From Solirubrobacterales bacterium (GTDB taxonomy: Bacteria; Actinomycetota; Thermoleophilia; Solirubrobacterales; Solirubrobacteraceae): a DNA stretch of 64,000 nucleotides. The stretch lies in NCBI GenBank assembly GCA_027315255.1, contig DAHUYL010000130.1:1-64000 (forward strand). Reading direction: 5' to 3'. The position numbers were made by a program, and so were the translations under genes. Every line of letters begins with the position of its first letter. Position 1 is the stretch's first letter. Under the pieces are notes generated by a model. That model had not been told where the DNA came from. It saw only the letters and a list, made by a program, of their open reading frames with translations, and made no database searches. This document shows positions 1 to 64,000 of this stretch, piece by piece.

Positions 1-389
1 ACTACGTCGTCAAGCCGTTCTCGCCGACCGAGCTGGTCGCCCGCGTCGACGCCGTCCTGCGGCGGCTCGACACCTCGCCTGACAAGCACGCGCCGCTCGA
101 GCTGCCGGACATGCAGATCGACCCGTCGGCCCGTCGCGTGATCGTCCGCGGCGAGGAGGTGCAGCTCACCCAGCGCGAGTTCGACCTGCTGCTGTTCCTG
201 GCTCGCCACCCGGGTCAGGTGTTCAGCCGCGAGCAGCTGATGGACGCGATCTGGCAGTACTCGTTCTACACCGACACCTCGACGGTTACGGTTCACATCC
301 GCCGGCTGCGCTCGAAGATCGAGCGAGACCCGGCCCAGCCCGACCACATCCAGACCGTGTGGGGGGTCGGCTACCGGTTCCAGCCGTGA
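1..389 (+). CDS. OmpR-family response regulator, C-terminal part (5' end outside window)
   Basis: Transcription factor of a two-component system. The frame enters at base 3 and shows the end of the receiver domain, including the conserved Lys-Pro pair (VVKPF), then a short linker and a complete winged-helix DNA-binding domain with the typical 'LTQREFDLLLFLA', 'VHIRRLRSKIE' and C-terminal 'VWGVGYRF' wing. The phospho-acceptor Asp lies upstream of the window. The stop overlaps the GTG start of the adjacent histidine kinase, so the two are translationally coupled partners. The signal and regulon cannot be deduced. Confidence 0.95.
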   Translation, partial: YVVKPFSPTELVARVDAVLRRLDTSPDKHAPLELPDMQIDPSARRVIVRGEEVQLTQREFDLLLFLARHPGQVFSREQLMDAIWQYSFYTDTSTVTVHIRRLRSKIERDPAQPDHIQTVWGVGYRFQP

Positions 390-1480
390 CCGGCCGCCGC
401 TCGCTCGCCGCCGGCGCCCGCGCGTTCGCGGGCCCGCTGTCGCGCCAGCTGGCGCTCGGGATCGCGGTCGTGGTCGCGCCCGTGCTGATCGCGCTGCTCG
501 TGATCGGCTATCTGATGGTCGTCTCCGACCACGCGGCGCTGCTGGTCGCGGCGATCGTGGTCGGGGCGGGCGTGCTCGCGGCGCTCGCCGCGCGCGTCGT
601 GGCGCGCTCGATCGTGCGCGATGTGCGGTCGATCCGCGACGGGCTCGAGGCGGTCGGGCGCGGCGAGCGCGACGTGGCGATCGAGACCGAGGTCGGCGAC
701 GAGCTCGGCGAGCTGGCGGCCGCCGCCAACGCGATGATCGCGCAGCTGGCCGCCGAGGAGGCTGCGCGCGACCTGTCGGACGCCGCCCGGCGCGACCTCG
801 TCGCGGCTGTCTCGCACGACCTGCGCACGCCGATCACGTCGCTGCGGCTGCTCGCCGAGGCGGTCCAGGACGGGATCGTCGACGGGGTGACCCGCCGGAC
901 CTACCTGCAGCGGATGAACACCCACATCGAGGCGCTGTCGTCGCTGATCGACGACCTGTTCGAGCTCTCCCGGCTCGAGGCGGGGGACATCAGCTGGTCG
1001 CTGCAGCAGGTGCCGCTCGAGGAGCTGATCTCAGAGACGGTCGACGCGATGCGCGTCGAGGCCGAGGCCAAGGGGGTGGCCGTGCGCGCCGAGGTCGCCG
1101 CCGCGCTGACGCCGGCCCACGGCAACCCCGAGCGGCTTCAGCGCGTGCTGTTCAACCTGATCCAGAACGCGATCCGGCACACCCCGGCCGACGGCAGCAT
1201 CGTCGTGCGGGCCGAGCCGGTGTCCGACCGGATCGAGGTCGAGGTCGCCGACACCGGCAACGGGATCGCGGCGGACGAGCGCGACCGCGTGTTCGAGGCG
1301 TTCTTCCGCGGCGGCGACGGGGCGGCCCGGGGGCCAGGCGGCGCCGGCCTCGGACTGGCCGTCTCGCGCGCGATCGTCGAGGCGCACGGCGGCACGATCT
1401 GGCTCGAGGACACCTCGCAGGGGACGCGCGTTCGCTTCAGCCTGCCCGCGACCGAGCGGCTGTCGGGCGCGCCGCGCTGA
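386..1480 (+). CDS. Sensor histidine kinase with minimal extracytoplasmic loop
   Basis: Membrane histidine kinase partnered with the preceding regulator. I chose the GTG at 386 because it overlaps the regulator stop (GTGA). The 364-residue protein has two membrane helices (about 21-46 and 49-70) separated by only a few residues, a HAMP segment (about 70-125), a HisKA domain with phospho-acceptor His144 in 'AVSHDLRTPI', and an HATPase_c domain with the N box ('NLIQNAIRHT'), 'DTGNGI' and 'GAGLGLAVSR'. The almost absent external loop suggests sensing within the membrane or through a partner protein; this is inference. Confidence 0.93.
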   Translation: MTGRRSLAAGARAFAGPLSRQLALGIAVVVAPVLIALLVIGYLMVVSDHAALLVAAIVVGAGVLAALAARVVARSIVRDVRSIRDGLEAVGRGERDVAIETEVGDELGELAAAANAMIAQLAAEEAARDLSDAARRDLVAAVSHDLRTPITSLRLLAEAVQDGIVDGVTRRTYLQRMNTHIEALSSLIDDLFELSRLEAGDISWSLQQVPLEELISETVDAMRVEAEAKGVAVRAEVAAALTPAHGNPERLQRVLFNLIQNAIRHTPADGSIVVRAEPVSDRIEVEVADTGNGIAADERDRVFEAFFRGGDGAARGPGGAGLGLAVSRAIVEAHGGTIWLEDTSQGTRVRFSLPATERLSGAPR

Positions 1481-1774
1481 TCAGAGCGCGGCGGCGGCGC
1501 GGCCGCCGACGACCCGGTCGAACCGCCAGCCGCGAAGCTGGTCGCGGCTGCCGGCCAGGCCGACGACGACCGCGCCGGTGCGCTGCTCGATCGCGGCCAG
1601 CAAGGCCGCGAGGCGGTCCCGAAGGGCACGACCGCGAGGGGACTCGTCGCTCGCCCAGTCCGGCTGCTCGCCCTCGAGCAGCACCGTGACACGGTCGGGG
1701 TGGCGGCGAGCGATCTCGTCGACGAGCACTTCGTCGGTGCTCAGTCGATCGACGATGGCGAGGAGGTCACTCAT
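1481..1774 (-). CDS. Hypothetical cytoplasmic protein
   Basis: A 97-residue protein starting MSDLLAIVDRL, convergent with the histidine kinase and with its stop directly abutting that gene. An in-frame start 33 bases upstream exists but adds an unlikely N-terminus. No signal peptide or membrane segment; alternating charged helices and a hydrophobic strand 'AVVVGLAG' are visible. I do not recognise the family. It is supported mainly by codon use and by the lack of a competing frame. Confidence 0.6.
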   Translation of the reverse strand: MSDLLAIVDRLSTDEVLVDEIARRHPDRVTVLLEGEQPDWASDESPRGRALRDRLAALLAAIEQRTGAVVVGLAGSRDQLRGWRFDRVVGGRAAAAL

Positions 1775-1860
1775 GGGATCCGAGTCTGGTGCCGCCCCGT
1801 TAAACATCGGTTAAGGCTTCCGATGAATTCGCCCCGGCTGCGCCGACTACCGTATGCGCG

Positions 1861-2706
1861 ATGCCCGAGTTGCCGGAGGTCGAGATCACGGCGCGGCTGA
1901 TCGGGGCTGCCACCCGCGGGGTGGTGGTCGAGTCCGCGCTCGCTCCCGGGATCAACGCGCTGAAGACGTTCGATCCGCCGCTGCACGAGATCGAGGGTCG
2001 CAGGCTCGACGGGGTCGGGCGCCGCGGGAAGCTGTTCCTGATCGCGCTCGAGGGCGAGCTGACGCTGCTCGTGCACCTGATGTCGGCCGGCCGGCTGCAG
2101 CTGTTCGACGCGCGGGCGTCGCTGCGCGATCGCACTTCCCGGCTGCTCTTGCGGCTCGCCGACGGCCGCGAGCTGCGCCTGCGCGAGTTCGGCACCCGTC
2201 AGCGGGCGTGGGTCAAGCTGCTGCGCAGCGCCGAGCTCGACCGCGAGGAGACGCTCGCAGAGCTCGGCCCCGAGGCGTGGCCGGAGCCGCCGTCGCTGCG
2301 CTCGACGCTCGATCAACCGCGACCGCTGTACGCGCTGCTACGCGACCAGCACGTGATCGCCGGGGTCGGCCGCTCGTGGGTCGACGAGATCCTCCACCGC
2401 GCGCGGCTGTCCCCGTTCAAGCGCGGCTCCGACCTCGACGAGGCCGACGCCGAGGTGCTGCGCGAAGCGATCGTCGACTGCCTCGGCGGGGCGGTCGATC
2501 ACTACGCACGGACGCTCGCGTTGCCGATCCCGGACAAGCTGCCGATGCCGCTGACCGTCCACCGCCGCAACGGCGAGCCCTGCCCGCGTTGCGGCGAGCG
2601 GCTCGAGGCGGTCTTCTACGAGGATTACGTGATGTGCTACTGCCCGGCCTGCCAGACCGACGGCAAGGTCCTGAAGGACCGGCGCCTGAGCCGCCTGCTC
2701 AAGTGA
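1861..2706 (+). CDS. mutM: Formamidopyrimidine-DNA glycosylase / endonuclease VIII family (Fpg/Nei)
   Basis: Base-excision repair glycosylase and AP lyase acting on oxidised bases. The N-terminus is the diagnostic PELPEVE: Pro2 is the catalytic nucleophile and Glu3 the general acid; Lys57 corresponds to the conserved DNA-contacting lysine. A helix-two-turn-helix region is present ('HVIAGVGRSWVDEIL'), and the C-terminus carries a four-cysteine zinc finger (CPRC near residue 240, CPAC about 20 residues later). The 281-residue length is normal. The usual GN(I/L)Y Asn of the H2TH motif is replaced by Arg-Ser-Trp, so it may belong to a divergent subgroup; the Fpg versus Nei assignment is open. Confidence 0.9.
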   Translation: MPELPEVEITARLIGAATRGVVVESALAPGINALKTFDPPLHEIEGRRLDGVGRRGKLFLIALEGELTLLVHLMSAGRLQLFDARASLRDRTSRLLLRLADGRELRLREFGTRQRAWVKLLRSAELDREETLAELGPEAWPEPPSLRSTLDQPRPLYALLRDQHVIAGVGRSWVDEILHRARLSPFKRGSDLDEADAEVLREAIVDCLGGAVDHYARTLALPIPDKLPMPLTVHRRNGEPCPRCGERLEAVFYEDYVMCYCPACQTDGKVLKDRRLSRLLK

Positions 2707-2802
2707 GCGGCCGCCCGACGCCCGCCCGCCCGACCGCCGGGCTTCGGCTAGTCGGCTTGGGAGGGTGTCACTGTTGATGCACCGCTTTCTGGGGTCCGTT
2801 CG

Positions 2803-2873
2803 GCCCAACAGCGTTCCGGAGTGAAGCGCTGTTGGGCGATCCGGCGCTCACAACGCCCGATCGCCCAATAGCG
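2803..2873. repeat. Three-armed inverted repeat upstream of bcp
   Basis: The 11-mer GCCCAACAGCG at 2803-2813 is perfectly inverted at 2827-2837 and occurs a third time, in the first orientation with one change (GCCCAATAGCG), at 2863-2873. The middle arm can pair with either outer arm, giving two mutually exclusive hairpins. It lies about 130 bases before the bcp start in an otherwise empty gap of 298 bases. It could be an operator, an RNA switch, or a decayed palindromic repeat; nothing in the sequence decides. Confidence 0.6.
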
Positions 2874-3004
2874 ACCGTTGCTCTTGCTCCGCCGCCGTGG
2901 GGCGAAAACGTCGTTGCCCGCCAGTGCCGCGGGCTGATTCCGAGCCGCTTCCCGCGCTGCCTCGCTGGTCGAACCGGGCGGCGGCGCTTCGGTAGGGTCC
3001 GGGC

Positions 3005-3484
3005 ATGAACCTCGAACCCGGAATCGCAGCTCCAGACTTCACCCTCCCCAACCAGGACGGTGACCGCGTGACGCTGTCGGCCCTGCGCGGCAGGCCGGTC
3101 GTCCTCTACTTCTACCCCAAGGCCGACACCCCCGGGTGCACAACCCAGGCGTGCGGCGTCCGCGACCACCGCGCCGACTACGAGGCGGCGAACGCCGTGG
3201 TGCTGGGTGTCTCGCCCGACCCGCCGGCCAAGCTCGCGAAGTTCGCCGCCAAGCACGGCCTCCAGTTCACGCTGCTCGGCGACGAGACGCACGAGGTCGC
3301 GGAGCGCTACGGCGTCTGGGTGCAGAAGTCGATGTACGGCCGGACGTACATGGGCAACGAGCGCACGACCTTCGTGATCGGACCCGACGGCGTGATCACG
3401 CACGTCTTCCGCAAGGTCAAGCCGTCAGAGCACGACGCAATGGTGCTCGCAGCGCTCGCCGAGCCGAGCGCTGCCGCCGGCTGA
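3005..3484 (+). CDS. bcp: Thioredoxin-dependent peroxiredoxin, Bcp/PrxQ type
   Basis: Reduces hydrogen peroxide and organic hydroperoxides in the cytoplasm with electrons from thioredoxin. The 159-residue protein has the peroxiredoxin active-site motif 'PKADTPGCTTQAC': Cys45 is the peroxidatic and Cys50 the resolving cysteine, the five-residue spacing typical of the PrxQ class. Length and the C-terminal 'RTTFVIGPDGVITHVFRKVKP' fit the family. It stands alone, convergent with the next minus-strand gene. Confidence 0.96.
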   Translation: MNLEPGIAAPDFTLPNQDGDRVTLSALRGRPVVLYFYPKADTPGCTTQACGVRDHRADYEAANAVVLGVSPDPPAKLAKFAAKHGLQFTLLGDETHEVAERYGVWVQKSMYGRTYMGNERTTFVIGPDGVITHVFRKVKPSEHDAMVLAALAEPSAAAG

Positions 3485-3489
3485 CCGGC

Positions 3490-3762
3490 TCAGGCGAGAC
3501 CCTCGCGCGCCTCGCGCACGAGCGTCACCGCTTCAGGGAACACGACGGCCATCGTCGAGCGCAGCTGCTCAGCCTGCTGCTCGACCGTGCCCTGGATGTT
3601 GATCCGGTTCATCGCCGCGACGGTCAGGTCGACCGCCAGCTTGATCGCGTTGTCCGCCCATGCGAGCCGCTGGGCGCCCTGCATCTGCTCGGCGAACTCG
3701 CCGAGCCGCCGCTGGATCTCGTCCGGATCTCCGAATAGTCCGCCGAAGCCGCTTCCTTCCAT
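3490..3762 (-). CDS. Hypothetical small helical protein
   Basis: A 90-residue protein; the ATG at 3762 (MEGSGFGGLFGDPDEIQRRL) is preferred over an upstream in-frame start, which would add an arginine- and proline-rich tail of non-coding character. The sequence is largely amphipathic helix with many Gln, Ala and Met residues ('FAEQMQGAQRLAWADNAIKLAVDL'), no signal peptide and no cysteines. The family is not recognised. It converges with bcp, five bases apart. Confidence 0.65.
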   Translation of the reverse strand: MEGSGFGGLFGDPDEIQRRLGEFAEQMQGAQRLAWADNAIKLAVDLTVAAMNRINIQGTVEQQAEQLRSTMAVVFPEAVTLVREAREGLA

Positions 3763-3880
3763 GCGCTTATCGTACTCCGGTCGCGTGCGGGCGCAGGGTG
3801 CCGACCCGAACCGAGAGCTGCCGATCCCGCCCCCCAACGCTAAGGCGGAACACGCTCCTGGCCGATCCAGCGAATGCGGC

Positions 3881-4960
3881 ATGGGTGCCACCACGCGTCA
3901 TCGACGGTCGCAGTCTCCGCCCCCGCTGGCGCTGCTCGGCCACCCGCACCGCGCCCCCCGCAGGCGCCGAGCCCGCCCGTTGGCGCTCGCCACGGCGGTC
4001 CTGCTCGTCGCAGGCGGGGCCGGAGCGATCGTGTCGATCGGCGGCTCGGCCGCGGCCCGCGAGCCCCGCCAGCCATCGGTCCTGGCGCTGACGGCGGCGC
4101 AGCTGGGGCCCGGATACACGCGGCACCTGATCACGGGCGGCGCCGAGGTCGCGGGTCAGGCGACGCTCGACATGTGCGGCATGCAGTTCCCGAGCGAGGG
4201 CCTGCGGCGCGCGCGCGTCCAGGACGTCTACCGCGAGCCGGACCAGCCATGGGCGATCTCGAACGAGGTCGTGCGCTACCGCCACGGCGGCGCGCAGGAG
4301 GCGCTGAGCGAGGCGGACTACGCGCTTTCGCACTGTCCGGGCCATCCGGTGCCGGATCCCGTCGCGGCGGCCGACGTTCTGTACAGGCCCTCGGCGCTGT
4401 CGTTCCCGGGGCTGCTGCCCGGCGCCTCGGCGTGGGCGATCCGCGAGCAGGCAGCGGGCCGCAGTGCCACGATCGTGTTCGTCTTCCAGGTTCGCGACGA
4501 CTACCTGTCGGGGGTCTACGTCACCGGCGACAACCTCGTGGCGCAGGAGGAGATCGCCGTGCAGGCGGCCCGCGCAAGCGCCCACAACCTCGAGGCGCGG
4601 GTCCCTGCGAGCACCGTGCCGATCCCGGCGAGCCCGGCGCACGTGCCGATGCTCGCCACGGCGTCGGACATCTGGGCGGCGTCGAGGCCGCAGTTCATCG
4701 CCGCGTGCACGGCGAACGGCGACCGTCAGCTGCCGCCGTCGCTCGACCCGGGCCAGCTGGCGGCGGCCCGCCGCGAGCTGGTGAGCATCTGCACTTGCGC
4801 GTACGGCCGGATCGAGGCCACCATCCCGATCCAGGAGTTCGCCGTCCCCGCCTCAGCGGCATTTCGCCGCGCCGAAGCGCGCGCCGTGGCGGTCGTCAAG
4901 GGTTGCCTACGGGCACGGCGGCCCGAGCCGCTACCGGCTTCGCACCTGCTGTTCAGCTGA
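3881..4960 (+). CDS. Hypothetical membrane-anchored extracytoplasmic protein
   Basis: A 359-residue protein with an Arg/Pro-rich cytoplasmic N-terminus, one membrane helix near residues 30-55 ('LALATAVLLVAGGAGAIVSIGG') and a large extracytoplasmic domain with five cysteines, among them the closely spaced CTC. The ATG at 3881 is chosen because everything upstream in frame overlaps the opposite gene. The cysteines suggest disulfides. The architecture resembles other actinobacterial single-pass proteins with a ligand-binding-like exterior, but no family could be named. Confidence 0.75.
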   Translation: MGATTRHRRSQSPPPLALLGHPHRAPRRRRARPLALATAVLLVAGGAGAIVSIGGSAAAREPRQPSVLALTAAQLGPGYTRHLITGGAEVAGQATLDMCGMQFPSEGLRRARVQDVYREPDQPWAISNEVVRYRHGGAQEALSEADYALSHCPGHPVPDPVAAADVLYRPSALSFPGLLPGASAWAIREQAAGRSATIVFVFQVRDDYLSGVYVTGDNLVAQEEIAVQAARASAHNLEARVPASTVPIPASPAHVPMLATASDIWAASRPQFIAACTANGDRQLPPSLDPGQLAAARRELVSICTCAYGRIEATIPIQEFAVPASAAFRRAEARAVAVVKGCLRARRPEPLPASHLLFS

Positions 4961-5129
4961 GCCGCGACGTTCCTCGAGGATCCGGGCGCCGCGGCTGCGG
5001 GCATCGTCGCGGTGGGTCCGGGCGTCGCTCACCCTGACCATCACCGACTGCGGTCGGCGAGCACCCTTCGAGGTCCGCGGCTCGGGCATCGTCCGGTTGC
5101 GCTGCATCCGCGCGCCTATCATCGCAGGC

Positions 5130-5369
5130 GTGTCGCGCACGGCCCACGACAAGGTGCTGCGCAGGCGGATCGAGACCGCCGTCGCGCTGGCAGCGCCGCT
5201 GCTCGATCTCGTCCTGTTCGCGTGCGGACGGATCTCGCGCCTGCTCGGCGCGGAGCAGCCCGACCCGCTGCCCGCCGGCGTGCGGCGGGACGGAGGGCCG
5301 GCGGCCCGAGGCCGGCACCGCGGCCTCGCGCACGAGCAGCCTCCCGGGCGTGACCCCCAGCACGGCTGA
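5130..5369 (+). CDS. Possible small hypothetical protein
   Basis: A GTG-started frame of 79 codons (VSRTAHDKVLRRRIE...) with a hydrophobic stretch 'AVALAAPLLDLVLFACGRI' followed by an Arg/Gly/Pro-rich tail. A longer frame starting at 5097 is possible. It precedes the membrane-protein gene at 5396 by 26 bases. Support is weak because GC-rich DNA yields many such frames; it may be non-coding leader. Confidence 0.35.
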   Translation: MSRTAHDKVLRRRIETAVALAAPLLDLVLFACGRISRLLGAEQPDPLPAGVRRDGGPAARGRHRGLAHEQPPGRDPQHG

Positions 5370-5395
5370 GCACCACTACCATTGCGGCCCCCCGG

Positions 5396-6322
5396 ATGAA
5401 CGCGACCGAGCAGCTCCAGTACGAGGCGTCGACGCGGATGCGCTACGCCGTGATCGCGTTCATCGCGGCGCTGCTGCTCGTCGGCCAACAGCTGATCCAG
5501 CTGTCGGGGCCGCACACGAGCGTCGACGAGCTGACGCTGGACCTCATCACCGCCCACAAGCGGTTCCCGATCGATCTGATCGGCGCGATCGTCAACGCCT
5601 TCGGGCTGGTGGCGCTGATTGCGATGCTCGCCTGGCTGCACAGGCTCGCGCGCGCCCGCAGCCAGGACATCCGCGAGTGGGTCCGGTGGCTGGTGATCGC
5701 CGGCGGCACGCTGTCGGCCTTGATGGCGATCGCCTACGCGATCGTGATCGCGATCAAGGCCAACCAGTTCGTCGCGTCGGGCAACCAGGGGTATCCGCGG
5801 GCGAACGCGCTCACGTCGGGCGGCCTGATCGCGGCGCTGCCGCTGGTCGCGCAGCTCGGCTCGCTGGTGCTCGCCGGCGGGTTCATCTGGACCTCGCTGA
5901 ACGGCCTGCGGGTCGGGCTCCTGACCAAGCCGCTCGGCTACACCGGCGTCGCCGCCGGCGCGCTCGTGCTGTTCCCGCTCGGCGCGTTCGTCTCGTTCAT
6001 CCAGGGCTTCTGGCTGGTCGGGCTGTCGGTCCTGTTCGCCGGCCGGTGGATGAACGGAACGCCGCCGGCGTGGGAGACGGGAACGGCCGTTCCCTGGCCG
6101 TCATCGGCCCAGGCGCGTGGCGGCGGGCGCGCGGCGCCGCCGCCGCGCCAGCGACGGACGCGTCGCGCCGAGCTCGAGGCACAGGCGGCCCGGGGCAACG
6201 CGAAGGGCCGGGGCAAGGCGCCCGAGCCCGCCCCGGCATCGGCCGGCAGCGCGGCCGGCGGCGGCGACGCCGCCAGAAACCGCGCCTCCACGCCGAAGCG
6301 CAAGCGCAAGCGGCGCAGCTGA
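5396..6322 (+). CDS. Hypothetical integral membrane protein with basic C-terminal tail
   Basis: A 308-residue protein with about six predicted membrane helices (near residues 17-37, 60-82, 97-120, 140-160, 176-197 and 200-218), then a roughly 90-residue low-complexity cytoplasmic tail rich in Ala, Gly, Pro and Arg that ends in 'PKRKRKRRS'. The basic tail may contact RNA, DNA or phospholipid headgroups, but no function is known to me. It stands alone in its direction and converges with acsA. Confidence 0.8.
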   Translation: MNATEQLQYEASTRMRYAVIAFIAALLLVGQQLIQLSGPHTSVDELTLDLITAHKRFPIDLIGAIVNAFGLVALIAMLAWLHRLARARSQDIREWVRWLVIAGGTLSALMAIAYAIVIAIKANQFVASGNQGYPRANALTSGGLIAALPLVAQLGSLVLAGGFIWTSLNGLRVGLLTKPLGYTGVAAGALVLFPLGAFVSFIQGFWLVGLSVLFAGRWMNGTPPAWETGTAVPWPSSAQARGGGRAAPPPRQRRTRRAELEAQAARGNAKGRGKAPEPAPASAGSAAGGGDAARNRASTPKRKRKRRS

Positions 6323-6345
6323 GCGCCGGCGAGCGTCAGCCGGAG

Positions 6346-6379
6346 CGGCAGCCGGCGACGCCCCCGGCGCCGGCTGCCG
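6346..6379. terminator. Candidate bidirectional terminator hairpin
   Basis: A perfect 12-bp inverted repeat, CGGCAGCCGGCG at 6346-6357 with its complement at 6368-6379 and a 10-base loop, sits between the convergent stops at 6322 and 6392. No U-tract follows, as is common in high-GC actinobacteria. The location supports transcription termination for both genes. Confidence 0.6.
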
Positions 6380-6391
6380 AGCCCCGGACGT

Positions 6392-8386
<1,995 letters not shown>

Positions 8387-8542
8387 ACCTTTCCTTTCCT
8401 CCGCTATGTGGCGTTGCGCCCGACCATACCGGGCCGGGCGCAGCGGACCATCGCACCAAAGGCCGGCGGGAGCCGCACAAAGCGACTCCCGCCACACTCA
8501 CTACCTACAGCTCACACGACACCTGTCGCTCGAGTGCGTGTG

Positions 8543-9193
8543 TCAACCCCTCGGTGCGGGCCGTCCGATCGGCAGTACGTCGTGTCCGTACACGGCCGCC
8601 ATGATCTCGGCGGTCGCCGTGTACATCGCGGCTGCGGCGGTCGCGAGACCGACAAAGCCGCCGGCGTGGATCATGCTGTTGCTGTTCCCCGAGTTGCCGA
8701 TCCCGAGCAGGATGAACGTGATCGTCAACAGCAGGAAGATCAGCTGAACCGCGCGTGGCGCCGCGAACGTGCACAGGAACAGGCACCCGGTGAAGATTCC
8801 CCAGGCCCACAGGTACAGCCCAACCGCGTTGCCGAAGTCGCCGGCCTTGATCAGCGCGGGCGCCTGGACCTGCACCAGGAAGTAGAAGGAGATCCAGAAC
8901 GCGCCGAACGCCGTGAAGGCGCAGGCGCCGAACGTGTTGCCCGCCCGGAACTCCCACATCCCCGCCATGAACTGCCCGAGCCCGCCGAACGCGATCGCCA
9001 TGCCGAGCACGACCGGCAGGTTCTTGCCGAAGCTCACCAGGTTGGCGTTCATCATGCTCAGCACGAGCGTGGTCACGCCGAACCCCATCAGTCCGAGCGG
9101 AGCCGGATTGGCCGGCACCCAGCCCGACATCGCTGAGCTGCGAGTGGCTGCTGCTTCCTGCGCGCCCGCTCCGGGCTCGCTGACTGTTGCCAT
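8543..9193 (-). CDS. satP: Acetate/succinate uptake transporter, GPR1/FUN34/SatP (YaaH) family
   Basis: Proton-coupled acetate importer. The 216-residue protein has six hydrophobic helices after a short cytoplasmic N-terminus, and the family signature NPAPLGL near residue 29 before the first helix. Length and topology fit SatP. A good Shine-Dalgarno (AGGAGAGGAG) precedes the ATG. It is upstream of acsA and divergent, over 146 bases, from a LytS-type sensor operon that ends with a second candidate carboxylate transporter, so the shared intergenic region probably carries control sites for both units. Confidence 0.93.
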   Translation of the reverse strand: MATVSEPGAGAQEAAATRSSAMSGWVPANPAPLGLMGFGVTTLVLSMMNANLVSFGKNLPVVLGMAIAFGGLGQFMAGMWEFRAGNTFGACAFTAFGAFWISFYFLVQVQAPALIKAGDFGNAVGLYLWAWGIFTGCLFLCTFAAPRAVQLIFLLLTITFILLGIGNSGNSNSMIHAGGFVGLATAAAAMYTATAEIMAAVYGHDVLPIGRPAPRG

Positions 9194-9339
9194 CTAGGAC
9201 TCCTCTCCTGAGTTGGACATCGACGGAAAGCTATCCGCCGTGGCTCGTGCCACTTGCCACAAATCGGGCATCGGTGGTTGGTTCGCGACGAACGGCGGTT
9301 GTCCTGCGACGAACGGTGCGCCCCGGCGCCCTATGCTCC

Positions 9340-10524
9340 ATGCCCAGAGTGGAGGTTCTGATCGGAGTCGTGATCGGCTGGGCGATTGCCGCGTCGATCC
9401 TCGCCGCGCTGCGGCTGCTGCGTCCGCCGCGCGTGATCTCGGGCGAGGTGGGTGCGGTGCAGACCGCGGTGCACGCCGCGACGCTGATGCTCCCCCACCT
9501 GCGCCGCGGCCTGTCGGCCGAGACCGCCGGAAAGGCGGTCGGTCATCTGCGCACGCTGACCGGAGCCTCCGCCGTCGGGCTCGGCGACCGCGCGCACGTG
9601 CTCGCGTTCGAGGGACTCGGCGCCGACCACCACCACGCCGGCGACGAGCTGATCCCGATCACGGCGCCCCCGCGCGAGGACCGCCTGCACGTCGAGTCGC
9701 AGATCCGCTGCGAGCGGCCGGACTGCCCGCTGGGAGCCGCGGTCGCGGCGCCGCTGCTGGTCTCGGGCGAGCTCGTCGGGTCGCTCGTCGCGCTGTATTC
9801 GCGCGGGCGCCCGGTCACCCCCGACGACACGCGCACGGTCGCCGAGGCGGCGAGCCTCGTCTCCGCCCAGCTCGAGCTGAAGGCACTCGAGGAGCAGCAG
9901 GAGCGGCTCGCGCGGGCCGAGCTGCGCGCGCTCCGGGCGCAGATCTCGCCGCATTTCATCTACAACGCACTCGCCGCGATCGCCGGCTACATCCACTCGA
10001 ACCCCGAGGAGGCGCGCGAGCTCCTGACCGAGTTCGCCGAGTTCACCCGCTATGCGTTCCGCGGCCAGCGGCCCTACGTGACGCTCGCCGACGAGCTGCA
10101 CTACGTCGAGAAGTACCTGCGGCTCGAGCGAGCGCGGTTCGGCGATCGCCTCCAGGTCCGCCTCCAGGTCGCGCCCGAGGTGCTGCCCGTGGTCGTCCCG
10201 GTCCTGAGCCTGCAACCGCTCGTCGAGAACGCCGTCCGCCACGGCGTAGAGCGCAACGGTAAGGGTCGGATCGAGATCGTCGGACGCCACATCGACGCCG
10301 ACGTCGAGCTGATCGTGTCCGACAACGGCGTCGGGATGGATCCCGCCCGGGCGCAGGACGCGCTCGCCGGCAAGGGCGGCGGCGTCGGCATCGCCAACGT
10401 CCACGCGCGCCTGCAGAGCGCGTTCGGCCCGGCGTACGGGCTCGAGATCGAGAGCGCCCCGGACCAGGGGACGACCGTGACGATGATCCTGCCGAAGTTC
10501 CGCGCCGGGGTGCGGGCGGCGTGA
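9340..10524 (+). CDS. LytS/YehU-type sensor histidine kinase with GAF domain
   Basis: A 394-residue kinase: one N-terminal membrane helix (about residues 4-22), a GAF-like domain (about 45-190, with a Cys pair in 'RCERPDCPLGAAV'), a His_kinase domain with phospho-acceptor His in 'RAQISPHFIYNAL', and an HATPase_c domain ('QPLVENAVRHG', 'DNGVGMD', 'GGVGIANVHARLQ'). Start at ATG 9340; a GTG nine bases on is an alternative. It overlaps the LytTR regulator gene by four bases. The context, between satP-acsA and an SSS symporter, suggests it senses acetate, pyruvate or a related carboxylate; that is inference by analogy with BtsSR/YpdAB systems. Confidence 0.92.
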   Translation: MPRVEVLIGVVIGWAIAASILAALRLLRPPRVISGEVGAVQTAVHAATLMLPHLRRGLSAETAGKAVGHLRTLTGASAVGLGDRAHVLAFEGLGADHHHAGDELIPITAPPREDRLHVESQIRCERPDCPLGAAVAAPLLVSGELVGSLVALYSRGRPVTPDDTRTVAEAASLVSAQLELKALEEQQERLARAELRALRAQISPHFIYNALAAIAGYIHSNPEEARELLTEFAEFTRYAFRGQRPYVTLADELHYVEKYLRLERARFGDRLQVRLQVAPEVLPVVVPVLSLQPLVENAVRHGVERNGKGRIEIVGRHIDADVELIVSDNGVGMDPARAQDALAGKGGGVGIANVHARLQSAFGPAYGLEIESAPDQGTTVTMILPKFRAGVRAA

Positions 10525-11303
10525 GCCCGGGCCTGAGAGTCCTGGCGGTCGACGACGAACGCCCCGCGCTCGAGGATCTCGCGCGGCTGCTCGAGGGCTC
10601 ACCGGCGGTCGCCGAGGTGGTCCTGGCGGATGGCGGCGGCGCGGCGCTTCGCTACCTGGCGGAGGAGTCGTTCGACGCGGCCTTCCTCGACGTGCGGATG
10701 CCGGGGCTCGACGGGCTCGAGCTAGCCGGCGTGCTCAGCCGGTTCGCCGACCCGCCGGCGCTCGTGTTCGTCTCGGCCTACGAGGACGGCGCGGTCGGCG
10801 CCTTCGAGCACGATCTGCACCCGCTCGACTACCTGATGAAGCCGGTCTCGCGCGCCCGGGTCGAGCAGGCGCTGCACCGGGTGCTGTCGGAGGGGCACGC
10901 CGTTGCCGCTCGTGGTGGCTTGCGGGCCACCACGAGCGGGGCTCCGCCCTCACTGCCTCCGGGGACGACCGACGACATCATCCCGGTCGAGCATCAGCGC
11001 GGCGGCGCCACCCGGCTCGTGCAGCGCTCGTCGATCCTGTACCTGAAGGCCGAGGGCGACTACGTGCGGATCCACGCCGACGGGGGACGCTTCCTGGTGC
11101 GCGCGGCGCTGTCGGAGATCGAACGGCGCTGGCAGGCGCACGGGTTCGTGCGCGTGCACCGCAGCTACGTCGCGAACCTGTGGCGCGCGACCGAGATCCG
11201 GCCCGAGCTCGGTGGCGGCGCGACGGTCGTGCTCGCCGACGGCAGCCAGGTGCCGGTCGCCCGCCGACAGGTGGCCGATCTGCGCCGGAGGCTGCGGATG
11301 TGA
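10521..11303 (+). CDS. LytTR-family response regulator
   Basis: Partner of the LytS-type kinase. The 260-residue protein starts at a GTG overlapping the kinase stop. Receiver domain (about 3-120) has the acidic pair 'VDDER', the phospho-acceptor Asp in 'AAFLDVRMPGLDGLE' and Lys in 'YLMKPVSRARV'. A Gly/Thr/Pro-rich linker, encoded by DNA with a perfect 14-bp hairpin, joins it to a LytTR DNA-binding domain (about 155-258: 'ILYLKAEGDYVRIH', 'FVRVHRSYVANL'). The likely targets are the downstream transporter genes and possibly satP-acsA; inferred from position only. Confidence 0.95.
   Translation: MSPGLRVLAVDDERPALEDLARLLEGSPAVAEVVLADGGGAALRYLAEESFDAAFLDVRMPGLDGLELAGVLSRFADPPALVFVSAYEDGAVGAFEHDLHPLDYLMKPVSRARVEQALHRVLSEGHAVAARGGLRATTSGAPPSLPPGTTDDIIPVEHQRGGATRLVQRSSILYLKAEGDYVRIHADGGRFLVRAALSEIERRWQAHGFVRVHRSYVANLWRATEIRPELGGGATVVLADGSQVPVARRQVADLRRRLRM
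10906..10939. repeat. 14-bp perfect inverted repeat inside the regulator linker
   Basis: CCGCTCGTGGTGGC at 10906-10919 is perfectly complementary to 10926-10939, with a six-base loop TTGCGG. It falls exactly in the codons for the disordered linker between the receiver and LytTR domains, so it could be an inserted palindromic element tolerated by the protein, or an RNA hairpin influencing translation within the operon. Confidence 0.6.
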
Positions 11304-11665
11304 GCACCGGCCGGCGCCGGATCCGGGTGCGACCCGCGCGCGAAGTGCGCCCGCCGCGGCTGCGTTCCCCGCGCGAGGAGCTGGCCGAGTCGACCGCCCA
11401 CGGCCACGTCTACCTGCGGCGGCTGAGGCGCGCCCAGCTGAGCCTGTCGCTGTTCGCGCTGGTCGCGTTCGGAACGCTGTTCGGGGTGCTGCCGCTGGCG
11501 ATCTACCTGCTGCCGGGCCTGCACCGCGTACACCTGCTCGGGATTCCGATCGCGCTGTGGGTGATGATCTTTCCGCTGATGCCGCTGTTCCTGGCGATCG
11601 GCTGGCTGTACGCCCGCCGCGCCGACGCGCTCGACGACGCCTTCCGCGACCTGGTCGAGCGGTGA
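11300..11665 (+). CDS. Small two-helix membrane protein (DUF485-like position) of the symporter unit
   Basis: A 121-residue protein whose GTG start overlaps the stop of the response regulator. About 45 basic cytoplasmic residues precede two hydrophobic helices (about 52-75 and 82-108). Small two-TM DUF485 proteins regularly precede acetate/pyruvate-type SSS symporters; this one occupies that position, eight bases before the symporter gene, although its sequence matches DUF485 only loosely. It is probably an accessory subunit of the transporter. Confidence 0.8.
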   Translation: MSTGRRRIRVRPAREVRPPRLRSPREELAESTAHGHVYLRRLRRAQLSLSLFALVAFGTLFGVLPLAIYLLPGLHRVHLLGIPIALWVMIFPLMPLFLAIGWLYARRADALDDAFRDLVER

Positions 11666-11672
11666 TCGCGAC

Positions 11673-13412
11673 GTGATCGCGCTGCTGGCGGTCGGAGCCG
11701 TCACGCTCGGGACGCTCGGTCTTGGGACGTGGGGGATGCGGTTCGCGCGGACGACCTCGGACCTGCTCGTCGCCTCGCGCGCGGTCAGCACCTGGTGGAA
11801 CGCGGCTGCGATCTCCGGCGAGTACCTGTCGGCGGCGTCGTTCCTCGGAATCGCCGGCCTCGAGATGCAGGCCGGCGTCAGCGCGCTGTGGCAGGCGCTC
11901 GGGTTCACCGCCGGGTATCTGGCGCTGCTGCTGTTCGTGGCGGCGCCGCTGCGGCGGTTCGGCTCCTACACGATCCCGGACTTCGCCGAGGCGCGGCTGC
12001 GCAGCCCGGGGCTGCGGCTGCTGGCGGCGGCGATCGTGATCGTGATCGGCTGCTTCTACCTGGTGCCGCAGCTGAAGGGCGCGGGCCTGGCGCTGAACGT
12101 CGTGATCGGCGCGCCGTACTGGGTGGGGGTCGTCGTCGTCGGCCTGCTGGTGGCGGTCGGGGTCGCGCTCGGCGGCATGCGCGGGATCACGTACGTGCAG
12201 GCGTTCCAGTTCTGGGTCAAGGTGTTCGCGATCTCGCTGCCGGCGATCCTGCTGCTGCTGCACTTCGGCGGGCTGCCGGCGCGCGCGGCGCTGTTCGGCT
12301 CGCAGTTTCCGCATGCAGGCTCGCGCGGGCTGGTCGTGCGGCTGGGCGGGCGCCAGCGGGTCACGTTCCCGGAGGCGGGCTCGTTCTCGTTCGACGGCCG
12401 GGTGGTCCATGTCGCGGCCGGGCACCACGCGGTGCTGCCCGGGCGGGTGCGCGTGCGGATCCCGCCGGGCGGCGTCGTGCCGGTCGCGAGCGGGATCGTC
12501 GCCGAGCGCGGCCGGGTGTGGTCGCGGTCGGTCGGCGGCTCGGGGAGCAGCTCGCCGCTGCTCGTCTACTCGCTGCTGATCGCGACCTTCCTGGGGACGA
12601 TGGGGCTGCCCCACATCCTCGTTCGCTTCTACACCAACCCCGACGGCCACCACGCGCGCCACACGACCGTGCGCGTGCTCGGGCTGCTGTCGCTGTTCTA
12701 CATGTTCCCGGCGGTCTACGGTGCGCTCGGGCGCGTGCTGGCGCCGCAGCTGTACATCACCGGCCAGACCGACGACGTCGTGCTGGCGCTGCCGCGGATC
12801 GCGTGGCCGGGTACGCCGGGCACGGTGCTGACCGCGATCACGTGCGCGGGCGCGTTCGCCGCGTTCCTGTCGACCAGCTCGGGGCTGCTGGTGTCGCTGG
12901 CGGGAACGCTCAGCCACGACGTCTGGCCCCGCTTCAGGCGCGAGCTGCCAGCCCGCGCGGCGGTGCGCCGCCTGCACTTGCGCGTCGCGGCGCTGCTCGC
13001 GGTCGTGCTGCCGGCGGGGCTGGCGCTGGTCGCACGCGGACTCGACATCTCGATCCTCGTCGGCTGGGCGTTCGCGATCGCGGCGAGCACGTTCTGCCCG
13101 ATGTTCCTGCTGGGGATCTGGTGGACGCGCTTGACCGCCGCCGGCGCGGCCGCCGGGATGCTGCTCGGGATGCTCGCAGCGACCGCCCTGATCTTCACCG
13201 GGCTCGCGCTCGGCGAGCCGACGGGCGGTGCCGGTGCGCTGCTGACCCAGCCTGCGGTCGTGTCGGTCCCGATCGCGTTCCTGGTGATGATCGCGGTGTC
13301 GCTGCGCCAGCCCGCCCCCGTCGACGTGGCCGACCAGATGCTCGCGCTGCACGCCCCCGAGGGACTCGGCCTGCGCCTAGCCGACGAGGAGCTCGAGCCC
13401 GCCCCGATCTGA
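11673..13412 (+). CDS. Sodium:solute symporter (SSS) family, probable monocarboxylate transporter
   Basis: A 579-residue membrane protein with about 13 helices and SSS hallmarks near the N-terminus ('NAAAISGEYLSAASFLGIAG') and later 'TFLGTMGLPHILVRFYT', the latter shared with ActP/MctC-type acetate and pyruvate carriers. Start is GTG 11673. Residues about 205-292 form a Gly/Val/Arg-rich, strand-prone loop between helices, larger than I expect for the family. It is the last gene of the LytS-LytTR operon and is followed 30 bases later by an acyl-CoA synthetase gene, fitting uptake plus activation of an organic acid. Confidence 0.92.
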   Translation: MIALLAVGAVTLGTLGLGTWGMRFARTTSDLLVASRAVSTWWNAAAISGEYLSAASFLGIAGLEMQAGVSALWQALGFTAGYLALLLFVAAPLRRFGSYTIPDFAEARLRSPGLRLLAAAIVIVIGCFYLVPQLKGAGLALNVVIGAPYWVGVVVVGLLVAVGVALGGMRGITYVQAFQFWVKVFAISLPAILLLLHFGGLPARAALFGSQFPHAGSRGLVVRLGGRQRVTFPEAGSFSFDGRVVHVAAGHHAVLPGRVRVRIPPGGVVPVASGIVAERGRVWSRSVGGSGSSSPLLVYSLLIATFLGTMGLPHILVRFYTNPDGHHARHTTVRVLGLLSLFYMFPAVYGALGRVLAPQLYITGQTDDVVLALPRIAWPGTPGTVLTAITCAGAFAAFLSTSSGLLVSLAGTLSHDVWPRFRRELPARAAVRRLHLRVAALLAVVLPAGLALVARGLDISILVGWAFAIAASTFCPMFLLGIWWTRLTAAGAAAGMLLGMLAATALIFTGLALGEPTGGAGALLTQPAVVSVPIAFLVMIAVSLRQPAPVDVADQMLALHAPEGLGLRLADEELEPAPI

Positions 13413-13442
13413 GCGCGGTTGCGGCGCGGTCGCCGGGGGGCG

Positions 13443-15014
13443 ATGATGGTGCGGGTGAGCGCGTTCGACTCCTACGAGCAGGTCTGCGCCAGCCACCGCT
13501 GGGAGGTGCCCGAGCACTACAACCTTGCTGCCGACGTGTGCGACCGCCACGCCCCGGACGCCTTGGCGATCGTGCACGAGGACTTCCGGGGGAACGTGCG
13601 GGAGGTGCGCTGGGGCGAGCTGCAGGAGACCTCCTGCCGGATCGCGCACGTGCTTGCGGCGCACGGAGTCGGGCGCGGCGATCGGGTCGCGATGCTGCTG
13701 CCGGCGGTGCCGGAGACGGCGGCGGCCTTCTTCGCCGTCTGGAAGCTCGGGGCGATCCTGCTCTCGATGTCGGTGCTGTACGGCGACGAGGGGATTCGCC
13801 ATCGGGTGAGCGATTCGCAGGCGAAGCTGGTGCTGACCGACGCTGCGAACCTCGGCCGGATCGATCCGGGGCTGGTCGAGCACGTGCTGGTGCTCGACGA
13901 CGATCTGATCGCGTCGGGCGCGCCTTCGTTCGAGTGCGTGGACACGCTGGCGGAGGATCCGGCGCAGCTCTACTACACGAGCGGCACGACCGGGCTGGCG
14001 AAGGGGATCCTGCACGCCCACCGTTATCTGCTCGCCCACGAGGAGTTCGTCTACTGCCACGACGTGCAGCCGGGCGAGCGCTTCCACGGGATGGGGGAGT
14101 GGGCGTGGGCGGCGGGGATCTGCCCGCTGCTGGGTCCCTGGCGGTCCGGCGCGGTGCAGCTGGTCTACCAGCGCGAGGGCGGGTTCGACCCGGGCAGGCA
14201 GCTCGATTTCCTGTCGCGGCATCGCGCTTCGAACGTGTTCGCGACGCCGACCGCGATCCGTTCGATGATGGCGATCGCAGACGCGGGCTCGCGGTATCCG
14301 TGCTCGTTCCGGGTCGTCTGCTCGGCGGGGGAGCCTCTGAATCCGGAGGCGATCAGGTGGTTTCGCGAGCAGTACGGGGTGACCGTGCTCGATTACTACG
14401 GGCTGTCGGAGTCCTATCCGCTGTGCGGGAACTATCCGTTCATGGAGGTCCGGGAGGGTTCGATGGGCCGCCCGCTGCCGGGCTGGGATGTGCAGATCCT
14501 CGACGAGGACGAGCAGCCGGTGGGGGTGGGAGAGCGGGGTGAGATCTGCCTGCGGGCGCGCTCGAACCCGCACTACCCGCTCGGCTACTGGAACCGTCCC
14601 GACGATTCGGTCGAGGTGTTCGGCGGCGAGTGGTTTCACACCAAGGACGCGGCGCGGATGGACGCCGACGGGTATGTCTGGTACGAGGGCCGGGCCGACG
14701 ACGTGATCATCTCGGCGGGCTACCGGATCGGACCGTTCGAGGTCGAGTCGGCGTGTCTCGAGCACCCGGCCGTCGCCGAGGCTGCGGCGGTCGCCTCGCC
14801 GGACGAGCGGCGCGGGTTCGTCGTCAAGGCGTTCGTGATCCCCGCCGCCGGCTACGAGCCCTCGGAGGCGCTGGCCGAGGAGATCAAGGCGTTCGTGCGC
14901 GAGCACCTGTCGGCCTACGCCTATCCACGCCGGATCGAGTTCGTGACATCGCTGCCGAAGACGCTGACCGGCAAGATCCGCCGGATCGAGCTGAGAGAGC
15001 GGGAGCTGCGATGA
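13443..15014 (+). CDS. AMP-dependent acyl-CoA synthetase (ANL family, medium-chain/benzoate-like)
   Basis: Converts a carboxylic acid to its CoA thioester via an acyl-adenylate. The 523-residue protein (start ATG 13443, chosen over an upstream start) has 'YYTSGTTGLAKGILH' (A3), 'YYGLSESYP' (A5), 'HTKDAARMDADGYVWYEGR' (A7-A8) and 'LPKTLTGKIRRIELR' with the catalytic lysine (A10). The pattern is closer to ACSM-type acyl synthetases than to Acs. Being directly downstream of the SSS symporter, it may use the imported acid; the substrate is not determined by sequence. Confidence 0.92.
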   Translation: MMVRVSAFDSYEQVCASHRWEVPEHYNLAADVCDRHAPDALAIVHEDFRGNVREVRWGELQETSCRIAHVLAAHGVGRGDRVAMLLPAVPETAAAFFAVWKLGAILLSMSVLYGDEGIRHRVSDSQAKLVLTDAANLGRIDPGLVEHVLVLDDDLIASGAPSFECVDTLAEDPAQLYYTSGTTGLAKGILHAHRYLLAHEEFVYCHDVQPGERFHGMGEWAWAAGICPLLGPWRSGAVQLVYQREGGFDPGRQLDFLSRHRASNVFATPTAIRSMMAIADAGSRYPCSFRVVCSAGEPLNPEAIRWFREQYGVTVLDYYGLSESYPLCGNYPFMEVREGSMGRPLPGWDVQILDEDEQPVGVGERGEICLRARSNPHYPLGYWNRPDDSVEVFGGEWFHTKDAARMDADGYVWYEGRADDVIISAGYRIGPFEVESACLEHPAVAEAAAVASPDERRGFVVKAFVIPAAGYEPSEALAEEIKAFVREHLSAYAYPRRIEFVTSLPKTLTGKIRRIELRERELR

Positions 15015-15109
15015 AGGACCGTGCCCGAGCGTGGTTCACGATTCTGTAATTGCGGACGCAGGTCCGGCGCCCTACCTTGGTCTGAAATCGACCAGGGAGG
15101 ACACGGGCA

Positions 15110-15511
15110 ATGAAACGCACACTCTGGGGCGCCGCCGCCACATGCGCCGCGACGCTCGCGCTCGTCGCCGGCAGCGCGTCGGGCGCGACGATGACCACGC
15201 ACATCGCGGCGAAGGTGACCGGGATGGGCGAGCACGGAACCGTCAGCCTGACGATCGACGGCGGCACGCACAAGCTCTGCTGGAAGGTCACCCTGCCGAT
15301 GGTCAAGGACGTCACCGGCGCCTCGATCCACACCGGGATGGACGGGAGCAAGCTGCTGGGGCTCGGGATGCACTACGCGGCGAGCGGCTGCGCGAGCGAG
15401 TCGGCGATGACGCTCGAGCATCTCGCCCAGATGCCGATGAGCTACTACGTCTGGGTCGACGTCAAGGGCCAGATGGGCGACCTGCGCGGCCGGCTGCACA
15501 CGGGGATGTAG
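15110..15511 (+). CDS. Secreted CHRD-domain protein
   Basis: A 133-residue exported protein. A strong ribosome site (AGGGAGGA) precedes the ATG. Residues 1-25 are a classical signal peptide ending ASG-A; the remainder is a CHRD-like beta domain with 'HGTVSLTIDG', 'LCWKVTLP', 'ASIHTG' and a C-terminal 'YYVWVDVKGQMGDLRGRL', the pattern of bacterial CHRD proteins. Two cysteines could form a disulfide. The role of such domains in bacteria is unclear; the gene appears to be a single unit. Confidence 0.85.
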   Translation: MKRTLWGAAATCAATLALVAGSASGATMTTHIAAKVTGMGEHGTVSLTIDGGTHKLCWKVTLPMVKDVTGASIHTGMDGSKLLGLGMHYAASGCASESAMTLEHLAQMPMSYYVWVDVKGQMGDLRGRLHTGM

Positions 15512-15615
15512 CGATGCCCCGGCCGGTGGCAGTCGCGAGAGCATTGCGGTGGCGGGACCGCCGTCGAGGCGGCACGCGGCCCGTCGTCATGCGACCAAGG
15601 GCCAAAATGACACGA

Positions 15616-15675
15616 CCCCCTGCCGGCGGCAGGGGGTGTGTGCAGATCGCGCCCTGTGAGGGCGCTGCTTGCACA
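15616..15675. other. Two consecutive hairpins upstream of the molybdenum oxidoreductase gene
   Basis: In the 286-base gap a perfect 9-bp stem (15616-15624 with 15628-15636, three-base loop) is followed by an interrupted stem (TGTGCA...GCGCCCT at 15639-15655 with AGGGCGC...TGCACA at 15659-15675). The first could end transcription of the CHRD gene, the second could be leader structure for the gene at 15798. It does not match any riboswitch I can name. Confidence 0.5.
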
Positions 15676-15797
15676 TCCCCGCGCGATCGAACGGGGGGTT
15701 GTGACGTTCTGGTCCCGATGCGCCGGGTCGGCCCGTCCCATCTGATGCTGCCCGGACGCGCGCCGGCGATCGGCGGGCGGAAGATCGGGAGCCGGCC

Positions 15798-16520
15798 GTG
15801 ACCGTGAACGACGACCTCCCCGATTCGCCGCGCGAGAACCTCGGTGCGCGGCGGGTCGGGCGCGCCGGCTTCCTCGGGATCGTCGGCGCCGGCGCCGCGA
15901 CCCTGTTCTTCGGTAAGCAGATCTCGAGCGTCACGAGCCGGCTGACGAAGCCGTTTGCCAGCGCCACCGGGCTGAGCGGGATCGTTCCGTCGGGCGGGTG
16001 GCGGATCTACACGGTCGCGGCCACGATGCCGGTGTTCGACCCGGCGACGTGGCGGTTGCGGATCGACGGCCTCGTGCGCCACCCGGTCGAGCTCTCCTAC
16101 GACCAGCTGGTGGCGCTGCCGCGGGCCGAGCAGGTCTCGACCTTTCACTGCGTGACCGGATGGACGGTGACCGGCGTCCACTGGGCCGGCGTCCGCTTCC
16201 ACGACCTGCTGGCGCTGGCCGACCCGCTCCCCTCGGCGAGGGCCGCACACTTCGTCTCGGCCGAGATCCCCTACGACGACTACCTGCCGCTGTCGGACCT
16301 CGCGCTGAGCGATGTGATGCTCGCCTACGAGATGGACGGCGGCCCGCTGCCGCAGGAGCACGGAGCGCCGGTGCGGGTCGTGATCCCGGAGATGTACGGC
16401 TACAAGAACGTCAAGTGGGTGCAGCAGATCACGCTCGTCGATGCGCAGAGCGAGGGTTACTGGGAGCAGCGCGGCTATGACATCAACGCGATCGTCGGAC
16501 ATTCAAACGGCTACGCCTGA
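15798..16520 (+). CDS. Molybdopterin-dependent oxidoreductase (sulfite oxidase/MsrP-like fold)
   Basis: A 240-residue protein with an oxidoreductase molybdopterin-binding domain. Cys118 in 'STFHCVTGWT' is the expected molybdenum ligand, followed by 'VHWAGVRFHDLL' and the typical C-terminal 'GYKNVKWVQQITLV'. The N-terminus ('RRVGRAGFLGIVGAGAATLFFG') resembles a Tat signal or anchor with a twin arginine, implying export or membrane attachment with the cofactor bound. It overlaps the following cytochrome b gene by 44 bases, so the two probably form an electron-transfer pair. Substrate unknown. Confidence 0.9.
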   Translation: MTVNDDLPDSPRENLGARRVGRAGFLGIVGAGAATLFFGKQISSVTSRLTKPFASATGLSGIVPSGGWRIYTVAATMPVFDPATWRLRIDGLVRHPVELSYDQLVALPRAEQVSTFHCVTGWTVTGVHWAGVRFHDLLALADPLPSARAAHFVSAEIPYDDYLPLSDLALSDVMLAYEMDGGPLPQEHGAPVRVVIPEMYGYKNVKWVQQITLVDAQSEGYWEQRGYDINAIVGHSNGYA

Positions 16521-17145
16521 GCCGCCCGTGGTCTCGGCCGGCCGGCCTCGGCCCCGCTACGTGCAGCGGTTCACCCTGACCGAGCGGATCGTCCACTGGA
16601 TCCACGCGAGCGCCTTCTTCGCGCTGCTCGGGAGCGGGCTGATCCTGTACCTGCCGGCGCTGTCCATCGCCGTCGGCCGCCGCCCGCTGATCAAGGACAT
16701 CCACTTCTACACCGGGCTCGGTTGGGCGGGTGCGCTCGTCCTCGTGGTCCTGCTCGGCAACCGCCGCGCGCTGCTGCGCACCGCCCGTGAGATCGACCTG
16801 TTCGACCGCGACGATCGCCGCTTCCTCGGCGGCGAGCTGTCCGCCCCGCAGGGCCGCTTCAACGCCGGTCAGAAGGTCAACGCGATCGTCACCGCCGCGT
16901 TCGCGGTGCTGCTGTTCGCGAGCGGCCTGCTGCTCTGGTTCGGCGAGCGCGACACCGACATCCGCCTCGGCGGCACGCTGTACCTCCACGACGTCCTGAT
17001 GTACGCATCGGTCGTGATCGTGCTCGGTCATCTGTACCTTGCGCTGATCCACCGCAGTACGCGGCACTCCCTGCGAGGGATGATCCTCGGCAGCGTCCGC
17101 GAGGACTGGGCCCGGGAACACCACGCCAAGTGGCGCGGCCGCTGA
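16477..17145 (+). CDS. Cytochrome b561-type membrane subunit (formate dehydrogenase gamma/Ni-Fe hydrogenase cytochrome b family)
   Basis: A 222-residue haem-binding membrane protein with four helices. Candidate haem ligands are His in 'IVHWIHASAFFALL' (helix 1), 'KDIHFYTGLGWAG' (helix 2), 'LYLHDVLMYASV' and 'LGHLYLALIH' (helices 3-4). The ATG at 16477 lies inside the preceding oxidoreductase gene, indicating coupling. It likely passes electrons between the quinone pool and the molybdenum subunit; direction of flow is not shown by the sequence. Confidence 0.88.
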   Translation: MTSTRSSDIQTATPEPPVVSAGRPRPRYVQRFTLTERIVHWIHASAFFALLGSGLILYLPALSIAVGRRPLIKDIHFYTGLGWAGALVLVVLLGNRRALLRTAREIDLFDRDDRRFLGGELSAPQGRFNAGQKVNAIVTAAFAVLLFASGLLLWFGERDTDIRLGGTLYLHDVLMYASVVIVLGHLYLALIHRSTRHSLRGMILGSVREDWAREHHAKWRGR

Positions 17146-17203
17146 GGTTTGTCCGCGGCAGCACCCCGCCGGTGACAGGTCCGGCGGACCGGGTAACGAA
17201 AGG

Positions 17204-17638
17204 GTGCAGACAACCAACGGTCAGGAGGCTGAGCTGTCACCAACGGCCAGCAATGCCGAGCTGCGTTCGACCGTCAGGGCGGGCATTCCCAAGATCGAGC
17301 GCTCGCAGGCCAGGATCCTCCAGGGCATCGCGACACTGCAGCAGTCGCACAACGCCGGGCAGTTGATCCGAGCGATCGGCGCTCAGGACCGAGCGCTTGC
17401 CTCGCTCGAGGCGAAGCTGTCCCGCGAGGTGCCGTCGAGTCCGGCGGGGCGGAGCGCGCGGGCGGACCTCACGAAGGGGCTGCAGCTGGTCCTCCGCTCG
17501 AACGGCATTCTGATCGGTGACGTGAAGCGGACTCAGCGCCATCTAGCCGTCTCGCCGCGATCCGTGCGCACGGCGGTCAACGAGGCACGGAACGGCAACC
17601 GCGACCTCGTCCGGGGCGCGAAGTTGCTTCACGCCTGA
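17204..17638 (+). CDS. Hypothetical helical protein
   Basis: A 144-residue frame starting at GTG 17204, rich in Ala, Leu, Arg, Gln and Ser, with no cysteine, signal peptide or membrane helix. The middle ('ILQGIATLQQSHNAGQLI', 'ALASLEAKLSREV') looks like a long helical bundle or coiled coil. Family not recognised. It ends before a strong terminator-like hairpin shared with the convergent gene, which supports a real transcription unit. Confidence 0.6.
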   Translation: MQTTNGQEAELSPTASNAELRSTVRAGIPKIERSQARILQGIATLQQSHNAGQLIRAIGAQDRALASLEAKLSREVPSSPAGRSARADLTKGLQLVLRSNGILIGDVKRTQRHLAVSPRSVRTAVNEARNGNRDLVRGAKLLHA

Positions 17639-17702
17639 TCCAGGCTGGGCTTGTGGCCTGACCTCCGCGGCTGGCTGCGATAGTCCGGCGTGGCCCTTCG
17701 GG

Positions 17703-17737
17703 CGAGCGCGCCCGCCCCCGGAGGGCGGGCGCGCTCG
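17703..17737. terminator. Bidirectional terminator hairpin, 15-bp perfect stem
   Basis: CGAGCGCGCCCGCCC at 17703-17717 pairs perfectly with 17723-17737 across a five-base loop (CCGGA). It lies between the convergent stops at 17638 and 17760. There is no U-tract, as usual in this GC range. This is the strongest terminator-like structure in the window. Confidence 0.8.
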
Positions 17738-17759
17738 TTGCCGGCGCCTCCGCGGGCGG

Positions 17760-18242
17760 CTACTTGACGGGGGTTCCTGCCGGGCTGACGCCGTACCAGG
17801 TGCCGCCGAAGCCGCTCACGCCGATGTAGCTCGTGCTCGCGCCGCTGCCTCCGGCATACAGGTACAGCGGGTGGCCGGCATAGGTGACCTGCTCCAGCTT
17901 GCCGACCTTGATCTCACCGAGCAGCGAGGCCTTGACGCCCGGCCCCGCCGTCGGCTTGCCGCTGACCGGGTACACCGGCCACGCCGAGGTGCAGCCCGTG
18001 TGCTTGACGCACATGTCCTTGTTCTTCGCATCCGCTGTGAACATGTACAGCGTCGACCCGGAGGAGCTGACGAGGATCATCCCCTTGCCGGTCTTGGCGG
18101 TCTTGACGGTCGCGCTCTTGCTGGTGTGCCCGTTCTTGGGCGAGCCATGGCCCCAGCCGCCGGCTTGGGCGACAGCGGTGGTCGCGGCTGCGACGATCAG
18201 TGCGGCGGTGGCGATTGCGGTGGTGGTACGTCTCAGGCTCAT
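17760..18242 (-). CDS. Secreted protein with Yx(FWY)xxD repeats (COG4315-like)
   Basis: A 160-residue exported protein with a signal peptide (about residues 1-26, 'TAALIVAAATTAVAQAG'), a Gly/Ser/Lys-rich linker and two beta repeats of the 'lipoprotein with Yx(FWY)xxD motif' family: 'STLYMFTADAKN' followed by a Cys pair in 'DMCVKHTGCTSAWP', and 'HPLYLYAGG'. No lipobox cysteine follows the signal, so it is secreted rather than lipidated. A GAGGAGGC ribosome site precedes the ATG. It is divergent from thyX over 239 bases. Function of the family is unknown. Confidence 0.85.
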   Translation of the reverse strand: MSLRRTTTAIATAALIVAAATTAVAQAGGWGHGSPKNGHTSKSATVKTAKTGKGMILVSSSGSTLYMFTADAKNKDMCVKHTGCTSAWPVYPVSGKPTAGPGVKASLLGEIKVGKLEQVTYAGHPLYLYAGGSGASTSYIGVSGFGGTWYGVSPAGTPVK

Positions 18243-18481
18243 TGGCAGAGGCCTCCTCTTGTCGTTGGCCGCAGACGGATGTTGCGGCGATTGTTCGATG
18301 CGTGTCCAGAGATTGGGACTTCCCCGTAGGACGCCGATCGCCTTGCGATCCTTCCCATGCCGCGGCAGGGCGTCGGTCGAGCGAGCCGCCGAGCGCGCTC
18401 GCCAGTCGCCCGGCCCGGATCGGAACTCGTCCGGCGCATTCGCCAGCATGGGTCGCCCACCGACGCCCGAAGCATGCCAGC

Positions 18482-19300
18482 ATGAGCCATCCAGCCTCCG
18501 AAGTCGAGCCACCGTCAATGCGCGAAACCGTTCCGTCCGTATTCCTCGTCGCCCGCCCGTCGGTCGACCTCGAGGGGATGCGCGCGTACCTCGAGGACGT
18601 CGGCGGAAGCTCGTGGCTCGACCTGCGCGAGCGCGACGACGAGCGTCGAGACGGCGAGCTGCTGGCCGAGTTCGCCGGGCGGATCTGCTACCGCAGCTGG
18701 GAGCCCGGCCTCAATGCGAACGTCACGCGGATCCGCACCGACCGCGAGGCGTACTTCGCCAACGTGCTGGCGAGCTTCCACGGCAGCGTGCTCGAGCACG
18801 CCAACTACTCGTTCGCATTCCGGAGCGTCTCACGCGCATTCACCCACGAGCTCGTCCGGCATCGCGCCGGCTCGGCGTTCAGCCAGGAGAGCCTGCGCTT
18901 CGTCCGGCTGACCGACATCGGCTTCCGCGTCCCGCCGGCGCTCGAGCCGGTGCGCGATCAGGTGATCAGCCTCGTCGAGCAGCTCGAGGAGTTCCAGCGC
19001 TCGGCCGCCGACGCGCTCGGCCTGGACGAGGAGGGGCTGCCGTTCGCGGTCAAGAAGGAGATCACCTCGGCGCTTCGCCGGCTCGCCCCGATCGGGCTGT
19101 CGACCGACATCCTGTGGACGGCGAACGTTCGCACGCTGCGGCACGTGATCGAGATGCGCACGGCGCCCGGCGCCGAGGAGGAGCTGCGGCTCGTGTTCGA
19201 CCAGGTCGCCCGGCTGGTCAAGGCCGAGGCGCCGAACCTGTTCCAGGACCTCGAGCGCGCTGAAGACGGCAGCTGGGTGCCGCACTGGCGCAAGGTGTAG
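18482..19300 (+). CDS. thyX: Flavin-dependent thymidylate synthase
   Basis: Makes dTMP from dUMP using methylene-tetrahydrofolate, FAD and NADPH. The 272-residue protein has the ThyX signature region 'THELVRHRAGSAFSQESLRF', though with one residue more between RHR and the Ser than in the classical RHRX7S motif. 'SVLEHANYSFAF' and the C-terminal 'LRHVIEMRTAPGAEEELR' (dUMP/FAD-binding Arg) also fit. The ATG at 18482 is used; a second ATG at 18518 is possible. It stands alone in its transcription unit. Confidence 0.93.
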   Translation: MSHPASEVEPPSMRETVPSVFLVARPSVDLEGMRAYLEDVGGSSWLDLRERDDERRDGELLAEFAGRICYRSWEPGLNANVTRIRTDREAYFANVLASFHGSVLEHANYSFAFRSVSRAFTHELVRHRAGSAFSQESLRFVRLTDIGFRVPPALEPVRDQVISLVEQLEEFQRSAADALGLDEEGLPFAVKKEITSALRRLAPIGLSTDILWTANVRTLRHVIEMRTAPGAEEELRLVFDQVARLVKAEAPNLFQDLERAEDGSWVPHWRKV

Positions 19301-19312
19301 ACGCTCCGAGGT

Positions 19313-19780
19313 TCAGCTCGGCTCGCCGCCGCCGCCGCCGCGCTCGCGCGCGTAGGCGTTCAACCGCTGCAGCTCGTCGAGGTAGATGCCGCGCATCACG
19401 CGCGGGGCGAACAGGCGCTCGAACACCCCGCCGATCCCGCCGGCGCCGTCCCACGCGGTCGCGATCTGGACCTGGGAGCGCTCGCCCACGGGCGTGACCG
19501 TCCAGGTGGTGACGAGGCTCGAGCCGGTATCTGACTCGGTCAGCACTCGCCCGGGCTCCGGTTCGGCCACCTGCATCCGGTAGGCGCGGCTGCGCCCGCC
19601 GGCGGTCACCTTGAAGCGCGTGATCGTGCCTGCGCCGACCCCGCCCTGCTCGACCTCGAAGTCCGAGAATGCGGGCGGCAGGAAGTGCGGATGGTGCTCG
19701 CGGTGATCGGCGACGTATCCGTACACCGCCGGCGCGGGCGCGTCGATCACCGCCTGAGCTTCAACCCGAATCGTTCCCAT
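19313..19780 (-). CDS. SRPBCC-superfamily (polyketide cyclase/START-like) protein
   Basis: A 155-residue cytoplasmic protein with the START-like fold pattern: an N-terminal strand 'IRVEAQAVIDAPAPAVYGYVADH', central strands including 'GTITRFKVTAGGRSRAYRMQV' and 'SLVTTWTVTPVG', and a long C-terminal amphipathic helix after 'VFERLFAPRVMRGIYLDELQRLN'. It ends in a Gly-rich tail. These proteins bind hydrophobic ligands; no ligand can be inferred. Converges with thyX. Confidence 0.85.
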   Translation of the reverse strand: MGTIRVEAQAVIDAPAPAVYGYVADHREHHPHFLPPAFSDFEVEQGGVGAGTITRFKVTAGGRSRAYRMQVAEPEPGRVLTESDTGSSLVTTWTVTPVGERSQVQIATAWDGAGGIGGVFERLFAPRVMRGIYLDELQRLNAYARERGGGGGEPS

Positions 19781-19801
19781 CGTCCTCGCCGGCGTCGCAC
19801 A

Positions 19802-20002
19802 CTACTGGAGCGCATCGGCCTCCGTGCGCGGATACACGGCCAGGACGAGGTCGCCCTGCAGCTTGAACATCGCGGCGGCGCCGGCGGCGCTGTCGTCGTC
19901 GCCGGCGAATTCGGTGCCGATCAACCCCGGCGTCTCCAGCCCGAGACCGTCGCGGTAGAACGCGACCGCCCCGTCGAGATCGCTCACCGCGAGCGTGAGC
20001 AC
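19802..20002 (-). pseudogene. Truncated VOC/glyoxalase-family gene
   Basis: From a GTG at 20002 the frame reads 'VLTLAVSDLDGAVAFYRDGL' and continues for 66 codons with a typical glyoxalase/bleomycin-resistance N-terminal half ('GTEFAGDDD', 'MFKLQGDLVLAVYPRTE'), then stops. The family needs about 120-140 residues, and the C-terminal metal-binding half is absent downstream, where the SRPBCC gene begins. Its start overlaps the stop of the MFS transporter gene by 19 bases. Probably a deletion remnant. Confidence 0.75.
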
Positions 20003-21204
20003 GGCACCAGCACGAGCCAGCCTGCGATGCCGAGGCTGGCGACCGCGGAGCCCGCGTAGATCACGACATAGCTCGTGTGCACGACCAGTGCAGAGCCGAT
20101 CGCCTGAGTGAGCGGTTGGGGGGCGAACAGCGCGAACGTGAGCGCAGCCGAGACTCGCCCCTGAAGCTCGTTCGGTGTCGCTCGCTGCGCGGCGTTGAGC
20201 GTTGCGAGGAACACGTACGGGAGCGCGAACCCCAGGACGAACGAGCCGAGCAAGGCCGCGGCGAGCGAGTGGTTGGCGCGCAGGAGGTTGCCTGCGGCGA
20301 AGTTGACGAGACCGATGACTGTGAGCGACCGCTCCCCGCCCCGCGCGATCATTCGGCTTGCCGTGAGCGAGGCGATGATCGACCCGGCGCCGAGCAGCGC
20401 GCTCAGCACGCCGAGGAACGCCGGGCGCTGCCCGACGCCCTGGACGAGGCTGTACTGCGAGGCCACTCCGATCCCGGACAAGGCCATCGCCGCCGTCGCC
20501 GCGATCGCGACCGCTCTGATGGTCGGCGTCGCGAGGACGTGACGTCCGCCGGCACCGAGTGCGGCCGTAAGCCCTTCCGGCGAACGTGACGGCGGGGTGC
20601 GGTCGACGCGCAACCGCGTCGTGACCGCCGCGGCGACGAGGAACGTGACCGCGTCCAGCGCGGCCACCGCCCGTCCGCCGACCAGCACGAACAAGCCGGC
20701 GCCGAGCAGCGGTGCGGCGAGCCGGCCCGTCTCCTGGGTGGCGAGCCTCCATCCGATCATCCTGCGGCGAAACTCGGCCGTGAACATCTGCGCGAACAGC
20801 GCGTCCTCGGCGGGATCCATCAGCGTTGCGCCGATCCCGTAGGCGGCCATCACCGCGAACACGATCCACACCTGAGCGCGTGAGGTCACGAGCATCAGCG
20901 GCACGAGCGTGACGGCCGCCAGCAGGTTCAGCCACAGCAGCAGCCGCACACGAGCGACCCGGTCGGCGATCACGCCCGCGATCGGCGCTCCGATCGTCCC
21001 GGCGTATGCGCACGCCGACACCAATCCGGCCTGCGCGCTGCTGCCGGTCAGCGACTTGACCCAGACGCCGGCGACCAACGACATCGCGCTGTTGCCGAGC
21101 AGCGACGCGGCGAGCCCCGAGAAATACCAGCGCGCATTCGAGCCCGCCACCGCATCCCGCTGTTGGGGGGTAACCGACTGCGTCCGCGCACGCGCTCCGA
21201 TCAC
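19984..21204 (-). CDS. Major facilitator superfamily exporter
   Basis: A 406-residue membrane protein with about 12 helices and the MFS loop 2-3 motif variant 'APIAGVIADRVARVRLLLWLN'. The pattern resembles the drug-efflux/enterobactin-exporter-like MFS_3 group. A central loop with 'FRRRMIGWRLATQETGRL' follows helix 4. The last residues ('LVLVPCSRSR') run into the truncated VOC gene, suggesting the C-terminus was altered by the same deletion. Substrate unknown. Confidence 0.85.
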   Translation of the reverse strand: MIGARARTQSVTPQQRDAVAGSNARWYFSGLAASLLGNSAMSLVAGVWVKSLTGSSAQAGLVSACAYAGTIGAPIAGVIADRVARVRLLLWLNLLAAVTLVPLMLVTSRAQVWIVFAVMAAYGIGATLMDPAEDALFAQMFTAEFRRRMIGWRLATQETGRLAAPLLGAGLFVLVGGRAVAALDAVTFLVAAAVTTRLRVDRTPPSRSPEGLTAALGAGGRHVLATPTIRAVAIAATAAMALSGIGVASQYSLVQGVGQRPAFLGVLSALLGAGSIIASLTASRMIARGGERSLTVIGLVNFAAGNLLRANHSLAAALLGSFVLGFALPYVFLATLNAAQRATPNELQGRVSAALTFALFAPQPLTQAIGSALVVHTSYVVIYAGSAVASLGIAGWLVLVPCSRSR

Positions 21205-21419
21205 CCGCGGGACGTTACCGTGCGTACACGCTCGCGCTTAGAAGATCTTAGCGGGATCGTCGTAGATCACGCTCACGACAGAACGCGCGCTCGGCAACCC
21301 AAGCGGTCGCGGAACGCGGTACGCTCCCCCAAGTCAGTCACCGCTTGCAGGGCGTTTTGTCACATGAGGCCCGCAACCCGTCGATCTCGGGCCTCGACCC
21401 GTTCCGACGCGGCGAGTAC

Positions 21420-21763
21420 GCGCGTCGATCGTCAGCTGCCTGATCCTGGTCCCGGGGCTGGCGTGGTGGAGACTCGACCCTGAACAGCGTCGCCGCGTCC
21501 TGGATGGCCTACGTCGTGACGCGGCCGCTCGGGCGCGCAGTTCTCCGACTACCTCAGCAAGCCAGCCGGCCTTATCGGCATCAACTTCGGCAACGGACGC
21601 ACCGCGATCCTGTGTGCTGCGGTGATGCTCGCCCTGGTCGCGTATCTGGCGATCGCACGACCCGATGTCCTGCCGGCGACCCGGACCGTCACCCAGAGCC
21701 CCGGGCCGCTCCGTACGGCGCGCGACTACCTTCCAGGCGAGCTCGACTTCGAGGTCGAATGAT
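21420..21763 (+). pseudogene. Frameshifted fragment of a COG4705-type membrane protein gene
   Basis: Three consecutive frames give one recognisable C-terminal sequence: 'ASIVSCLILVPGLAWWRLD' in the first, 'LNSVAASWMAYVVTRPLG' after a shift near 21480, and 'QFSDYLSKPAG' to 'LVAYLAIARPDVLP' after a second shift near 21540. This is the end of the COG4705 membrane-protein family (usual pattern: NSV..FW.AY..TRPLGAS..D.LS.P). The N-terminal half is missing. The final codons overlap the stop of the opposite LuxR gene. Confidence 0.75.
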
Positions 21764-23849
21764 CGAGTTCAGCCTCGAGCGCAGCCGCCAGGTCGGCGCG
21801 GGCGTTCACGCAGAGCTTCTGGTAGGCGTGCGTCAGGTGGGTCTCGACCGTCCGCACGCTGAGGAACAGCGCTTGGGCGATCTCGCGGTTGCTCGAGCCG
21901 GTCGCCGCTAGCCGGCAGACCCGCCGCTCGCCAGGCGTCAGCGCCTCGGCACCTGACAGCCGGGTGCGACGCGGGCGGGCGCCCAGCAGGCGCAGCTCCT
22001 CACGTGCCCGCGAGACGAGGGCGGCCGCTGCGCATCGGTCCGCGACGTCGAGCGCCTCGCGCAGCTGGCGGCCTGCCTCGAGGCCGCGTCCCTGCCGTCG
22101 CAGCGCGGCGCCGAGCTCGAGCAGCACCCGCGCACGGATTGGCCCCACAGGCTGCTCGCGCGTCAGCCGCTCTGCTCGCTCGAGCGGTCCGAGCGAACCG
22201 TCCGCCACTGCCAGCGTGCAGAGCGCGAGCGCACGTACAAGCGGCTCGTCGATGAAGATCGACGCCGCCGCACGGGCGTCGGCAACGGCCGCCCGATTGC
22301 GCCCGAGACGCAGCTGCAGCTCGGCGCCGGCGCACAGCGCCAGTCCCCGCGCCCGTCGGGAGCCGCTGGCGGCGCTGCCCTCGAGCGCGTCTGCGATCTG
22401 CCGCTGCGCTCCCGCGTAGTCCTCCCGGCCGAACTCGTCGGCGCCCGGCAGGGTGGGCGCTGCCAAGCCCCGGATCGCGCGAGCGATCCGCCGGCGCTGC
22501 GCCGGCACGCGCGCGAGCTCGAGCGCGGCGCGCAGATGCTCGCTTGCTCCCCGCTCGACCAGCACCGCCTCGACCTCGCCCAGCTCGAGCAGCGTGCCTG
22601 CCAACTCCGCCGGAAGCGGCGGCTCGGCGAGCGCGCGGCGCAGGCACGCGAGCGCCGCCTCAGGCGCGCCGGCGGCGATCTTCTCACGCGCGGCGCAGCG
22701 CAGCTGCGAAACCACCTCAGGCCGCTGGTCCGGAGCGGTCGCGATCAGGTGCGGGGCGATCCGCGACGGCCCGGCCCCCGCGCTGATCAGCGCGCCTGCG
22801 GCGCGTGGGTGCCAGTCGGCCCTCTGCGCCGGCGGGATCTCGGGCTCGATCACGTCGTGCAGCAGCGGGTGCGCGAGCGACAGGCGCTCGTCCACCCTGA
22901 TCACGCCGGCGCCTGAGAGTGCATCCGCGGCACGGACCGCAGCCGCGCGGTCGAGCCCGGCCAGCTCGCCGGCAAGCGTCAGCGTCGCATCACGCCCGAG
23001 CACCGCGACCGCGAAGCACAGATCAGTCGAAGCTGCTCCGAGCTGGGCCAGTTGCAGCAGGACGGCGCGCCGGACGGACTCGGGGCGGATCCCCTGCACC
23101 TGTCGAGGCCGCGTCAGTCGCTCGCCGCGCCGTTCGAAGTGCGCAAGCAGCTCGCACAGCAGGAACGGGTTGCCGCCGGTTGCGTGATGGCAGGCTTCGG
23201 AAACACCTCGGCGCACCGTGCCGAGGCGGTCGTGGACGAGCCGCGCCGTGCCGAGCGGACTCAGGTCGGAGATCGACAGGACCGTTGTTGCCGGGCGAGC
23301 GACCACCGCCTGCCACTCGGGCCGCCCGCTCGCGGGGCGGGATGCGAGCGCGACCAGCACCGGCATCGGCGCGAGGCGGTTGATCAGATACGCGAGCCAG
23401 CGCTGCGAGGCGGCGTCGGCCCAGTGGTGGTCGTCGACGATCAGCGCCACCGGACGGGCGGCGGCAAGCTCCGACACGATCGACAGCAGCACATGTGGAA
23501 CCGGCGCGCGATCGCCCAGCCGGCCGTCCAACAGCGAGCGCACCACGCCCCAGTCGAGCTGGCGCTCGAGCTCGGCGCCCGTCGCGCGCAGCACCAGCGC
23601 CCCGGCGCGCTCGGAGCTTTCGGCCAGCACGTCGAGGAGCGCTGTCTTGCCGGCACCGGCACGACCCTCGATCGCAAGCACCCCGCCCGACCCGGCGCGG
23701 ATCTGCGCGACGAGCGTCACCAGCGCGCACAGCTCGCGCTCGCGTTCGACGAGCTCCGGCCCGCCGCAGACCGGTGGCTCGACTGCATCGATCATTTCGA
23801 ATTCGGCCAGCATCTGGGAGAATCGATCCTGTCCGAGGGGGCGTGTCAT
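21726..23849 (-). CDS. Large ATP-binding LuxR-family regulator (LAL type)
   Basis: A 707-residue regulator. N-terminal AAA ATPase with Walker A 'GRAGAGKTALL' (about residues 62-72) and Walker B-like 'PVALIVDDHHWAD'; a long helical, TPR-like middle; and a C-terminal LuxR helix-turn-helix (last 65 residues: 'LTPGERRVCRLAATGSSNREIAQALFLSVRTVETH' region). Start uncertain: the ATG at 23849 shares the palindrome CATG with the start of the divergent AfsR-like gene; a TTG 24 bases upstream is also in frame. LAL proteins are usually pathway-specific activators. The target genes are not evident. Confidence 0.9.
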   Translation of the reverse strand: MTRPLGQDRFSQMLAEFEMIDAVEPPVCGGPELVERERELCALVTLVAQIRAGSGGVLAIEGRAGAGKTALLDVLAESSERAGALVLRATGAELERQLDWGVVRSLLDGRLGDRAPVPHVLLSIVSELAAARPVALIVDDHHWADAASQRWLAYLINRLAPMPVLVALASRPASGRPEWQAVVARPATTVLSISDLSPLGTARLVHDRLGTVRRGVSEACHHATGGNPFLLCELLAHFERRGERLTRPRQVQGIRPESVRRAVLLQLAQLGAASTDLCFAVAVLGRDATLTLAGELAGLDRAAAVRAADALSGAGVIRVDERLSLAHPLLHDVIEPEIPPAQRADWHPRAAGALISAGAGPSRIAPHLIATAPDQRPEVVSQLRCAAREKIAAGAPEAALACLRRALAEPPLPAELAGTLLELGEVEAVLVERGASEHLRAALELARVPAQRRRIARAIRGLAAPTLPGADEFGREDYAGAQRQIADALEGSAASGSRRARGLALCAGAELQLRLGRNRAAVADARAAASIFIDEPLVRALALCTLAVADGSLGPLERAERLTREQPVGPIRARVLLELGAALRRQGRGLEAGRQLREALDVADRCAAAALVSRAREELRLLGARPRRTRLSGAEALTPGERRVCRLAATGSSNREIAQALFLSVRTVETHLTHAYQKLCVNARADLAAALEAELDHSTSKSSSPGR

Positions 23850-26625
23850 GGGCGTGTCAGGATCGGTCGTCAAGCTGTGCGGGTCGCTGGAGGTGGGTGG
23901 AGGTAGGCCACAGCTCGGCGCTCAGGCACGTCTGCTGCTCGCCTACCTGGTGCTGCACCGCGACCAGCCAGTCACACGCGAGGAGCTGATCGACGCGATC
24001 TGGGGCGAGCGCCTGCCGAGCAACCCGCGCGCGGCGCTGCGATCGCAGCTCTCGCGGCTGCGGCGCGCATTGCCGGAGCTGATCGAGCTCGAAGGCGACG
24101 AGGTTCGGCTCGCGCTCCCCGGCAACGCCCTCGTCGACGTCGAAGCGGCGCGCGCGGCGGCGGACAGGGCTGCATCGGCAGTCCGCGCAGGCGCGTGGCG
24201 GGACGCGCACGCTGCCGCCGCGGCGGTCGTCGCGAATATCGAGCACGAACTGCTGCCCGACACCGATGCGCGATGGCTCGAGGAGAAGCGCCGTGAGCTG
24301 TCAGAGCTGCGCGTGCATGCGCTCGAGATCCAGGCCCGAGCGGCGATCGAGTTGGGCGACCTCCTCGGCGCGCGCCGGCTCGCGCAGCTCGCAACCACTG
24401 ACGATCCCTACCGCGAATCGGCGTGTGCAGTGCTGATGCGTGCGCTCGCCGCCGAGGGCAACGTCGCCGAGGCACTCCGGGCGTACGACATCCTCCGCGT
24501 CAGGCTGAGAGAGCTCGGCGTCGCGCCGGGGCCTGAGCTCCAGGAGGTCCATCGCGGGCTGCTGGCTGTGACGGGCGAGCCGGCGGTGCCGTCGAACCTT
24601 CGCCACCCGGCGACGCGACTGATCGGCCGGGACGTCGAGCTCGAGGAGCTATCGGAGATCGCGGCGCAGGACAGTGTGCGGCTGATCACCCTGGTCGGGC
24701 CCGGCGGAGTTGGCAAGACTCGGCTGGCACTCGAGCTTGCCCACATGCTCCAGCGCGACTACGCCGACGGGGCGCTGTTCGTCGGGCTCGAGCGGATCGT
24801 CGATCCCGCGCTGGTCCGCGCCGAGGTCGCCGCGACGCTCGCGGCACGCGACGGTGACGAGCAGGTGTCCGCCGACGGGCTCGAGCGAAGGCTGCGCGGC
24901 CGCAAGCTGCTGCTCGTGCTCGACAATTTCGAGCACCTGCTCGCCGCGGCGGCGACCGTGTCCGAGCTGCTCGCCGCGGCCCCGGGCTTACGGGTGATCG
25001 TCACCAGCCGTACGCCGCTGCGTGTGCGGGGTGAGCAGCTGTTCGACCTCGAGCCGCTGGCCGAGAGCCCGGCCGTCGAGCTGCTCCTGCAGTGCGGGCG
25101 GGCGGCAAACCGCAGGCTCGCCGGCGACGCCGACACGATCGCAAGGCTCGCACAGATCTGCCGAGCCGTCGACGGGCTCCCGCTCGCGATCGAGCTCGCG
25201 GCGGCGCGGCTGCGCGCACTCCCGGCTGAGCAGATCGCCGCCCAGCTCGCGGCCCCGCTGGAGCTCGCCGCGCGCGGGATCGAGGACCTCCCTGACCGCC
25301 AGCAGACGCTTGAGCGGACGATCGGCTGGAGCTACGAGCTGCTGTCCCGCCCGGCCCAGGCGGCACTCGAAGCCGCAGCGGTGTTCCGCGGCGGCTTCAC
25401 CACCCGCGCGCACGCTGCCGTCGCCGGCGACGACAGCACCGCGGCGCTCGAGCAGCTAAACGATGCGAGCCGGGCCCGGGCGGATGCCGTGAGCGGCCGC
25501 CACGTGTTGCTCGAGCTGATCCGGCAGTTCGCGCAGCAGCGGCTCGACGCCAGCGGCCGCGCCCGACAGGTCCGAGCTGCGCATCGCCGGCATTTCGCCG
25601 TCGCGCACGCCGCGCCCGCCAGCGACGCGTTCGAGGCCGGGGGCGCCGCGACAGAGCTCGTCTCGCCACTGCGAGCCGAGCACGCGAATCTCCGGGCTGC
25701 GCTCGAGGACGCGATTGCCAGTCGCGACCGGGAAGCGGCGGTGACGCTCGCCCTGGGTCTGCGGCCGCTCTGGTTCGCGTCGCTGCTGCGGTCCGAGGCG
25801 CAGGAGCTGATCGCGCGCGTGCTCGAGCGCTTCCAGGTGCCGGCGCCGACCGAGATCGCGTTGCTGCGCGCGGCGACATGGGTCGAGCAGCTCACGCCGG
25901 CCGAGTCGGAGTGGAGCCGGCGGCTGGCCGAACGGGCGGCGGCAACGGGCGACCGGGCCGCGCTGCTGACCGCCACGCGCGCACGCGTCGTGAAGGCGTT
26001 CAACGCCCGCGACCGCGTCGAGACCGCGTGGCTGAAGCGAACGCTGCTCGAGCTGATGAGCGTCGAGACGGACGCGAAGAATCTCGGCTGGATCCACTAC
26101 TTCCTCGCCAACGAGGCCTACGTGAACGGCGACTACGATCGGGCGGTCGAACACGCCGAGCACTGCGCTGCGCAGGCGCGATCGGTAGGCCACGGCTACA
26201 TGCAGTGCTATGCAGGCGCGACACGCCTGCTTGCAGCCTCAGCGCGCGACGGGACGATCGCTCAGCCGGAGCTCGCCGACACGCTCGCGCAGTTCCGCGC
26301 GAACAGTGTCAAGACCGGCGCGGCGTACGGGCTCTGGTTCGTCGCGAGGTACGCGGCGGCTGTGGCGCCGGAGACCGCGGGGCGGTGGCTCGCCCATGCC
26401 CATCGGATCGTCGATGACCCCGATTCGCGGATGTGGCCTGAGGAGGAGCTGCGTGACGAGACGCTGGAGATCCTCGGTCTTGGCGATGTTGGGCCGCTGC
26501 TCGCCGACACCCGGTCGCTGGGTGCTGAGGAGGCGCTTGCGGAGGCGGCTGTGTGGCTTGCGGGGCGCGATCCGGTGGAGCGCGCGCCGAGAAAGGTTCG
26601 TGGTTCTGGCCACGATGAAAACTGA
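23848..26625 (+). CDS. AfsR/SARP-type regulator: winged helix + BTAD + NB-ARC ATPase + TPR-like region
   Basis: A 925-residue protein. An OmpR-like winged helix (about residues 5-95: 'LLAYLVLHRDQPVTREELIDAIWG', 'LRSQLSRLRRALP') is followed by a bacterial transcriptional activation domain (about 100-245), an NB-ARC-like ATPase with Walker A 'GPGGVGKTR' (about 283-291), Walker B 'LLLVLDNFEHLL', 'VTSRTPLRV' and 'GLPLAIELAAARL', and a helical C-terminal half. This is the domain order of AfsR-like STAND regulators. A 'GAGGGGG' ribosome site precedes ATG 23848. The next genes encode secreted proteins, which may be its targets; inference only. Confidence 0.92.
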   Translation: MGVSGSVVKLCGSLEVGGGRPQLGAQARLLLAYLVLHRDQPVTREELIDAIWGERLPSNPRAALRSQLSRLRRALPELIELEGDEVRLALPGNALVDVEAARAAADRAASAVRAGAWRDAHAAAAAVVANIEHELLPDTDARWLEEKRRELSELRVHALEIQARAAIELGDLLGARRLAQLATTDDPYRESACAVLMRALAAEGNVAEALRAYDILRVRLRELGVAPGPELQEVHRGLLAVTGEPAVPSNLRHPATRLIGRDVELEELSEIAAQDSVRLITLVGPGGVGKTRLALELAHMLQRDYADGALFVGLERIVDPALVRAEVAATLAARDGDEQVSADGLERRLRGRKLLLVLDNFEHLLAAAATVSELLAAAPGLRVIVTSRTPLRVRGEQLFDLEPLAESPAVELLLQCGRAANRRLAGDADTIARLAQICRAVDGLPLAIELAAARLRALPAEQIAAQLAAPLELAARGIEDLPDRQQTLERTIGWSYELLSRPAQAALEAAAVFRGGFTTRAHAAVAGDDSTAALEQLNDASRARADAVSGRHVLLELIRQFAQQRLDASGRARQVRAAHRRHFAVAHAAPASDAFEAGGAATELVSPLRAEHANLRAALEDAIASRDREAAVTLALGLRPLWFASLLRSEAQELIARVLERFQVPAPTEIALLRAATWVEQLTPAESEWSRRLAERAAATGDRAALLTATRARVVKAFNARDRVETAWLKRTLLELMSVETDAKNLGWIHYFLANEAYVNGDYDRAVEHAEHCAAQARSVGHGYMQCYAGATRLLAASARDGTIAQPELADTLAQFRANSVKTGAAYGLWFVARYAAAVAPETAGRWLAHAHRIVDDPDSRMWPEEELRDETLEILGLGDVGPLLADTRSLGAEEALAEAAVWLAGRDPVERAPRKVRGSGHDEN

Positions 26626-26654
26626 TTGCCTGCGCGTGATCATGGCGCGGTCGC

Positions 26655-26864
26655 ATGACGGCCGAGTCCCTGCAGCTGACGCTCAGATTCGTCTCCGTGG
26701 CCGATCCGGTCGCGGGTCAGCTGCTGCTTGACGGCAAGTCGCCGCGGCCGTTCACCGGCTGGTTGCAGTTGATCTCGGCGCTGCAGGAGGCGATCGAGGC
26801 GTGGCCAGGCGGCCGTGAGCCGCTCGGCCACATCGGGCAAGCGTCGAACAGGGAGATAGAGTGA
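26655..26864 (+). CDS. Small hypothetical protein
   Basis: A 69-residue frame from ATG 26655 ('MTAESLQLTLRFVSVADPVAG'), located 29 bases after the AfsR-like gene and overlapping the start region of the giant secreted protein. No signal peptide. Two strands and a helix ('PFTGWLQLISALQEAIEAW') are plausible. Family not recognised. The tight spacing suggests one operon from the regulator to the secreted protein. Confidence 0.65.
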   Translation: MTAESLQLTLRFVSVADPVAGQLLLDGKSPRPFTGWLQLISALQEAIEAWPGGREPLGHIGQASNREIE

Positions 26865-29800
26865 TGAGGTTGGCGTCTGGGATTGGGGTGCTGTTGGTGG
26901 GCGGCGTGCTTGCGTGGCCAGGGGTGGCGCTGGCCGGCACGACTGGCGATCTGAGCCAGGCGTCGGGCGGGGCGGGCTGCATCATGCAGGCGCCTCCGAC
27001 GAGCTTCTGCGCGACCGACGCCCTGGATTCCGGGAACGAGCTAGCCAGTCCCCGTGCCGTGGCCGCTTACAACGGCGATGTCTATGCCGACGGCGGGGGC
27101 GGGATCGTGGTGTTCAGTCAGATGCTCGGCGGGCTCGTCGCCAAGCAGTGCATCAACACTGGCGGTACAGGCGGCTGCAGCGCCGCCGCGGAGCTGACGG
27201 GGCCGGCGCAGTCGATCGTGATCAGTCCCGACGGCAAGTTCGTGTATGTCGGCGACGGCCTGCACGAGGTGCTCGTGTTCAGCCGTGACGCGAGCAGCGG
27301 GGACTTGACGTGGCTCGGTTACCCGGACGGGTGCGTGACTGACAGCGGTGGAAATCAGAGCTGCGAGATCGCGCCTGACGGCGCCGGCGGCTACCTCGCG
27401 ATGAGCCCCGACGGCGACTCGATCTACACGACGACGGGCGGCGGCGGTGGGGCGCTGGTCGAGTTCAGCCGCAACCCGGCTACGGGCGTGCTCGCCGAGA
27501 TCGGCTGTGTGGCCAACGGCACGGGCAGCAGTGAGTGCATCAACGTTCCGATCGGTACTGCGAGCAGTGCGGTCGTGAGTCCCGACGGCACGCACGTGTA
27601 CGTCGCCGATGGCAGCTACAACGCGGTTTGGATGCTTGATCGCGCGACCAGCGGTCCGAACGCGGGGCTGCTGTCCGCGCCCGACAGCTCGCAACCGGCT
27701 GACTACTGCGTCCAGGACGTCAGCCAGAGCAATGCCGGCGCGCTGTGTCAAAGCTCTGCACGTGGCCTGACGAATATTGATGCCGGCGGCGGGATCGCGA
27801 TCTCCCCCGACGCGAACGGCAGCTTCGTGTACGTGGTCGGCCAGCAAGGGGAGTTCAGCACCGGTTTGATCGCCGCGTTCCAGGCACTGCCTGCGTCCAT
27901 GTCCGCCTCCGGGGCGCCCCTGCCCGCCGGACGGCTCGCGCAGCTGGGCGGTCCCAGCGGGTGCATCAGCGACACGGGCAACGACGGCGAGAGCTCGACC
28001 GTCGAGTCCGGCGGACCGCTGCCGTGCGCACCCGGCTACGGTCTGAACGAGTCGCAGGGGATCGCGGTCAGCCCCGACGGTCAGAACCTGTACGAGTGGG
28101 GCGGCTACCAGGATGACGGCACCGTCACAGCGCTCGATGTGAACGCCGCGACCGGGCTGCTGAGCGAGGATGCTCTCAATGCCGGCAGTGAGGACGACTG
28201 CTACATCGCCAGCGACGCGAACACGAGCGCGCAGGGATTTCCCGATCCGGGCTGCGTCCAGGTCCAGGGGATCGACGGGGTCTACCAGGCATCGGTCGAT
28301 CGCAACGACGCCACCGTGTATGTCACCGGCAGCAGCGACAACGGCGTCGGCGTGCTCACGCGCACGCTGCCCCCCCAGTACACGGTTACCGGCCAGGCGA
28401 GCCCGGCGGCCGGCGGTTCGGTGTCGGCCGCCAGCGCTTCGGCGGAGACGGCGTGCTCGAACGGGAGCTGCACCGTCTATCCGAACGCGACGGTGACGCT
28501 GACCGAGACGGCCAGCGCCGGCTACCGGTTCACGGGCTGGTCGGGCGGTAGCTGCAGTGGAGCGGCCAGTCCGTGCACGGTCGCTCCTGTGAACGCGAGC
28601 GAGACGGACACGGCGGGGTTCGTGCAGCGGTTCACCGTCGGGGCGACCGTCAGCGCGGGCGCCGCGGTCAACTCGGTGAGCGCCGCCGACGGCTCCGCCA
28701 ACGACCCCGTCTGCTCGGGCGCCAGCTGCACGGTCGACGCCGGCGACACCGTCACCCTGACCGCGACCGCGGGGAGCGGGTACCGGTTCACCGGCTGGAC
28801 TGGCGGCACTTGCGCCGGCCAGGGCAACCCATGCACCGTCGCGAAAGTCTCGGGTAACGGCGACGCCACCGACACCGCTGATTTCATCGCCCGCTACACG
28901 GTCTCCGGGAGCAGCACCAGCAGTGGCGGGGCCGTCCAGGTGTCGGTGCCCAGCTCGGACACGACGGCGTCCTGCTCGGGGGCGACTACGCCGCAGGGGA
29001 GTTGCACGGTCGATGCCGGCAGCTCTGTGACGATCACCGCCGTCCCGTCGCCCGGCTTCTCGCTCGCGAGCTGGTCGGGCGGGAGCTGCACCGGGACCGC
29101 GAACCCGTGCACGATCGCGAGCGTCGAGGCGAGCGAGACCGATACGGCCGGCTTCGTGCTCGGTGCGCCCCCCGGGGTCGCGCTGTATGTCAACAGCCCG
29201 AGCGCGAGCAGCGATCCGGGCAGCGCCGGCAACCCGGGCACGCAGGCGCGTCCGCTCGACACGATCGCGCATGCACTGGCGGTGCTCGCCGCCGAGCCGA
29301 GCGCCGGCTACAACGAGATCATCGTTGCCGCCGGCAGCTACTCGGAGTCGGTCGTCCTGACGGGTGCCGACAGCGGGCTTGGGATCTACGGCGCCTACAC
29401 GCCGGGACCGAGTGGCTGGACTCCGTCGGCGGGCGCCGGGACGACGATCACGGGCGCGCCGCAGGCGGTGCTGGTGCAGGACGCGACCGGGATCACGCTC
29501 CAGCAGCTGACGCTCGACGGGACTCCTGACGCGAGCGGCTCGGCCTACGGGCTGCGGGCGATCCAGGGCGCGCGAGTGACGCTCAACGAGGTCGCCGTCA
29601 ACGCGGCGAGCGCCATCGCCGGCGCCGCAGGCGGCACCGGAGCCGCCGGCACGGCGGGCTTGGCCGGTACGAGCGGCTTCGCGGGCTACGGCGGCGTGAC
29701 CGCACCGTTCAACGCAGAACCACCGGGCGCGACTTGGGGGCTTGGCGGCGCAGGCGGAGCAGGAGCGAACGGCTCAACGGGCGGCTGTGGCGGCGGCGGT

Positions 29801-31084
29801 GTGTGGCCGGGGGTGCCGAGCGCGTCGAGCGGGTGCTCCCTCCTCAACGAGGACACCGGCGGGAACGGAGTGACGGCTCCAGGCGGCGGCGCCGCGGGCG
29901 CCGGCGGTGCGTTCGGCCCGACGGCCAACGACGAAGCAGAGGGTTGCGATCCGGTCGGCGACTGTCCCGGGGAGAGCGGCTTCGGGGGAGCGCCCGGCCT
30001 GGGCGGACCGGCCGGAAGCGCGGGAGCGCCGGGCGTCAACCCGTCGACGCAGGGCGACTCCTGGACCGGTGGCGCGGGGTCGGCCGGAGCGACCGCCGGC
30101 GCCGGCGGCGGCGGTGGTGGTGGTGGCGGCGGCGGGCAATCGGCCTGCTCGCCTGCGTGCCTTGCCTCCCTCGGCGACGGTGGCGGTGGCGGGGGCGGCG
30201 GCGGCGGCGGGGGCGGCGGCGGCCTCGCCGGCGCCGCGGGCGGCGGCTCGTTCGGTCTCTACCTCAACGGCGGCTCGAGCGTCACGGCCGAGGCGGGCAC
30301 CTCGATCGCCGCCGGCGCTGGCGGCGCCGGTGGCGCGGGCGGGCCGGGCGGCCAGGGTGGTGCCGGTGGCGCGGGCGGACCCGGGTCGACCGCCGTGGAA
30401 TGCAACGGCATCGTCCCCTACTGCGCGGGCGCCGGCGGTGCCGGCGGCCAGGGCGGCCAGGGCGGCCAGGGCGGTGGTGGTGGCGGCGGTGCCGGCGGAG
30501 CGAGCTACGCCGTGTTCACGGCCGATGGCTCCAGCTCGCATGCGAACCTCGCCGGCGACACGGTCCTGAGCACCGGCAAGGCCGGCCCGGGGGGGAGCAC
30601 GCCGGGCGGGGTCGCGGGCGCCGCCGGGGCCGGCGGGGTGGAGACGCCGTGCTCCAGCACCTGCACGTTCAACCCCAGCCTCCCGGTTCTCCCCGTGTAT
30701 GCGCTCGTCAACGGCACCTACGTGTCGGTGGACGTCGGCTGTCCGGCGTCGGAGCCGTCCTGCGACGGGACCGCGACGCTGACGGGCCCCAGCTCTACCG
30801 GCACGACGTCCAACGCGAACGCGGCGCGCGCCCGTACCCGCACGCTGACGCTCGGCACCACCAGGTTCAAGCTGAGGGGTCACAAGCTGCTGGCTGTGCG
30901 GGTCAAGCTGAACGCCGCCGGCCGCAGGTTCGTCAAGCGGATCAAGGGCAAGAAGGGCGTGGCGGTCACCCTGAGGATCACGATCGCCGCGCCCCACAGA
31001 AAAGCGATCCACAGGACGATTCAGCTGACGCTCTACAAGCACAAGCCCAAGCCGATCAGGCGAAAGCCACCAGCCGGGCGCTAG
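26864..31084 (+). CDS. Giant mosaic secreted protein: beta-propeller, InlB-type repeats, Gly-rich region, basic tail
   Basis: About 1,406 residues. ATG 26864 follows GGGAG at good spacing. Order: signal peptide (1-25, ending GVALA); a lactonase/YVTN-like propeller (about 30-500) with repeated 'SPDGKFVYVGDG'-type units; three Cys-paired InlB-B-like repeats (about 505-765: 'GYRFTGWSGGSCSG', 'GYRFTGWTGGTCAG', 'GFSLASWSGGSCTG'); a DUF1565-like segment ('DTIAHALAVLAAE', 'IIVAAGSYSESVVL'); a roughly 340-residue Gly/Ala-rich region like PE_PGRS tracts; and a Lys/Arg-rich C-terminal domain ('LNAAGRRFVKRIKGKKG'). No LPXTG or transmembrane end, so the basic tail may hold it to the wall or capsule. Adhesion or matrix role is inference. 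A decayed partial copy lies at 33.9-34.2 kb. Confidence 0.88.
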   Translation: MRLASGIGVLLVGGVLAWPGVALAGTTGDLSQASGGAGCIMQAPPTSFCATDALDSGNELASPRAVAAYNGDVYADGGGGIVVFSQMLGGLVAKQCINTGGTGGCSAAAELTGPAQSIVISPDGKFVYVGDGLHEVLVFSRDASSGDLTWLGYPDGCVTDSGGNQSCEIAPDGAGGYLAMSPDGDSIYTTTGGGGGALVEFSRNPATGVLAEIGCVANGTGSSECINVPIGTASSAVVSPDGTHVYVADGSYNAVWMLDRATSGPNAGLLSAPDSSQPADYCVQDVSQSNAGALCQSSARGLTNIDAGGGIAISPDANGSFVYVVGQQGEFSTGLIAAFQALPASMSASGAPLPAGRLAQLGGPSGCISDTGNDGESSTVESGGPLPCAPGYGLNESQGIAVSPDGQNLYEWGGYQDDGTVTALDVNAATGLLSEDALNAGSEDDCYIASDANTSAQGFPDPGCVQVQGIDGVYQASVDRNDATVYVTGSSDNGVGVLTRTLPPQYTVTGQASPAAGGSVSAASASAETACSNGSCTVYPNATVTLTETASAGYRFTGWSGGSCSGAASPCTVAPVNASETDTAGFVQRFTVGATVSAGAAVNSVSAADGSANDPVCSGASCTVDAGDTVTLTATAGSGYRFTGWTGGTCAGQGNPCTVAKVSGNGDATDTADFIARYTVSGSSTSSGGAVQVSVPSSDTTASCSGATTPQGSCTVDAGSSVTITAVPSPGFSLASWSGGSCTGTANPCTIASVEASETDTAGFVLGAPPGVALYVNSPSASSDPGSAGNPGTQARPLDTIAHALAVLAAEPSAGYNEIIVAAGSYSESVVLTGADSGLGIYGAYTPGPSGWTPSAGAGTTITGAPQAVLVQDATGITLQQLTLDGTPDASGSAYGLRAIQGARVTLNEVAVNAASAIAGAAGGTGAAGTAGLAGTSGFAGYGGVTAPFNAEPPGATWGLGGAGGAGANGSTGGCGGGGVWPGVPSASSGCSLLNEDTGGNGVTAPGGGAAGAGGAFGPTANDEAEGCDPVGDCPGESGFGGAPGLGGPAGSAGAPGVNPSTQGDSWTGGAGSAGATAGAGGGGGGGGGGGQSACSPACLASLGDGGGGGGGGGGGGGGGLAGAAGGGSFGLYLNGGSSVTAEAGTSIAAGAGGAGGAGGPGGQGGAGGAGGPGSTAVECNGIVPYCAGAGGAGGQGGQGGQGGGGGGGAGGASYAVFTADGSSSHANLAGDTVLSTGKAGPGGSTPGGVAGAAGAGGVETPCSSTCTFNPSLPVLPVYALVNGTYVSVDVGCPASEPSCDGTATLTGPSSTGTTSNANAARARTRTLTLGTTRFKLRGHKLLAVRVKLNAAGRRFVKRIKGKKGVAVTLRITIAAPHRKAIHRTIQLTLYKHKPKPIRRKPPAGR

Positions 31085-31187
31085 GCCGGCGACCCGGAAG
31101 AGGGCATTCCATGAACGTCTCGACCGCCAATCGTCCGTTGGCCCGTCGTTGCGGTGAATCCCAGCTGGATGACTTTGGGGGGTATCG

Positions 31188-32420
31188 ATGAGGAGTGCAT
31201 TCGGCTGGCCGGCGGCCGGCTTCGCAGCTGGACTGCTCGGGATCGCTTGCGCGATCGCCCTGGCGCCGGGTGGTGGCAGCGCGCTCGCCGACGGCACCGC
31301 GACGACCGTTACCGGCGCCGAGTACGCCGTATGGTTCGCCGGTTCGCTTGGGATCACCTCGTCCTACAGTGGCGTCGATCCAGAGAATAGGCCGGTCAGC
31401 GGGACCCAGATCGGGACCTGGACGAGGACCGACCCGGCCGCTTACATCTGGGTGCCGACCGACGGCTCCAGCGCGACCGACGGGCTGACGCAGACCTCAA
31501 CCGCGCCCGCGTACATCGATCCGAACGCCGGCACGTTCAAGGACGACGGCACCGACGGCTCGACCCATTACACATGTCTGGGAACGATCGCCGCCGACAA
31601 CGGCGTGATCCTCACCGCCACACTGCAAGGCGGCACTCTATCGTTGGTCAGCGAGTGGACCGACAGCAATAACAACCCGCTCGGGCAGTCGGTCATCGGC
31701 GTGACCAATCCTCAGCCCTGCCAGACCGGGCCGCCCGGTTGGTCCTCGTTCTTCGAGTACCCATTCAACGGGTCGCTGGCGAAGAGCAGCCAGTACATCA
31801 AGTTCGGTGCCCAGCAAAAGAGCTCCCTTTTCGGCGCCTCCTCCTGGAGCGGGATCGGGCCCGTGGTGTGGGGGAACACGATCACGTTTGGCCCGATGTG
31901 CGAGACCTTCCTCGACGCGTCGTGCCCGACGACCTTCACCGTTTCCGGCGACTACCAGGGCACCGAGATCTGCAAGGGCCTAATCGTCGTGTCGAACGGC
32001 AGCGAGACCGGCAGCTGCGGCCTCGGGTCCACCACGACCACCACGACTACGACCACGACGACCACCGGCTCGACGACCACCGGCACCCCCGTCACGACGC
32101 CGGCACTCAAGATCACGGCGCTTGCGTTCAGCAGAGGCAAGGTCCGATTCCACCTGTCGCTCGCTGCGGCGGTGGTGATCGAGGTTGTGCACGGCAAGCA
32201 TGTCGTGCTGAAGCACTCGGCGCCGGGCCATCGGGGTGCCAACAAGCTCGCCCTCGACGTCAGCAAGCTGAAGCGCGGCCGCTACACGCTGTGGGTGATC
32301 GCCACCGCACGTCCCGCCGGTCGGCATCGCACGATCAGTGCCACGGCACATCTCGGGTTCCGCACTCTTGAGCGGCTGAGCGGGCCCCGGCGCGGGCGTG
32401 TTACGGGATGGTCGGGTTGA
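31188..32420 (+). CDS. Secreted protein with Thr-rich linker
   Basis: A 410-residue exported protein: signal peptide (about 1-35), an N-terminal domain of about 240 residues with several Cys and Trp residues ('PQPCQTGPPGWSSFFEYPF', 'FGPMCETFLDASCPTTF'), a linker of about 14 consecutive Thr codons plus Thr/Gly/Pro (bases 32029-32100), and a compact C-terminal basic domain ('GRYTLWVIATARPAGRHR'). The linker and tail recur in other secreted proteins of this window. Family of the N-domain not recognised. It follows the giant protein by about 100 bases and may be co-transcribed. Confidence 0.82.
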   Translation: MRSAFGWPAAGFAAGLLGIACAIALAPGGGSALADGTATTVTGAEYAVWFAGSLGITSSYSGVDPENRPVSGTQIGTWTRTDPAAYIWVPTDGSSATDGLTQTSTAPAYIDPNAGTFKDDGTDGSTHYTCLGTIAADNGVILTATLQGGTLSLVSEWTDSNNNPLGQSVIGVTNPQPCQTGPPGWSSFFEYPFNGSLAKSSQYIKFGAQQKSSLFGASSWSGIGPVVWGNTITFGPMCETFLDASCPTTFTVSGDYQGTEICKGLIVVSNGSETGSCGLGSTTTTTTTTTTTTGSTTTGTPVTTPALKITALAFSRGKVRFHLSLAAAVVIEVVHGKHVVLKHSAPGHRGANKLALDVSKLKRGRYTLWVIATARPAGRHRTISATAHLGFRTLERLSGPRRGRVTGWSG

Positions 32421-32689
32421 GGGGTTGGTGGGGCTGAGCCGCCGGGGCTGCTGAGCGGGCTGGCCTGCGGGGGTGGAATGAGTATCGGCGGCTTCCGCCA
32501 AGCGGCGGTGTCGAAGTCCATCCCTGCGGCTGGGTTGGGAGGCCCGTTCGCGGCTGCCTACGGAGGTATGCCTCCGGTGCGCTGCATCCCAGGTTCGCTG
32601 AGCGAGGCCCGGCATCACGCTCGTGCGCACCGGTTCTTCAGCCACGCCCGCTGGTATGTCGATGAGCTGCGGCTGAAAGTCGCCGAGGT
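32421..32689. other. Non-coding stretch without recognisable content
   Basis: No convincing frame, RNA gene or long repeat was seen here; only short inverted repeats such as CGGAGG/CCTCCG around 32560. It probably belongs to the decayed gene that becomes recognisable immediately downstream. Confidence 0.5.
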
Positions 32690-32998
32690 GATCGTTGAGC
32701 CGCTGGTGGGGGTCCGATCGCCTCTGGTGGTCCCGATCGTCGAAGACGGCTCGGGCGGGAAGGGCCACGGTCCGTTCGGCGGCTCGCTCAACAGCCGCTG
32801 CAAGAGACCGCATAGCACTGGTGCTGCTCGGATCGAGATGTCCTGCTCGGCTCGAACAGCGGCACGTCCTGCACCGACTGCGTGGCCGGCGCGGCCCCCG
32901 GCAAGGGCCTCCGAGGCTCTGCTTCGCGCTGCTGCTGGTGCGGCCGGCGAGCTACGCGGTGCCGCTCAGCGATCCGACGAGCTTTCGTCTCCGTAGGG
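32690..32998 (+). pseudogene. Decayed paralogue of the CAP-like secreted protein at 54210
   Basis: Successive frames encode pieces that line up with the intact protein: 'EPLVGVRSPL' (intact PPLVGLSPPL), 'VEDGSGGKGHGPFGGSLN' (intact YEDGWGGPGHGPFGGTLN), then after a shift 'LLGSNSGTSCTDCVAGAAPGKG' region (intact LLGSITGTACTDCVMGAAAGKS) and after another shift 'FALLLVRPASYAVPLS' (intact FALLIAQPATYPVPLS). The segment between the first two is deleted. At least two frameshifts make it non-functional. It abuts the vapC stop. Confidence 0.85.
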
Positions 32999-33451
32999 TC
33001 AGCGCAGCGAGCCGGGCGGGGCCAGCCAGACGGAGTCGAACGCCATGACCTCCGCGAGCGTGTCGTAGTCGTGGTCGAAGTGCAGCACTGCGGCGCCAGA
33101 CTCCTGCGCCGCGGCGGCGAGCAGGTAATCGACGATCGGCATGCGATGCGCTCCAGCCGAGCGACCCGCGATCGTGCGCATGGCAGTCTCGGCGGCGCGG
33201 GTGACTCCGGCCGTCAGCGGCGCCGAGCGCCACGCCGACAGCTCTTCCACAAGCTCGTCGAGCGTTGAGCCATCCCGTGCGCTGAGCAGGATCTCAAGTC
33301 GTGCCACCGGCGAGAGCCGGAGCCGATCCGCCAGCATTGCATCGATCCACCGCTCGCGCACGGCGGGGTGGTGGGCGCGTGCGAACGCCGATGTGTCGAC
33401 GACGAGCGGTAGGTCGCCCCACCCGCCGGTACTAGCCGACTGGCCAGGCAC
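32999..33451 (-). CDS. vapC: PIN-domain toxin, VapC family
   Basis: Probable RNase toxin of a type II toxin-antitoxin pair. The 150-residue protein has the PIN acidic residues: Asp in 'LPLVVDTSAFA', Glu in 'ARLEILLSAR', Asp in 'MPIVDYLLAAAA' and Asp in 'HFDHDYDTLAEV'. The start is taken as GTG 33451, which overlaps the antitoxin gene by 20 bases; no better start lies nearer to the first strand. The usual target is tRNA or rRNA. Intact by all visible criteria. Confidence 0.88.
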   Translation of the reverse strand: MPGQSASTGGWGDLPLVVDTSAFARAHHPAVRERWIDAMLADRLRLSPVARLEILLSARDGSTLDELVEELSAWRSAPLTAGVTRAAETAMRTIAGRSAGAHRMPIVDYLLAAAAQESGAAVLHFDHDYDTLAEVMAFDSVWLAPPGSLR

Positions 33452-33713
33452 GGCGCTTGCCGTCGCGCAGCGCGTCCCAGTCGATCCCGGCCGTCTCCGG
33501 CGTCGCGAACCGCTTCGCGGCGCGCTCGAGCAGGCGTCGCCGGGTGGCTTCGCTGTCGGGATCGTCGGCAAGGTGCTGGGCGCCCGCGAGCGCGAGCTCG
33601 CGCACCTGGCGCGAGCGAGACAAGCCTGGCGGTAGGTGATGCGCGGCAGTCCGGAGCGCCCGAGCGAGCTCCGGATCCTCGGTCACCTGAATGCGACGAT
33701 GACGGGTCGGCAC
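33432..33713 (-). CDS. vapB: VapB-like antitoxin
   Basis: A 93-residue protein from GTG 33713 ('VPTRHRRIQVTEDPELARAL'). The N-terminal strand plus helices and 'SRSRQVRELALAGAQHL' suggest a ribbon-helix-helix DNA-binding half, and the charged C-terminus ('ERAAKRFATPETAGIDWDALR') would bind the toxin. It overlaps vapC. An upstream extension in frame lacks a ribosome site and would run through the promoter. It should repress its own operon through the palindromes just upstream. Confidence 0.82.
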   Translation of the reverse strand: MPTRHRRIQVTEDPELARALRTAAHHLPPGLSRSRQVRELALAGAQHLADDPDSEATRRRLLERAAKRFATPETAGIDWDALRDGKRRAWPVG

Positions 33714-33720
33714 GGAACCC

Positions 33721-33739
33721 AGTGTATCACCGGTGCACC
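33721..33739 (-). promoter_or_regulatory. Leaderless-type promoter and operator of vapBC (first pair)
   Basis: On the minus strand TACACT (33726-33721) fits a TAnnnT -10 box and ends seven bases before the GTG start, the spacing expected for a leaderless transcript. Just upstream are two overlapping perfect 8-bp palindromes, CACCGGTG (33728-33735) and GGTGCACC (33732-33739), a plausible antitoxin operator. Confidence 0.5.
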
Positions 33740-33947
33740 ACCTGCTCGGGATCTCGCCGCTGCTGTCCAACATCTACTTGCAGTGCGCCGCGAGGCGCCT
33801 TGTTGTATCCCCGGTGCAGCTGGGTCAGCGCCGGCTGGGTCGCTCGCCCAGTGAGGTCAAAGACGGGATCAGCGCGGTAGTTGGCCGGGCTGCTCTCCGT
33901 CCCCGCATTTCCGCCAGCCCATCCGGCTACTGCGTGCAGGAGCTGGC
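33740..33947. other. Intergenic sequence with no recognisable feature
   Basis: Between the vapB promoter and the propeller-gene remnant I see no supported frame, RNA or repeat. It may be further decayed sequence of the same lost secreted-protein gene. Confidence 0.4.
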
Positions 33948-34213
33948 CCCACCGCCGTCATCGGGGTCGCTCCTGCGGGACGGCTCGCTCGGCTGAGCGG
34001 GACCAGCAAGTGCATCAGCGCCACGGGCAACGACGCCGAGAGTGCTCGCCTGCCGAGTCCGGTGGGACCACTCCCGTGAGTAACCGGCTAATGGTTGAAC
34101 GAGGCGCAGGGAATCGCGGTCGCCCCACGGTAAAGATCACGAAGGTCGCACCCCACAGGAAGGCGATCCACAGGACAGTGCAGCTGACGCTGTACAGCAG
34201 ACGCCCAAGCCGG
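33948..34213 (+). pseudogene. Internally deleted remnant of a giant propeller-protein gene
   Basis: The first part matches bases about 27898-28075 of the intact gene (for example 'agtgcatcagcgccacgggc' against gggtgcatcagcgacacggg, and the stretch equal to NESQGIAVSP). It then jumps directly to a match with bases about 30985-31070, encoding 'APHRKAIHRTVQLTLY' (intact APHRKAIHRTIQLTLY). About 2.9 kb of intact-gene equivalent is missing and the reading frame is broken. It ends at the stop of the LacI-type gene. Confidence 0.85.
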
Positions 34214-35305
34214 TCAAGCGGAAGCCGCGGCGCGAAGCCTCGACCGCTCGCCGGGGCTGACGGCGTCGCGCGGTGGCGCGGTCGACTCGCGAATCACGAG
34301 GCTCGTCGCCAGGTCGATCCGGTGGTTGACGGGTGCGTCCGGATCCTCGGCCATCCGGATCAACAGGCGAGCGGCCGTCTCGGCCATCTCCAGCAGCGGC
34401 TGGCGGATCGTCGTCAGCGGCGGTCCGACCCAGCGCGCGATGCGAAGGTCGTCGTAGCCGACCACCGAGAGGTCGTCGGGGATGCGGATCCCGCGCGGGC
34501 GTGCGGCTTCGTAGACGCCCAGCGCCTGCAGGTCGCTGCCGGCGAAGATCGCGGTCGGCGGCTGCGCGAGGTCGAGCAGCTGCTCCGCCGCGCGCCGGCC
34601 CCCCTCGACGTGGAAGTCGCCCGCACGCAGGAGCTCCGGATCGAACCCGATCCCGGCGCGCTCGAGCGCGGAGCGGTACCCGTCGACGCGCGCGACCGCG
34701 CACAGCATGTCCTCCGGCCCGCTGATCATCCCGATCCGCCGGTGCCCGAGCTCGATCAGGTGCTGCGCGGCCGCCAGGCCACCGGCCCAGTTGGCCGATC
34801 CGATCGAGGCGACATCGGGCTCGGGCTCGTCCGCCGGATCGACGACCACGAAGTTCACCCCGCGGCTGCGCAGCTTGTGCTTCTCGACCGCCGCCAGGTC
34901 GGAGAACACGAGGATCACGCCGATCGGCCGGCGCCGCAGCACCCCGTCGATCCAGGCGGTGCCCGGGCTGTGGCGGTCGCCGCTCTCGGTCAGGATCAGG
35001 CTGATGCCGACCTGCTGCGTCACGCGCTCGACTCCCCGGATGATCTCTATCGCCCACTCGCTCTCGAGCTCGTGGAACACGAGCTCGATCATCCTCGCCA
35101 CCCCGACGCCGGCCCCGGACGCGCGGCGCAGGTAGCCGTAGTCGTGCAGCAGCCGTTCCACCCTGACCCGCGTCGCGGGAGCCACGTCGGTCCGACCGTT
35201 CAGGACTTTCGAAACAGTTGCGAGCGAAACGCTCGCCTCCGCCGCAATCTGCGCGAGCGTTACGCGACGATCGGGCGTCGGCAGTCCTTCAGGCGATTTC
35301 AGCAC
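34214..35305 (-). CDS. LacI-family transcriptional repressor of the sugar operon
   Basis: A 363-residue regulator: N-terminal helix-turn-helix with hinge ('VTLAQIAAEASVSLATVSKV', 'APATRVRVERLLHDYGY') followed by a periplasmic-binding-protein-like effector domain ('GTAWIDGVLRRRPIGVILV', 'LGHRRIGMISGPEDM', 'PTAIFAGSDLQALGVYEA', 'PDDLSVVGYDDLRIARW'). GTG 35305 is chosen because GAGAGG lies nine bases upstream; longer in-frame starts have none. Divergent from the sugar-transport operon, with palindromes in the 150-base gap. It should bind the imported sugar or its oligomer. Confidence 0.93.
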   Translation of the reverse strand: MLKSPEGLPTPDRRVTLAQIAAEASVSLATVSKVLNGRTDVAPATRVRVERLLHDYGYLRRASGAGVGVARMIELVFHELESEWAIEIIRGVERVTQQVGISLILTESGDRHSPGTAWIDGVLRRRPIGVILVFSDLAAVEKHKLRSRGVNFVVVDPADEPEPDVASIGSANWAGGLAAAQHLIELGHRRIGMISGPEDMLCAVARVDGYRSALERAGIGFDPELLRAGDFHVEGGRRAAEQLLDLAQPPTAIFAGSDLQALGVYEAARPRGIRIPDDLSVVGYDDLRIARWVGPPLTTIRQPLLEMAETAARLLIRMAEDPDAPVNHRIDLATSLVIRESTAPPRDAVSPGERSRLRAAASA

Positions 35306-35361
35306 GCGTTGAGGCCTCTCTCGTGATTCTGTCGGCAAAACCAAATCTTTGCAGTAGACGC

Positions 35362-35428
35362 TTGACAGCGTATGCCGAGCGGCGTAGCCTCGCCGCCGCG
35401 CATACGACTTTCGACAATTGTGTCGAAA
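35362..35428 (+). promoter_or_regulatory. Sugar-operon promoter with nested palindromes
   Basis: TTGACA (35362-35367), a 17-base spacer and TAGCCT (35385-35390) form a good sigma-70-like promoter. The -10 hexamer is the exact centre of a 38-base nested palindrome: outer arms CGTATGC (35369-35375) and GCATACG (35400-35406), inner arms GCGGCG (35379-35384) and CGCCGC (35391-35396). Just after the expected start of transcription lies TTTCGACAATTGTGTCGAAA (35409-35428), with 8-bp perfect arms. One or both are likely binding sites for the divergent LacI-type repressor. Confidence 0.7.
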
Positions 35429-35455
35429 ACTTTCGGAGAGGAGGAGAGCCTCACA

Positions 35456-36841
35456 ATGATGAGTTCTCACAGATGGTTGCGGCGTGGCGCCGTGACCGGC
35501 GCAGTCGCGGTTGCCGCCGGAGCAGCGCTGGCGGTTGGCGGTGCCGGGGCGAGTGGCGCGAAGGCGACGGCGTCGTCGTCCCGCCCGGCGAACCAGATCC
35601 AGATCCTGGCCTACGGCGACGCCCAGAACACGGTCGAGAAATGGGCCGTGCAGCAGTACAACAACACGGCCGAGGGCCACAAGGTCAAGGCGATCTTGAA
35701 CACGATCCCGGGCGCCAACTACCAGAGCAAGCTCCAGACGATCATGAGCACGAGCGCTGCGCCCGACGTCTTCTTCAACTGGGGCGGCGGATCGATCGTG
35801 CAGTTCCAGAAGGCTGGGCTGCTGATGCCGCTCAACAGCTTCTTCAAGCAGGACCCGGCGCTGAAGTCGAGCTTCCTTCCCTCGATCATGAACGCGGCGA
35901 AGATCGGAAGCAACTACTACGGCATCCCGATGCGCGGCACGCAGCCGGTCGTGCTGTTCTACAACAAGGCGCTCCTGAGCCAGGACGGCGTTCCCGTCCC
36001 GGCGACCTGGAGCCAGCTGCTGAGCGACGTCTCGGCACTGAAGTCGAAGGGCGTCCAGGTTCCGATCGCGCTCGGCGGCGGCGACCAGTGGCCGACGCTG
36101 ATGTGGTTCGAGTACCTGTACGACCGGATCGCCGGCCCGAACCTGGTCACCAACGCGCTCAACGGCAGCAAGAGCGTGTGGGGTACGGCCGACAGCAAGA
36201 AGGCGCTCGGCTACATCGCGCAGCTGATCAAGGCCGGCGCGTTCGGACCAGACAAGAGCTGGGATTCGGTCAAGTTCACGGCGGGTCAGACGGCTCCGAT
36301 GCTGATCAACGGGATCGCAGCGTTCGAGCTGATGGGGTCGTGGGACTACTCGACGATCAGCTCCCAGGGCTCGACCGCGACCGGCACCGCGCCGCCGAAC
36401 GGTCCGGGCGCCGCGTTCGTCAAGGCCGGCAAGCTCGGCTGGGCCGCGTTCCCGTCGGTTCCGGGCGGCAAGGGCAACAACAGCGACCTCGCCGGCAACA
36501 CCGAGAACTACTACTCGGTGCTCGCGACCACGCGTTATCCGCAGGCGGTCGCCGACTTCCTGAAGATCATGTACTCGCCCGCCTTCGCCAAGCAGGAGCT
36601 GGCGATCGGCAACCTGACCACGACAACCAACACGCCGTCGTTGATCAGCGGCGCGGACGCAACCTGGCTGAAGTGGCAGTACAACCTGGTCAACCATGCG
36701 GCTCACTTCCAGCTGTCGTGGGATCAGGCGTATCCCCAGACGGACACCAACGCGATCCACACTGCGGTTGCCAACTACTTCGACAGCCTCAGCGTGTCCC
36801 AGTTCGTCAGCGCGATGGAGGGACTGAAGCCCGCGGGGTAG
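35456..36841 (+). CDS. ABC sugar transporter substrate-binding protein (CUT1)
   Basis: A 461-residue family-1 solute-binding protein ('ILAYGDAQNTVEKWAVQQYN', 'MSTSAAPDVFFNWGGGSI', 'YYGIPMRGTQPVVLFYNKALL', 'AMLING..AFELMGSWDYS' pattern). A strong GGAGAGGAGGAG precedes ATG 35456. The N-terminus is a signal peptide (Arg-Arg then 'AVTGAVAVAAGAALAVGGAGA'), but there is no lipobox cysteine and I see no cysteine in the whole protein, unusual for a monoderm where such proteins are normally lipoproteins. Probable ligand: an oligosaccharide such as a xylo- or gluco-oligomer. Confidence 0.93.
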   Translation: MMSSHRWLRRGAVTGAVAVAAGAALAVGGAGASGAKATASSSRPANQIQILAYGDAQNTVEKWAVQQYNNTAEGHKVKAILNTIPGANYQSKLQTIMSTSAAPDVFFNWGGGSIVQFQKAGLLMPLNSFFKQDPALKSSFLPSIMNAAKIGSNYYGIPMRGTQPVVLFYNKALLSQDGVPVPATWSQLLSDVSALKSKGVQVPIALGGGDQWPTLMWFEYLYDRIAGPNLVTNALNGSKSVWGTADSKKALGYIAQLIKAGAFGPDKSWDSVKFTAGQTAPMLINGIAAFELMGSWDYSTISSQGSTATGTAPPNGPGAAFVKAGKLGWAAFPSVPGGKGNNSDLAGNTENYYSVLATTRYPQAVADFLKIMYSPAFAKQELAIGNLTTTTNTPSLISGADATWLKWQYNLVNHAAHFQLSWDQAYPQTDTNAIHTAVANYFDSLSVSQFVSAMEGLKPAG

Positions 36842-36862
36842 GCGCGCGGGATTCGAGTCAGC

Positions 36863-37813
36863 ATGGCGACGACCACGCTCATGGTTCGTCGTAGGCTGCT
36901 GACCAGGAGCAGGAGCTCGGGCGGCGTGAAGATAGGCCGCCCGAGCTTCCTCTGGTCACTGCCCGCGATCACGTTCTTCGCGCTGTTCGCGATCGTGCCG
37001 CTCGGCGTCGTGGCATGGCTGTCGCTGACCTCTTGGGACGGGATCGCCTCGCCACATTGGGTGGGGACCGCCAACTGGTCGGCGATGTTCTCCGACCCGG
37101 TATTCCTCAAGAGCTTCCGGATCACTGCGCTGCTGGTCGGGCTCGGGATCGTCACGCAGACCCCGCTCAGCCTGCTGCCCGGCGTCTGGGCCGCCGGCTA
37201 CCAGCGCAACCGGGCGATCCTGTCGGCGATCTACTTCATCCCGCTGCTGATGTCGGCGGCGGCGATCTCGATCGTCTGGCTGTCGCTGCTGAATCCGTAC
37301 TTCGGCCTGCCGCGCGAGCTGCACGGGGTGTTCGGCGGAGGGCTGTTCAACGGCGGCTTCCTGTTCTCGAGCCCGGCCACCGCGATCGGAGTGCTGACGT
37401 TCGTCGGCATGTGGCAGTGGTCGCCGTTCCACACCCTGATCTATCAGGGCGGCGCCCGCGCGATCCCCGAGGTCCTCTACCAGGCGGCGGCGATCGACGG
37501 CGCCGGGCGCTTCCGTCAGTTCTTTCACATCACCCTGCCGCAGCTGCGCAACACGATGATCACCTCGATCGTGTTGATGCTGGTCGGCGGTCTCACCACG
37601 TTCGATTCGATCCTGATCCTGACCCAGGGCCAGCCCGGCACGTCGACCGAGGCGACCTCGTACTACATGTACGTGAAGGCGTTTCAGAGCTTCCAGTTCG
37701 GCGAGGCCAGCGTGATCGCGGTCGTGCTCGCCGTGTTCACGACGCTGGTCTCGCTGATCGTCGTGCGGCTGTCCGGCTGGGACAAGATGCGAAGCACGCA
37801 GGAGGGGATATGA
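36863..37813 (+). CDS. ABC sugar transporter permease, MalF-type
   Basis: A 316-residue inner-membrane subunit with six main helices and the cytoplasmic EAA loop in 'EVLYQAAAIDGAGRFRQFFH', which docks with the ATPase. Starts 21 bases after the binding-protein gene. A basic N-terminal tail precedes helix 1. The operon contains no ATPase gene; in actinobacteria a shared MsiK-type ATPase encoded elsewhere commonly serves such permeases. Confidence 0.94.
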   Translation: MATTTLMVRRRLLTRSRSSGGVKIGRPSFLWSLPAITFFALFAIVPLGVVAWLSLTSWDGIASPHWVGTANWSAMFSDPVFLKSFRITALLVGLGIVTQTPLSLLPGVWAAGYQRNRAILSAIYFIPLLMSAAAISIVWLSLLNPYFGLPRELHGVFGGGLFNGGFLFSSPATAIGVLTFVGMWQWSPFHTLIYQGGARAIPEVLYQAAAIDGAGRFRQFFHITLPQLRNTMITSIVLMLVGGLTTFDSILILTQGQPGTSTEATSYYMYVKAFQSFQFGEASVIAVVLAVFTTLVSLIVVRLSGWDKMRSTQEGI

Positions 37814-38676
37814 GCGCGCTGCGCGCGACAGCGCTGCGGATTGCGCCGCGGCCCACCACGACGCGGCGCCCCAACTACGTGGCTGGCCTGTTCGCTCTGA
37901 TCTGGCTGGCGATCGTGCTGGCGCCGGTGTACGTGCTCGTCAAGGGCTCGCTCCAGAACCAGGAGGAGTACACGACCTCGGGGCCGCTGTCGCTGCCCTC
38001 GCATCTCACCACCGAGAACTACCACCTGGTCTTCCAGGACGGCTTCCTCAAGTTCTTCCTGAATACCGCGATCATCACCGTGTCGGTCGTCGCGATCGTC
38101 GTCCTGCTGGTGCCACCGGTCGCCTTCGCAATCGTGCGCAATCGCAGCCGCACGGTCACGATCGTGTTCAGGATCCTGCTGCTCGGGCTTGCGGTTCCGA
38201 TCCAGGCGGTGATCGTTCCGATCTTCTACCTGATCTTGAAGGCCGGCTTCTACGACACCCTGCCGGCGGTGATCCTGCCGACGGCGGCGTTCTCGATCCC
38301 GCTCTCGACGATCGTGCTGACGGGGAGCATGCGGGACATCACCTCCGACATGTACGAGGCGATGGCGCTCGACGGCGCTTCGAGCTGGCGGACCTTCCGG
38401 AACCTCGTGCTGCCGTTGTCGCGCGGCGGCCTCGCGACCGTGATCATCTTCTCCGCGCTTCAGGCCTGGAACGGGTTCCTGTTCCCGCTGATCCTGACTC
38501 AGTCGAGCGGCGTCAGGGTGTTCACGCTCGGGCTGTTCGACTTCAACACGGCCAACTCGGTGGACGCGCCGGCCATCTGCGCGGCGGTCGTCCTGTCGAT
38601 CATCCCGATCCTGCTGGTGTACCTGTTCGCGCGCCGGGCGCTGATCCGAGGCCTGATGGGCGTGGGAGGCAAGTGA
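37810..38676 (+). CDS. ABC sugar transporter permease, MalG-type
   Basis: A 288-residue inner-membrane subunit, partner of the preceding permease, with which it overlaps by four bases (ATGA). Six helices; the EAA loop is 'DMYEAMALDGASSWRTFRNL'. 'SLQNQEEYTTSGPLSLPSHL' is the typical extracytoplasmic segment after helix 1 in CUT1 MalG proteins. Confidence 0.94.
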   Translation: MSALRATALRIAPRPTTTRRPNYVAGLFALIWLAIVLAPVYVLVKGSLQNQEEYTTSGPLSLPSHLTTENYHLVFQDGFLKFFLNTAIITVSVVAIVVLLVPPVAFAIVRNRSRTVTIVFRILLLGLAVPIQAVIVPIFYLILKAGFYDTLPAVILPTAAFSIPLSTIVLTGSMRDITSDMYEAMALDGASSWRTFRNLVLPLSRGGLATVIIFSALQAWNGFLFPLILTQSSGVRVFTLGLFDFNTANSVDAPAICAAVVLSIIPILLVYLFARRALIRGLMGVGGK

Positions 38677-41099
38677 TGTCTGCAGGTTCTGCGGAGCGCG
38701 GCGCGGTGTCGCCGTGGAACGACACGTCGCTGCCGGCCGGCGATCGGGTGCAGGCGCTGATCTCGGCGATGACCCCGCGCGAGAAGCTCGCGCAGCTGTA
38801 CGGGGTTTGGATCGGGGTTTCGCCGGTGGGTGGCGACGTGGCGCCGTTCCAGCACGAGCTCACGGACGGGGTCGACTTCGACGCGTTGATCAAGGACGGT
38901 CTGGGCCAGCTGACGCGCCCGTTCGGCTCCGGGCCGGTCGATCCTGCGGTCGGGACGGTCTCGCTCGCGCGCACCCAGCGCCGGATCGTCGACTCGGGCC
39001 GGCACCGCGTCCCGGCGCTCGCCCACGAGGAGTGCCTCGCCGGCTTCACCGCCTGGGGGGCCACCGCCTACCCGGTGCCGCTCTCGTGGGGCGCGACGTT
39101 CGACCCTCCACTGATCGAGGAGATGGCGGCTCGGATCGGGCGCAGCATGCGTTCGGTCGGCGTGCACCAGGGTCTCGCGCCGGTGCTCGAGGTGGTGCTG
39201 GACCCGCGCTGGGGACGCGTCGAGGAGACGATCGGCGAGGATCCCTACCTCGTCGGCACGATCGCCTCGGCATACGTTCGCGGCCTGCAGAGCGCGGGCA
39301 TCATCGCGACGCTCAAGCACTTCATCGGCTACTCGGCCTCGAGGGCCGGGCGCAACCTGGCGCCCGTCTCGATGGGTCCGCGCGAGTTCGCCGACGTGCT
39401 CGCGGCGCCGTTCGAGATGGCGGTGACCGACGCGGGCGTACGCAGCGTGATGAGCGCGTACACGTCCGTCGACGGGGTCCCGGCCGCCGCCGACCGTGAT
39501 CTCCTGACCGGGCTGCTGCGGGACACGTGGGGGTTCGAGGGCACGGTCGTCGCCGACTACTTCGCCGTGACCTTCCTGCGCACGCTCCACGGCGTCGCCG
39601 CCACCGACGGTGACGCGGCGGTGGCTGCGTTGACCGCCGGGGTCGACGTCGAGCTGCCGACGGTCAGCGCCTACAGCGATGATCTCGCTGCGGAGATCGA
39701 GGCCGGGCGGATCGACATCGAGGTCGTCGACACCGCGCTGCGGCGCGTGCTCATGCAGAAGCTCGAGGTGGGGTTGCTCGACCCGGACTGGGAGGCGCTG
39801 CCCGAGGGCTTCTGCGATGAGGACTTGGACAACGTCGAAGCCGTGCGCGGGCGGATCACGCTCGATACGGCCGAGGATCGCGCTCATGCCCGGCGGGTGG
39901 CGGAAGCCGCGGTGGTCGTGCTCGCCAACGACGGCACGCTCCCGATCGACCGCCACGCCGGCATGCGGATCCTGGTCGTCGGCCCGACCGCCGACGACAG
40001 CGGCACGTTGCTCGGCTGCTACTCGTTTCCCAGTCACGTCGGCTCGCTGCACCCCGAGGTGCCGGTGGGGATCGAGCTCCCGACCCTGCTCGACGGCGTT
40101 CTCGCCGAGTTCCCCGACGCGAAGCTCTCGTACGCGCTGGGCGTGAGCATCGACGGCGACGACGGCTCCGGGATCGAGCCGGCGTTCGCAGCCGCGCAGG
40201 ACCACGATCTGGTGATCGTGATGCTCGGCGACCGCGCCGGGCTGTTCGGCCGCGGCACGTCCGGTGAGGGCTGCGACGCCCCCAACATGCGCCTGCCGGG
40301 GCGCCAGCAGGATCTGCTCGAGCGTCTGCTGGACAGCGGCACGCCGGTCGTCGTCGGGCTGATCGAGGGTCGCCCGTACGCGCTCGGCACCGCTCCGGAC
40401 CGTGCCGCCGCGATCGTCGCCGCGTTCTTTCCGGGCGAGGAGGGCGCGAGCGCGATCGCCGGCGTGCTGAGCGGGCGCGTCGAGCCGTCCGGCCGCCTTC
40501 CGGTGAGTGTTCCGGCGACCCCCGATGCTCAGCCGGCCACATACCTGGGCGCGACGCTCGCGCACCGCAGCGACACCTCGAGCATCGACCCCACGGCGCG
40601 CTACGCGTTCGGACACGGGCTGTCCTACACGAACTTCGAATGGTCGACCCTGACCGTCAACGGCGTGCCGGTCGACCCGGTCCCGGCGGACGCTCCGATC
40701 GAGCCCCTCGCGCCTCACGCCACGACCGGCACCGACGGATCGATCGAGCTCGGGTTGACCGTCGTCAATACCGGCCAGCGGGCCGGTATTGACGTCGTCC
40801 AGCTGTACCTCCACGACCCGGTGGCATCGGTCGTGCGCCCGGTCAACCGCCTGATCGGCTACACCCGCGTACGGCTCGAGCCGGGCGAGCGGAGGACCGT
40901 CACGTTCGAGGTTCCAGCGGACGTGAGCGCGTTCACGGGTCGCGACGGCCTCAAGATCGTCGAGCCGGGATCGCTGATCCTGCGGTTCGGCGCCTCCAGC
41001 GCGGACGTGCGCTTGGCGGCGGCGATCGAGCTGGTCGGCGAGACGCGCACCGTCGACCACACTCGCAGGCTGCACGCACGCCCCCAGCTGCACATCTGA
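38676..41099 (+). CDS. Glycoside hydrolase family 3 beta-glycosidase
   Basis: An 807-residue cytoplasmic enzyme (no signal peptide), start ATG 38676 overlapping the permease stop. The N-terminal GH3 barrel contains 'LAPVLEVVLDPRWGRVEETIGEDP', 'ATLKHFIGYS' and the nucleophile Asp294 in 'TVVADYFAVTFL'. The GH3 C-domain ('EDRAHARRVAEAAVVVLAND') and a C-terminal Fn3-like domain ('GQRAGIDVVQLYLHDPVASV') follow. The ADYFAV pattern suits beta-xylosidases/glucosidases. Acting inside the cell, it would split the oligosaccharide imported by the upstream ABC system. Confidence 0.94.
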   Translation: MSAGSAERGAVSPWNDTSLPAGDRVQALISAMTPREKLAQLYGVWIGVSPVGGDVAPFQHELTDGVDFDALIKDGLGQLTRPFGSGPVDPAVGTVSLARTQRRIVDSGRHRVPALAHEECLAGFTAWGATAYPVPLSWGATFDPPLIEEMAARIGRSMRSVGVHQGLAPVLEVVLDPRWGRVEETIGEDPYLVGTIASAYVRGLQSAGIIATLKHFIGYSASRAGRNLAPVSMGPREFADVLAAPFEMAVTDAGVRSVMSAYTSVDGVPAAADRDLLTGLLRDTWGFEGTVVADYFAVTFLRTLHGVAATDGDAAVAALTAGVDVELPTVSAYSDDLAAEIEAGRIDIEVVDTALRRVLMQKLEVGLLDPDWEALPEGFCDEDLDNVEAVRGRITLDTAEDRAHARRVAEAAVVVLANDGTLPIDRHAGMRILVVGPTADDSGTLLGCYSFPSHVGSLHPEVPVGIELPTLLDGVLAEFPDAKLSYALGVSIDGDDGSGIEPAFAAAQDHDLVIVMLGDRAGLFGRGTSGEGCDAPNMRLPGRQQDLLERLLDSGTPVVVGLIEGRPYALGTAPDRAAAIVAAFFPGEEGASAIAGVLSGRVEPSGRLPVSVPATPDAQPATYLGATLAHRSDTSSIDPTARYAFGHGLSYTNFEWSTLTVNGVPVDPVPADAPIEPLAPHATTGTDGSIELGLTVVNTGQRAGIDVVQLYLHDPVASVVRPVNRLIGYTRVRLEPGERRTVTFEVPADVSAFTGRDGLKIVEPGSLILRFGASSADVRLAAAIELVGETRTVDHTRRLHARPQLHI
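40763..40794. repeat. 14-bp perfect inverted repeat inside the GH3 gene
   Basis: CGTCAATACCGGCC at 40763-40776 pairs perfectly with 40781-40794 across four bases. It lies in codons of the Fn3-like domain (NTGQRAGIDVV). Its stem is less GC-biased than its surroundings, so chance is not the obvious explanation; it may form a strong mRNA hairpin. Confidence 0.6.
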
Positions 41100-41166
41100 G
41101 GGTGCGGCTCGCGTAGCGGGACAGGTTCTTCAACCACGTCCCGGGCGGCAGTCGACCGGCGAACTA

Positions 41167-44100
41167 TCACGCGCCCGCAACCGCCTCGACTTCCAGCCAG
41201 GCCCGCGCATCGTCGGCGATCGCCGTCGGTGCGTGACTTGCGGTCTGCCTCAGCCCTAGTTCCAGTTCGCGTCGCGCTCGCACGAGTACCCGTCCGCCGG
41301 TGTGCCGGCGGCCAGCCACGTCGTTGATCGCGACAGCTGCGATCGCGGTCGCGGCGGTTGTGAGCCGGGCGGTCAGCACCGTGGCCTGCGCACGGTCGAT
41401 GCCCGCCGGCCTGCGGCGGCCCACGAGGTTGCTCGCTGCCTGGGCAAGCTGTTCGAAGGCTCTTGCTCCGGTCCGTCTTGACAGATGGTCATCGTCGACC
41501 CAGGCGGTCCGGGACAGCGCCGCGCTCAGCCGTGCCGCGAGCTCGACCAGGTGACCGCGCGAGTGCCTGCGCGCTCTGCCCAGCGCGACGGCGACCGCGT
41601 TGCGCACCGCTTGCACCAGCAAGCGGGCATTGGCTGGGGTGATGGTGATCCGGAACCTGCCTGTCGCCGTCCGACGCGGCTTCGAGCCGTCGGTCACCTT
41701 CGCCGTGAACGTGTAGCTACCCGCCATCGCCGGCGTTCCAACGAGCTGTCCTGCCTGGCCAAGCAGCAGGCCGGCGGGCAGCGCCCGGCCAGCCAGATGC
41801 CAGCGGTAGGCGCTGCGGCCGCCGAATGCGAACGGCGCGAGCGATCCGCGGTAGGCCGAACCCTGCTGCCCGTCGGGCAGCTCGCCGTTCCGCACGGCAA
41901 GCGCCCCGACGGACTCGTAGGTGAACCGGTCGCCGGCGTCCGGCGAGCTCGAGCGCCCGGCAACGGTTGCCGTCACGCGAACGGTGCCGGGCGGGCCGGC
42001 CGGGACGATCATCGTGCAGAGGACGGAGGTCGGGCAGGTGACGTTGCCGGCCGGTTGCCGGCCGAAGGTGAACGAGTTCGTCTGCGCTCCGGTCGCGAAC
42101 CCCGAACCGTTCACCTCGACGACCTCGCCCCCGGTGGTGAGCCCGTGATCGCCCTCGACGGCCGTGATCGCCGGCCGTGAGCCCGGCGCCGCGCCGACGG
42201 TCAGTGCGAACATCCGCTGCGCCGACTGCGTGCTCGAGCCCGGAGCCGCTGCCCCGCTCCGCGCGGGCGTCGAGTCGATCACCTCGATCGTGAACGTCCA
42301 GACGCCAGGCTGTTGTGGCACGCCACTGACAGCTCCGGTGGCCTCATCCAGCGACAGTCCGGGCGGTAGCATGCCGCCGACCAGGTGCCACGTGTACGGC
42401 GGCGTGCCACCGGATGCTCCCGGTGAGCCGGCATACCCGGATCCGACCGTCGCGTCGGGCAGTCCGTCCTGGGCGAACCCGAGCAGCCCGGCACCGGACG
42501 GCGCGACGGCCCGAGCGAGCGCCGCGGTCCGCCCGAAGGCCTCCGGCCCAGGCGTGGAGGCCTGGCTCGGCGGCAGTCCCCTCGCATGCAGCGGTCCGGC
42601 GCGACGGATCGCCGAGTTGACGGGAGCATAGGACGTCGGGCCGACCGTGCACTGGCCGGGCCAGGGGAAGTTCGACTGCTTCTGGGTCGGGACTACGATC
42701 GCGGCGACCGTGTCGCCGTAGCTGTCGCGAGTCTGGTTGAGCCAGGGCTCGAGATTGTTGTCATAGCCGGTCTGGCCGGCGTCGTTGCGCAGGTTGCAGG
42801 GATCGGCGATCTGGGCGGTCCCGAACTGGTTGGCGCTGTTCTCGACGTTGGACACGTACCAGCCGTTGCTGTCGTATGTGATCCGCTCGTCGAGCTCGTG
42901 CGATGCGCTCAGGGTGATCAGGGGATCTCCGGGCGCCATGCCGCACAGCTCGACCCAGGCCGCCTGATAGCTGCCGATCGTGTTGTTGCTGCCTCCCCCG
43001 CCGCACGCCGCGCCCGACGGGGCATAGGCGAGCAGGTAGACCGTGCTGTCATTCGACGGGTCACCGAAGCTGCGGGACATCGCGTCGAGGTCGTTCGAGG
43101 TGACCGTCCCCGACTCGTTGGGCAGCATCCCCACGCCATACGGCGACCCGGATGCGCTCAGCAGCGAGAACTCGCCGACGTAGTCGTAGCTGCAGCCGAT
43201 GCCGCTGAACAGCAGGCAGCCGGTCCACTCGCCGAACGATCCGATCTCCTGGGCATACGGCGAGGACGGGCCGTAATCCGTGTAGATCAGAGCTTGCAGA
43301 TCTGACAGGTAGTCGAACGCCTGCTCCCGTGCGGCCTGGTCGCCGGTCGTGCGCGCGCACTGCCCTGGTAGCGCGCACCACCAGCCACCAACCAGCACGA
43401 TCGCGATCTTGGGATTGACGATCACCGACCCGCCGCCGTAGCTGAGCTGCCACGACGTACTTGCCGGCACGAGTGGTGAGAGGTAGTTGAAGCAGGGGGC
43501 CGTGGTGGGGGACCCCAGGCAGTTGGTCCTCGCCTCCGATGTCCCTCCGGGACCCGTTACGGTGACGTTCACCGCGCCGCTGCCCGCAGGTGCGACTGCG
43601 GTGATCTGGTGGTCGGAGCCGACGGTGAACGAGGATGCCGGCGAAGAGCCGAAGTCCACCGCCGTCGCACCTGTGAAACCGCTTCCCGTCAGCGTGACGG
43701 TGATCGCGCCGGTCGCCGGGCCGCCAATCGGGTTGACCCCGCTGACCGACGGTGGCGGCGCGAGACTCCCCTGCGTCCGGAACGTCTGCGTCGAGCCGGA
43801 ACTGCTCCCAGCGATGTCGCTGACGACGAGGCGGTACTCGTAGGTCTGCCCGGCCTGCAGACCCGAGAGCGCCGCGCTCACCGCGAGCGACCCGCCGTCG
43901 GCCGGCGGCGGGGAGCACGGCGCGCTCGCCGTGAACCCGCCGGTTCCATACTGGAACTCACAGCCGGTGATCGGCGTGCCGTAGCCGGCGGCCACGGTGC
44001 CGGTCAGGGTCGCGCCGGTCAGGCCGGCGTTCTGGACGGCGCCCGTGGTCGCGCTCGGGACCGAGAACGGGCAGCCGTCGCCTGAGAAGACCGTCGGAGG

Positions 44101-45450
44101 CGGCGCCGGGCCGCCCGTCGGTCCCTGGCCGATCATCGTCACGATCGCGTTTCCGTTGCAGGAGCCGACATCGGCCGCGACGACGTCCTCGGCGGCGTGA
44201 TAGATCCCGAGCTGGCTCGCGAAATCGTTGGTCAGCACCGGCCCGGTGACGCCATCGAGCTCGAACGGCGACCCCGTGACCGGCGTCAGCTGCCCGGCGC
44301 CGGTCGCCTGCTCGACCGACACCCAGTCGGCTGCGTAGAGGATGCAGCCGCAGCCACCCTGCCAGTAGTCGCCGGCGACGATTCCGACCCCGCCCGGGGT
44401 GGGCTTGCCCTGCACCTCGCCCGGCGCGAAGTACTCGGTCGCAAGGGACTGGATCTGCGTGTTGTCCGGCGCGATCTGAACCGGGCTGCCGGCCGCCAGC
44501 GAGTAGCCGCCGGTGCCGTTGCCGAGCAGGATCGACGCCTTGCCGTCGCCGAATCCGACGGCCAGGTCGTCGCCGTCGCCATCGCCGGCGTTGAAGTCGC
44601 CGGAGGTCATCGACTGCAGGTCGGTGAACGTGAAGCCGCCCCCGCAGCCGTTGGTCTCGCCGGTCGCGAACGGCGATCCGGTCGCCTCGCCGAAGCCGCC
44701 GTGCCCGTTGCCCAGGAGCACGTCGAGAACGTCGTTGGTCCCGTCGGCGACCGCGAGGTCGACGTGGTTGTTGGTGAGCGGGGCGAGCTGCGAGGCGACG
44801 ATGGCGCTCGGTCCGGCGGTGCAGCCACCGAGGGCTGGGAGTGAGATCGGCGACCCGGGTGCCTGCGTGAACGTCGGAGAGCCGGCCGGCGCGGACCCGT
44901 TGTCAAGGAACACCTGGACCTGCCCGCATGACTCCGCGACTGCGATGTCCGCGCTGCCGTCGCCGTTGAAGTCACCGGTCGCGATCGCATCCGGGGTGCA
45001 GTTCAGCGACAGCGTCGCCGGTGCGGGGGTGAAGCTGCCGTTCCCCGACCCGACCAGGATCGTGATCGTGGCGGCGAGCGCGTTGGCGACCACGAGGTCC
45101 GGGTTGGTGTCACTGCCGAACTGCGATGCGGCGATCGCATCGACGCCCGTCGAGAGCTGGATCGGCGAGCCGGGAGCCGGCGTGAAGTGGCCCAGGCCGT
45201 CGCCCAGCAGCACCGTGACCGTGCCGGACTCGTAATTGGTCAGCGCCACGTCGGCGTTCCCGTCGCTGTTGAAGTCGGCGGTCGTCATCGCCGTCGGGTA
45301 GAACAACGAGCTCGACGGCGAGATCGAGCTCGACGGGCCTGCGCTCAGCGGCGGACCCGCGGCGAGCGCCGGGGCAGGCGCCGCGAGCGCCAACAGCAGA
45401 CAGGCGATCAGCTCGGTCGAGAGCCGGACGGTTCGCGCGCGCGAGGTCAC
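41167..45450 (-). CDS. Giant secreted FG-GAP / IPT-TIG / Ig-like mosaic protein with a HELxE domain
   Basis: About 1,427 residues from GTG 45450, which overlaps the TGA of the upstream remnant. Signal peptide (about 1-30, 'LIACLLLALAAPAPALAAG'); FG-GAP/VCBS-type repeats ('TADFNSDGNADVALTNYESG', 'TGDFNGDGSADIAVAES') forming a propeller (about 35-400); an Fn3-like and an IPT/TIG domain (to about 660); a domain of about 290 residues with 'ITLSASHELDERITYDSNGW' and 'IADPCN', reminiscent of exordium/PHI-1 or metalloprotease-like 'SHELAEAxTDP' proteins; then putative-Ig and TIG domains and a helical C-terminus. Likely surface or matrix protein; catalytic activity is unproven. Confidence 0.85.
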   Translation of the reverse strand: MTSRARTVRLSTELIACLLLALAAPAPALAAGPPLSAGPSSSISPSSSLFYPTAMTTADFNSDGNADVALTNYESGTVTVLLGDGLGHFTPAPGSPIQLSTGVDAIAASQFGSDTNPDLVVANALAATITILVGSGNGSFTPAPATLSLNCTPDAIATGDFNGDGSADIAVAESCGQVQVFLDNGSAPAGSPTFTQAPGSPISLPALGGCTAGPSAIVASQLAPLTNNHVDLAVADGTNDVLDVLLGNGHGGFGEATGSPFATGETNGCGGGFTFTDLQSMTSGDFNAGDGDGDDLAVGFGDGKASILLGNGTGGYSLAAGSPVQIAPDNTQIQSLATEYFAPGEVQGKPTPGGVGIVAGDYWQGGCGCILYAADWVSVEQATGAGQLTPVTGSPFELDGVTGPVLTNDFASQLGIYHAAEDVVAADVGSCNGNAIVTMIGQGPTGGPAPPPTVFSGDGCPFSVPSATTGAVQNAGLTGATLTGTVAAGYGTPITGCEFQYGTGGFTASAPCSPPPADGGSLAVSAALSGLQAGQTYEYRLVVSDIAGSSSGSTQTFRTQGSLAPPPSVSGVNPIGGPATGAITVTLTGSGFTGATAVDFGSSPASSFTVGSDHQITAVAPAGSGAVNVTVTGPGGTSEARTNCLGSPTTAPCFNYLSPLVPASTSWQLSYGGGSVIVNPKIAIVLVGGWWCALPGQCARTTGDQAAREQAFDYLSDLQALIYTDYGPSSPYAQEIGSFGEWTGCLLFSGIGCSYDYVGEFSLLSASGSPYGVGMLPNESGTVTSNDLDAMSRSFGDPSNDSTVYLLAYAPSGAACGGGGSNNTIGSYQAAWVELCGMAPGDPLITLSASHELDERITYDSNGWYVSNVENSANQFGTAQIADPCNLRNDAGQTGYDNNLEPWLNQTRDSYGDTVAAIVVPTQKQSNFPWPGQCTVGPTSYAPVNSAIRRAGPLHARGLPPSQASTPGPEAFGRTAALARAVAPSGAGLLGFAQDGLPDATVGSGYAGSPGASGGTPPYTWHLVGGMLPPGLSLDEATGAVSGVPQQPGVWTFTIEVIDSTPARSGAAAPGSSTQSAQRMFALTVGAAPGSRPAITAVEGDHGLTTGGEVVEVNGSGFATGAQTNSFTFGRQPAGNVTCPTSVLCTMIVPAGPPGTVRVTATVAGRSSSPDAGDRFTYESVGALAVRNGELPDGQQGSAYRGSLAPFAFGGRSAYRWHLAGRALPAGLLLGQAGQLVGTPAMAGSYTFTAKVTDGSKPRRTATGRFRITITPANARLLVQAVRNAVAVALGRARRHSRGHLVELAARLSAALSRTAWVDDDHLSRRTGARAFEQLAQAASNLVGRRRPAGIDRAQATVLTARLTTAATAIAAVAINDVAGRRHTGGRVLVRARRELELGLRQTASHAPTAIADDARAWLEVEAVAGA

Positions 45451-46027
45451 CGGAGGACGAATCCGCGCGAGACCGGAGTCGGCTCCGTGCCGCCGGGTCC
45501 GATCGAGCGGACGTAGAAGGCGTAGCTGCCGGGCTTCAGGTGGGAGTAGGTTACGGTGCTTGGACCCGCGGTGCCCCTTGGGGTGCTCGGGGCCGGTGTG
45601 ACGCTTACTCGGCCCGTGCGCCGGGGTGGTGTTCTGAAGTGCGCACTGGAAGCTCGTGACCTCGCCCGTGGCCGCGAACCTGATCCTGACGCCGTGATCG
45701 CGTGCGAGCAGCTTGGCTGATTCGAGCAGGGCTCCGGGCACCGGCGGCGGCAGAGGCGCGGTCGTCGTCGTGGTCGTGGTCGCCAGCTTCGGCAGCGAGC
45801 CGGTGAGCATCACATCGGTGTCGTTGCTCGAGTCGACGTAGCTGCCGACGGACACGCACGCGCCGGGAGCGGTGCAGCCGAGCCCGTCGAGTCTGGTGTC
45901 CTCACTGCCCGTGGTGGTCGTGGCGTTGGCGGGGGGCGTGATCTCGCCGGACGGCCGCCAGCCGCCGCCCGACTCGCCGGCCGCCATCGCGAGCTGGTCG
46001 TTCTGGCTGTCGGAGTGGTAGCCGACG
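45447..46027 (-). pseudogene. 5'-truncated, frameshifted paralogue of the seven-repeat secreted protein
   Basis: The frame encodes 'GSEDTRLDGLGCTAPGACVS' and 'SLPKLATTTTTTTAPLPPP', clearly related to the end of the repeat domain of the intact gene at 51574 ('GSEDVQLDGLACTAPGACVA'). After 'FQCALQNTTP' the correct continuation is in another frame: 'RRTGRVSVTPAPSTPRGTAG' to 'GGTEPTPVSRGFVLR' and a TGA that overlaps the GTG of the next gene. The start and the first repeats are missing. One indel near 45620 restores a full C-terminal domain. Confidence 0.85.
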
Positions 46028-46223
46028 GGCTGATCGTCGCTCGTCACCGTCTCGTCACTGTCGGCATGCCCTGTCTCGATCTCCTCAGGCCGGCACTCCC
46101 AGCTCGATCCGCGATCCGCTCGACCGAAACGGCACCGACGCACCAGCGTCACCCGTCGCGCCTCACCAGCGGCGGTAGCATCGTGCCACCCAGCGCGGGA
46201 CCTCCGCAAGAGCGCTGGCCAAG

Positions 46224-46241
46224 CCCGTACAAGTCCGGACA
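46224..46241 (+). repeat. Left arm of an 18-bp inverted repeat flanking vapBC and the WD40 gene
   Basis: CCCGTACAAGTCCGGACA occurs here on the plus strand and, perfectly, as its reverse complement at 50968-50985. The two copies bracket the second vapBC pair and the nSTAND1-WD40 gene. It also lies upstream (in reading direction) of the truncated secreted-protein gene on the minus strand. No other feature is visible in 46028-46223. Confidence 0.65.
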
Positions 46242-46293
46242 GAACCGCTCCTCCGACGTCCAGCGGCCGTGGGGGCGTCGGGCCGGAGCTGCT

Positions 46294-46315
46294 GTAAGAC
46301 TGGTACGGTCCTTAC
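46294..46315 (+). promoter_or_regulatory. Promoter/operator of the second vapBC pair
   Basis: GTAAG (46294-46298), GTAC (46303-46306) and CTTAC (46311-46315) form a symmetric interrupted palindrome directly before the ATG. TACGGT (46304-46309) fits a -10 box six bases from the start codon, so the transcript is probably leaderless and the palindrome an autoregulatory site for the AbrB-fold antitoxin. Confidence 0.5.
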
Positions 46316-46546
46316 ATGCGCGTAACGTCCAAGGGTCAGATCACGATTCCGCGGGAGCTTCGCGACCGCTTCGACCTTGGACCGGGCGCCGAGGTGGAGG
46401 TCGTCGCAGCCGAAGGCGGCGCGCTCGTGCGACCCACCCGAGCGGTCGAAGCCGGCCGGCGACTGGTCGAGCAGCTCCGCGACCGCGCGGACGGCGGCCT
46501 CAGTGCCGAGGAGGTCCTTCGGCTGACACGTGGCGAAGCGGATTGA
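46316..46546 (+). CDS. vapB: AbrB/SpoVT-fold antitoxin
   Basis: A 76-residue antitoxin with the swapped-hairpin AbrB signature 'MRVTSKGQITIPRELRDRF' followed by 'LGPGAEVEVVAAEGGALVRP' and an acidic-basic tail ending in 'EEVLRLTRGEAD'. The TGA overlaps the TTG start of the toxin. It should dimerise, bind its own promoter and neutralise the adjacent PIN toxin. Confidence 0.93.
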   Translation: MRVTSKGQITIPRELRDRFDLGPGAEVEVVAAEGGALVRPTRAVEAGRRLVEQLRDRADGGLSAEEVLRLTRGEAD

Positions 46547-46956
46547 CCACGCTGATCGATACGAGCGTCCTGCTCGACATCGTGGCGCCGTCTGAATGGC
46601 GCCCCTGGTCGGAGCAGCAGTTGATCGAAGCAGCCGCGCGCGGGCCGCTGGCGATCAACCAGATCATCTCGGCAGAGCTGTCGGCAGGCTTCGCTTCGCA
46701 GGAGGCATTCGAGCGTGCGCTGCAGGGCGTCGGTCTGCTGCGTCTGAACCTTCCCTGGGCTTCTGCATGGCTCGCCTCACGCGCGTTCCTCGCCTACCGT
46801 CGCGGACGCGGCACGCGGACGGCACCACTGCCGGACTTCTTCATCGGCGCGCACGCCGAGGCAGCCGGGCTGCCGCTGCTGACACGCGACCCGGCTCGGA
46901 TCAGGACCTACTTCCCCGCCGTCGACGTGATTGCTCCGCCCGGCGTGCCGGACTGA
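46543..46956 (+). CDS. vapC: PIN-domain toxin, VapC family
   Basis: A 137-residue RNase toxin starting at TTG 46543, which overlaps the antitoxin stop (TTGA). PIN acidic residues: Asp in 'LIDTSVLLDI', Glu in 'IISAELSAGF', Asp in 'PLPDFFIGAHAEAAG' and Asp in 'LLTRDPARIRTYFP'. It forms a complete type II toxin-antitoxin pair with the AbrB-like protein and sits about 110 bases before the WD40 gene. Confidence 0.93.
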   Translation: MTTLIDTSVLLDIVAPSEWRPWSEQQLIEAAARGPLAINQIISAELSAGFASQEAFERALQGVGLLRLNLPWASAWLASRAFLAYRRGRGTRTAPLPDFFIGAHAEAAGLPLLTRDPARIRTYFPAVDVIAPPGVPD

Positions 46957-47065
46957 TCGCCTTCGCCCTGACTGAGCACCTCGCGCCCTGACGGAGCGCC
47001 CGCCAGGTCTACGGGGCAGCGCTTGCTCGGCCCCGGCCTGACCGATTGATTAATGTCTGCGCGCG

Positions 47066-50000
47066 ATGCGCTCAGAGCGACCATCGCCTGGGGTTCCCGA
47101 CAGCATCGAGACTCGCGCTGACCTGGCCCAGGAGTTGACGGCTCTTCGAGTCCGGTCGGGTTTGACGATCCGCGCGCTCGCCCAGCGGGTTGGCGTTCCG
47201 TCCGCCACCGTCGGCGGCTATTTCAGCGGCCGGCACCTCCCCGGTCCTGCGCAGCACGAGCTGTTCTGTTCGCTGTTGCGCGAGTGCGACGTGGCCGAGG
47301 CGATGATCGGCGGCTGGGTCGAGGCGCTCGCGCGGGTGCGTGTCAGCTCCGACGGACGCGTCGGTCGGATCCCGTCGCCGTATCGCGGTCTCGAGCCGTT
47401 CGAGGTGGCGGACGCGGAACTGTTCTTCGGCCGTGAGGGGGTCAGCGACGAGGTTCTCGCTCGATTGCGGCAGCTGACCCGGCCGGCGGTCAGCCCCGGG
47501 CAGCCTGGTCTGCTGCTGGTGCTCGGACCCTCCGGATCGGGGAAGTCGTCGCTGCTGCGGGCCGGGGTGGCGGCGAGCGTCGAGGCCGGTGCGCTCGACG
47601 ACGAGCGCAGGAGGTGGTCAGCTGCGGTGATCACCCCGGGCGAGGCACCGGCGGAGGTGCTGCGTGCGTGCCAGTCGCAGCTGGATGGAGACCCCCGGGT
47701 GATCGTCGTCGATCAGCTGGAGGAGGCGTTCGCGGCTGAGCGTGGCGAGCGGCGGCGGTTCTTCGAGGGACTGGCCGGGCTGCACGCTCCCCAGAGCCTC
47801 GTCGTCGCCGGCCTGCGGACGGACTTCTTCGAGGCGGCGCTGGGCGAGCCTCTGCTCGTATCGGCGTTCCGCCGAGGTGCGCACGTGCTCCTGGGTCCGA
47901 TGACGACCGAGGAACTGCGCCGTGCGATCGTCGAGCCCGCGCGACTGGTGGGCGTCCACGTCGAGGACGGGCTGGTCGACATGCTGCTTGCCGATCTCGC
48001 TCCCGGCAACCCGACCGGCTTCGCGCATGAGCCGGGTGCGCTGCCGCTGCTCTCGTTTGCGCTGCTCGCGACGTGGGAGCGCGCGCAGCGCAACCAGCTC
48101 GCGATCGCCGATTACCGTGAGGCAGGGGGGCTGCGTGGTGCGGTCAGCCTGCGCGCTGAGGAGCTCTACACGCAGCTCAGCCCGCACGAGCAGGAACTCG
48201 CCCGCCGCATCTTCTACAGGCTGGTCCGGGTTCAGGACGACGCTCCCTTGACCCGTCGGAGGGTCGCCCGGGACGAGCTCGACCAGCTCGCCTCCGCCTA
48301 CGAACCGGACCATTCCGCCAACGGGTCCGGGGGCGTGCTCGACCGGTTCGTCGCCGCTCGTCTGGTGACCGTCGACGCAGGGACGGTCGAACTGAGCCAC
48401 GAGGCGCTGCTGACCGCCTGGCCGCGTCTCGCAGACTGGCTGGAGCGCGACCGCCAGAGCTTGCGCCTGCACCAGCAGATCACCGATGCGGCAAATGCCT
48501 GGGTCGAGTCCGGTCGGGACCCGTCGCTGCTGCTCCGCGGCAACCGGCTCCAGGCAAGCTCCGAGTGGGCCGCCGACGGCGTTCACGCCGCTGGCTTGAA
48601 CGCGGTCGAGCGCGAGTTCCTGGACTCGAGCCGAGCGCTGGCGGAGCGCGAGCGCCAGGCTGCTCGCAGGCGCACCCGCCGCATGCAGCAGCTGCTGGGG
48701 CTGGTCGCCGTGCTCGCGATTGCGGCGTCGATCCTCGCGGTCGTTGCCTTCAACGCGCAGCAGAACGCAGCCGAGGCTCGCGACCATGCCCTCTCTCGCC
48801 AGGTCGCGATCGAGGCCGGCGAGCTCGAGCCGACGGATCCCGCACTCGCGATGCAGCTGGCGCTCGCGGCGTACCGGATCTCCCCGACCAGGCTGGCAAC
48901 CTCGTCGCTGCTCGACACCTCCGCATCCGAGATGCCCACACGGCTGCTCGGACCCACCGGGCCGACGTCGGCAGCGCTCAGCGCTGACGGACCGGAGCTC
49001 GCGGTCGCGCACTCCGCGACCAATCAGGTCTCGCTCTACGGGCTGTCGGGCGCTCGGCCGGCGCTACTGGGGACAGCGTCGACGGGCCCGGCGTCGAGTC
49101 AGCTGTTCACGGTCGCGCTGAGCCCGAACGGCCGCCTGCTGGCCGCGGGTGGCACCGGCAAGCAGGTCGTCGTGTGGAGCGTGGCGGCGCCGCGAGATCC
49201 GACGAGGCTCGCGATGCTGAGCGGCTTCACCGGAACCGTCAACGGAGTCACGTTCAGCCCCGACGGCCGGCTGCTGGCCGCGGCCGGGAGCGACGGCACG
49301 GTCCGCGAGTGGCCGGTCGGAACGCCGTTCGATCCGGCCGGGCAGGTCGTGCTGACTGCGCCTGGGCGCTCGGGTCTGCAAGCGCTGGCCTACAGCCCCG
49401 ACGGCGACACGCTGGCGGCAGTCAGCAGCGGGGGGAGCCTTTTCATCTGGCGGCTCGGCGGCGGCCTTCGCCCGGTGATCACACGCTCCGTGGCAGCGAG
49501 CACGCTCACGTCGGTCGCCTACAGCCCGAACGGGCGCACGCTGGCCGTCGGCGCTCAGGACGGGAACGTGTACCTGTTCCGGATCGGCGCCGGTGGTGCG
49601 CTCCAGACCGAGCATCCGCCGCTCGGGGGCTTCACGAGCTGGGTGGACTCGCTCGCGTTCAGCCCTGACGGCCGCTACCTGGCCGCCGGTGACTCGGACA
49701 GCACGCTGCGGATCTGGTCCGCCACCAGCTGGTCGCACGTCGCGACGCTCGTGCACACCGCTCCGGTGACCGGGATCATGTTCACGCCCGACGGGCAGAG
49801 GCTCGTCACGGTCGACGAGGACGGCACGACTCGAATCTGGTCGTTCCCACCACCCGCTGCGGTCCGCGAGCCGGGCAGCGTCTACACGATCGACTACACC
49901 GCCAGTGGCAATGAGCTGGCCGCTGTCAGTGGCGGTCCGCAGGGCAACGTCGATCTCTGGAACGTGTCTGACCCCTGGAGCCCGCTGCACGTCGCCGCGG

Positions 50001-50908
50001 TGGACATGCCTCGCGCGTTCGGTCCCGCCGCCGGAGTCGAGGCGTTCAGCCCCGACGGCAAGCTCCTGGCGGTCGGGAACGTCGCCGCCAAGGTACGCCT
50101 CGTCGACTTGGCCGATCCGCAGCACCCGCGGCTGGTCGGTGGCGTGATCTCCGGCGCCACCCCGCTGATCGAGCAGCTCGGCTTCTCACCCGACATGAAG
50201 CTGATGTCGGTCGGTGATGACGCGGGCAAGATCCTGCTCTGGAACATCGCCGATCCCGCCCACCCGATCGCGCTCCCGACGCTGAACGCCGACGGCCGCT
50301 CGAGCCAGGTGTTCGGCGTCGCCTACAGCGCCAACGGCAAGCTGCTCGCCGCTGCCTGCGCGGACCAGCGGGTCGGCCTGTGGGACATCGCCACCCCGAG
50401 CCACCCCAAGCTGCTGGCGGTGCTCGGCGGCTTCGCCAGCTACGTCTACACCGTCGCCTTCACCCCCAACAGCCGTACCCTGATCGCCGGCAGCGCCGAT
50501 GACACGCTCCGGCTGTGGGACATCAGCGACCCGGCGCACCCGCGCCTGCTCGGACACCCGCTCACCGGTCCGACCAGCACCGTCTACGACGTCGCCACCA
50601 GCCCCGACGGAAGCACGCTCGCCGCCGGCACCACAGGTCAGGACGTATGGCTGTGGAACATCAGGAATCCTGCGCACCCGGTCGAGATCGCCGACCTCAA
50701 GGCAGCTTCCGGCCAGGTCTTCGACGTCACCTTCAGCCCGAACGACAGCACCCTGGTCGCCAGTGGCGGCGACCAGACCCTTCACTACTGGGACTACCGC
50801 CCGGCGCAGGTCGCCGCCCGGATCTGCACGCTCGCCGGCACGCCGATCACCCGCTCGGAGTGGACGCAGTACATCCAGGGCGCTCCGTACCACCCGCCCT
50901 GCCGCTGA
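47066..50908 (+). CDS. HTH-nSTAND1-TM-WD40 signalling ATPase
   Basis: A 1,280-residue protein. Order: Xre-like helix-turn-helix (about 20-75, 'LTIRALAQRVGVPSATVGGY'); nSTAND1 NTPase opening with 'YRGLEPFEVADAELFFGRE', Walker A 'GPSGSGKSS' (154-162) and Walker B 'VIVVDQLEEAF'; a membrane helix near 540-562; and 14 WD40-type repeats (about 630-1240; for example 'VTFSPDGRLLAAAGSDGTV'), enough for two seven-bladed propellers. The tail ending 'SEWTQYIQGAPYHPPCR' is characteristic of actinobacterial members. STAND proteins oligomerise on ligand sensing. No effector domain other than the HTH is visible. It may be defence or signalling related. Confidence 0.93.
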   Translation: MRSERPSPGVPDSIETRADLAQELTALRVRSGLTIRALAQRVGVPSATVGGYFSGRHLPGPAQHELFCSLLRECDVAEAMIGGWVEALARVRVSSDGRVGRIPSPYRGLEPFEVADAELFFGREGVSDEVLARLRQLTRPAVSPGQPGLLLVLGPSGSGKSSLLRAGVAASVEAGALDDERRRWSAAVITPGEAPAEVLRACQSQLDGDPRVIVVDQLEEAFAAERGERRRFFEGLAGLHAPQSLVVAGLRTDFFEAALGEPLLVSAFRRGAHVLLGPMTTEELRRAIVEPARLVGVHVEDGLVDMLLADLAPGNPTGFAHEPGALPLLSFALLATWERAQRNQLAIADYREAGGLRGAVSLRAEELYTQLSPHEQELARRIFYRLVRVQDDAPLTRRRVARDELDQLASAYEPDHSANGSGGVLDRFVAARLVTVDAGTVELSHEALLTAWPRLADWLERDRQSLRLHQQITDAANAWVESGRDPSLLLRGNRLQASSEWAADGVHAAGLNAVEREFLDSSRALAERERQAARRRTRRMQQLLGLVAVLAIAASILAVVAFNAQQNAAEARDHALSRQVAIEAGELEPTDPALAMQLALAAYRISPTRLATSSLLDTSASEMPTRLLGPTGPTSAALSADGPELAVAHSATNQVSLYGLSGARPALLGTASTGPASSQLFTVALSPNGRLLAAGGTGKQVVVWSVAAPRDPTRLAMLSGFTGTVNGVTFSPDGRLLAAAGSDGTVREWPVGTPFDPAGQVVLTAPGRSGLQALAYSPDGDTLAAVSSGGSLFIWRLGGGLRPVITRSVAASTLTSVAYSPNGRTLAVGAQDGNVYLFRIGAGGALQTEHPPLGGFTSWVDSLAFSPDGRYLAAGDSDSTLRIWSATSWSHVATLVHTAPVTGIMFTPDGQRLVTVDEDGTTRIWSFPPPAAVREPGSVYTIDYTASGNELAAVSGGPQGNVDLWNVSDPWSPLHVAAVDMPRAFGPAAGVEAFSPDGKLLAVGNVAAKVRLVDLADPQHPRLVGGVISGATPLIEQLGFSPDMKLMSVGDDAGKILLWNIADPAHPIALPTLNADGRSSQVFGVAYSANGKLLAAACADQRVGLWDIATPSHPKLLAVLGGFASYVYTVAFTPNSRTLIAGSADDTLRLWDISDPAHPRLLGHPLTGPTSTVYDVATSPDGSTLAAGTTGQDVWLWNIRNPAHPVEIADLKAASGQVFDVTFSPNDSTLVASGGDQTLHYWDYRPAQVAARICTLAGTPITRSEWTQYIQGAPYHPPCR

Positions 50909-50967
50909 AGCGGTCACGCGGGCGGGCTGCCCTGGCGAAGGCAAGGCGCCCGTCGAGCTCGGGTCCT

Positions 50968-50985
50968 TGTCCGGACTTGTACGGG
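50968..50985 (-). repeat. Right arm of the 18-bp inverted repeat
   Basis: TGTCCGGACTTGTACGGG on the plus strand is the exact reverse complement of 46224-46241. It lies 60 bases upstream of the secreted-protein gene at 51045. Because the left copy is also upstream of a paralogue of that transcription unit, it may be a conserved promoter element rather than a recombination site. Confidence 0.65.
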
Positions 50986-51044
50986 TAAGGGTCGGGGCTA
51001 TTGCCGGCGCCCGCCGGGCCAGGAATCATCCGAGCCGGGAAGAC

Positions 51045-51587
51045 ATGTCGCGAGCACGTGCATTACCACGCGCCGTCTCGGCATCGGCCGCTGCGGTATC
51101 GACGCTCCTGCTGATCGCCGCCGGTGCGGCCGGCGCAGCCGGCTCGGGCGCCCGCCGGCGGTTTTTTTCCGGCAGTGGCACGGAGTACTTCAACAATGGG
51201 CCGAGGTGGATGCTCGCGCCTGAGCGGTCGCGGATCACGTTCGACGAGCTGTCGGGCCCGAGCAGGTTGCTGAGCTTCCTGGCGACCTACTCGTACTACT
51301 GCGGCTCCTCGACGTCGTCGCTCACGTGGAAGTCGATTCCGGTGATGCCGAGTGGACGCTTTCACGTGCGAGCCCGTTTCGTGGCCCGCCTCTCAACTGG
51401 CCGGGTGACGGGGTACGACTACGTCACGATCTGGGGCCGTGTCAGCGGCTCTGGGAAGGCGGCGGCGGTGTCCGTCCTGGTCGATTTCGTGTACGCCGGC
51501 AAGCACGTCGCCGATCCATACGGGACCAGGCTGCAGTCCGCGACGGCCGCGTGCGAGACGCTCGTGAAGGGCAGTGCGGGTGCGTGA
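51045..51587 (+). CDS. Small secreted protein of unknown function
   Basis: A 180-residue exported protein: signal peptide (about 1-35, 'AAAVSTLLLIAAGAAGAAG'), then a beta-rich domain with aromatic residues ('TYSYYCGSSTSSLTWKSIPV', 'FHVRARFVARLSTGRVTGY') and two cysteines, one near the end ('ATAACETLVKG'). It overlaps the next gene by 14 bases, forming an operon with the seven-repeat protein. Family not recognised. Confidence 0.8.
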   Translation: MSRARALPRAVSASAAAVSTLLLIAAGAAGAAGSGARRRFFSGSGTEYFNNGPRWMLAPERSRITFDELSGPSRLLSFLATYSYYCGSSTSSLTWKSIPVMPSGRFHVRARFVARLSTGRVTGYDYVTIWGRVSGSGKAAAVSVLVDFVYAGKHVADPYGTRLQSATAACETLVKGSAGA

Positions 51588-54195
51588 GCGAGCGGGCAGG
51601 CTCGCGGCGCTGTGCGCGGTCGTGGTCGCCGCCTGTTGCCTGCTCGCGCAAGCGGCGTCCGCGAGCGCTCCGGTGTGGGCGACCCCGGCTGAGTTCACCC
51701 AGCTGCCCGCGGGCGCGAACACCACGCCCGGGACGGCGGGCGCAGCCTTCCGAGCGGTGAGCTGCACGAGCTCGGGCAACTGCGCCGCGGTCGGGTTGTA
51801 CGTCGTTACGAGCTCGGTCAACGAGCTGATGGTCGCGACCGAGACGAACGGCTCGTGGGGCCCTGCCACCGAGCTCGCGGTGCCGGCGGGCCGGAGCGCG
51901 TACTCGGTCGGCAACCTCTCGTGCCCGAGCACGGGCAACTGCGCGGCCGTAGGAACCCTCCAGAGCGCGGCCGACGGCGGTATCCAGAAGACGCCATTCG
52001 TCCTCGACGAGGTGAACGGAAGCTGGCAGCCGGTCGACGGCAGCATCACGCTGCCCTCCGACGCCGGGCCGAGTCCGCTCGCCGGCCTCGACTCCGTCAG
52101 CTGTACGAGCGCCGGCAACTGCGTGGCCGTCGGCTACTACACCAACCAGTACTTCTGGGCGAACGCGATGTACCTGACCGAGAGCGGCGGCACCTGGGCG
52201 AGCGCGGCGAGCAGCATGACGCTGCCCGCCGACGCTGTGGAGGGATGCGCCAACTGCGGGGGTACCGGTATCGGCGCGGTGCTGAACGCCGTGTCGTGTC
52301 CGAGCGCGGGGAACTGCGTGGCAACCGGACACTACGTCTCGAGCGCCGGCGGCCAGCGGGCGATGATCGCGACCGAGGTGGGGATCTTCGGCTGGGTCGT
52401 CAACGCCTACACGGCAACGCCCGGAAACGCCGGCACTGCGGGCGCCAGCGGGCCAAGCCATCTTGGAGCCGGGTTCGACAGCGGGCTCGACTGCACCGGC
52501 GTCGGCAATTGCGTGGCCGCCGGCATCTACCTCGACTCCGCCGGCGACGCCGAGATGATGGTCGCGACGGAGACGAACGGCAGCTGGCAGCAGGCGATCG
52601 GGATCCCGCTGCCGGCAGCCGTCACAGGCAGCTCCGTCTACCCGGACGGCACCGCTTACGTGACCGCGCTGAGCTGTTCGGCTCCGGGTGAGTGCGCGGC
52701 TACGGGCTACTACACCGACAACAGCTCCGACACGCTCGCGATGACGGTCGACGAAACGGGTGGTGTCTGGGGATTGACCTCCGAGGTGATGCCCCCCGGC
52801 AACGCGACCTCGACGTCCGGCAGCGAGGACGTCCAGCTCGACGGGCTGGCGTGTACGGCTCCTGGCGCGTGCGTGGCCGGGGGCAGCTACGTCGACTCGG
52901 GCGCGAACACCGATGCGATGCTGATCTCCTCGCTGCCGCAGCTGACCGTGACGACCTCGAGCCTTCCGCGCGCGAGTGGCGGATCCGGCTACAGCGCGCA
53001 GCTGGGGGCGAGCGGCGGCAGCGGCGCCTACGCGTGGTCGGTGAGCTCGGGGTCGCTTCCGGCGGGACTGGCGCTGAATGCTGCGACCGGGCTGATCTCA
53101 GGCACCCCGACCGGGTCGGGCTCGAGCTTCACGGTCACCGTCAGCGACCCGGGGCCGCCCGCGCAGTCGGCAAGCCAGTCGTTGTCGATCTCGGTCGCCG
53201 CGCCCCCGCCACCGGCCCCGGTCGTGGCACCGCCGGTGCCGCCGGCACCGGTCGCGACGCCGATCACCACGCCGCTTCAGGCAAGCACCGCCAGCATCGG
53301 CCGCGCGCTCGTCGAGAAGCTATCGGCGAGCGTTCCGATCAGCTGCTCGGCGGGCGGTGGCTGCGCGGTCAGCATCAGGCTGCTGGTGCGCGAGACGCTC
53401 GAGCACGGCAAGCTCCTCGCCGTCACAGCACGCGCCCGGAAGAACAGGAAGAAGCGGCGGCCCGTGATCGTGCACCGGACCGTGACGGTCGGGAACGTCT
53501 CGACACAGCTCGCCGGAGGTACCCAGGCGAGCGTTGTGGTCACGTTGGACGCGGCCGGCAGGCGGCTGCTGCGCAGCCGGCACCGCCTCACGGCAAGGCT
53601 GGTCGTCTCGCTCAGCGGGCGGCCGCTGGAGAGTGCGACGGTCGTGTTCAAGCCAGCCGGCAGCAAACGGCATCGAACGACCAAGAACAAGAAGAAGAAG
53701 AGGAAGTCGACGAGGCGAGCGATCGGCCAGTCGAACCAGATCACGTCGCGGGCCGCTGGCGGTCAGGCGCCTGCCTGGCAGATCGCGGCGTGGGAGCGGA
53801 TCGACTCGGCGTTCGCGCCGGCGTTCGGCAAGTTCGCGGATGCCCTGAGCTCCGCGCGCGCGACCGTGATCTGGGCCGGCCGCCGGGCGCTGCCGGCCAC
53901 CACGAAACGCCTGGCGCAGGCAGCCCGCGCGGTGATCCCGGCGATCGGGCTGTTCGACGCGCGGCTCGCGCGCACGCACTTCACCGGCGACCTCGCGGGG
54001 AACATCGTCTCCCTACGTGCCACCAACGCGAAGCTGATCGCGATCCTGCACAACCTCGACGCGGGCACCTTCGAATCGCAGTTCCTCGTCCCGGGCAACA
54101 GCGCCGTCTGGCCGGTCTCGCTGGAGCAGAGCTACAACCAACTCGGCGCCGCGCTCTCTAGAGACCTCGGACGCGTCAAGCTCCTCGTCCTCTGA
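51574..54195 (+). CDS. Secreted protein with seven Cys-paired 'SCxSxGNC' repeats, Ig-like domain and basic C-terminus
   Basis: An 873-residue protein from GTG 51574. After the signal peptide (about 1-33) come seven repeats of about 60 residues, each with two Cys five residues apart: 'VSCTSSGNCAAVGLY', 'LSCPSTGNCAAVGTL', 'VSCTSAGNCVAVGYY', 'VSCPSAGNCVATGHY', 'LDCTGVGNCVAAGIY', 'LSCSAPGECAATGYY', 'LACTAPGACVAGGSY'. Seven units suggest one beta-propeller with a disulfide per blade. A putative-Ig domain ('GGSGAYAWSVSSGSLPAGLALN'-type, about 465-545), a basic 'AAGRRLL' domain, a Lys-rich stretch near residue 705 and a helical C-terminus follow. Likely an exported binding or structural protein. Confidence 0.86.
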   Translation: MRVRERAGRLAALCAVVVAACCLLAQAASASAPVWATPAEFTQLPAGANTTPGTAGAAFRAVSCTSSGNCAAVGLYVVTSSVNELMVATETNGSWGPATELAVPAGRSAYSVGNLSCPSTGNCAAVGTLQSAADGGIQKTPFVLDEVNGSWQPVDGSITLPSDAGPSPLAGLDSVSCTSAGNCVAVGYYTNQYFWANAMYLTESGGTWASAASSMTLPADAVEGCANCGGTGIGAVLNAVSCPSAGNCVATGHYVSSAGGQRAMIATEVGIFGWVVNAYTATPGNAGTAGASGPSHLGAGFDSGLDCTGVGNCVAAGIYLDSAGDAEMMVATETNGSWQQAIGIPLPAAVTGSSVYPDGTAYVTALSCSAPGECAATGYYTDNSSDTLAMTVDETGGVWGLTSEVMPPGNATSTSGSEDVQLDGLACTAPGACVAGGSYVDSGANTDAMLISSLPQLTVTTSSLPRASGGSGYSAQLGASGGSGAYAWSVSSGSLPAGLALNAATGLISGTPTGSGSSFTVTVSDPGPPAQSASQSLSISVAAPPPPAPVVAPPVPPAPVATPITTPLQASTASIGRALVEKLSASVPISCSAGGGCAVSIRLLVRETLEHGKLLAVTARARKNRKKRRPVIVHRTVTVGNVSTQLAGGTQASVVVTLDAAGRRLLRSRHRLTARLVVSLSGRPLESATVVFKPAGSKRHRTTKNKKKKRKSTRRAIGQSNQITSRAAGGQAPAWQIAAWERIDSAFAPAFGKFADALSSARATVIWAGRRALPATTKRLAQAARAVIPAIGLFDARLARTHFTGDLAGNIVSLRATNAKLIAILHNLDAGTFESQFLVPGNSAVWPVSLEQSYNQLGAALSRDLGRVKLLVL

Positions 54196-54209
54196 GCCAT
54201 CTCAGGCGA

Positions 54210-55178
54210 ATGCCCGACCGCTCCGTGACGCCGGCCCGGTTCGCCCGATCGCGGCTCACTCCCATCGCTGTCACGATCACGCTCGCGACGGCGACGGCGG
54301 CGGCGGGTGCGGCCGGCGCGTCGGGTGCGATCACGGCTTCGAGTCCGTTTGGCAACCCGGTAACGAACCTCTCGCCGGCCAGCGGCCTCAGCGGCGCCGG
54401 CTCGCCGTGCACTCCCTCCGGTGGCGACCGCTGGGCGGCGTGCAACGCGATCATCCTCGCGGAGATCAACGCGGCACAGGCCAGGGAGCACGCGCGGCGC
54501 CTGACGCTTCCCTCCGACTTCCTCGAGCTGACGGCGGCCGAGCAGCTGTTCGTGTGGGTCGACCTGGAGCGGGTCGCGAGGGGCGTGCCACCGCTCGTCG
54601 GGCTCTCCCCGCCGCTCGACGACGCCGCCGCGAAAGGCCTTGGCGGCAGCCTCAGCTTCGCGAGGCGCTACGGGCCGGTCACGATCGCGATCAACGAGCA
54701 GACGCACCGTTACGCGTGGAGCGGCTACACGGGCAGCGGCTCCGACATCCCGATGGCCGGCGGGCTCGTGTTCCAGATCATGTACGAGGACGGCTGGGGC
54801 GGACCCGGCCACGGCCCGTTCGGCGGGACACTCAACCCTGAGTGCAACAGCCCCCACTCGAGCGGCTGCTGGACCGATCGCGACCAGCTGCTCGGCTCGA
54901 TCACGGGCACAGCATGCACCGATTGCGTGATGGGGGCCGCCGCCGGCAAGAGCCCTGCCGGTATCGGCTCCGCATTCGCGCTGCTGATCGCACAACCCGC
55001 GACATATCCGGTCCCGCTCAGCTTCACCTGGAACGCCGACGTCCTGCCGCACCTGCCCGCTGGCTACGAGCGTGTCCGCGCCCGGCCGAGGCCGTCGGCG
55101 CCGTCGACTCCGGTTAGAACAGCCCGGGCAACGCTGCGCCCGCGTGCGACGCGAAGTCGAACAGCGGCGACGGGATGA
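54210..55178 (+). CDS. Secreted CAP-like (SCP/PR-1-type) protein
   Basis: A 322-residue exported protein: a basic N-terminus and hydrophobic signal ('AVTITLATATAAAGAAG'), then 'AIILAEINAAQAREHARRL' and 'ARGVPPLVGLSPPLDDAAAK', the arrangement of CAP-domain helices (IN..R...GVPPL..S..L..AA), and a cysteine-rich part ('NSPHSSGCWTDRD', 'TACTDCVMGAAAGKS') with Gly/Trp-rich 'YEDGWGGPGHGPFGGTLNP'. The C-terminal 40 residues are Arg/Pro-rich and overlap the nuoN stop on the other strand by 65 bases. CAP assignment is tentative. A frameshifted paralogue lies at 32.7 kb. Confidence 0.75.
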   Translation: MPDRSVTPARFARSRLTPIAVTITLATATAAAGAAGASGAITASSPFGNPVTNLSPASGLSGAGSPCTPSGGDRWAACNAIILAEINAAQAREHARRLTLPSDFLELTAAEQLFVWVDLERVARGVPPLVGLSPPLDDAAAKGLGGSLSFARRYGPVTIAINEQTHRYAWSGYTGSGSDIPMAGGLVFQIMYEDGWGGPGHGPFGGTLNPECNSPHSSGCWTDRDQLLGSITGTACTDCVMGAAAGKSPAGIGSAFALLIAQPATYPVPLSFTWNADVLPHLPAGYERVRARPRPSAPSTPVRTARATLRPRATRSRTAATG

Positions 55179-56712
55179 TCCCGAAGAACACGCTGGCGGC
55201 CGCGAACACGCCGGCGACGAGCACGACCTCCGGGTGCGGGACCCCGGTGTCGTCGGGGGGAGCAACCACACCGCTGCCTTCTGCGGGTGGGAACCCGGCT
55301 ACCAGCTCCTCCTCGCTGGGCGCTGCGCCCGCGATCGGCGCTAGCGCCGCCGCCGAGGTCGCGGCGGTCCCGGCCGCCGGCATCCACATCGTCGCAACGA
55401 CCCGCAGGTAGTAGCCGAGCGAGATCATCGACCCGATCACGAGCACGATCGCAAGCCACGTGTAGTCGCCGTCGACGAGCGCGTGGATCAGCTGGAACTT
55501 GCCGATGAAGCCGACGGTACCCGGGATCCCGGCGAGGCCGAGCATGCCGATCGTCAGCGGCCACGCGGCCCACGGGTTGCGGGCGCCGAGGCCGGCGAAG
55601 CCGCTCAGCTGGTCGTCGCCCGCGTCGCGCTCGACCGCGACGATCGCTGCGAAGGCGGCGATGTTCAGCATCAGGTAGGCGCCGAGGTACAGCACCGTGG
55701 CCGACACGCCAAGGCTCGTCCCGACGACGACGCCGGCCAGCATGTAGCCGGCCTGGGCGACGCCCGAGTAGCCGAGCATCCGCTTCATCGAGGTCTGCCC
55801 GAGGGCGCCGACGTTGCCGACGATGATCGTGACCGCGGCGATCGTCGCGATCAGCGGCCCCCACTTGTTCTGGGCCGAGGACGCGGCGACGTCGAAGAAG
55901 CGCAGGAAGATCGCGAGCGCGGCGGCCTTCGTGGCCGTCGCCATGAACGCGGTGATCGGCGTCGGGGCGCCCTCGTAGACATCCGGCGTCCATTGGTGAA
56001 ACGGCGCGACGGACGCCTTGAACGCGAACCCGACGGTGACGAGCGCCAGTCCCGTCAGCAGCAACGGGTCGCTGAACACCCCGCCTGACAGCGCGCCCGA
56101 GGTGAGCGCGGAGCCGATCTGCGCAAACCCCGTCTGGCCGGTCGCGCCGTAGATCATCGCAAGGCCGTAGACGAGCGTCGCCGAGCCGACCGACCCGATC
56201 ACGAGGTACTTGAGGCCCGACTCGAGCGATCCCTCGCGGCGGTGCTCGGCGGCGCACAGGATGTACAGCGGGATCGACAGCAGCTCGAGCCCGAGGAACA
56301 GCGTGACGATGTCCTGCGAGGAGGACAGCACCGCCATCCCCATCACGCTGAACAGCAGCAACCCGTAGAACTCGCCCTGTCCGGCCTCGCGCGGCGCGAC
56401 TCCGCGCCACGACATCAGGACGGTCGCCAGTGCCGACACAGCGCAGATCAGATCGACGATCAGCCCGAGGTCGTCGATCGAGAGTGCGCCGTGGATGATC
56501 GACCCGGGGTGGTTGAAGCGCCAGATCTCGGTACCGATCGCGGCGCCGAGCGCGACGACCGTCAGCAGCGGCACGATCCGCTCGCGCACGGCCGCGGGGC
56601 GCAGCAGCCCGACGAGCAGCACGATCACCGCCCCGCCGCCGAGCGCGAGCAACGGCGACAGCCCCTTCCAGTCGATCGGCGGCCCGGCGATGTGGTGGAC
56701 CGCGGCGATCAC
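55114..56712 (-). CDS. nuoN: NADH-quinone oxidoreductase subunit N
   Basis: Antiporter-like proton-pumping subunit of complex I. 532 residues, GTG 56712 overlapping the nuoM stop (GTGA). About 14 helices. The key glutamate of helix 5 is present ('LFLGLELLSIPLYIL'), and the lysine/helix 7-8 region is 'AFKASVAPFHQWTPDVYEGA'. A cytoplasmic Ala/Pro/Glu-rich insertion precedes the last helix, explaining the extra length. It is the last gene of the nuo operon. Confidence 0.95.
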   Translation of the reverse strand: MIAAVHHIAGPPIDWKGLSPLLALGGGAVIVLLVGLLRPAAVRERIVPLLTVVALGAAIGTEIWRFNHPGSIIHGALSIDDLGLIVDLICAVSALATVLMSWRGVAPREAGQGEFYGLLLFSVMGMAVLSSSQDIVTLFLGLELLSIPLYILCAAEHRREGSLESGLKYLVIGSVGSATLVYGLAMIYGATGQTGFAQIGSALTSGALSGGVFSDPLLLTGLALVTVGFAFKASVAPFHQWTPDVYEGAPTPITAFMATATKAAALAIFLRFFDVAASSAQNKWGPLIATIAAVTIIVGNVGALGQTSMKRMLGYSGVAQAGYMLAGVVVGTSLGVSATVLYLGAYLMLNIAAFAAIVAVERDAGDDQLSGFAGLGARNPWAAWPLTIGMLGLAGIPGTVGFIGKFQLIHALVDGDYTWLAIVLVIGSMISLGYYLRVVATMWMPAAGTAATSAAALAPIAGAAPSEEELVAGFPPAEGSGVVAPPDDTGVPHPEVVLVAGVFAAASVFFGIIPSPLFDFASHAGAALPGLF

Positions 56713-58226
56713 GGGTGCACGCTTGCCGTCGTAGCGGAAGCCGACCCCGCGACCGCAACCGCGGCCGCCGGCGCCAGCGCGACGCGACTCGACGCCTGCG
56801 AGCGCGTCAGGACGAACTGCGGGTAGAACGCGAGCACGAGGATCACGATCACCAGCGGCACGATCGCCACCGCCTCGGCGAGCTTCACCTCGCCGGGCGA
56901 GGCGACCCCCCGGCCGACCCGGTTGTGCATCGAGGTGATGAACAGCCGCAGCGCGTACACCGCGGCCCCGATCACGCCGAGGAACGCGATCACCGAGATC
57001 GCGAGCTGCGCCTTGAACACGCCGAGCAGGATCATGAACTCGCCGATGAAGTTGGCCGACCCGGGCATCGCCAGGGTCGCGAACGCGACGATCAGGAACA
57101 GCGACGCGAGCACCGGCGCGCGGAACGCGATGCCGCCCATGTCGGCGAGCTTCTCGCTGCCGCCGCAGCGGGCCGCCAGCGCGGCGACGACGAAGAACGC
57201 ACCGGCGGTGACGATCCCGTGGTTGACCATCTGCAGCAGCGCACCCTGCGCGCCCTCGGGCCGCAGCGAGAAGATCCCGAGCGTGATGAACGCGAGCTGG
57301 GCGACGCTCGAGTAGGCGATCACCAGCCGCGAGTCGGCGGTGGTGAACGCAAGCGCCGTGGCCCACAGGATCGACACGAGCGCGATCAGCAGCATCAGCG
57401 TCTGGTAGTGACGGGCGGCGTAGGGGAACAGCGGGATCGCGATCTTCAGGAACCCGTAGGCGGCGACCTTCGACAGCAGCCCCGAGAACACGGCGAGCGC
57501 CGGGATCGGCATCGACTTGTACGCGTCGGCCAGCCAGCCGTGCAGCGGCACCAGCGGCATCTTCACCAGGAACGCCGCCGCGAAGCACAGGAACAGCCAG
57601 TCCTGCGAGGTGTGCGACAGGTGCAGGTGCGACAGCGCCGACAGCGTGAACTCGATCGGGGTCCCGTTCTGGTTCGACGCGAGCACGCCGGCGGCAACCG
57701 CGGCGACCAGCATCAGGAACGACCCGACCATCGTGTAGATCACCATCTTGATCGTCGCCCGGCGCCGCTCGCCGGTGCCCCAGGCGCCGACCAGGAAGTA
57801 GAACGGCACCAGCATCAGGTCGAAGAACGCGACGAACAGGATCACGTCCTGAGCGCAGAACGCCCCGAGCACGGCGCTCTCGGCGAGGCCGAACCAGAAG
57901 TAGTACATGCGCGGCCGCTCGATCTCCGAGCGAGCCGCCGACCAGAACAGCGACAGGCTGAAGAGGACCGTGGTCAGCAGCACGAGCGTCATGTTCAGCC
58001 CGTCGAGCGCGAGCTTGTAGTGGATCCCGAGCGAGCCGATCCAGACGTGGTCCTGGACGAACTGCAACCCGCCGGCGCCGGATTTGAACCGCACCATGTA
58101 GTCGATCGCGATCCCCAGCGGCGCGAGGCTCGTGACCGCCGTGAACCGCCCGACCCACGGCTCATCGAGCTGGGCGCCGATGAATGCCAGCGCCAGCGGC
58201 AGCCAGATCAGGATCGAGAGCGTCAT
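56709..58226 (-). CDS. nuoM: NADH-quinone oxidoreductase subunit M
   Basis: Antiporter-like subunit of complex I, 505 residues, start ATG 58226, 17 bases after nuoL. Two residues differ from the usual pattern: the helix-5 glutamate position holds Asp136 ('FVAFFDLMLVPFYF'), and the normally conserved HTWLPDAHxxAPT segment reads 'LHGWLADAYKSMPIPALAVF'. The pump-lysine region 'FLVKMPLVPLH' is kept. Overlaps nuoN by four bases. Confidence 0.95.
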   Translation of the reverse strand: MTLSILIWLPLALAFIGAQLDEPWVGRFTAVTSLAPLGIAIDYMVRFKSGAGGLQFVQDHVWIGSLGIHYKLALDGLNMTLVLLTTVLFSLSLFWSAARSEIERPRMYYFWFGLAESAVLGAFCAQDVILFVAFFDLMLVPFYFLVGAWGTGERRRATIKMVIYTMVGSFLMLVAAVAAGVLASNQNGTPIEFTLSALSHLHLSHTSQDWLFLCFAAAFLVKMPLVPLHGWLADAYKSMPIPALAVFSGLLSKVAAYGFLKIAIPLFPYAARHYQTLMLLIALVSILWATALAFTTADSRLVIAYSSVAQLAFITLGIFSLRPEGAQGALLQMVNHGIVTAGAFFVVAALAARCGGSEKLADMGGIAFRAPVLASLFLIVAFATLAMPGSANFIGEFMILLGVFKAQLAISVIAFLGVIGAAVYALRLFITSMHNRVGRGVASPGEVKLAEAVAIVPLVIVILVLAFYPQFVLTRSQASSRVALAPAAAVAVAGSASATTASVHP

Positions 58227-58242
58227 CGAGTCACCCGCGAGA

Positions 58243-60255
58243 TCAGCTCGACACGATCAGGAAGTAGAGGGCGATCGCCGACAGCCCGAGGATCACGGCG
58301 GCTGCATAGAGGCGCAACAGCCCGGTCTGCGCGCGGCGGACCCCGGCGGACACCGCGCGGACGCTGCCGGTGACACCTCCGGTGACCCCGCCGCCGATCA
58401 CGATCCGCTCGAGCACCGACTCCGCCAGCCGCCCGACCAGCAGCGCCGGCCGCACGACCACGATGTCGATCAGCTCGTCGAAGTACCACTTGTTGTAGAG
58501 GAACGTGTGAACCGGCGCCAGCCGCTCCTGCAGGCGCTTGGAGCTGCCCGGCGCGGCGATGTACAGGCGGTACGCGGTCACGATCCCGACGAGCCCGACG
58601 ATCGGCGTCACGATCAGCCCGATCCAGGCAGTCCCGGTCGAGGGATCGTGGTGGAACAGCTTCGACCCGGTGAACGCCGGCGACAGGAAGGTCGAGATCA
58701 CGTGGTCGACGCCCGGGAGCTGGATCACGCCGGCGGCGAGCGCCCCGAGCGCGAGCAGGCTCATCGCGACCTTCATCGGCCACTCCCGCTCGGCGATCAC
58801 GTGCTCGGGGCCCGGGAAGCCGACGTCGGTGTCCTCCTCCTCGCCCGTCATCGGGTTCCGCGGAACCTCGGCGTGGGCGAGGTGGCCGTGCTGGAGCTCG
58901 ACCGCCTCGGGCGAGGGAGCGCCGAAGAACGCCCGGAAGATCATCCGGAACGTGTACATGCCGGTGATCAGCGCGCCGAGCTCGCCGCCGACGCCGAGGA
59001 TCGGGTAGATCCCGCCGCGGTGGAACGTGTAGCCGATCACGTCGTCCTTCGACACCCAGCCCGAGAACGGCGGGATCCCCGACAGCGCCAGGCCGCCGAC
59101 GATGAAGCACAGGAACGTGAACGGCATCGCCTTGCGGAACCCGCTCATCCGGTCGAGCGACTGATCGCCCGCCATCGCGCCGATGATCGAGCCGGCCGCC
59201 ATGAACAGCAGCGCCTTGAAGAACGCGTGCGTCATCAGGTGAAACAGCGCCCCCGAGTACGCGCCGGCGGCGGCGCCCATGATCATGTAGCCGATCTGCG
59301 ACATCGTCGAGTACGCGATCACGCGCTTGATGTCCACAACGACCAGGCCGATCGACCCGGCGATCAGCAGCGTCGCGCAGCCGACGATCGCGCCGACCTC
59401 GGCCGCCGTCGGCGCCAGCTCGAACAGCGGGTGCAACCGCACGATCAGGTACACGCCCGCGGTCACCATCGTCGCCGCGTGGATCAGCGACGACACCGGG
59501 GTCGGACCCTCCATCGCGTCCGGGAGCCAGGTGTGAAGCGGCACCTGTGCCGACTTCGCGAACGCGCCGACCAGGAACAGGAGACAGCCGGCGACCAGAT
59601 CGGTCGAGTCCACACGGAACACATGGTGGATCTGGCTGAACGTCTGCAGGAACTGCACCGTGCCCGTGTGCCTGAAGATGAAGAACGTTCCGAGCACGAG
59701 CCCGACGTCGCCGACGACGTTGATCACGAACGCCTTGATCCCGGCGCCCGTCGCGGTGCTGCGCCGGTACCAGAACGAGATCAGCATGTACGAGGCGGCA
59801 CCGACGAACGCCCACCCGACGATCAACAGGATGAAGTTGCCGGCGAGGACCAGCACCAGCATCGACAGCACGAAGTAGTTGAGGTAGGCGAAGTAACGGA
59901 CGAACCCGCGGTCGCCCTTCATGTATGAGACCGAGTACAGGTGGATCAGCGTCGAGACCCCGGAGACGACCAGGATCATGAACACCGAGATCGGGTCGAC
60001 CAGGATCTGCAGCTTGCCGTCGACGCCGGAGCTGACCGCGTAGCTCCACAGCGTCGAGACGACCTCGCGGTGCGCCGGATCCCGCCCGAGCAGCGACAGC
60101 AGCGCCCCGACCGAGCAGACGAACGACAGCGCGATCGCGAGCGTCCCGAGCCACCCCGCCGTCCGTGCGGGCCAGCGATTCCAGCCGGCGCTGATCACCG
60201 CCGCGCCGAGCAGCGGGAACAGCAGCACCAACCAGCCCCACGCAGTCGGGCTCAT
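58243..60255 (-). CDS. nuoL: NADH-quinone oxidoreductase subunit L
   Basis: Largest antiporter-like subunit of complex I, 670 residues with the C-terminal amphipathic lateral helix and final membrane helix. 'FAKSAQVPLHTWLPDAMEGP' carries the conserved Lys and HTWLPDAM motif. The helix-5 motif, normally GWExVG, reads 'VGWAFVGAASYML', with Ala149 at the usual glutamate. Start ATG 60255 overlaps the nuoK stop (ATGA). Confidence 0.95.
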   Translation of the reverse strand: MSPTAWGWLVLLFPLLGAAVISAGWNRWPARTAGWLGTLAIALSFVCSVGALLSLLGRDPAHREVVSTLWSYAVSSGVDGKLQILVDPISVFMILVVSGVSTLIHLYSVSYMKGDRGFVRYFAYLNYFVLSMLVLVLAGNFILLIVGWAFVGAASYMLISFWYRRSTATGAGIKAFVINVVGDVGLVLGTFFIFRHTGTVQFLQTFSQIHHVFRVDSTDLVAGCLLFLVGAFAKSAQVPLHTWLPDAMEGPTPVSSLIHAATMVTAGVYLIVRLHPLFELAPTAAEVGAIVGCATLLIAGSIGLVVVDIKRVIAYSTMSQIGYMIMGAAAGAYSGALFHLMTHAFFKALLFMAAGSIIGAMAGDQSLDRMSGFRKAMPFTFLCFIVGGLALSGIPPFSGWVSKDDVIGYTFHRGGIYPILGVGGELGALITGMYTFRMIFRAFFGAPSPEAVELQHGHLAHAEVPRNPMTGEEEDTDVGFPGPEHVIAEREWPMKVAMSLLALGALAAGVIQLPGVDHVISTFLSPAFTGSKLFHHDPSTGTAWIGLIVTPIVGLVGIVTAYRLYIAAPGSSKRLQERLAPVHTFLYNKWYFDELIDIVVVRPALLVGRLAESVLERIVIGGGVTGGVTGSVRAVSAGVRRAQTGLLRLYAAAVILGLSAIALYFLIVSS

Positions 60256-60551
60256 CCGTTCAGCTCGTGCAGTTCGTCGACGTCGATCGGGAGGTTCCGG
60301 CGGTAGATCGCGACGATCAGGCCGAGCCCGACTGTCACCTCGCAGGCGGCGACGACCATCACGATCAGCGCGAACACCTGGCCCGCCTCGCCCCCGTGCA
60401 TCCGCGCGAACGCGACCAGTGCGAGGTTGGCGGCGTTCAGCATCAGCTCGAGGCACAGCAGGATCACCAGCGGGTTGCGGCGCGTGAGCACGCCGCCGGC
60501 GCCGATGCAGAAGATCAGCACGGACACGGTCAGGTACCAGCCGATCGGCAT
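60252..60551 (-). CDS. nuoK: NADH-quinone oxidoreductase subunit K
   Basis: A 99-residue membrane subunit with three helices. Both conserved glutamates of the quinone-coupled proton path are present: in 'LCLELMLNAANLALVAF' and 'VVAACEVTVGLGL'. Lies between nuoJ and nuoL, overlapping nuoL by four bases and separated from nuoJ by one base. Confidence 0.96.
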   Translation of the reverse strand: MPIGWYLTVSVLIFCIGAGGVLTRRNPLVILLCLELMLNAANLALVAFARMHGGEAGQVFALIVMVVAACEVTVGLGLIVAIYRRNLPIDVDELHELNG

Positions 60552-60552
60552 C

Positions 60553-61209
60553 TCAGCTCCCCGCGTCCGTCCGCTCGAGCTCGGCCCCGGCGCGGACGGC
60601 CTCGATCAGCTCGGGCACGATCCGCGGCAGCCCGGCCGCCTCGGCCATCGTCCCGGTGAACACGGGCCGCGGCGTATGCAGGAGGCGGCTCTCGAGCTCG
60701 GGGTCGTCGAGCCCGCGACGGCGCCGCGCCAGCACGACCGCCCCGATCGCCGCGACCAGCAGCAGCAGCGAGGCGAGCTCGAACGGGAACAGGTACGAGG
60801 TCAGGAACAGCCGCCCGATCTCCCTCGGCGTGCCGAACCCGCGCACGTACGGCGCGCCCTTGCCGCCGATCCCCGACAGCGCCGAGCCGAGCATCGCGAT
60901 GCACAGCTCGACCGCCAGCGCCAGCGCGAACAGCGGCCCCAGCACCCGCAGCGCCGCGCCCGCCTGGTACTCCTCGCCGCCGCCCACGTACGCGACCACG
61001 AACACGTACAGGACCATCACCGCGCCCGCGTACACGACCACCTGCGCGGCGGCGACGAACTCCGCCCGCAGCAGCAGGAACAGCGCCGCCAGCGCGACCA
61101 GGTGACAGACGAGCGCGAGCACGCTGTAGAACGGGTTGCGCAGCGTCACGACGCCGATCGCACCAGCGAGCGCGCCGATCGCGGCGATGAAGAACAGGAC
61201 GGCCGACAC
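60553..61209 (-). CDS. nuoJ: NADH-quinone oxidoreductase subunit J
   Basis: A 218-residue membrane subunit with five helices and the conserved 'AAAQVVVYAGAVMVLYVFV' third helix. GTG 61209 is used; its ribosome site would lie at the end of nuoI. The cytoplasmic C-terminus is longer than in E. coli and charged. Confidence 0.93.
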   Translation of the reverse strand: MSAVLFFIAAIGALAGAIGVVTLRNPFYSVLALVCHLVALAALFLLLRAEFVAAAQVVVYAGAVMVLYVFVVAYVGGGEEYQAGAALRVLGPLFALALAVELCIAMLGSALSGIGGKGAPYVRGFGTPREIGRLFLTSYLFPFELASLLLLVAAIGAVVLARRRRGLDDPELESRLLHTPRPVFTGTMAEAAGLPRIVPELIEAVRAGAELERTDAGS

Positions 61210-61223
61210 GACGGTGCGGGACC

Positions 61224-61757
61224 CTACTCCCCGGGCACGCGCAGCGGCGTGCGCTCGATCGGCTCGGCCAGCAGCATCTCCTTGGTGAAGATCAGGTCCG
61301 AGCGGGTGTAGTCGGACAGCTCGTAGTCGTGGCCCATCGTGATCGCGTCGAACGGGCACGCGACCTCGCAGTAACCGCAGAAGATGCAGCGCGACAGGTT
61401 GATCTCGTACACCGCCGCGTAGCGCTCGCCGGCCGACACGCGGTTCTCCGGGGTGTTCTCGGCGGCGACCACGCGGATGCAGTCGGCCGGGCAGGCGGCT
61501 GCGCACAGCGAGCAACCGACACACTTCTCGAGGCCGGTGTCCTCGAACCGGTGCAGCTTGTGACGCCCGCGGAAGCGCGGGTACACCGGTGTCTTCTCCT
61601 CGGGGTACTGGATCGTGTGCGGTCCCTCGACGACGCGTGCGAACGTCGTCTTGAGCCCGCGCAGCGTCTCCCCGAAGATCCGGTAGGTGCCGGCCACGGG
61701 CCCGCGCGGCGGGTGTCGCATCACCTCGATCACGTCAGCGGAAGGGTCGTATCCCAC
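61224..61757 (-). CDS. nuoI: NADH-quinone oxidoreductase subunit I (two 4Fe-4S clusters)
   Basis: A 177-residue peripheral-arm subunit that relays electrons to N2. Two ferredoxin motifs are complete: '[12 protein letters not shown]' and '[12 protein letters not shown]', each with the fourth Cys for the other cluster. '[17 protein letters not shown]' precedes the first. Ten bases separate it from nuoH. Confidence 0.97.
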
Positions 61758-61767
61758 AAGCGCCTCC

Positions 61768-62784
61768 TCAGGCCACGACGATCGCGGTCACCAGCAGGTT
61801 GACAGTTGCGAGCGGCAGCAGGATCTTCCACCCGAAGGACATCAGCTGGTCGTAGCGCAGCCGCGGCAGCGTCGCCCGGATCCAGATGAACAGCGTGATG
61901 AAGATCATCATCTTGGCGGCGACGATGAACGGGTCGATCCACCCTGGGATGCTCGGGTTGCCGGGAATCAGCCAGCCGCCGAGGAACATCGTCGTGGCGA
62001 TCGCCGAGACGACGATCATGTTCACGTACTCGGCGAACAGGTACGCGACGAAGCCGGTGCCGCCGTACTCCGTGAAGTAGCCACCGACGAGCTCGGCGTC
62101 GGCCTCGACCAGGTCGAACGGCGCCCGGTTCGTCTCCGCGAACGATGCGACCATGAAGATCAGGAAGCCGAGCAGCTGCGGCACGATGTACCACATCCCC
62201 CGCTGCGCATGGATGATCCCGGTGAGTGACAGCGTCTGCGAGGTGATCACCACGCCGACGAGCGCGAGCCCCTGTGACACCTCGTAGGAGATCAGCTGCG
62301 CCGCTGCGCGCATCGACCCGAGGAACGAGTACTTCGAGCCCGACGCCCAGCCGCCGAGCATGATCCCGTAGAACGAGATCCCCGCCATCGCGAACACGTA
62401 CAGGGGGCCGACCGACACGTCGATCCCGTACAGGCCGAAGCGCGTCCCGAAGATGTGCTGGACGTTGCCCCACGGGATGATCGCGAGCGCCGCGACCGCC
62501 GTCAGGATCGCGATCGCGGGCGCCACGCGGAACAGGAACCCGATCGAGGTGGTGGGCCGGAACGGCTCCTTGACGGCGAACTTGACGATCTCGGCGAGCG
62601 GCTGCAGGAGGCCGAACGGCCCGACTCGGTTGGGGCCGTAGCGCCCCTGGAAGCGGCCGAGCAGCTTGCGCTCGTACACGGTCAGCATCGGCAGGACCGC
62701 GAACACGATCCCGAAGATCACGAGCGCCTTGACGATCTGCGCCCACCACGGCTCGAAGTAGTTGACGTCGGCGAACTGGATCAC
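61768..62784 (-). CDS. nuoH: NADH-quinone oxidoreductase subunit H
   Basis: A 338-residue membrane subunit forming much of the quinone-binding chamber. The signature '[20 protein letters not shown]' follows helix 1, and '[20 protein letters not shown]' is the second conserved loop with its acidic residues. GTG 62784 overlaps the nuoG stop (GTGA). Confidence 0.97.
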
Positions 62785-64000
62785 GCGCGCCTGACCTCCA
62801 CGAGTGGCTCGGTCAGGTGGTTGGCCGACGCCTGCGCGATCCCGGTGGCGAGGAACGCGGTCCCCTCGGGCACGCCGGTCCGGACCGCCGCGCGGCCGCG
62901 CAGGCGCGTGCCGCCCGAGCCGACGAGCACCTCGTCGCCGTCGCCGACCTCGAGCCGCCGCGCGTCGGCCGGCGACAGCTCGACCAGCTGCTCGGCGATC
63001 GTGTAGTGCAGCGCGGGCGAGATCTCGACCTCGGGCGCGGCCCAGATCGAGCGATACGTGCCGAGCCGGAGGTGGCCATTCGTTTGTCCTGCTGCTGCCG
63101 GCTGCACAGTGCCGGCAGCAGCGCCCGGCGTCTGCGCCGAACCGCCGCCCGCCGGCAGGGCCGCCGCCTCGGGCCGCTCGGGCCACCGCACCCCGCGCCC
63201 GCCGATCTGCTCGAGCGTGATCCCCGCGTAGAACGGGACCGCCGCGACGAGCTGGCGGAACGCCATCGAGCTGGTCAGGACGCCGAGGTCATGGCCGCAG
63301 CGGCGCGCCAGCTCGGCGATCACCGACCAGCCGGCGCGGACCTCGCCCGGATGCGCGATCGCCGCGCGGAGGCGCTGGAGGCGGCCGTCGGGGTGGACGA
63401 CCGTGCCCTCCTTCTCGGCATGCGACTCGGCGGGGAAGATCACCGTGGCGTGGTCGCGCAGCCCGTCGGTCAGGACCGACGCGTGGGCGATCACGAGCCC
63501 GGCGTGGTGAAGCGCCGCCTCCCAGGCGGCGCGGTCCGGCAGCTCGCGGACGGGGTCGACCTCGAGCAGGTACAGCGCGCTGAGCTCGCCGCCGGCCGCG
63601 GCGGCCGCGATCGCCGCCGCGTCGCGGCCCCGCGGAGCGCCGAGCTCGGCGTACCCCGGGCCGGCGTTCGGCAGCGCCCCCGCCTCGCGCACGCCGCGCC
63701 CGTTGGCCGACGCCGGCACGCCGAGCAGCCCGGCGCCGTCGCGGCCCTCGAGCCCGAGCAGCCGTGCGATCCGCACGAGCGACTCGAGCGCCGCCGGCGC
63801 GAGCGACTCGCCGTACACGATCACGACGTCCTCGCCGCCCGAGCGCAGCAGCTCGGCCAGCGAGGCCACGTCGTCGCCGGACCCGCTGGAGGCGTGCCCC
63901 AAAGCCGCCTCCAGCGCAGACAGGAATGCGGCCTCGCCGTCCGGCGCGTAGCGCAGCGACACGGCGGCGTTCGGGTCGAGCGCGCTCGGGCGCGGCGAGG
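62781..64000 (-). CDS. nuoG: NADH-quinone oxidoreductase subunit G, C-terminal part (5' end outside window)
   Basis: The visible 406 codons correspond to the C-terminal part of the molybdopterin-oxidoreductase-like region, including 'ALYLLEVDPVRELPDRAAW', 'HASVLTDGLRDHATVIFPAESHAEKEGTVVHPDGRLQRL' region and a final molydopterin-dinucleotide-binding domain ('LVELSPADARRLEVGDGDEV'). The N-terminal iron-sulfur part lies beyond base 64000. The stop overlaps nuoH. Confidence 0.93.
   Translation of the reverse strand, partial: SPRPSALDPNAAVSLRYAPDGEAAFLSALEAALGHASSGSGDDVASLAELLRSGGEDVVIVYGESLAPAALESLVRIARLLGLEGRDGAGLLGVPASANGRGVREAGALPNAGPGYAELGAPRGRDAAAIAAAAAGGELSALYLLEVDPVRELPDRAAWEAALHHAGLVIAHASVLTDGLRDHATVIFPAESHAEKEGTVVHPDGRLQRLRAAIAHPGEVRAGWSVIAELARRCGHDLGVLTSSMAFRQLVAAVPFYAGITLEQIGGRGVRWPERPEAAALPAGGGSAQTPGAAAGTVQPAAAGQTNGHLRLGTYRSIWAAPEVEISPALHYTIAEQLVELSPADARRLEVGDGDEVLVGSGGTRLRGRAAVRTGVPEGTAFLATGIAQASANHLTEPLVEVRRA

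Follow-up and report, generated by a model that had tools for sequence, protein, structure and literature searches.

A truncated and frameshifted remnant, probably a pseudogene of a secreted repeat protein, with a stop codon overlapping the start of the next gene

Translationally coupled gene pairs can be joined by stop/start overlaps of the ATGA or GTGA type. Bacterial pseudogenes that arise by truncation and frameshift have been reviewed (PMC11078800), and interrupted coding sequences (PMC2277376) and the detection of pseudogenes (PMC9336565) have also been treated. A segment on the minus strand of the window, the whole stretch of 64,000 nucleotides that was analysed, has something in common with both. 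Its stop codon, TGA at 45449-45447, overlaps the GTG at 45450-45448 of the gene for a 1,427-residue protein, and the overlap announced by the original prediction could be read directly in the sequence as GTGA. Unlike in coupled ATGA/GTGA pairs, the upstream member is broken here, and no present coupling would be expected in the original frame. Like such pseudogenes, the segment is a truncated and frameshifted copy with intact homologues elsewhere; it differs from them in no point of principle, its own features being that its stop overlaps the next start and that its broken frame continues into the next gene. Considering that the coding frame is disrupted relative to intact homologues, and that the start, the signal peptide and the N-terminal parts are gone, we regard this remnant as very probably an ordinary pseudogene of a secreted repeat protein, truncated at its 5' end and frameshifted.

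The remnant is composed of two pieces in different frames. In the first, 45637-46026 in frame A (codon starts at 46320-3k), two-thirds of a repeat are followed by a complete one, by a Thr/Pro linker and by the N-terminal half, as far as FQCAL, of a beta-rich (Fn3-like) domain; this piece carries FAATGEVTSFQCAL. The second, 45447-45635 in frame B, carries TVTYSHLKPGSYAFYVRSIGPGGTEPTPVSRGFVLR, the second half of the domain, and then the natural stop. In a search of the genome, the repeat half in frame A was 57% identical over 87 residues (E=1.3e-26) to the intact protein encoded at about 51.6 kb, whose last repeats were its best relatives, and a repeat profile built from 59 units matched the two units of the remnant at E about 2e-7 each. 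A domain profile built from eleven homologous domains of related genomes was searched against the window. It matched the C-half in frame B at model positions 41-80 (E=1.7e-11) and the N-half in frame A at model positions 5-29 (E=5.4e-4 over the whole frame and 0.0023 over the domain). These two colinear matches were the best in the window, and the next, an unrelated one, was at E=0.72. The C-half also aligned with a same-genus homologue (E 3e-9) from 45635 onward, colinear with the frame-A half. We then found that a codon-usage model trained on the long open frames of the window, in which no homology was used, favoured a switch from A to B by 29 bits over frame A throughout. The best break was at 45618, positions 45607-45624 were nearly as good, and the third-position G+C plot likewise moved from frame A to frame B around it. 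Coding in two frames, as had been predicted, is therefore supported by the homology of both halves and by an independent switch in codon usage. The frame change, located at 45639-45635 by homology and at about 45618 by codon usage (zone 45605-45639), falls within about 20 bases of the expected 45620.

These data point to a small indel inside the last domain that altered the frame. The codon signal is still strong in both frames, which points either to a recent change or, possibly, to a wrong base in the assembly. That the tail lies otherwise in one frame and was broken only by an assembly or sequencing error seems unlikely to us; the genome is a draft of 231 contigs, 92.2% complete, and the strong codon signal on both sides of the break would agree with such an error, but there is no long homopolymer at the break, and a single wrong base would leave the 5' truncation and a lost cysteine unexplained, so that the segment would still be a remnant. 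It had also been proposed that a programmed ribosomal frameshift or a phase-variable switch operates here, with frame A either running on as a fusion or shifting, ending at the GTGA and restarting. Frame A is indeed open right into the downstream gene, and the remnant's stop overlaps the GTG there. However, at 71% G+C a frame would by our estimate stay open for about 62 codons in roughly one case out of three, no signal peptide was seen in the translations upstream of the repeats, and the break has neither a slippery heptamer nor a homopolymer or tandem tract. The sole X XXY YYZ heptamer found was at 45936, inside frame A and well away from the break; at the same position lay six C, the only run in the coding part to exceed four, and the longest near the break was CCCC. 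With neither a slippery site nor a repeat tract at the break, and with every full homologue unshifted, we consider programmed shifting and phase variation very improbable. Least credible of all is a natural switch at the break, by which the upstream tail and the 1,427-residue secreted protein would be made either as a fusion or as separate, coupled products.

In the survey of the order's loci, all 18 distinct full-length homologous domains in other genomes, which are homologues rather than orthologues of the remnant, were coded in a single frame and had two cysteines. The original prediction would have been overturned by relatives sharing one frame throughout, the second frame then being a coincidence. 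The relatives' single frame covers both halves, and the second frame is therefore not coincidental and the copy is broken. The first cysteine of the remnant's domain lies in frame A, while the position of the second is occupied by Ala in frame B, and the second conserved cysteine has been lost. A close counterpart is a small C-terminal two-cysteine domain in putative secreted proteins of relatives (for example G026:C126 and G028:C63, with a weak Pfam match to Y_Y_Y). It is 45-48% identical to the second half of the remnant and stops at the same point, but it is unbroken and keeps both cysteines. Among curated Pfam models only Y_Y_Y matched the remnant's terminal domain, below the cut-off (20.5 of 26.6 bits); no solved relative was found by sequence in the Protein Data Bank, and the NCBIfam search gave nothing useful. 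The domain is present once in the genome, and thus the remnant is not a fragment of a living duplicate. In the same-genus homologue it follows a He_PIG domain that shares about 50% identity with the one in the 51.6-kb protein, which suggests that such proteins may exchange domains. At L052 (G096:C194, 17603-17770), the C-half of the domain recurs in part, nearly identical in sequence to an intact copy nearby; this is a duplicated C-terminal fragment.

The front of the gene is missing. The first of the two repeat units enters the repeat profile at model position 10 of 57 (46026). Repeat homology thus starts at about 46026-46027, in agreement with the 5' end first reported, and none was found upstream of 46026 with the repeat profile in six frames on both strands, including every frame of the stretch 46027-46315. 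About 290 bases upstream of the remnant, on the other strand, a MazE/AbrB-type antitoxin gene begins, so that the missing front would not fit there. The original prediction had described a gene remnant that one indel would repair. The remnant and its frame break are confirmed, but the repair is not, since the truncation falls within a repeat, the start and signal peptide are absent and a cysteine is lost; the remnant is both truncated and frameshifted, and a single change would not restore a secreted protein. The antitoxin gene is followed by a PIN-domain gene (46316-46956, plus strand), and the two are likely a VapBC-type toxin-antitoxin pair. Beside them, the 1,280-residue product of 47066-50908 (plus strand) combines an nSTAND1 NTPase domain with WD40 repeats.

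The intact gene downstream (41167-45450, minus strand) has a GTG start and encodes 1,427 residues with a signal peptide recognized by eye and FG-GAP, TIG and He_PIG domains. Because it has its own signal peptide and a GTG with no evident ribosome-binding site, past translational coupling of the remnant's ancestor to this gene is plausible. A search of 232 genomes of the order yielded no orthologue of the remnant that has this neighbour, and the ancestral state is therefore deduced from homologues. The only comparable genome, from the same genus (G013), has a partial homologue of the downstream gene (about 40% identity over the C-terminal two-thirds of the 1,427-residue protein, with a different N-terminal propeller) and no remnant-like neighbour. 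On the pseudogene reading, the ancestral gene probably encoded a signal peptide, several repeats, a Thr/Pro linker and the C-terminal Fn3-like domain, immediately preceded the gene for the 1,427-residue secreted protein and was probably coupled to it through the GTGA. Its front, as far as the middle of the second-last repeat, is gone, a small indel has shifted the frame within the last domain, the conserved cysteine is also missing, and presumably no product is made now. A further reading takes frame A at face value, the frame being open over 41167-46209 (minus strand), as a real fused protein of 1,680 residues. We give it very little credence, because the signal peptide would then fall inside the protein, codon usage and homology depart from frame A at the break, and the same-genus partial homologue has its own ATG start and no such extension. 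This open frame, in which frame A of the remnant runs on into the downstream gene, is spurious. Gene callers may output it as a false fusion, since frame A meets no stop before it enters the next gene, and annotation should be made with caution.

The original prediction had assigned the remnant to the class of the 51.6-kb protein (51574-54195, plus strand). This holds for the repeats, at the identity given above, but not for the C-terminal Fn3-like domain. In that protein, which is intact, a He_PIG domain and another C-terminus follow the repeats, and the domain profile found no match in 51574-54195; of the two, only the remnant has the terminal domain. Between the remnant and the paralogue's last repeat, differences numbered 25, 20 and 23 over the three codon positions, whereas about 38-45% of the differences in intact pairs were at position 3. 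This near-equal spread, from a small sample, is weakly suggestive of relaxed selection in the remnant. The locus is an example of the decay of fast-changing secreted repeat proteins in the genus. An 18-mer, TGTCCGGACTTGTACGGG, occurs at 46224-46241 (minus strand) and 50968-50985 (plus strand), exactly twice in the genome with up to 2 mismatches allowed, in both cases in the 5' flank of a repeat-protein gene and in the same orientation relative to it. It is possibly a shared regulatory site or a chance match. Exact 18-base pairs are expected about once per 64-kb window of this composition by our estimate, and near matches in the genus were close to the control level. The 180-residue product of 51045-51587 (plus strand) has an apparent signal peptide and matches no Pfam family; its gene runs 14 bases into the 51574 gene, across the GTG of the latter, and these two genes are likely a coupled pair.

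What the first reader, a model, noticed from the sequence alone, without database searches (positions are those of the whole stretch)
56709..58226. NuoM with Asp in place of the helix-5 Glu and an altered HTWLPDAH segment
Asp136 replaces the usual Glu and 'HGWLADAYKSMPIP' replaces the near-universal HTWLPDAHxxAPT. With the NuoL change this suggests a co-evolved variant of two of the three antiporter-like subunits.
Basis: partly seen in the sequence, partly recalled or inferred. Interest (0 to 1): 0.5.

Follow-up and report, generated by a model that had tools for sequence, protein, structure and literature searches.

The report
Order-specific variant of complex I NuoM
The NuoM proton-pump subunit of this bacterium's respiratory complex I carries unusual residues shared across its bacterial order, and its partner subunit NuoL has lost a charge pair long thought indispensable, giving a natural test of how complex I passes protons between subunits.

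Summary
The residues are real. NuoM (minus strand, 56709-58226, 505 aa) has Asp136 where E. coli has Glu144, and HGWLADAYKSMPIP at 229-242. It is an authentic NuoM in a complete nuoA-N operon, the only canonical copy found in this 92%-complete genome. It is neither an error nor a private mutation: 51 of 51 own-type NuoMs read in the same order (Solirubrobacterales by named relatives) have Asp, Tyr at E. coli site 248 and Gln at 322. 'Near-universal' HTWLPDAH is overstated: E. coli reads HGWLPDAH, and other actinobacteria have Tyr, Ala, Met or Gly at the last His. The co-evolution idea is half right. NuoL lost Glu144 together with its partner Arg175 (94 of 155 operons, always both), once on the tree (one mosaic gene aside), in an ancestor wider than the order. 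All 94 have Tyr248 in NuoM. The NuoM Glu-to-Asp change came later, once in the order; elsewhere it arose separately with NuoL intact (3 changes in all). Best reading: a working proton pump in which Asp136-Lys222 replaces Glu-Lys and NuoL runs on the single Lys-Asp178 pair. The NuoL pair deletion is the more interesting part.

The parts
56709..58226 (-). nuoM, NADH-quinone oxidoreductase subunit M (505 aa)
   Evidence: ORF; TIGR01972 398.7 bits, cut-off 263.8; AF2 model mean pLDDT 95.8; top Foldseek hits come from complex I and NDH entries, e.g. E. coli 3rko, TM-score 0.92
57819..57821 (-). codon of Asp136 (E. coli NuoM Glu144, helix 5)
57561..57563 (-). codon of Lys222 (E. coli Lys234), expected ion-pair partner of Asp136
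   Evidence: a helix ends at 222 in the model
57501..57542 (-). HGWLADAYKSMPIP, residues 229-242; Tyr236 = E. coli His248
57297..57299 (-). codon of Gln310 (E. coli His322, lateral path to Glu407)
56946..56948 (-). codon of Arg427 (E. coli Ala438); Arg in 94 of 94 NuoL-altered operons, as in paralogues NuoL and NuoN
58243..60255 (-). nuoL (670 aa); Ala149 for Glu144, Val180 for Arg175; Asp183 (D178) and Lys234 (K229) kept
   Evidence: NF005141 (PRK06590) and TIGR01974 over cut-off; residues
59809..59811 (-). codon of NuoL Ala149 (E. coli Glu144)
59716..59718 (-). codon of NuoL Val180 (E. coli Arg175)
55114..56718 (-). nuoN (start codon uncertain); Glu145 (E133) and Lys234 (K217) kept
   Evidence: TIGR01770 385.0 bits, cut-off 332.6
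60252..60551 (-). nuoK
   Evidence: NF004320 122.5 bits, cut-off 57
61224..61757 (-). nuoI
   Evidence: TIGR01971 147.4 bits, cut-off 113.05
60553..64000 (-). nuoJ, nuoH and the 3' part of nuoG (nuoI lies between J and H); the operon runs on to nuoA outside the window (contig C160, to about 70,030)

Best explanation
This is the NuoM of an ordinary, complete, proton-pumping complex I that belongs to a clade-specific variant. Shown: helix 5 carries Asp instead of Glu in every own-type NuoM read from the order, the helix-7 Lys, helix-8 Lys and helix-12 Glu are kept, and NuoL in the same operon has lost the Glu144-Arg175 charge pair but keeps Lys229 and Asp178. Inferred: it pumps protons; Asp136 forms the Lys222 ion pair that Glu144 forms in E. 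coli, one methylene shorter. Tyr236 lines the N-side water channel in place of His248, as Tyr does in NuoN. Gln310 supports the proton or water wire toward Glu396 in place of His322, as Gln does in NuoL. In NuoL the double ion pair has collapsed to the single Lys-Asp178 pair, so the NuoM-NuoL hand-over uses Asp178 and water instead of Glu144. Order of events: the NuoL pair was deleted with NuoM Tyr248 already present or gained about then; NuoM Glu-to-Asp followed at the base of Solirubrobacterales.
For: Family membership and all 14 operon genes; only canonical copy found in the genome, so it must do the work. 51 of 51 order NuoMs read, and 48 of 48 readable of 50 Solirubrobacterales-type named loci (partly the same genomes), have Asp, including Solirubrobacter soli DSM 22325 and Patulibacter minatonensis DSM 18081. 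NuoL Glu and Arg are lost together in 94 of 94, and Asp178 is kept in 154 of 155. These are the only two charged positions in NuoL that separate the two groups at E. coli-numbered sites under the thresholds used. One NuoL loss, and Asp derived inside it: FastTree of 156 rows and IQ-TREE of 51 chosen rows (clade SH-aLRT 99). Altered NuoM states are native in paralogues: LAD and Q322 in E. coli NuoL, Y248 in NuoN, R438 in both. Model with the helix-7 break. Published: H320L in Paracoccus NuoM (= H322) keeps 57% activity and four protons (PMC9802314, passages); in one B. subtilis assay NuoL E144Q differed only slightly from unmutated NuoL (PMC4938563, passages).
Against: No activity or structure of any member was found. 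In Paracoccus E141Q and H246F (= Glu144, His248) abolish catalysis (PMC9802314), so these sites are sensitive; neither Asp nor Tyr was among the substitutions in the passages read. The Lys222-Asp136 distance was not measured (no coordinates available). The only canonical NuoMs with Asp outside the order are from one small class, so tolerance of Asp elsewhere is thinly sampled; outside Actinomycetota I saw only the loci, E. coli and solved chains.
Confidence: 0.78

Rival explanations
1. The NuoL-NuoM interface no longer passes protons: NuoL in this clade is a weaker or uncoupled pump, so the enzyme moves fewer protons per NADH, perhaps to keep driving flux at low redox span.
For: NuoL lacks the helix-5 Glu and Arg175. 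The domino model gives that Glu the proton hop from NuoL to NuoM helix 12 (PMC10212512, passages). NuoL E144Q is cited as low in pumping and oxidoreductase activity (PMC4938563, passages).
Against: Lys229, His254, His338, Lys342 and Lys399 stay conserved in the NuoL-altered rows, and Asp178 too; loss of pumping would be expected to relax them. The variant persists in several orders and, by record labels, three phyla. Paracoccus NuoM mutants that still turn over remain strictly coupled (PMC9802314, passages).
Confidence: 0.12
2. True site-to-site co-evolution: NuoL Glu144 loss directly selected the NuoM changes at 144, 248 and 322 to rebalance one shared proton wire.
For: 94 of 94 NuoL-altered operons have NuoM Tyr248, 88 of 94 have Arg at 312 and 77 of 94 Gln at 322.
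Against: A single NuoL loss gives no statistical power (2 independent pairs). Asp occurs with intact NuoL and Glu with altered NuoL; Tyr248 occurs with intact NuoL in 6 of 61.
Confidence: 0.2
3. Artefact, pseudogene or a second non-complex-I paralogue.
For: The contig belongs to a 231-contig, 92.2%-complete assembly.
Against: Open frame, full operon, order-wide conservation including cultured strains; only canonical copy found.
Confidence: 0.02

Closest known systems
E. coli / Paracoccus / mycobacterial respiratory complex I NuoM (ND4, Nqo13)
   Same: Fold, operon place, Lys234, Lys265, His348, Glu407, broken helix 7 (the E. coli numbering is)
   Different: Asp for Glu144, Tyr for His248, Gln for His322, Arg for Lys312 and Ala438 of E. 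coli
Complex I of Gaiellaceae, Miltoncostaea, Dormibacterota and Thermosporothrix hazakensis (named loci)
   Same: NuoL without Glu144 and Arg175; NuoM Tyr248
   Different: NuoM keeps Glu144; His322 is kept in some
E. coli NuoN and NuoL (paralogues)
   Same: Tyr231 of NuoN, Gln315 and LAD of NuoL, Arg431/Arg427 match the altered NuoM states
   Different: They are other subunits; both have helix-5 Glu in E. coli
Second nuo-like operon in G015, G032, G034, G053 (families scanned in G015 only: diverged NuoD, NuoH, L, M, N)
   Same: NuoM also has Asp at 144
   Different: HTWLPAAH and intact NuoL Glu/Arg, but NuoN Glu133 is lost; NuoD match only 56 bits in G015

Membership tests
NuoM of respiratory complex I (TIGR01972) | Profile score over curated cut-off | tested here: met
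   398.7 against 263.8 bits
NuoM of respiratory complex I (TIGR01972) | Located between nuoL and nuoN in a complete nuo operon | tested here: met
   All 14 subunits matched; NuoA, NuoE and NuoJ matched below the curated cut-offs
NuoM of respiratory complex I (TIGR01972) | Helix-7 Lys, helix-8 Lys, helix-12 Glu | tested here: met
   K222, K253, E396
NuoM of respiratory complex I (TIGR01972) | Helix-5 Glu | tested here: not met
   Asp136: still a carboxylate; I file it as NuoM on the curated profile cut-off, operon place and fold, none of which requires this residue
NuoM of respiratory complex I (TIGR01972) | Fold of NuoM/ND4 | tested here: met
   AF2 mean pLDDT 95.8; the first 22 Foldseek hits are from complex I or NDH entries, most by chain letter M, D or 4; Mrp chains appear from rank 23
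NuoM of respiratory complex I (TIGR01972) | Proton pumping coupled to NADH oxidation | not testable with these tools
   needs enzyme assay
Canonical NuoL | Helix-5 Glu144 with Arg175 | tested here: not met
   Ala149 and Val180; still over the PRK06590 and TIGR01974 cut-offs, so a NuoL, but not of the canonical residue pattern

The most novel reading that the evidence does not exclude
A whole bacterial lineage (Thermoleophilia in part, Dormibacterota, at least one ktedonobacterium) runs its complex I with no helix-5 carboxylate in NuoL. The M-to-L proton hand-over that current mechanisms assign to NuoL Glu144 must then be done by Asp178 and water, or is absent; Solirubrobacterales have further shortened the NuoM gate to Asp-Lys.
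Probability: 0.45. Interest if true: 0.65.

Novelty: new variant of a known kind. Interest (0 to 1): 0.42.

Why it matters
How complex I passes protons along its membrane arm is disputed. One leading model calls the helix-12, helix-8 and helix-7/helix-5 sites a minimum necessary set and uses the NuoL helix-5 Glu for the hop to NuoM (PMC10212512, passages). Another paper calls that Glu fully conserved (PMC4938563, passages). Here is a natural, long-lived enzyme family without it, with cultured members, plus an order that swaps the NuoM Glu for Asp. Measuring its proton ratio would test the models directly. By itself the NuoM Asp is a conservative swap of modest interest.

Tried and rejected
Rejected: artefact or pseudogene (order-wide, cultured strains). 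Rejected: second canonical nuo operon in the window's genome; the other hits, on contig C39, match hydrogenase-4 subunits B and F beside a NuoD-like protein. Rejected: Asp and NuoL loss as one coupled event. Literature searches for NuoM E144D, NuoL with Solirubrobacter, Thermoleophilia complex I, NuoL Glu144 not conserved, complex I evolution with NuoL and Chloroflexi, and NuoM E144A/helix 5 with aspartate listed no report of either change (CC-licensed PMC papers only; listings and abstract starts, showing 10 of 85). Eight papers were seen as passages found by term; none was read whole. The NuoM Glu144 study of Torres-Bacete 2009 is not held, so whether E144D was made there is unknown to me. 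The only Solirubrobacterales-type operon among the 155 with NuoL Glu/Arg (L190) has a mosaic NuoL: after about residue 200 it is up to 92% identical per 50-residue block to a Solirubrobacterales NuoL, before that as low as 39%, and it starts at the edge of the contig. It is recombination or an assembly chimera; it is counted in the tallies, but I give it no weight as a counter-example.

Full report
WHAT IS THERE. The 505-aa frame 56709-58226 is on the minus strand and is NuoM: TIGR01972 398.7 bits, cut-off 263.8. It sits between nuoL (58243-60255) and nuoN (55114 to about 56718). Family scans matched all 14 subunits: L and M, A, B, C, D, E, F, G, H and J, and I, K and N. NuoA, NuoE and NuoJ matched below the curated cut-offs. 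My first scan of nuoN used a wrong frame and matched nothing. The AF2 model from 34 aligned sequences has mean pLDDT 95.8 and a helix ending at residue 222. The first 22 Foldseek hits come from complex I or NDH entries, most by chain letter the M/ND4/NdhD subunit; Mrp chains appear from rank 23.

THE RESIDUES. Against E. coli (numbering by alignment): Asp136 = Glu144; Lys222 = Lys234; Tyr236 = His248; Lys253 = Lys265; Arg300 = Lys312; Gln310 = His322; His336 = His348; Glu396 = Glu407; Arg427 = Ala438. The main altered states are native in E. coli paralogues: LAD and Gln in NuoL, Tyr in NuoN, Arg (site 438) in both. Asp at 144 is not: NuoL, NuoM and NuoN of E. coli all have Glu there.

DISTRIBUTION IN THE ORDER. 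One search covered 61 genomes (the window's own and 60 relatives of its genus, family or order); 58 had a match at 1e-20, and one of these (G015) had only the other type. I read own-type NuoM from 51 order genomes: 41 and 10 more (sequences). All 51 have Asp144, Tyr248 and Gln322. Sixteen matching genomes were not read in that tally, some of them fragments. The segment itself varies: HGWLADAYKSMPIP exactly in 7 of 51, Pro at 245 in 28 and Ala in 18, Met-Pro at 251-252 in 40. They include Solirubrobacter soli DSM 22325 and Patulibacter minatonensis DSM 18081. Of the other 30 loci (L203-L232) 29 have Glu and one is unread.

NUOL. The window's NuoL reads GWAFVG where E. coli reads GWEGVG, and NVVGD where E. 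coli reads TRVGD. The five solved NuoL chains shown keep Glu and Arg. Of 182 loci, 169 had a NuoL. After dropping duplicates by NuoM and rows with gaps at the six key sites, 155 operons remained. Glu144 is lost in 94 (Ala 73, Gly 20, Ser 1) and Arg175 is lost in exactly those 94 (Val 83, Ala 10, Ile 1). The 61 others have Glu with Arg (59) or Lys (2). Asp178 is kept in 154 of 155. A screen for D, E, K, R, H, Y and W (over 85% in one group, under 20% in the other) found these the only two charged E. coli-numbered NuoL sites that separate the groups; an Asp-to-Glu difference at a column absent from E. coli also does.

COUPLING OF THE TRAITS. All 94 NuoL-altered operons have NuoM Tyr248; the 61 intact ones have His 49, Tyr 6, Ala 4, Met 1, Gly 1. 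NuoM Asp occurs in 67 of 94 altered and 7 of 61 intact operons. The seven are L075, L077, L081 and L098 (the second operon type), L277 (a divergent second copy), L244 (a canonical operon of another class) and L190 (mosaic NuoL). A NuoM with partial neighbours from another genome of that class, L131, also has Asp; a third genome of that class, L147/L245, has Glu. On a FastTree of 156 rows without the trait columns the fewest changes are 3 for NuoM Asp, 2 for NuoL Glu loss (the second is L190) and 5 for NuoM non-His248. Only 2 independent pairs exist, so no correlation can be claimed. Part of that tree print was cut from the output. IQ-TREE on 51 chosen rows, without L190 and the second operons, gives 1 change for NuoL loss, with the clade at SH-aLRT 99, and 2 for NuoM Asp. 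Named members of the NuoL-altered clade include the order, Gaiellaceae, Miltoncostaea, Dormibacterota and Thermosporothrix hazakensis. Among the 40 stretches fetched (37 from other classes of the phylum, 3 second copies from the same class), 38 had a readable NuoL and all 38 keep its Glu.

MECHANISM. Passages read: in E. coli NuoL the ion pairs are K229-D178 and E144-R175, in NuoM K234-E144, with NuoM input residues K312, D258, H248, K265 and exit via H348 and H322 to E407 (PMC13324432). Pair opening lowers the lateral transfer barrier electrostatically (PMC11496545). Asp136 keeps the carboxylate, and Lys222 is invariant in the 34-sequence alignment A2, so I infer the same gate with a shorter arm. 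Paracoccus H246F at the 248 site is inactive and E141Q at the 144 site too (PMC9802314), but natural Tyr, Ala, Met and Gly at 248 argue for a water path rather than an obligatory His. Deleting Glu144 and Arg175 together is charge-neutral and leaves K229-D178; computed pKa values of Asp178 and Glu144 in E. coli trade off (PMC13358369, legend of a supporting figure), which makes Asp178 a plausible stand-in. This last step is inference.

STATUS. It is a new variant of a known enzyme. The NuoM Asp is conservative and order-specific in the canonical operons read, apart from one small class; the NuoL pair loss is the real surprise and is wider than the finding. No report of either appeared in the listings of the CC-licensed library searched.

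Noticed in passing
L081/L281 (G015), L075/L282 (G034), L077 (G032), L098 (G053): A second nuo-like operon in some order genomes has NuoM Asp144, intact NuoL Glu/Arg, but NuoN Glu133 replaced by Gly or Ala and Lys295 by Val; in G015 its NuoD is very divergent. G015, a one-contig genome of the window's genus, shows only this type by NuoM and NuoL search.
   Followed up: partly
L190 1-1835: Mosaic NuoL in a Thermoleophilaceae MAG: front part with canonical Glu/Arg, rear part Solirubrobacterales-like; recombination or assembly chimera at a contig edge.
   Followed up: partly
L283 (window genome contig C39:9000-28457): Hydrogenase-4 subunit B-like and subunit F-like proteins next to a NuoD-like large subunit: a separate membrane-bound oxidoreductase in the same genome.
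   Followed up: partly
L276, L277, L279: Other divergent second copies: L276 NuoN Glu133 to Gln, Lys217 to Glu and NuoL Lys399 to Glu; L277 NuoN Glu133 to Leu, NuoM Glu407 to Asp, NuoL Asp178 to Gly; L279 NuoN Lys295 to Val.
   Followed up: no
L166, L205, L212: Record titles name Chlamydiae or Bifidobacterium breve, but the genes look like Solirubrobacterales (L166) or other Thermoleophilia (L205, L212); probably mislabelled MAGs.
   Followed up: no
window 41167-46209, 47066-50908: Large neighbouring genes: an FG-GAP/integrin-like repeat protein and a helix-turn-helix plus WD40 repeat protein (read from the ORF list; names recalled, not scanned).
   Followed up: no
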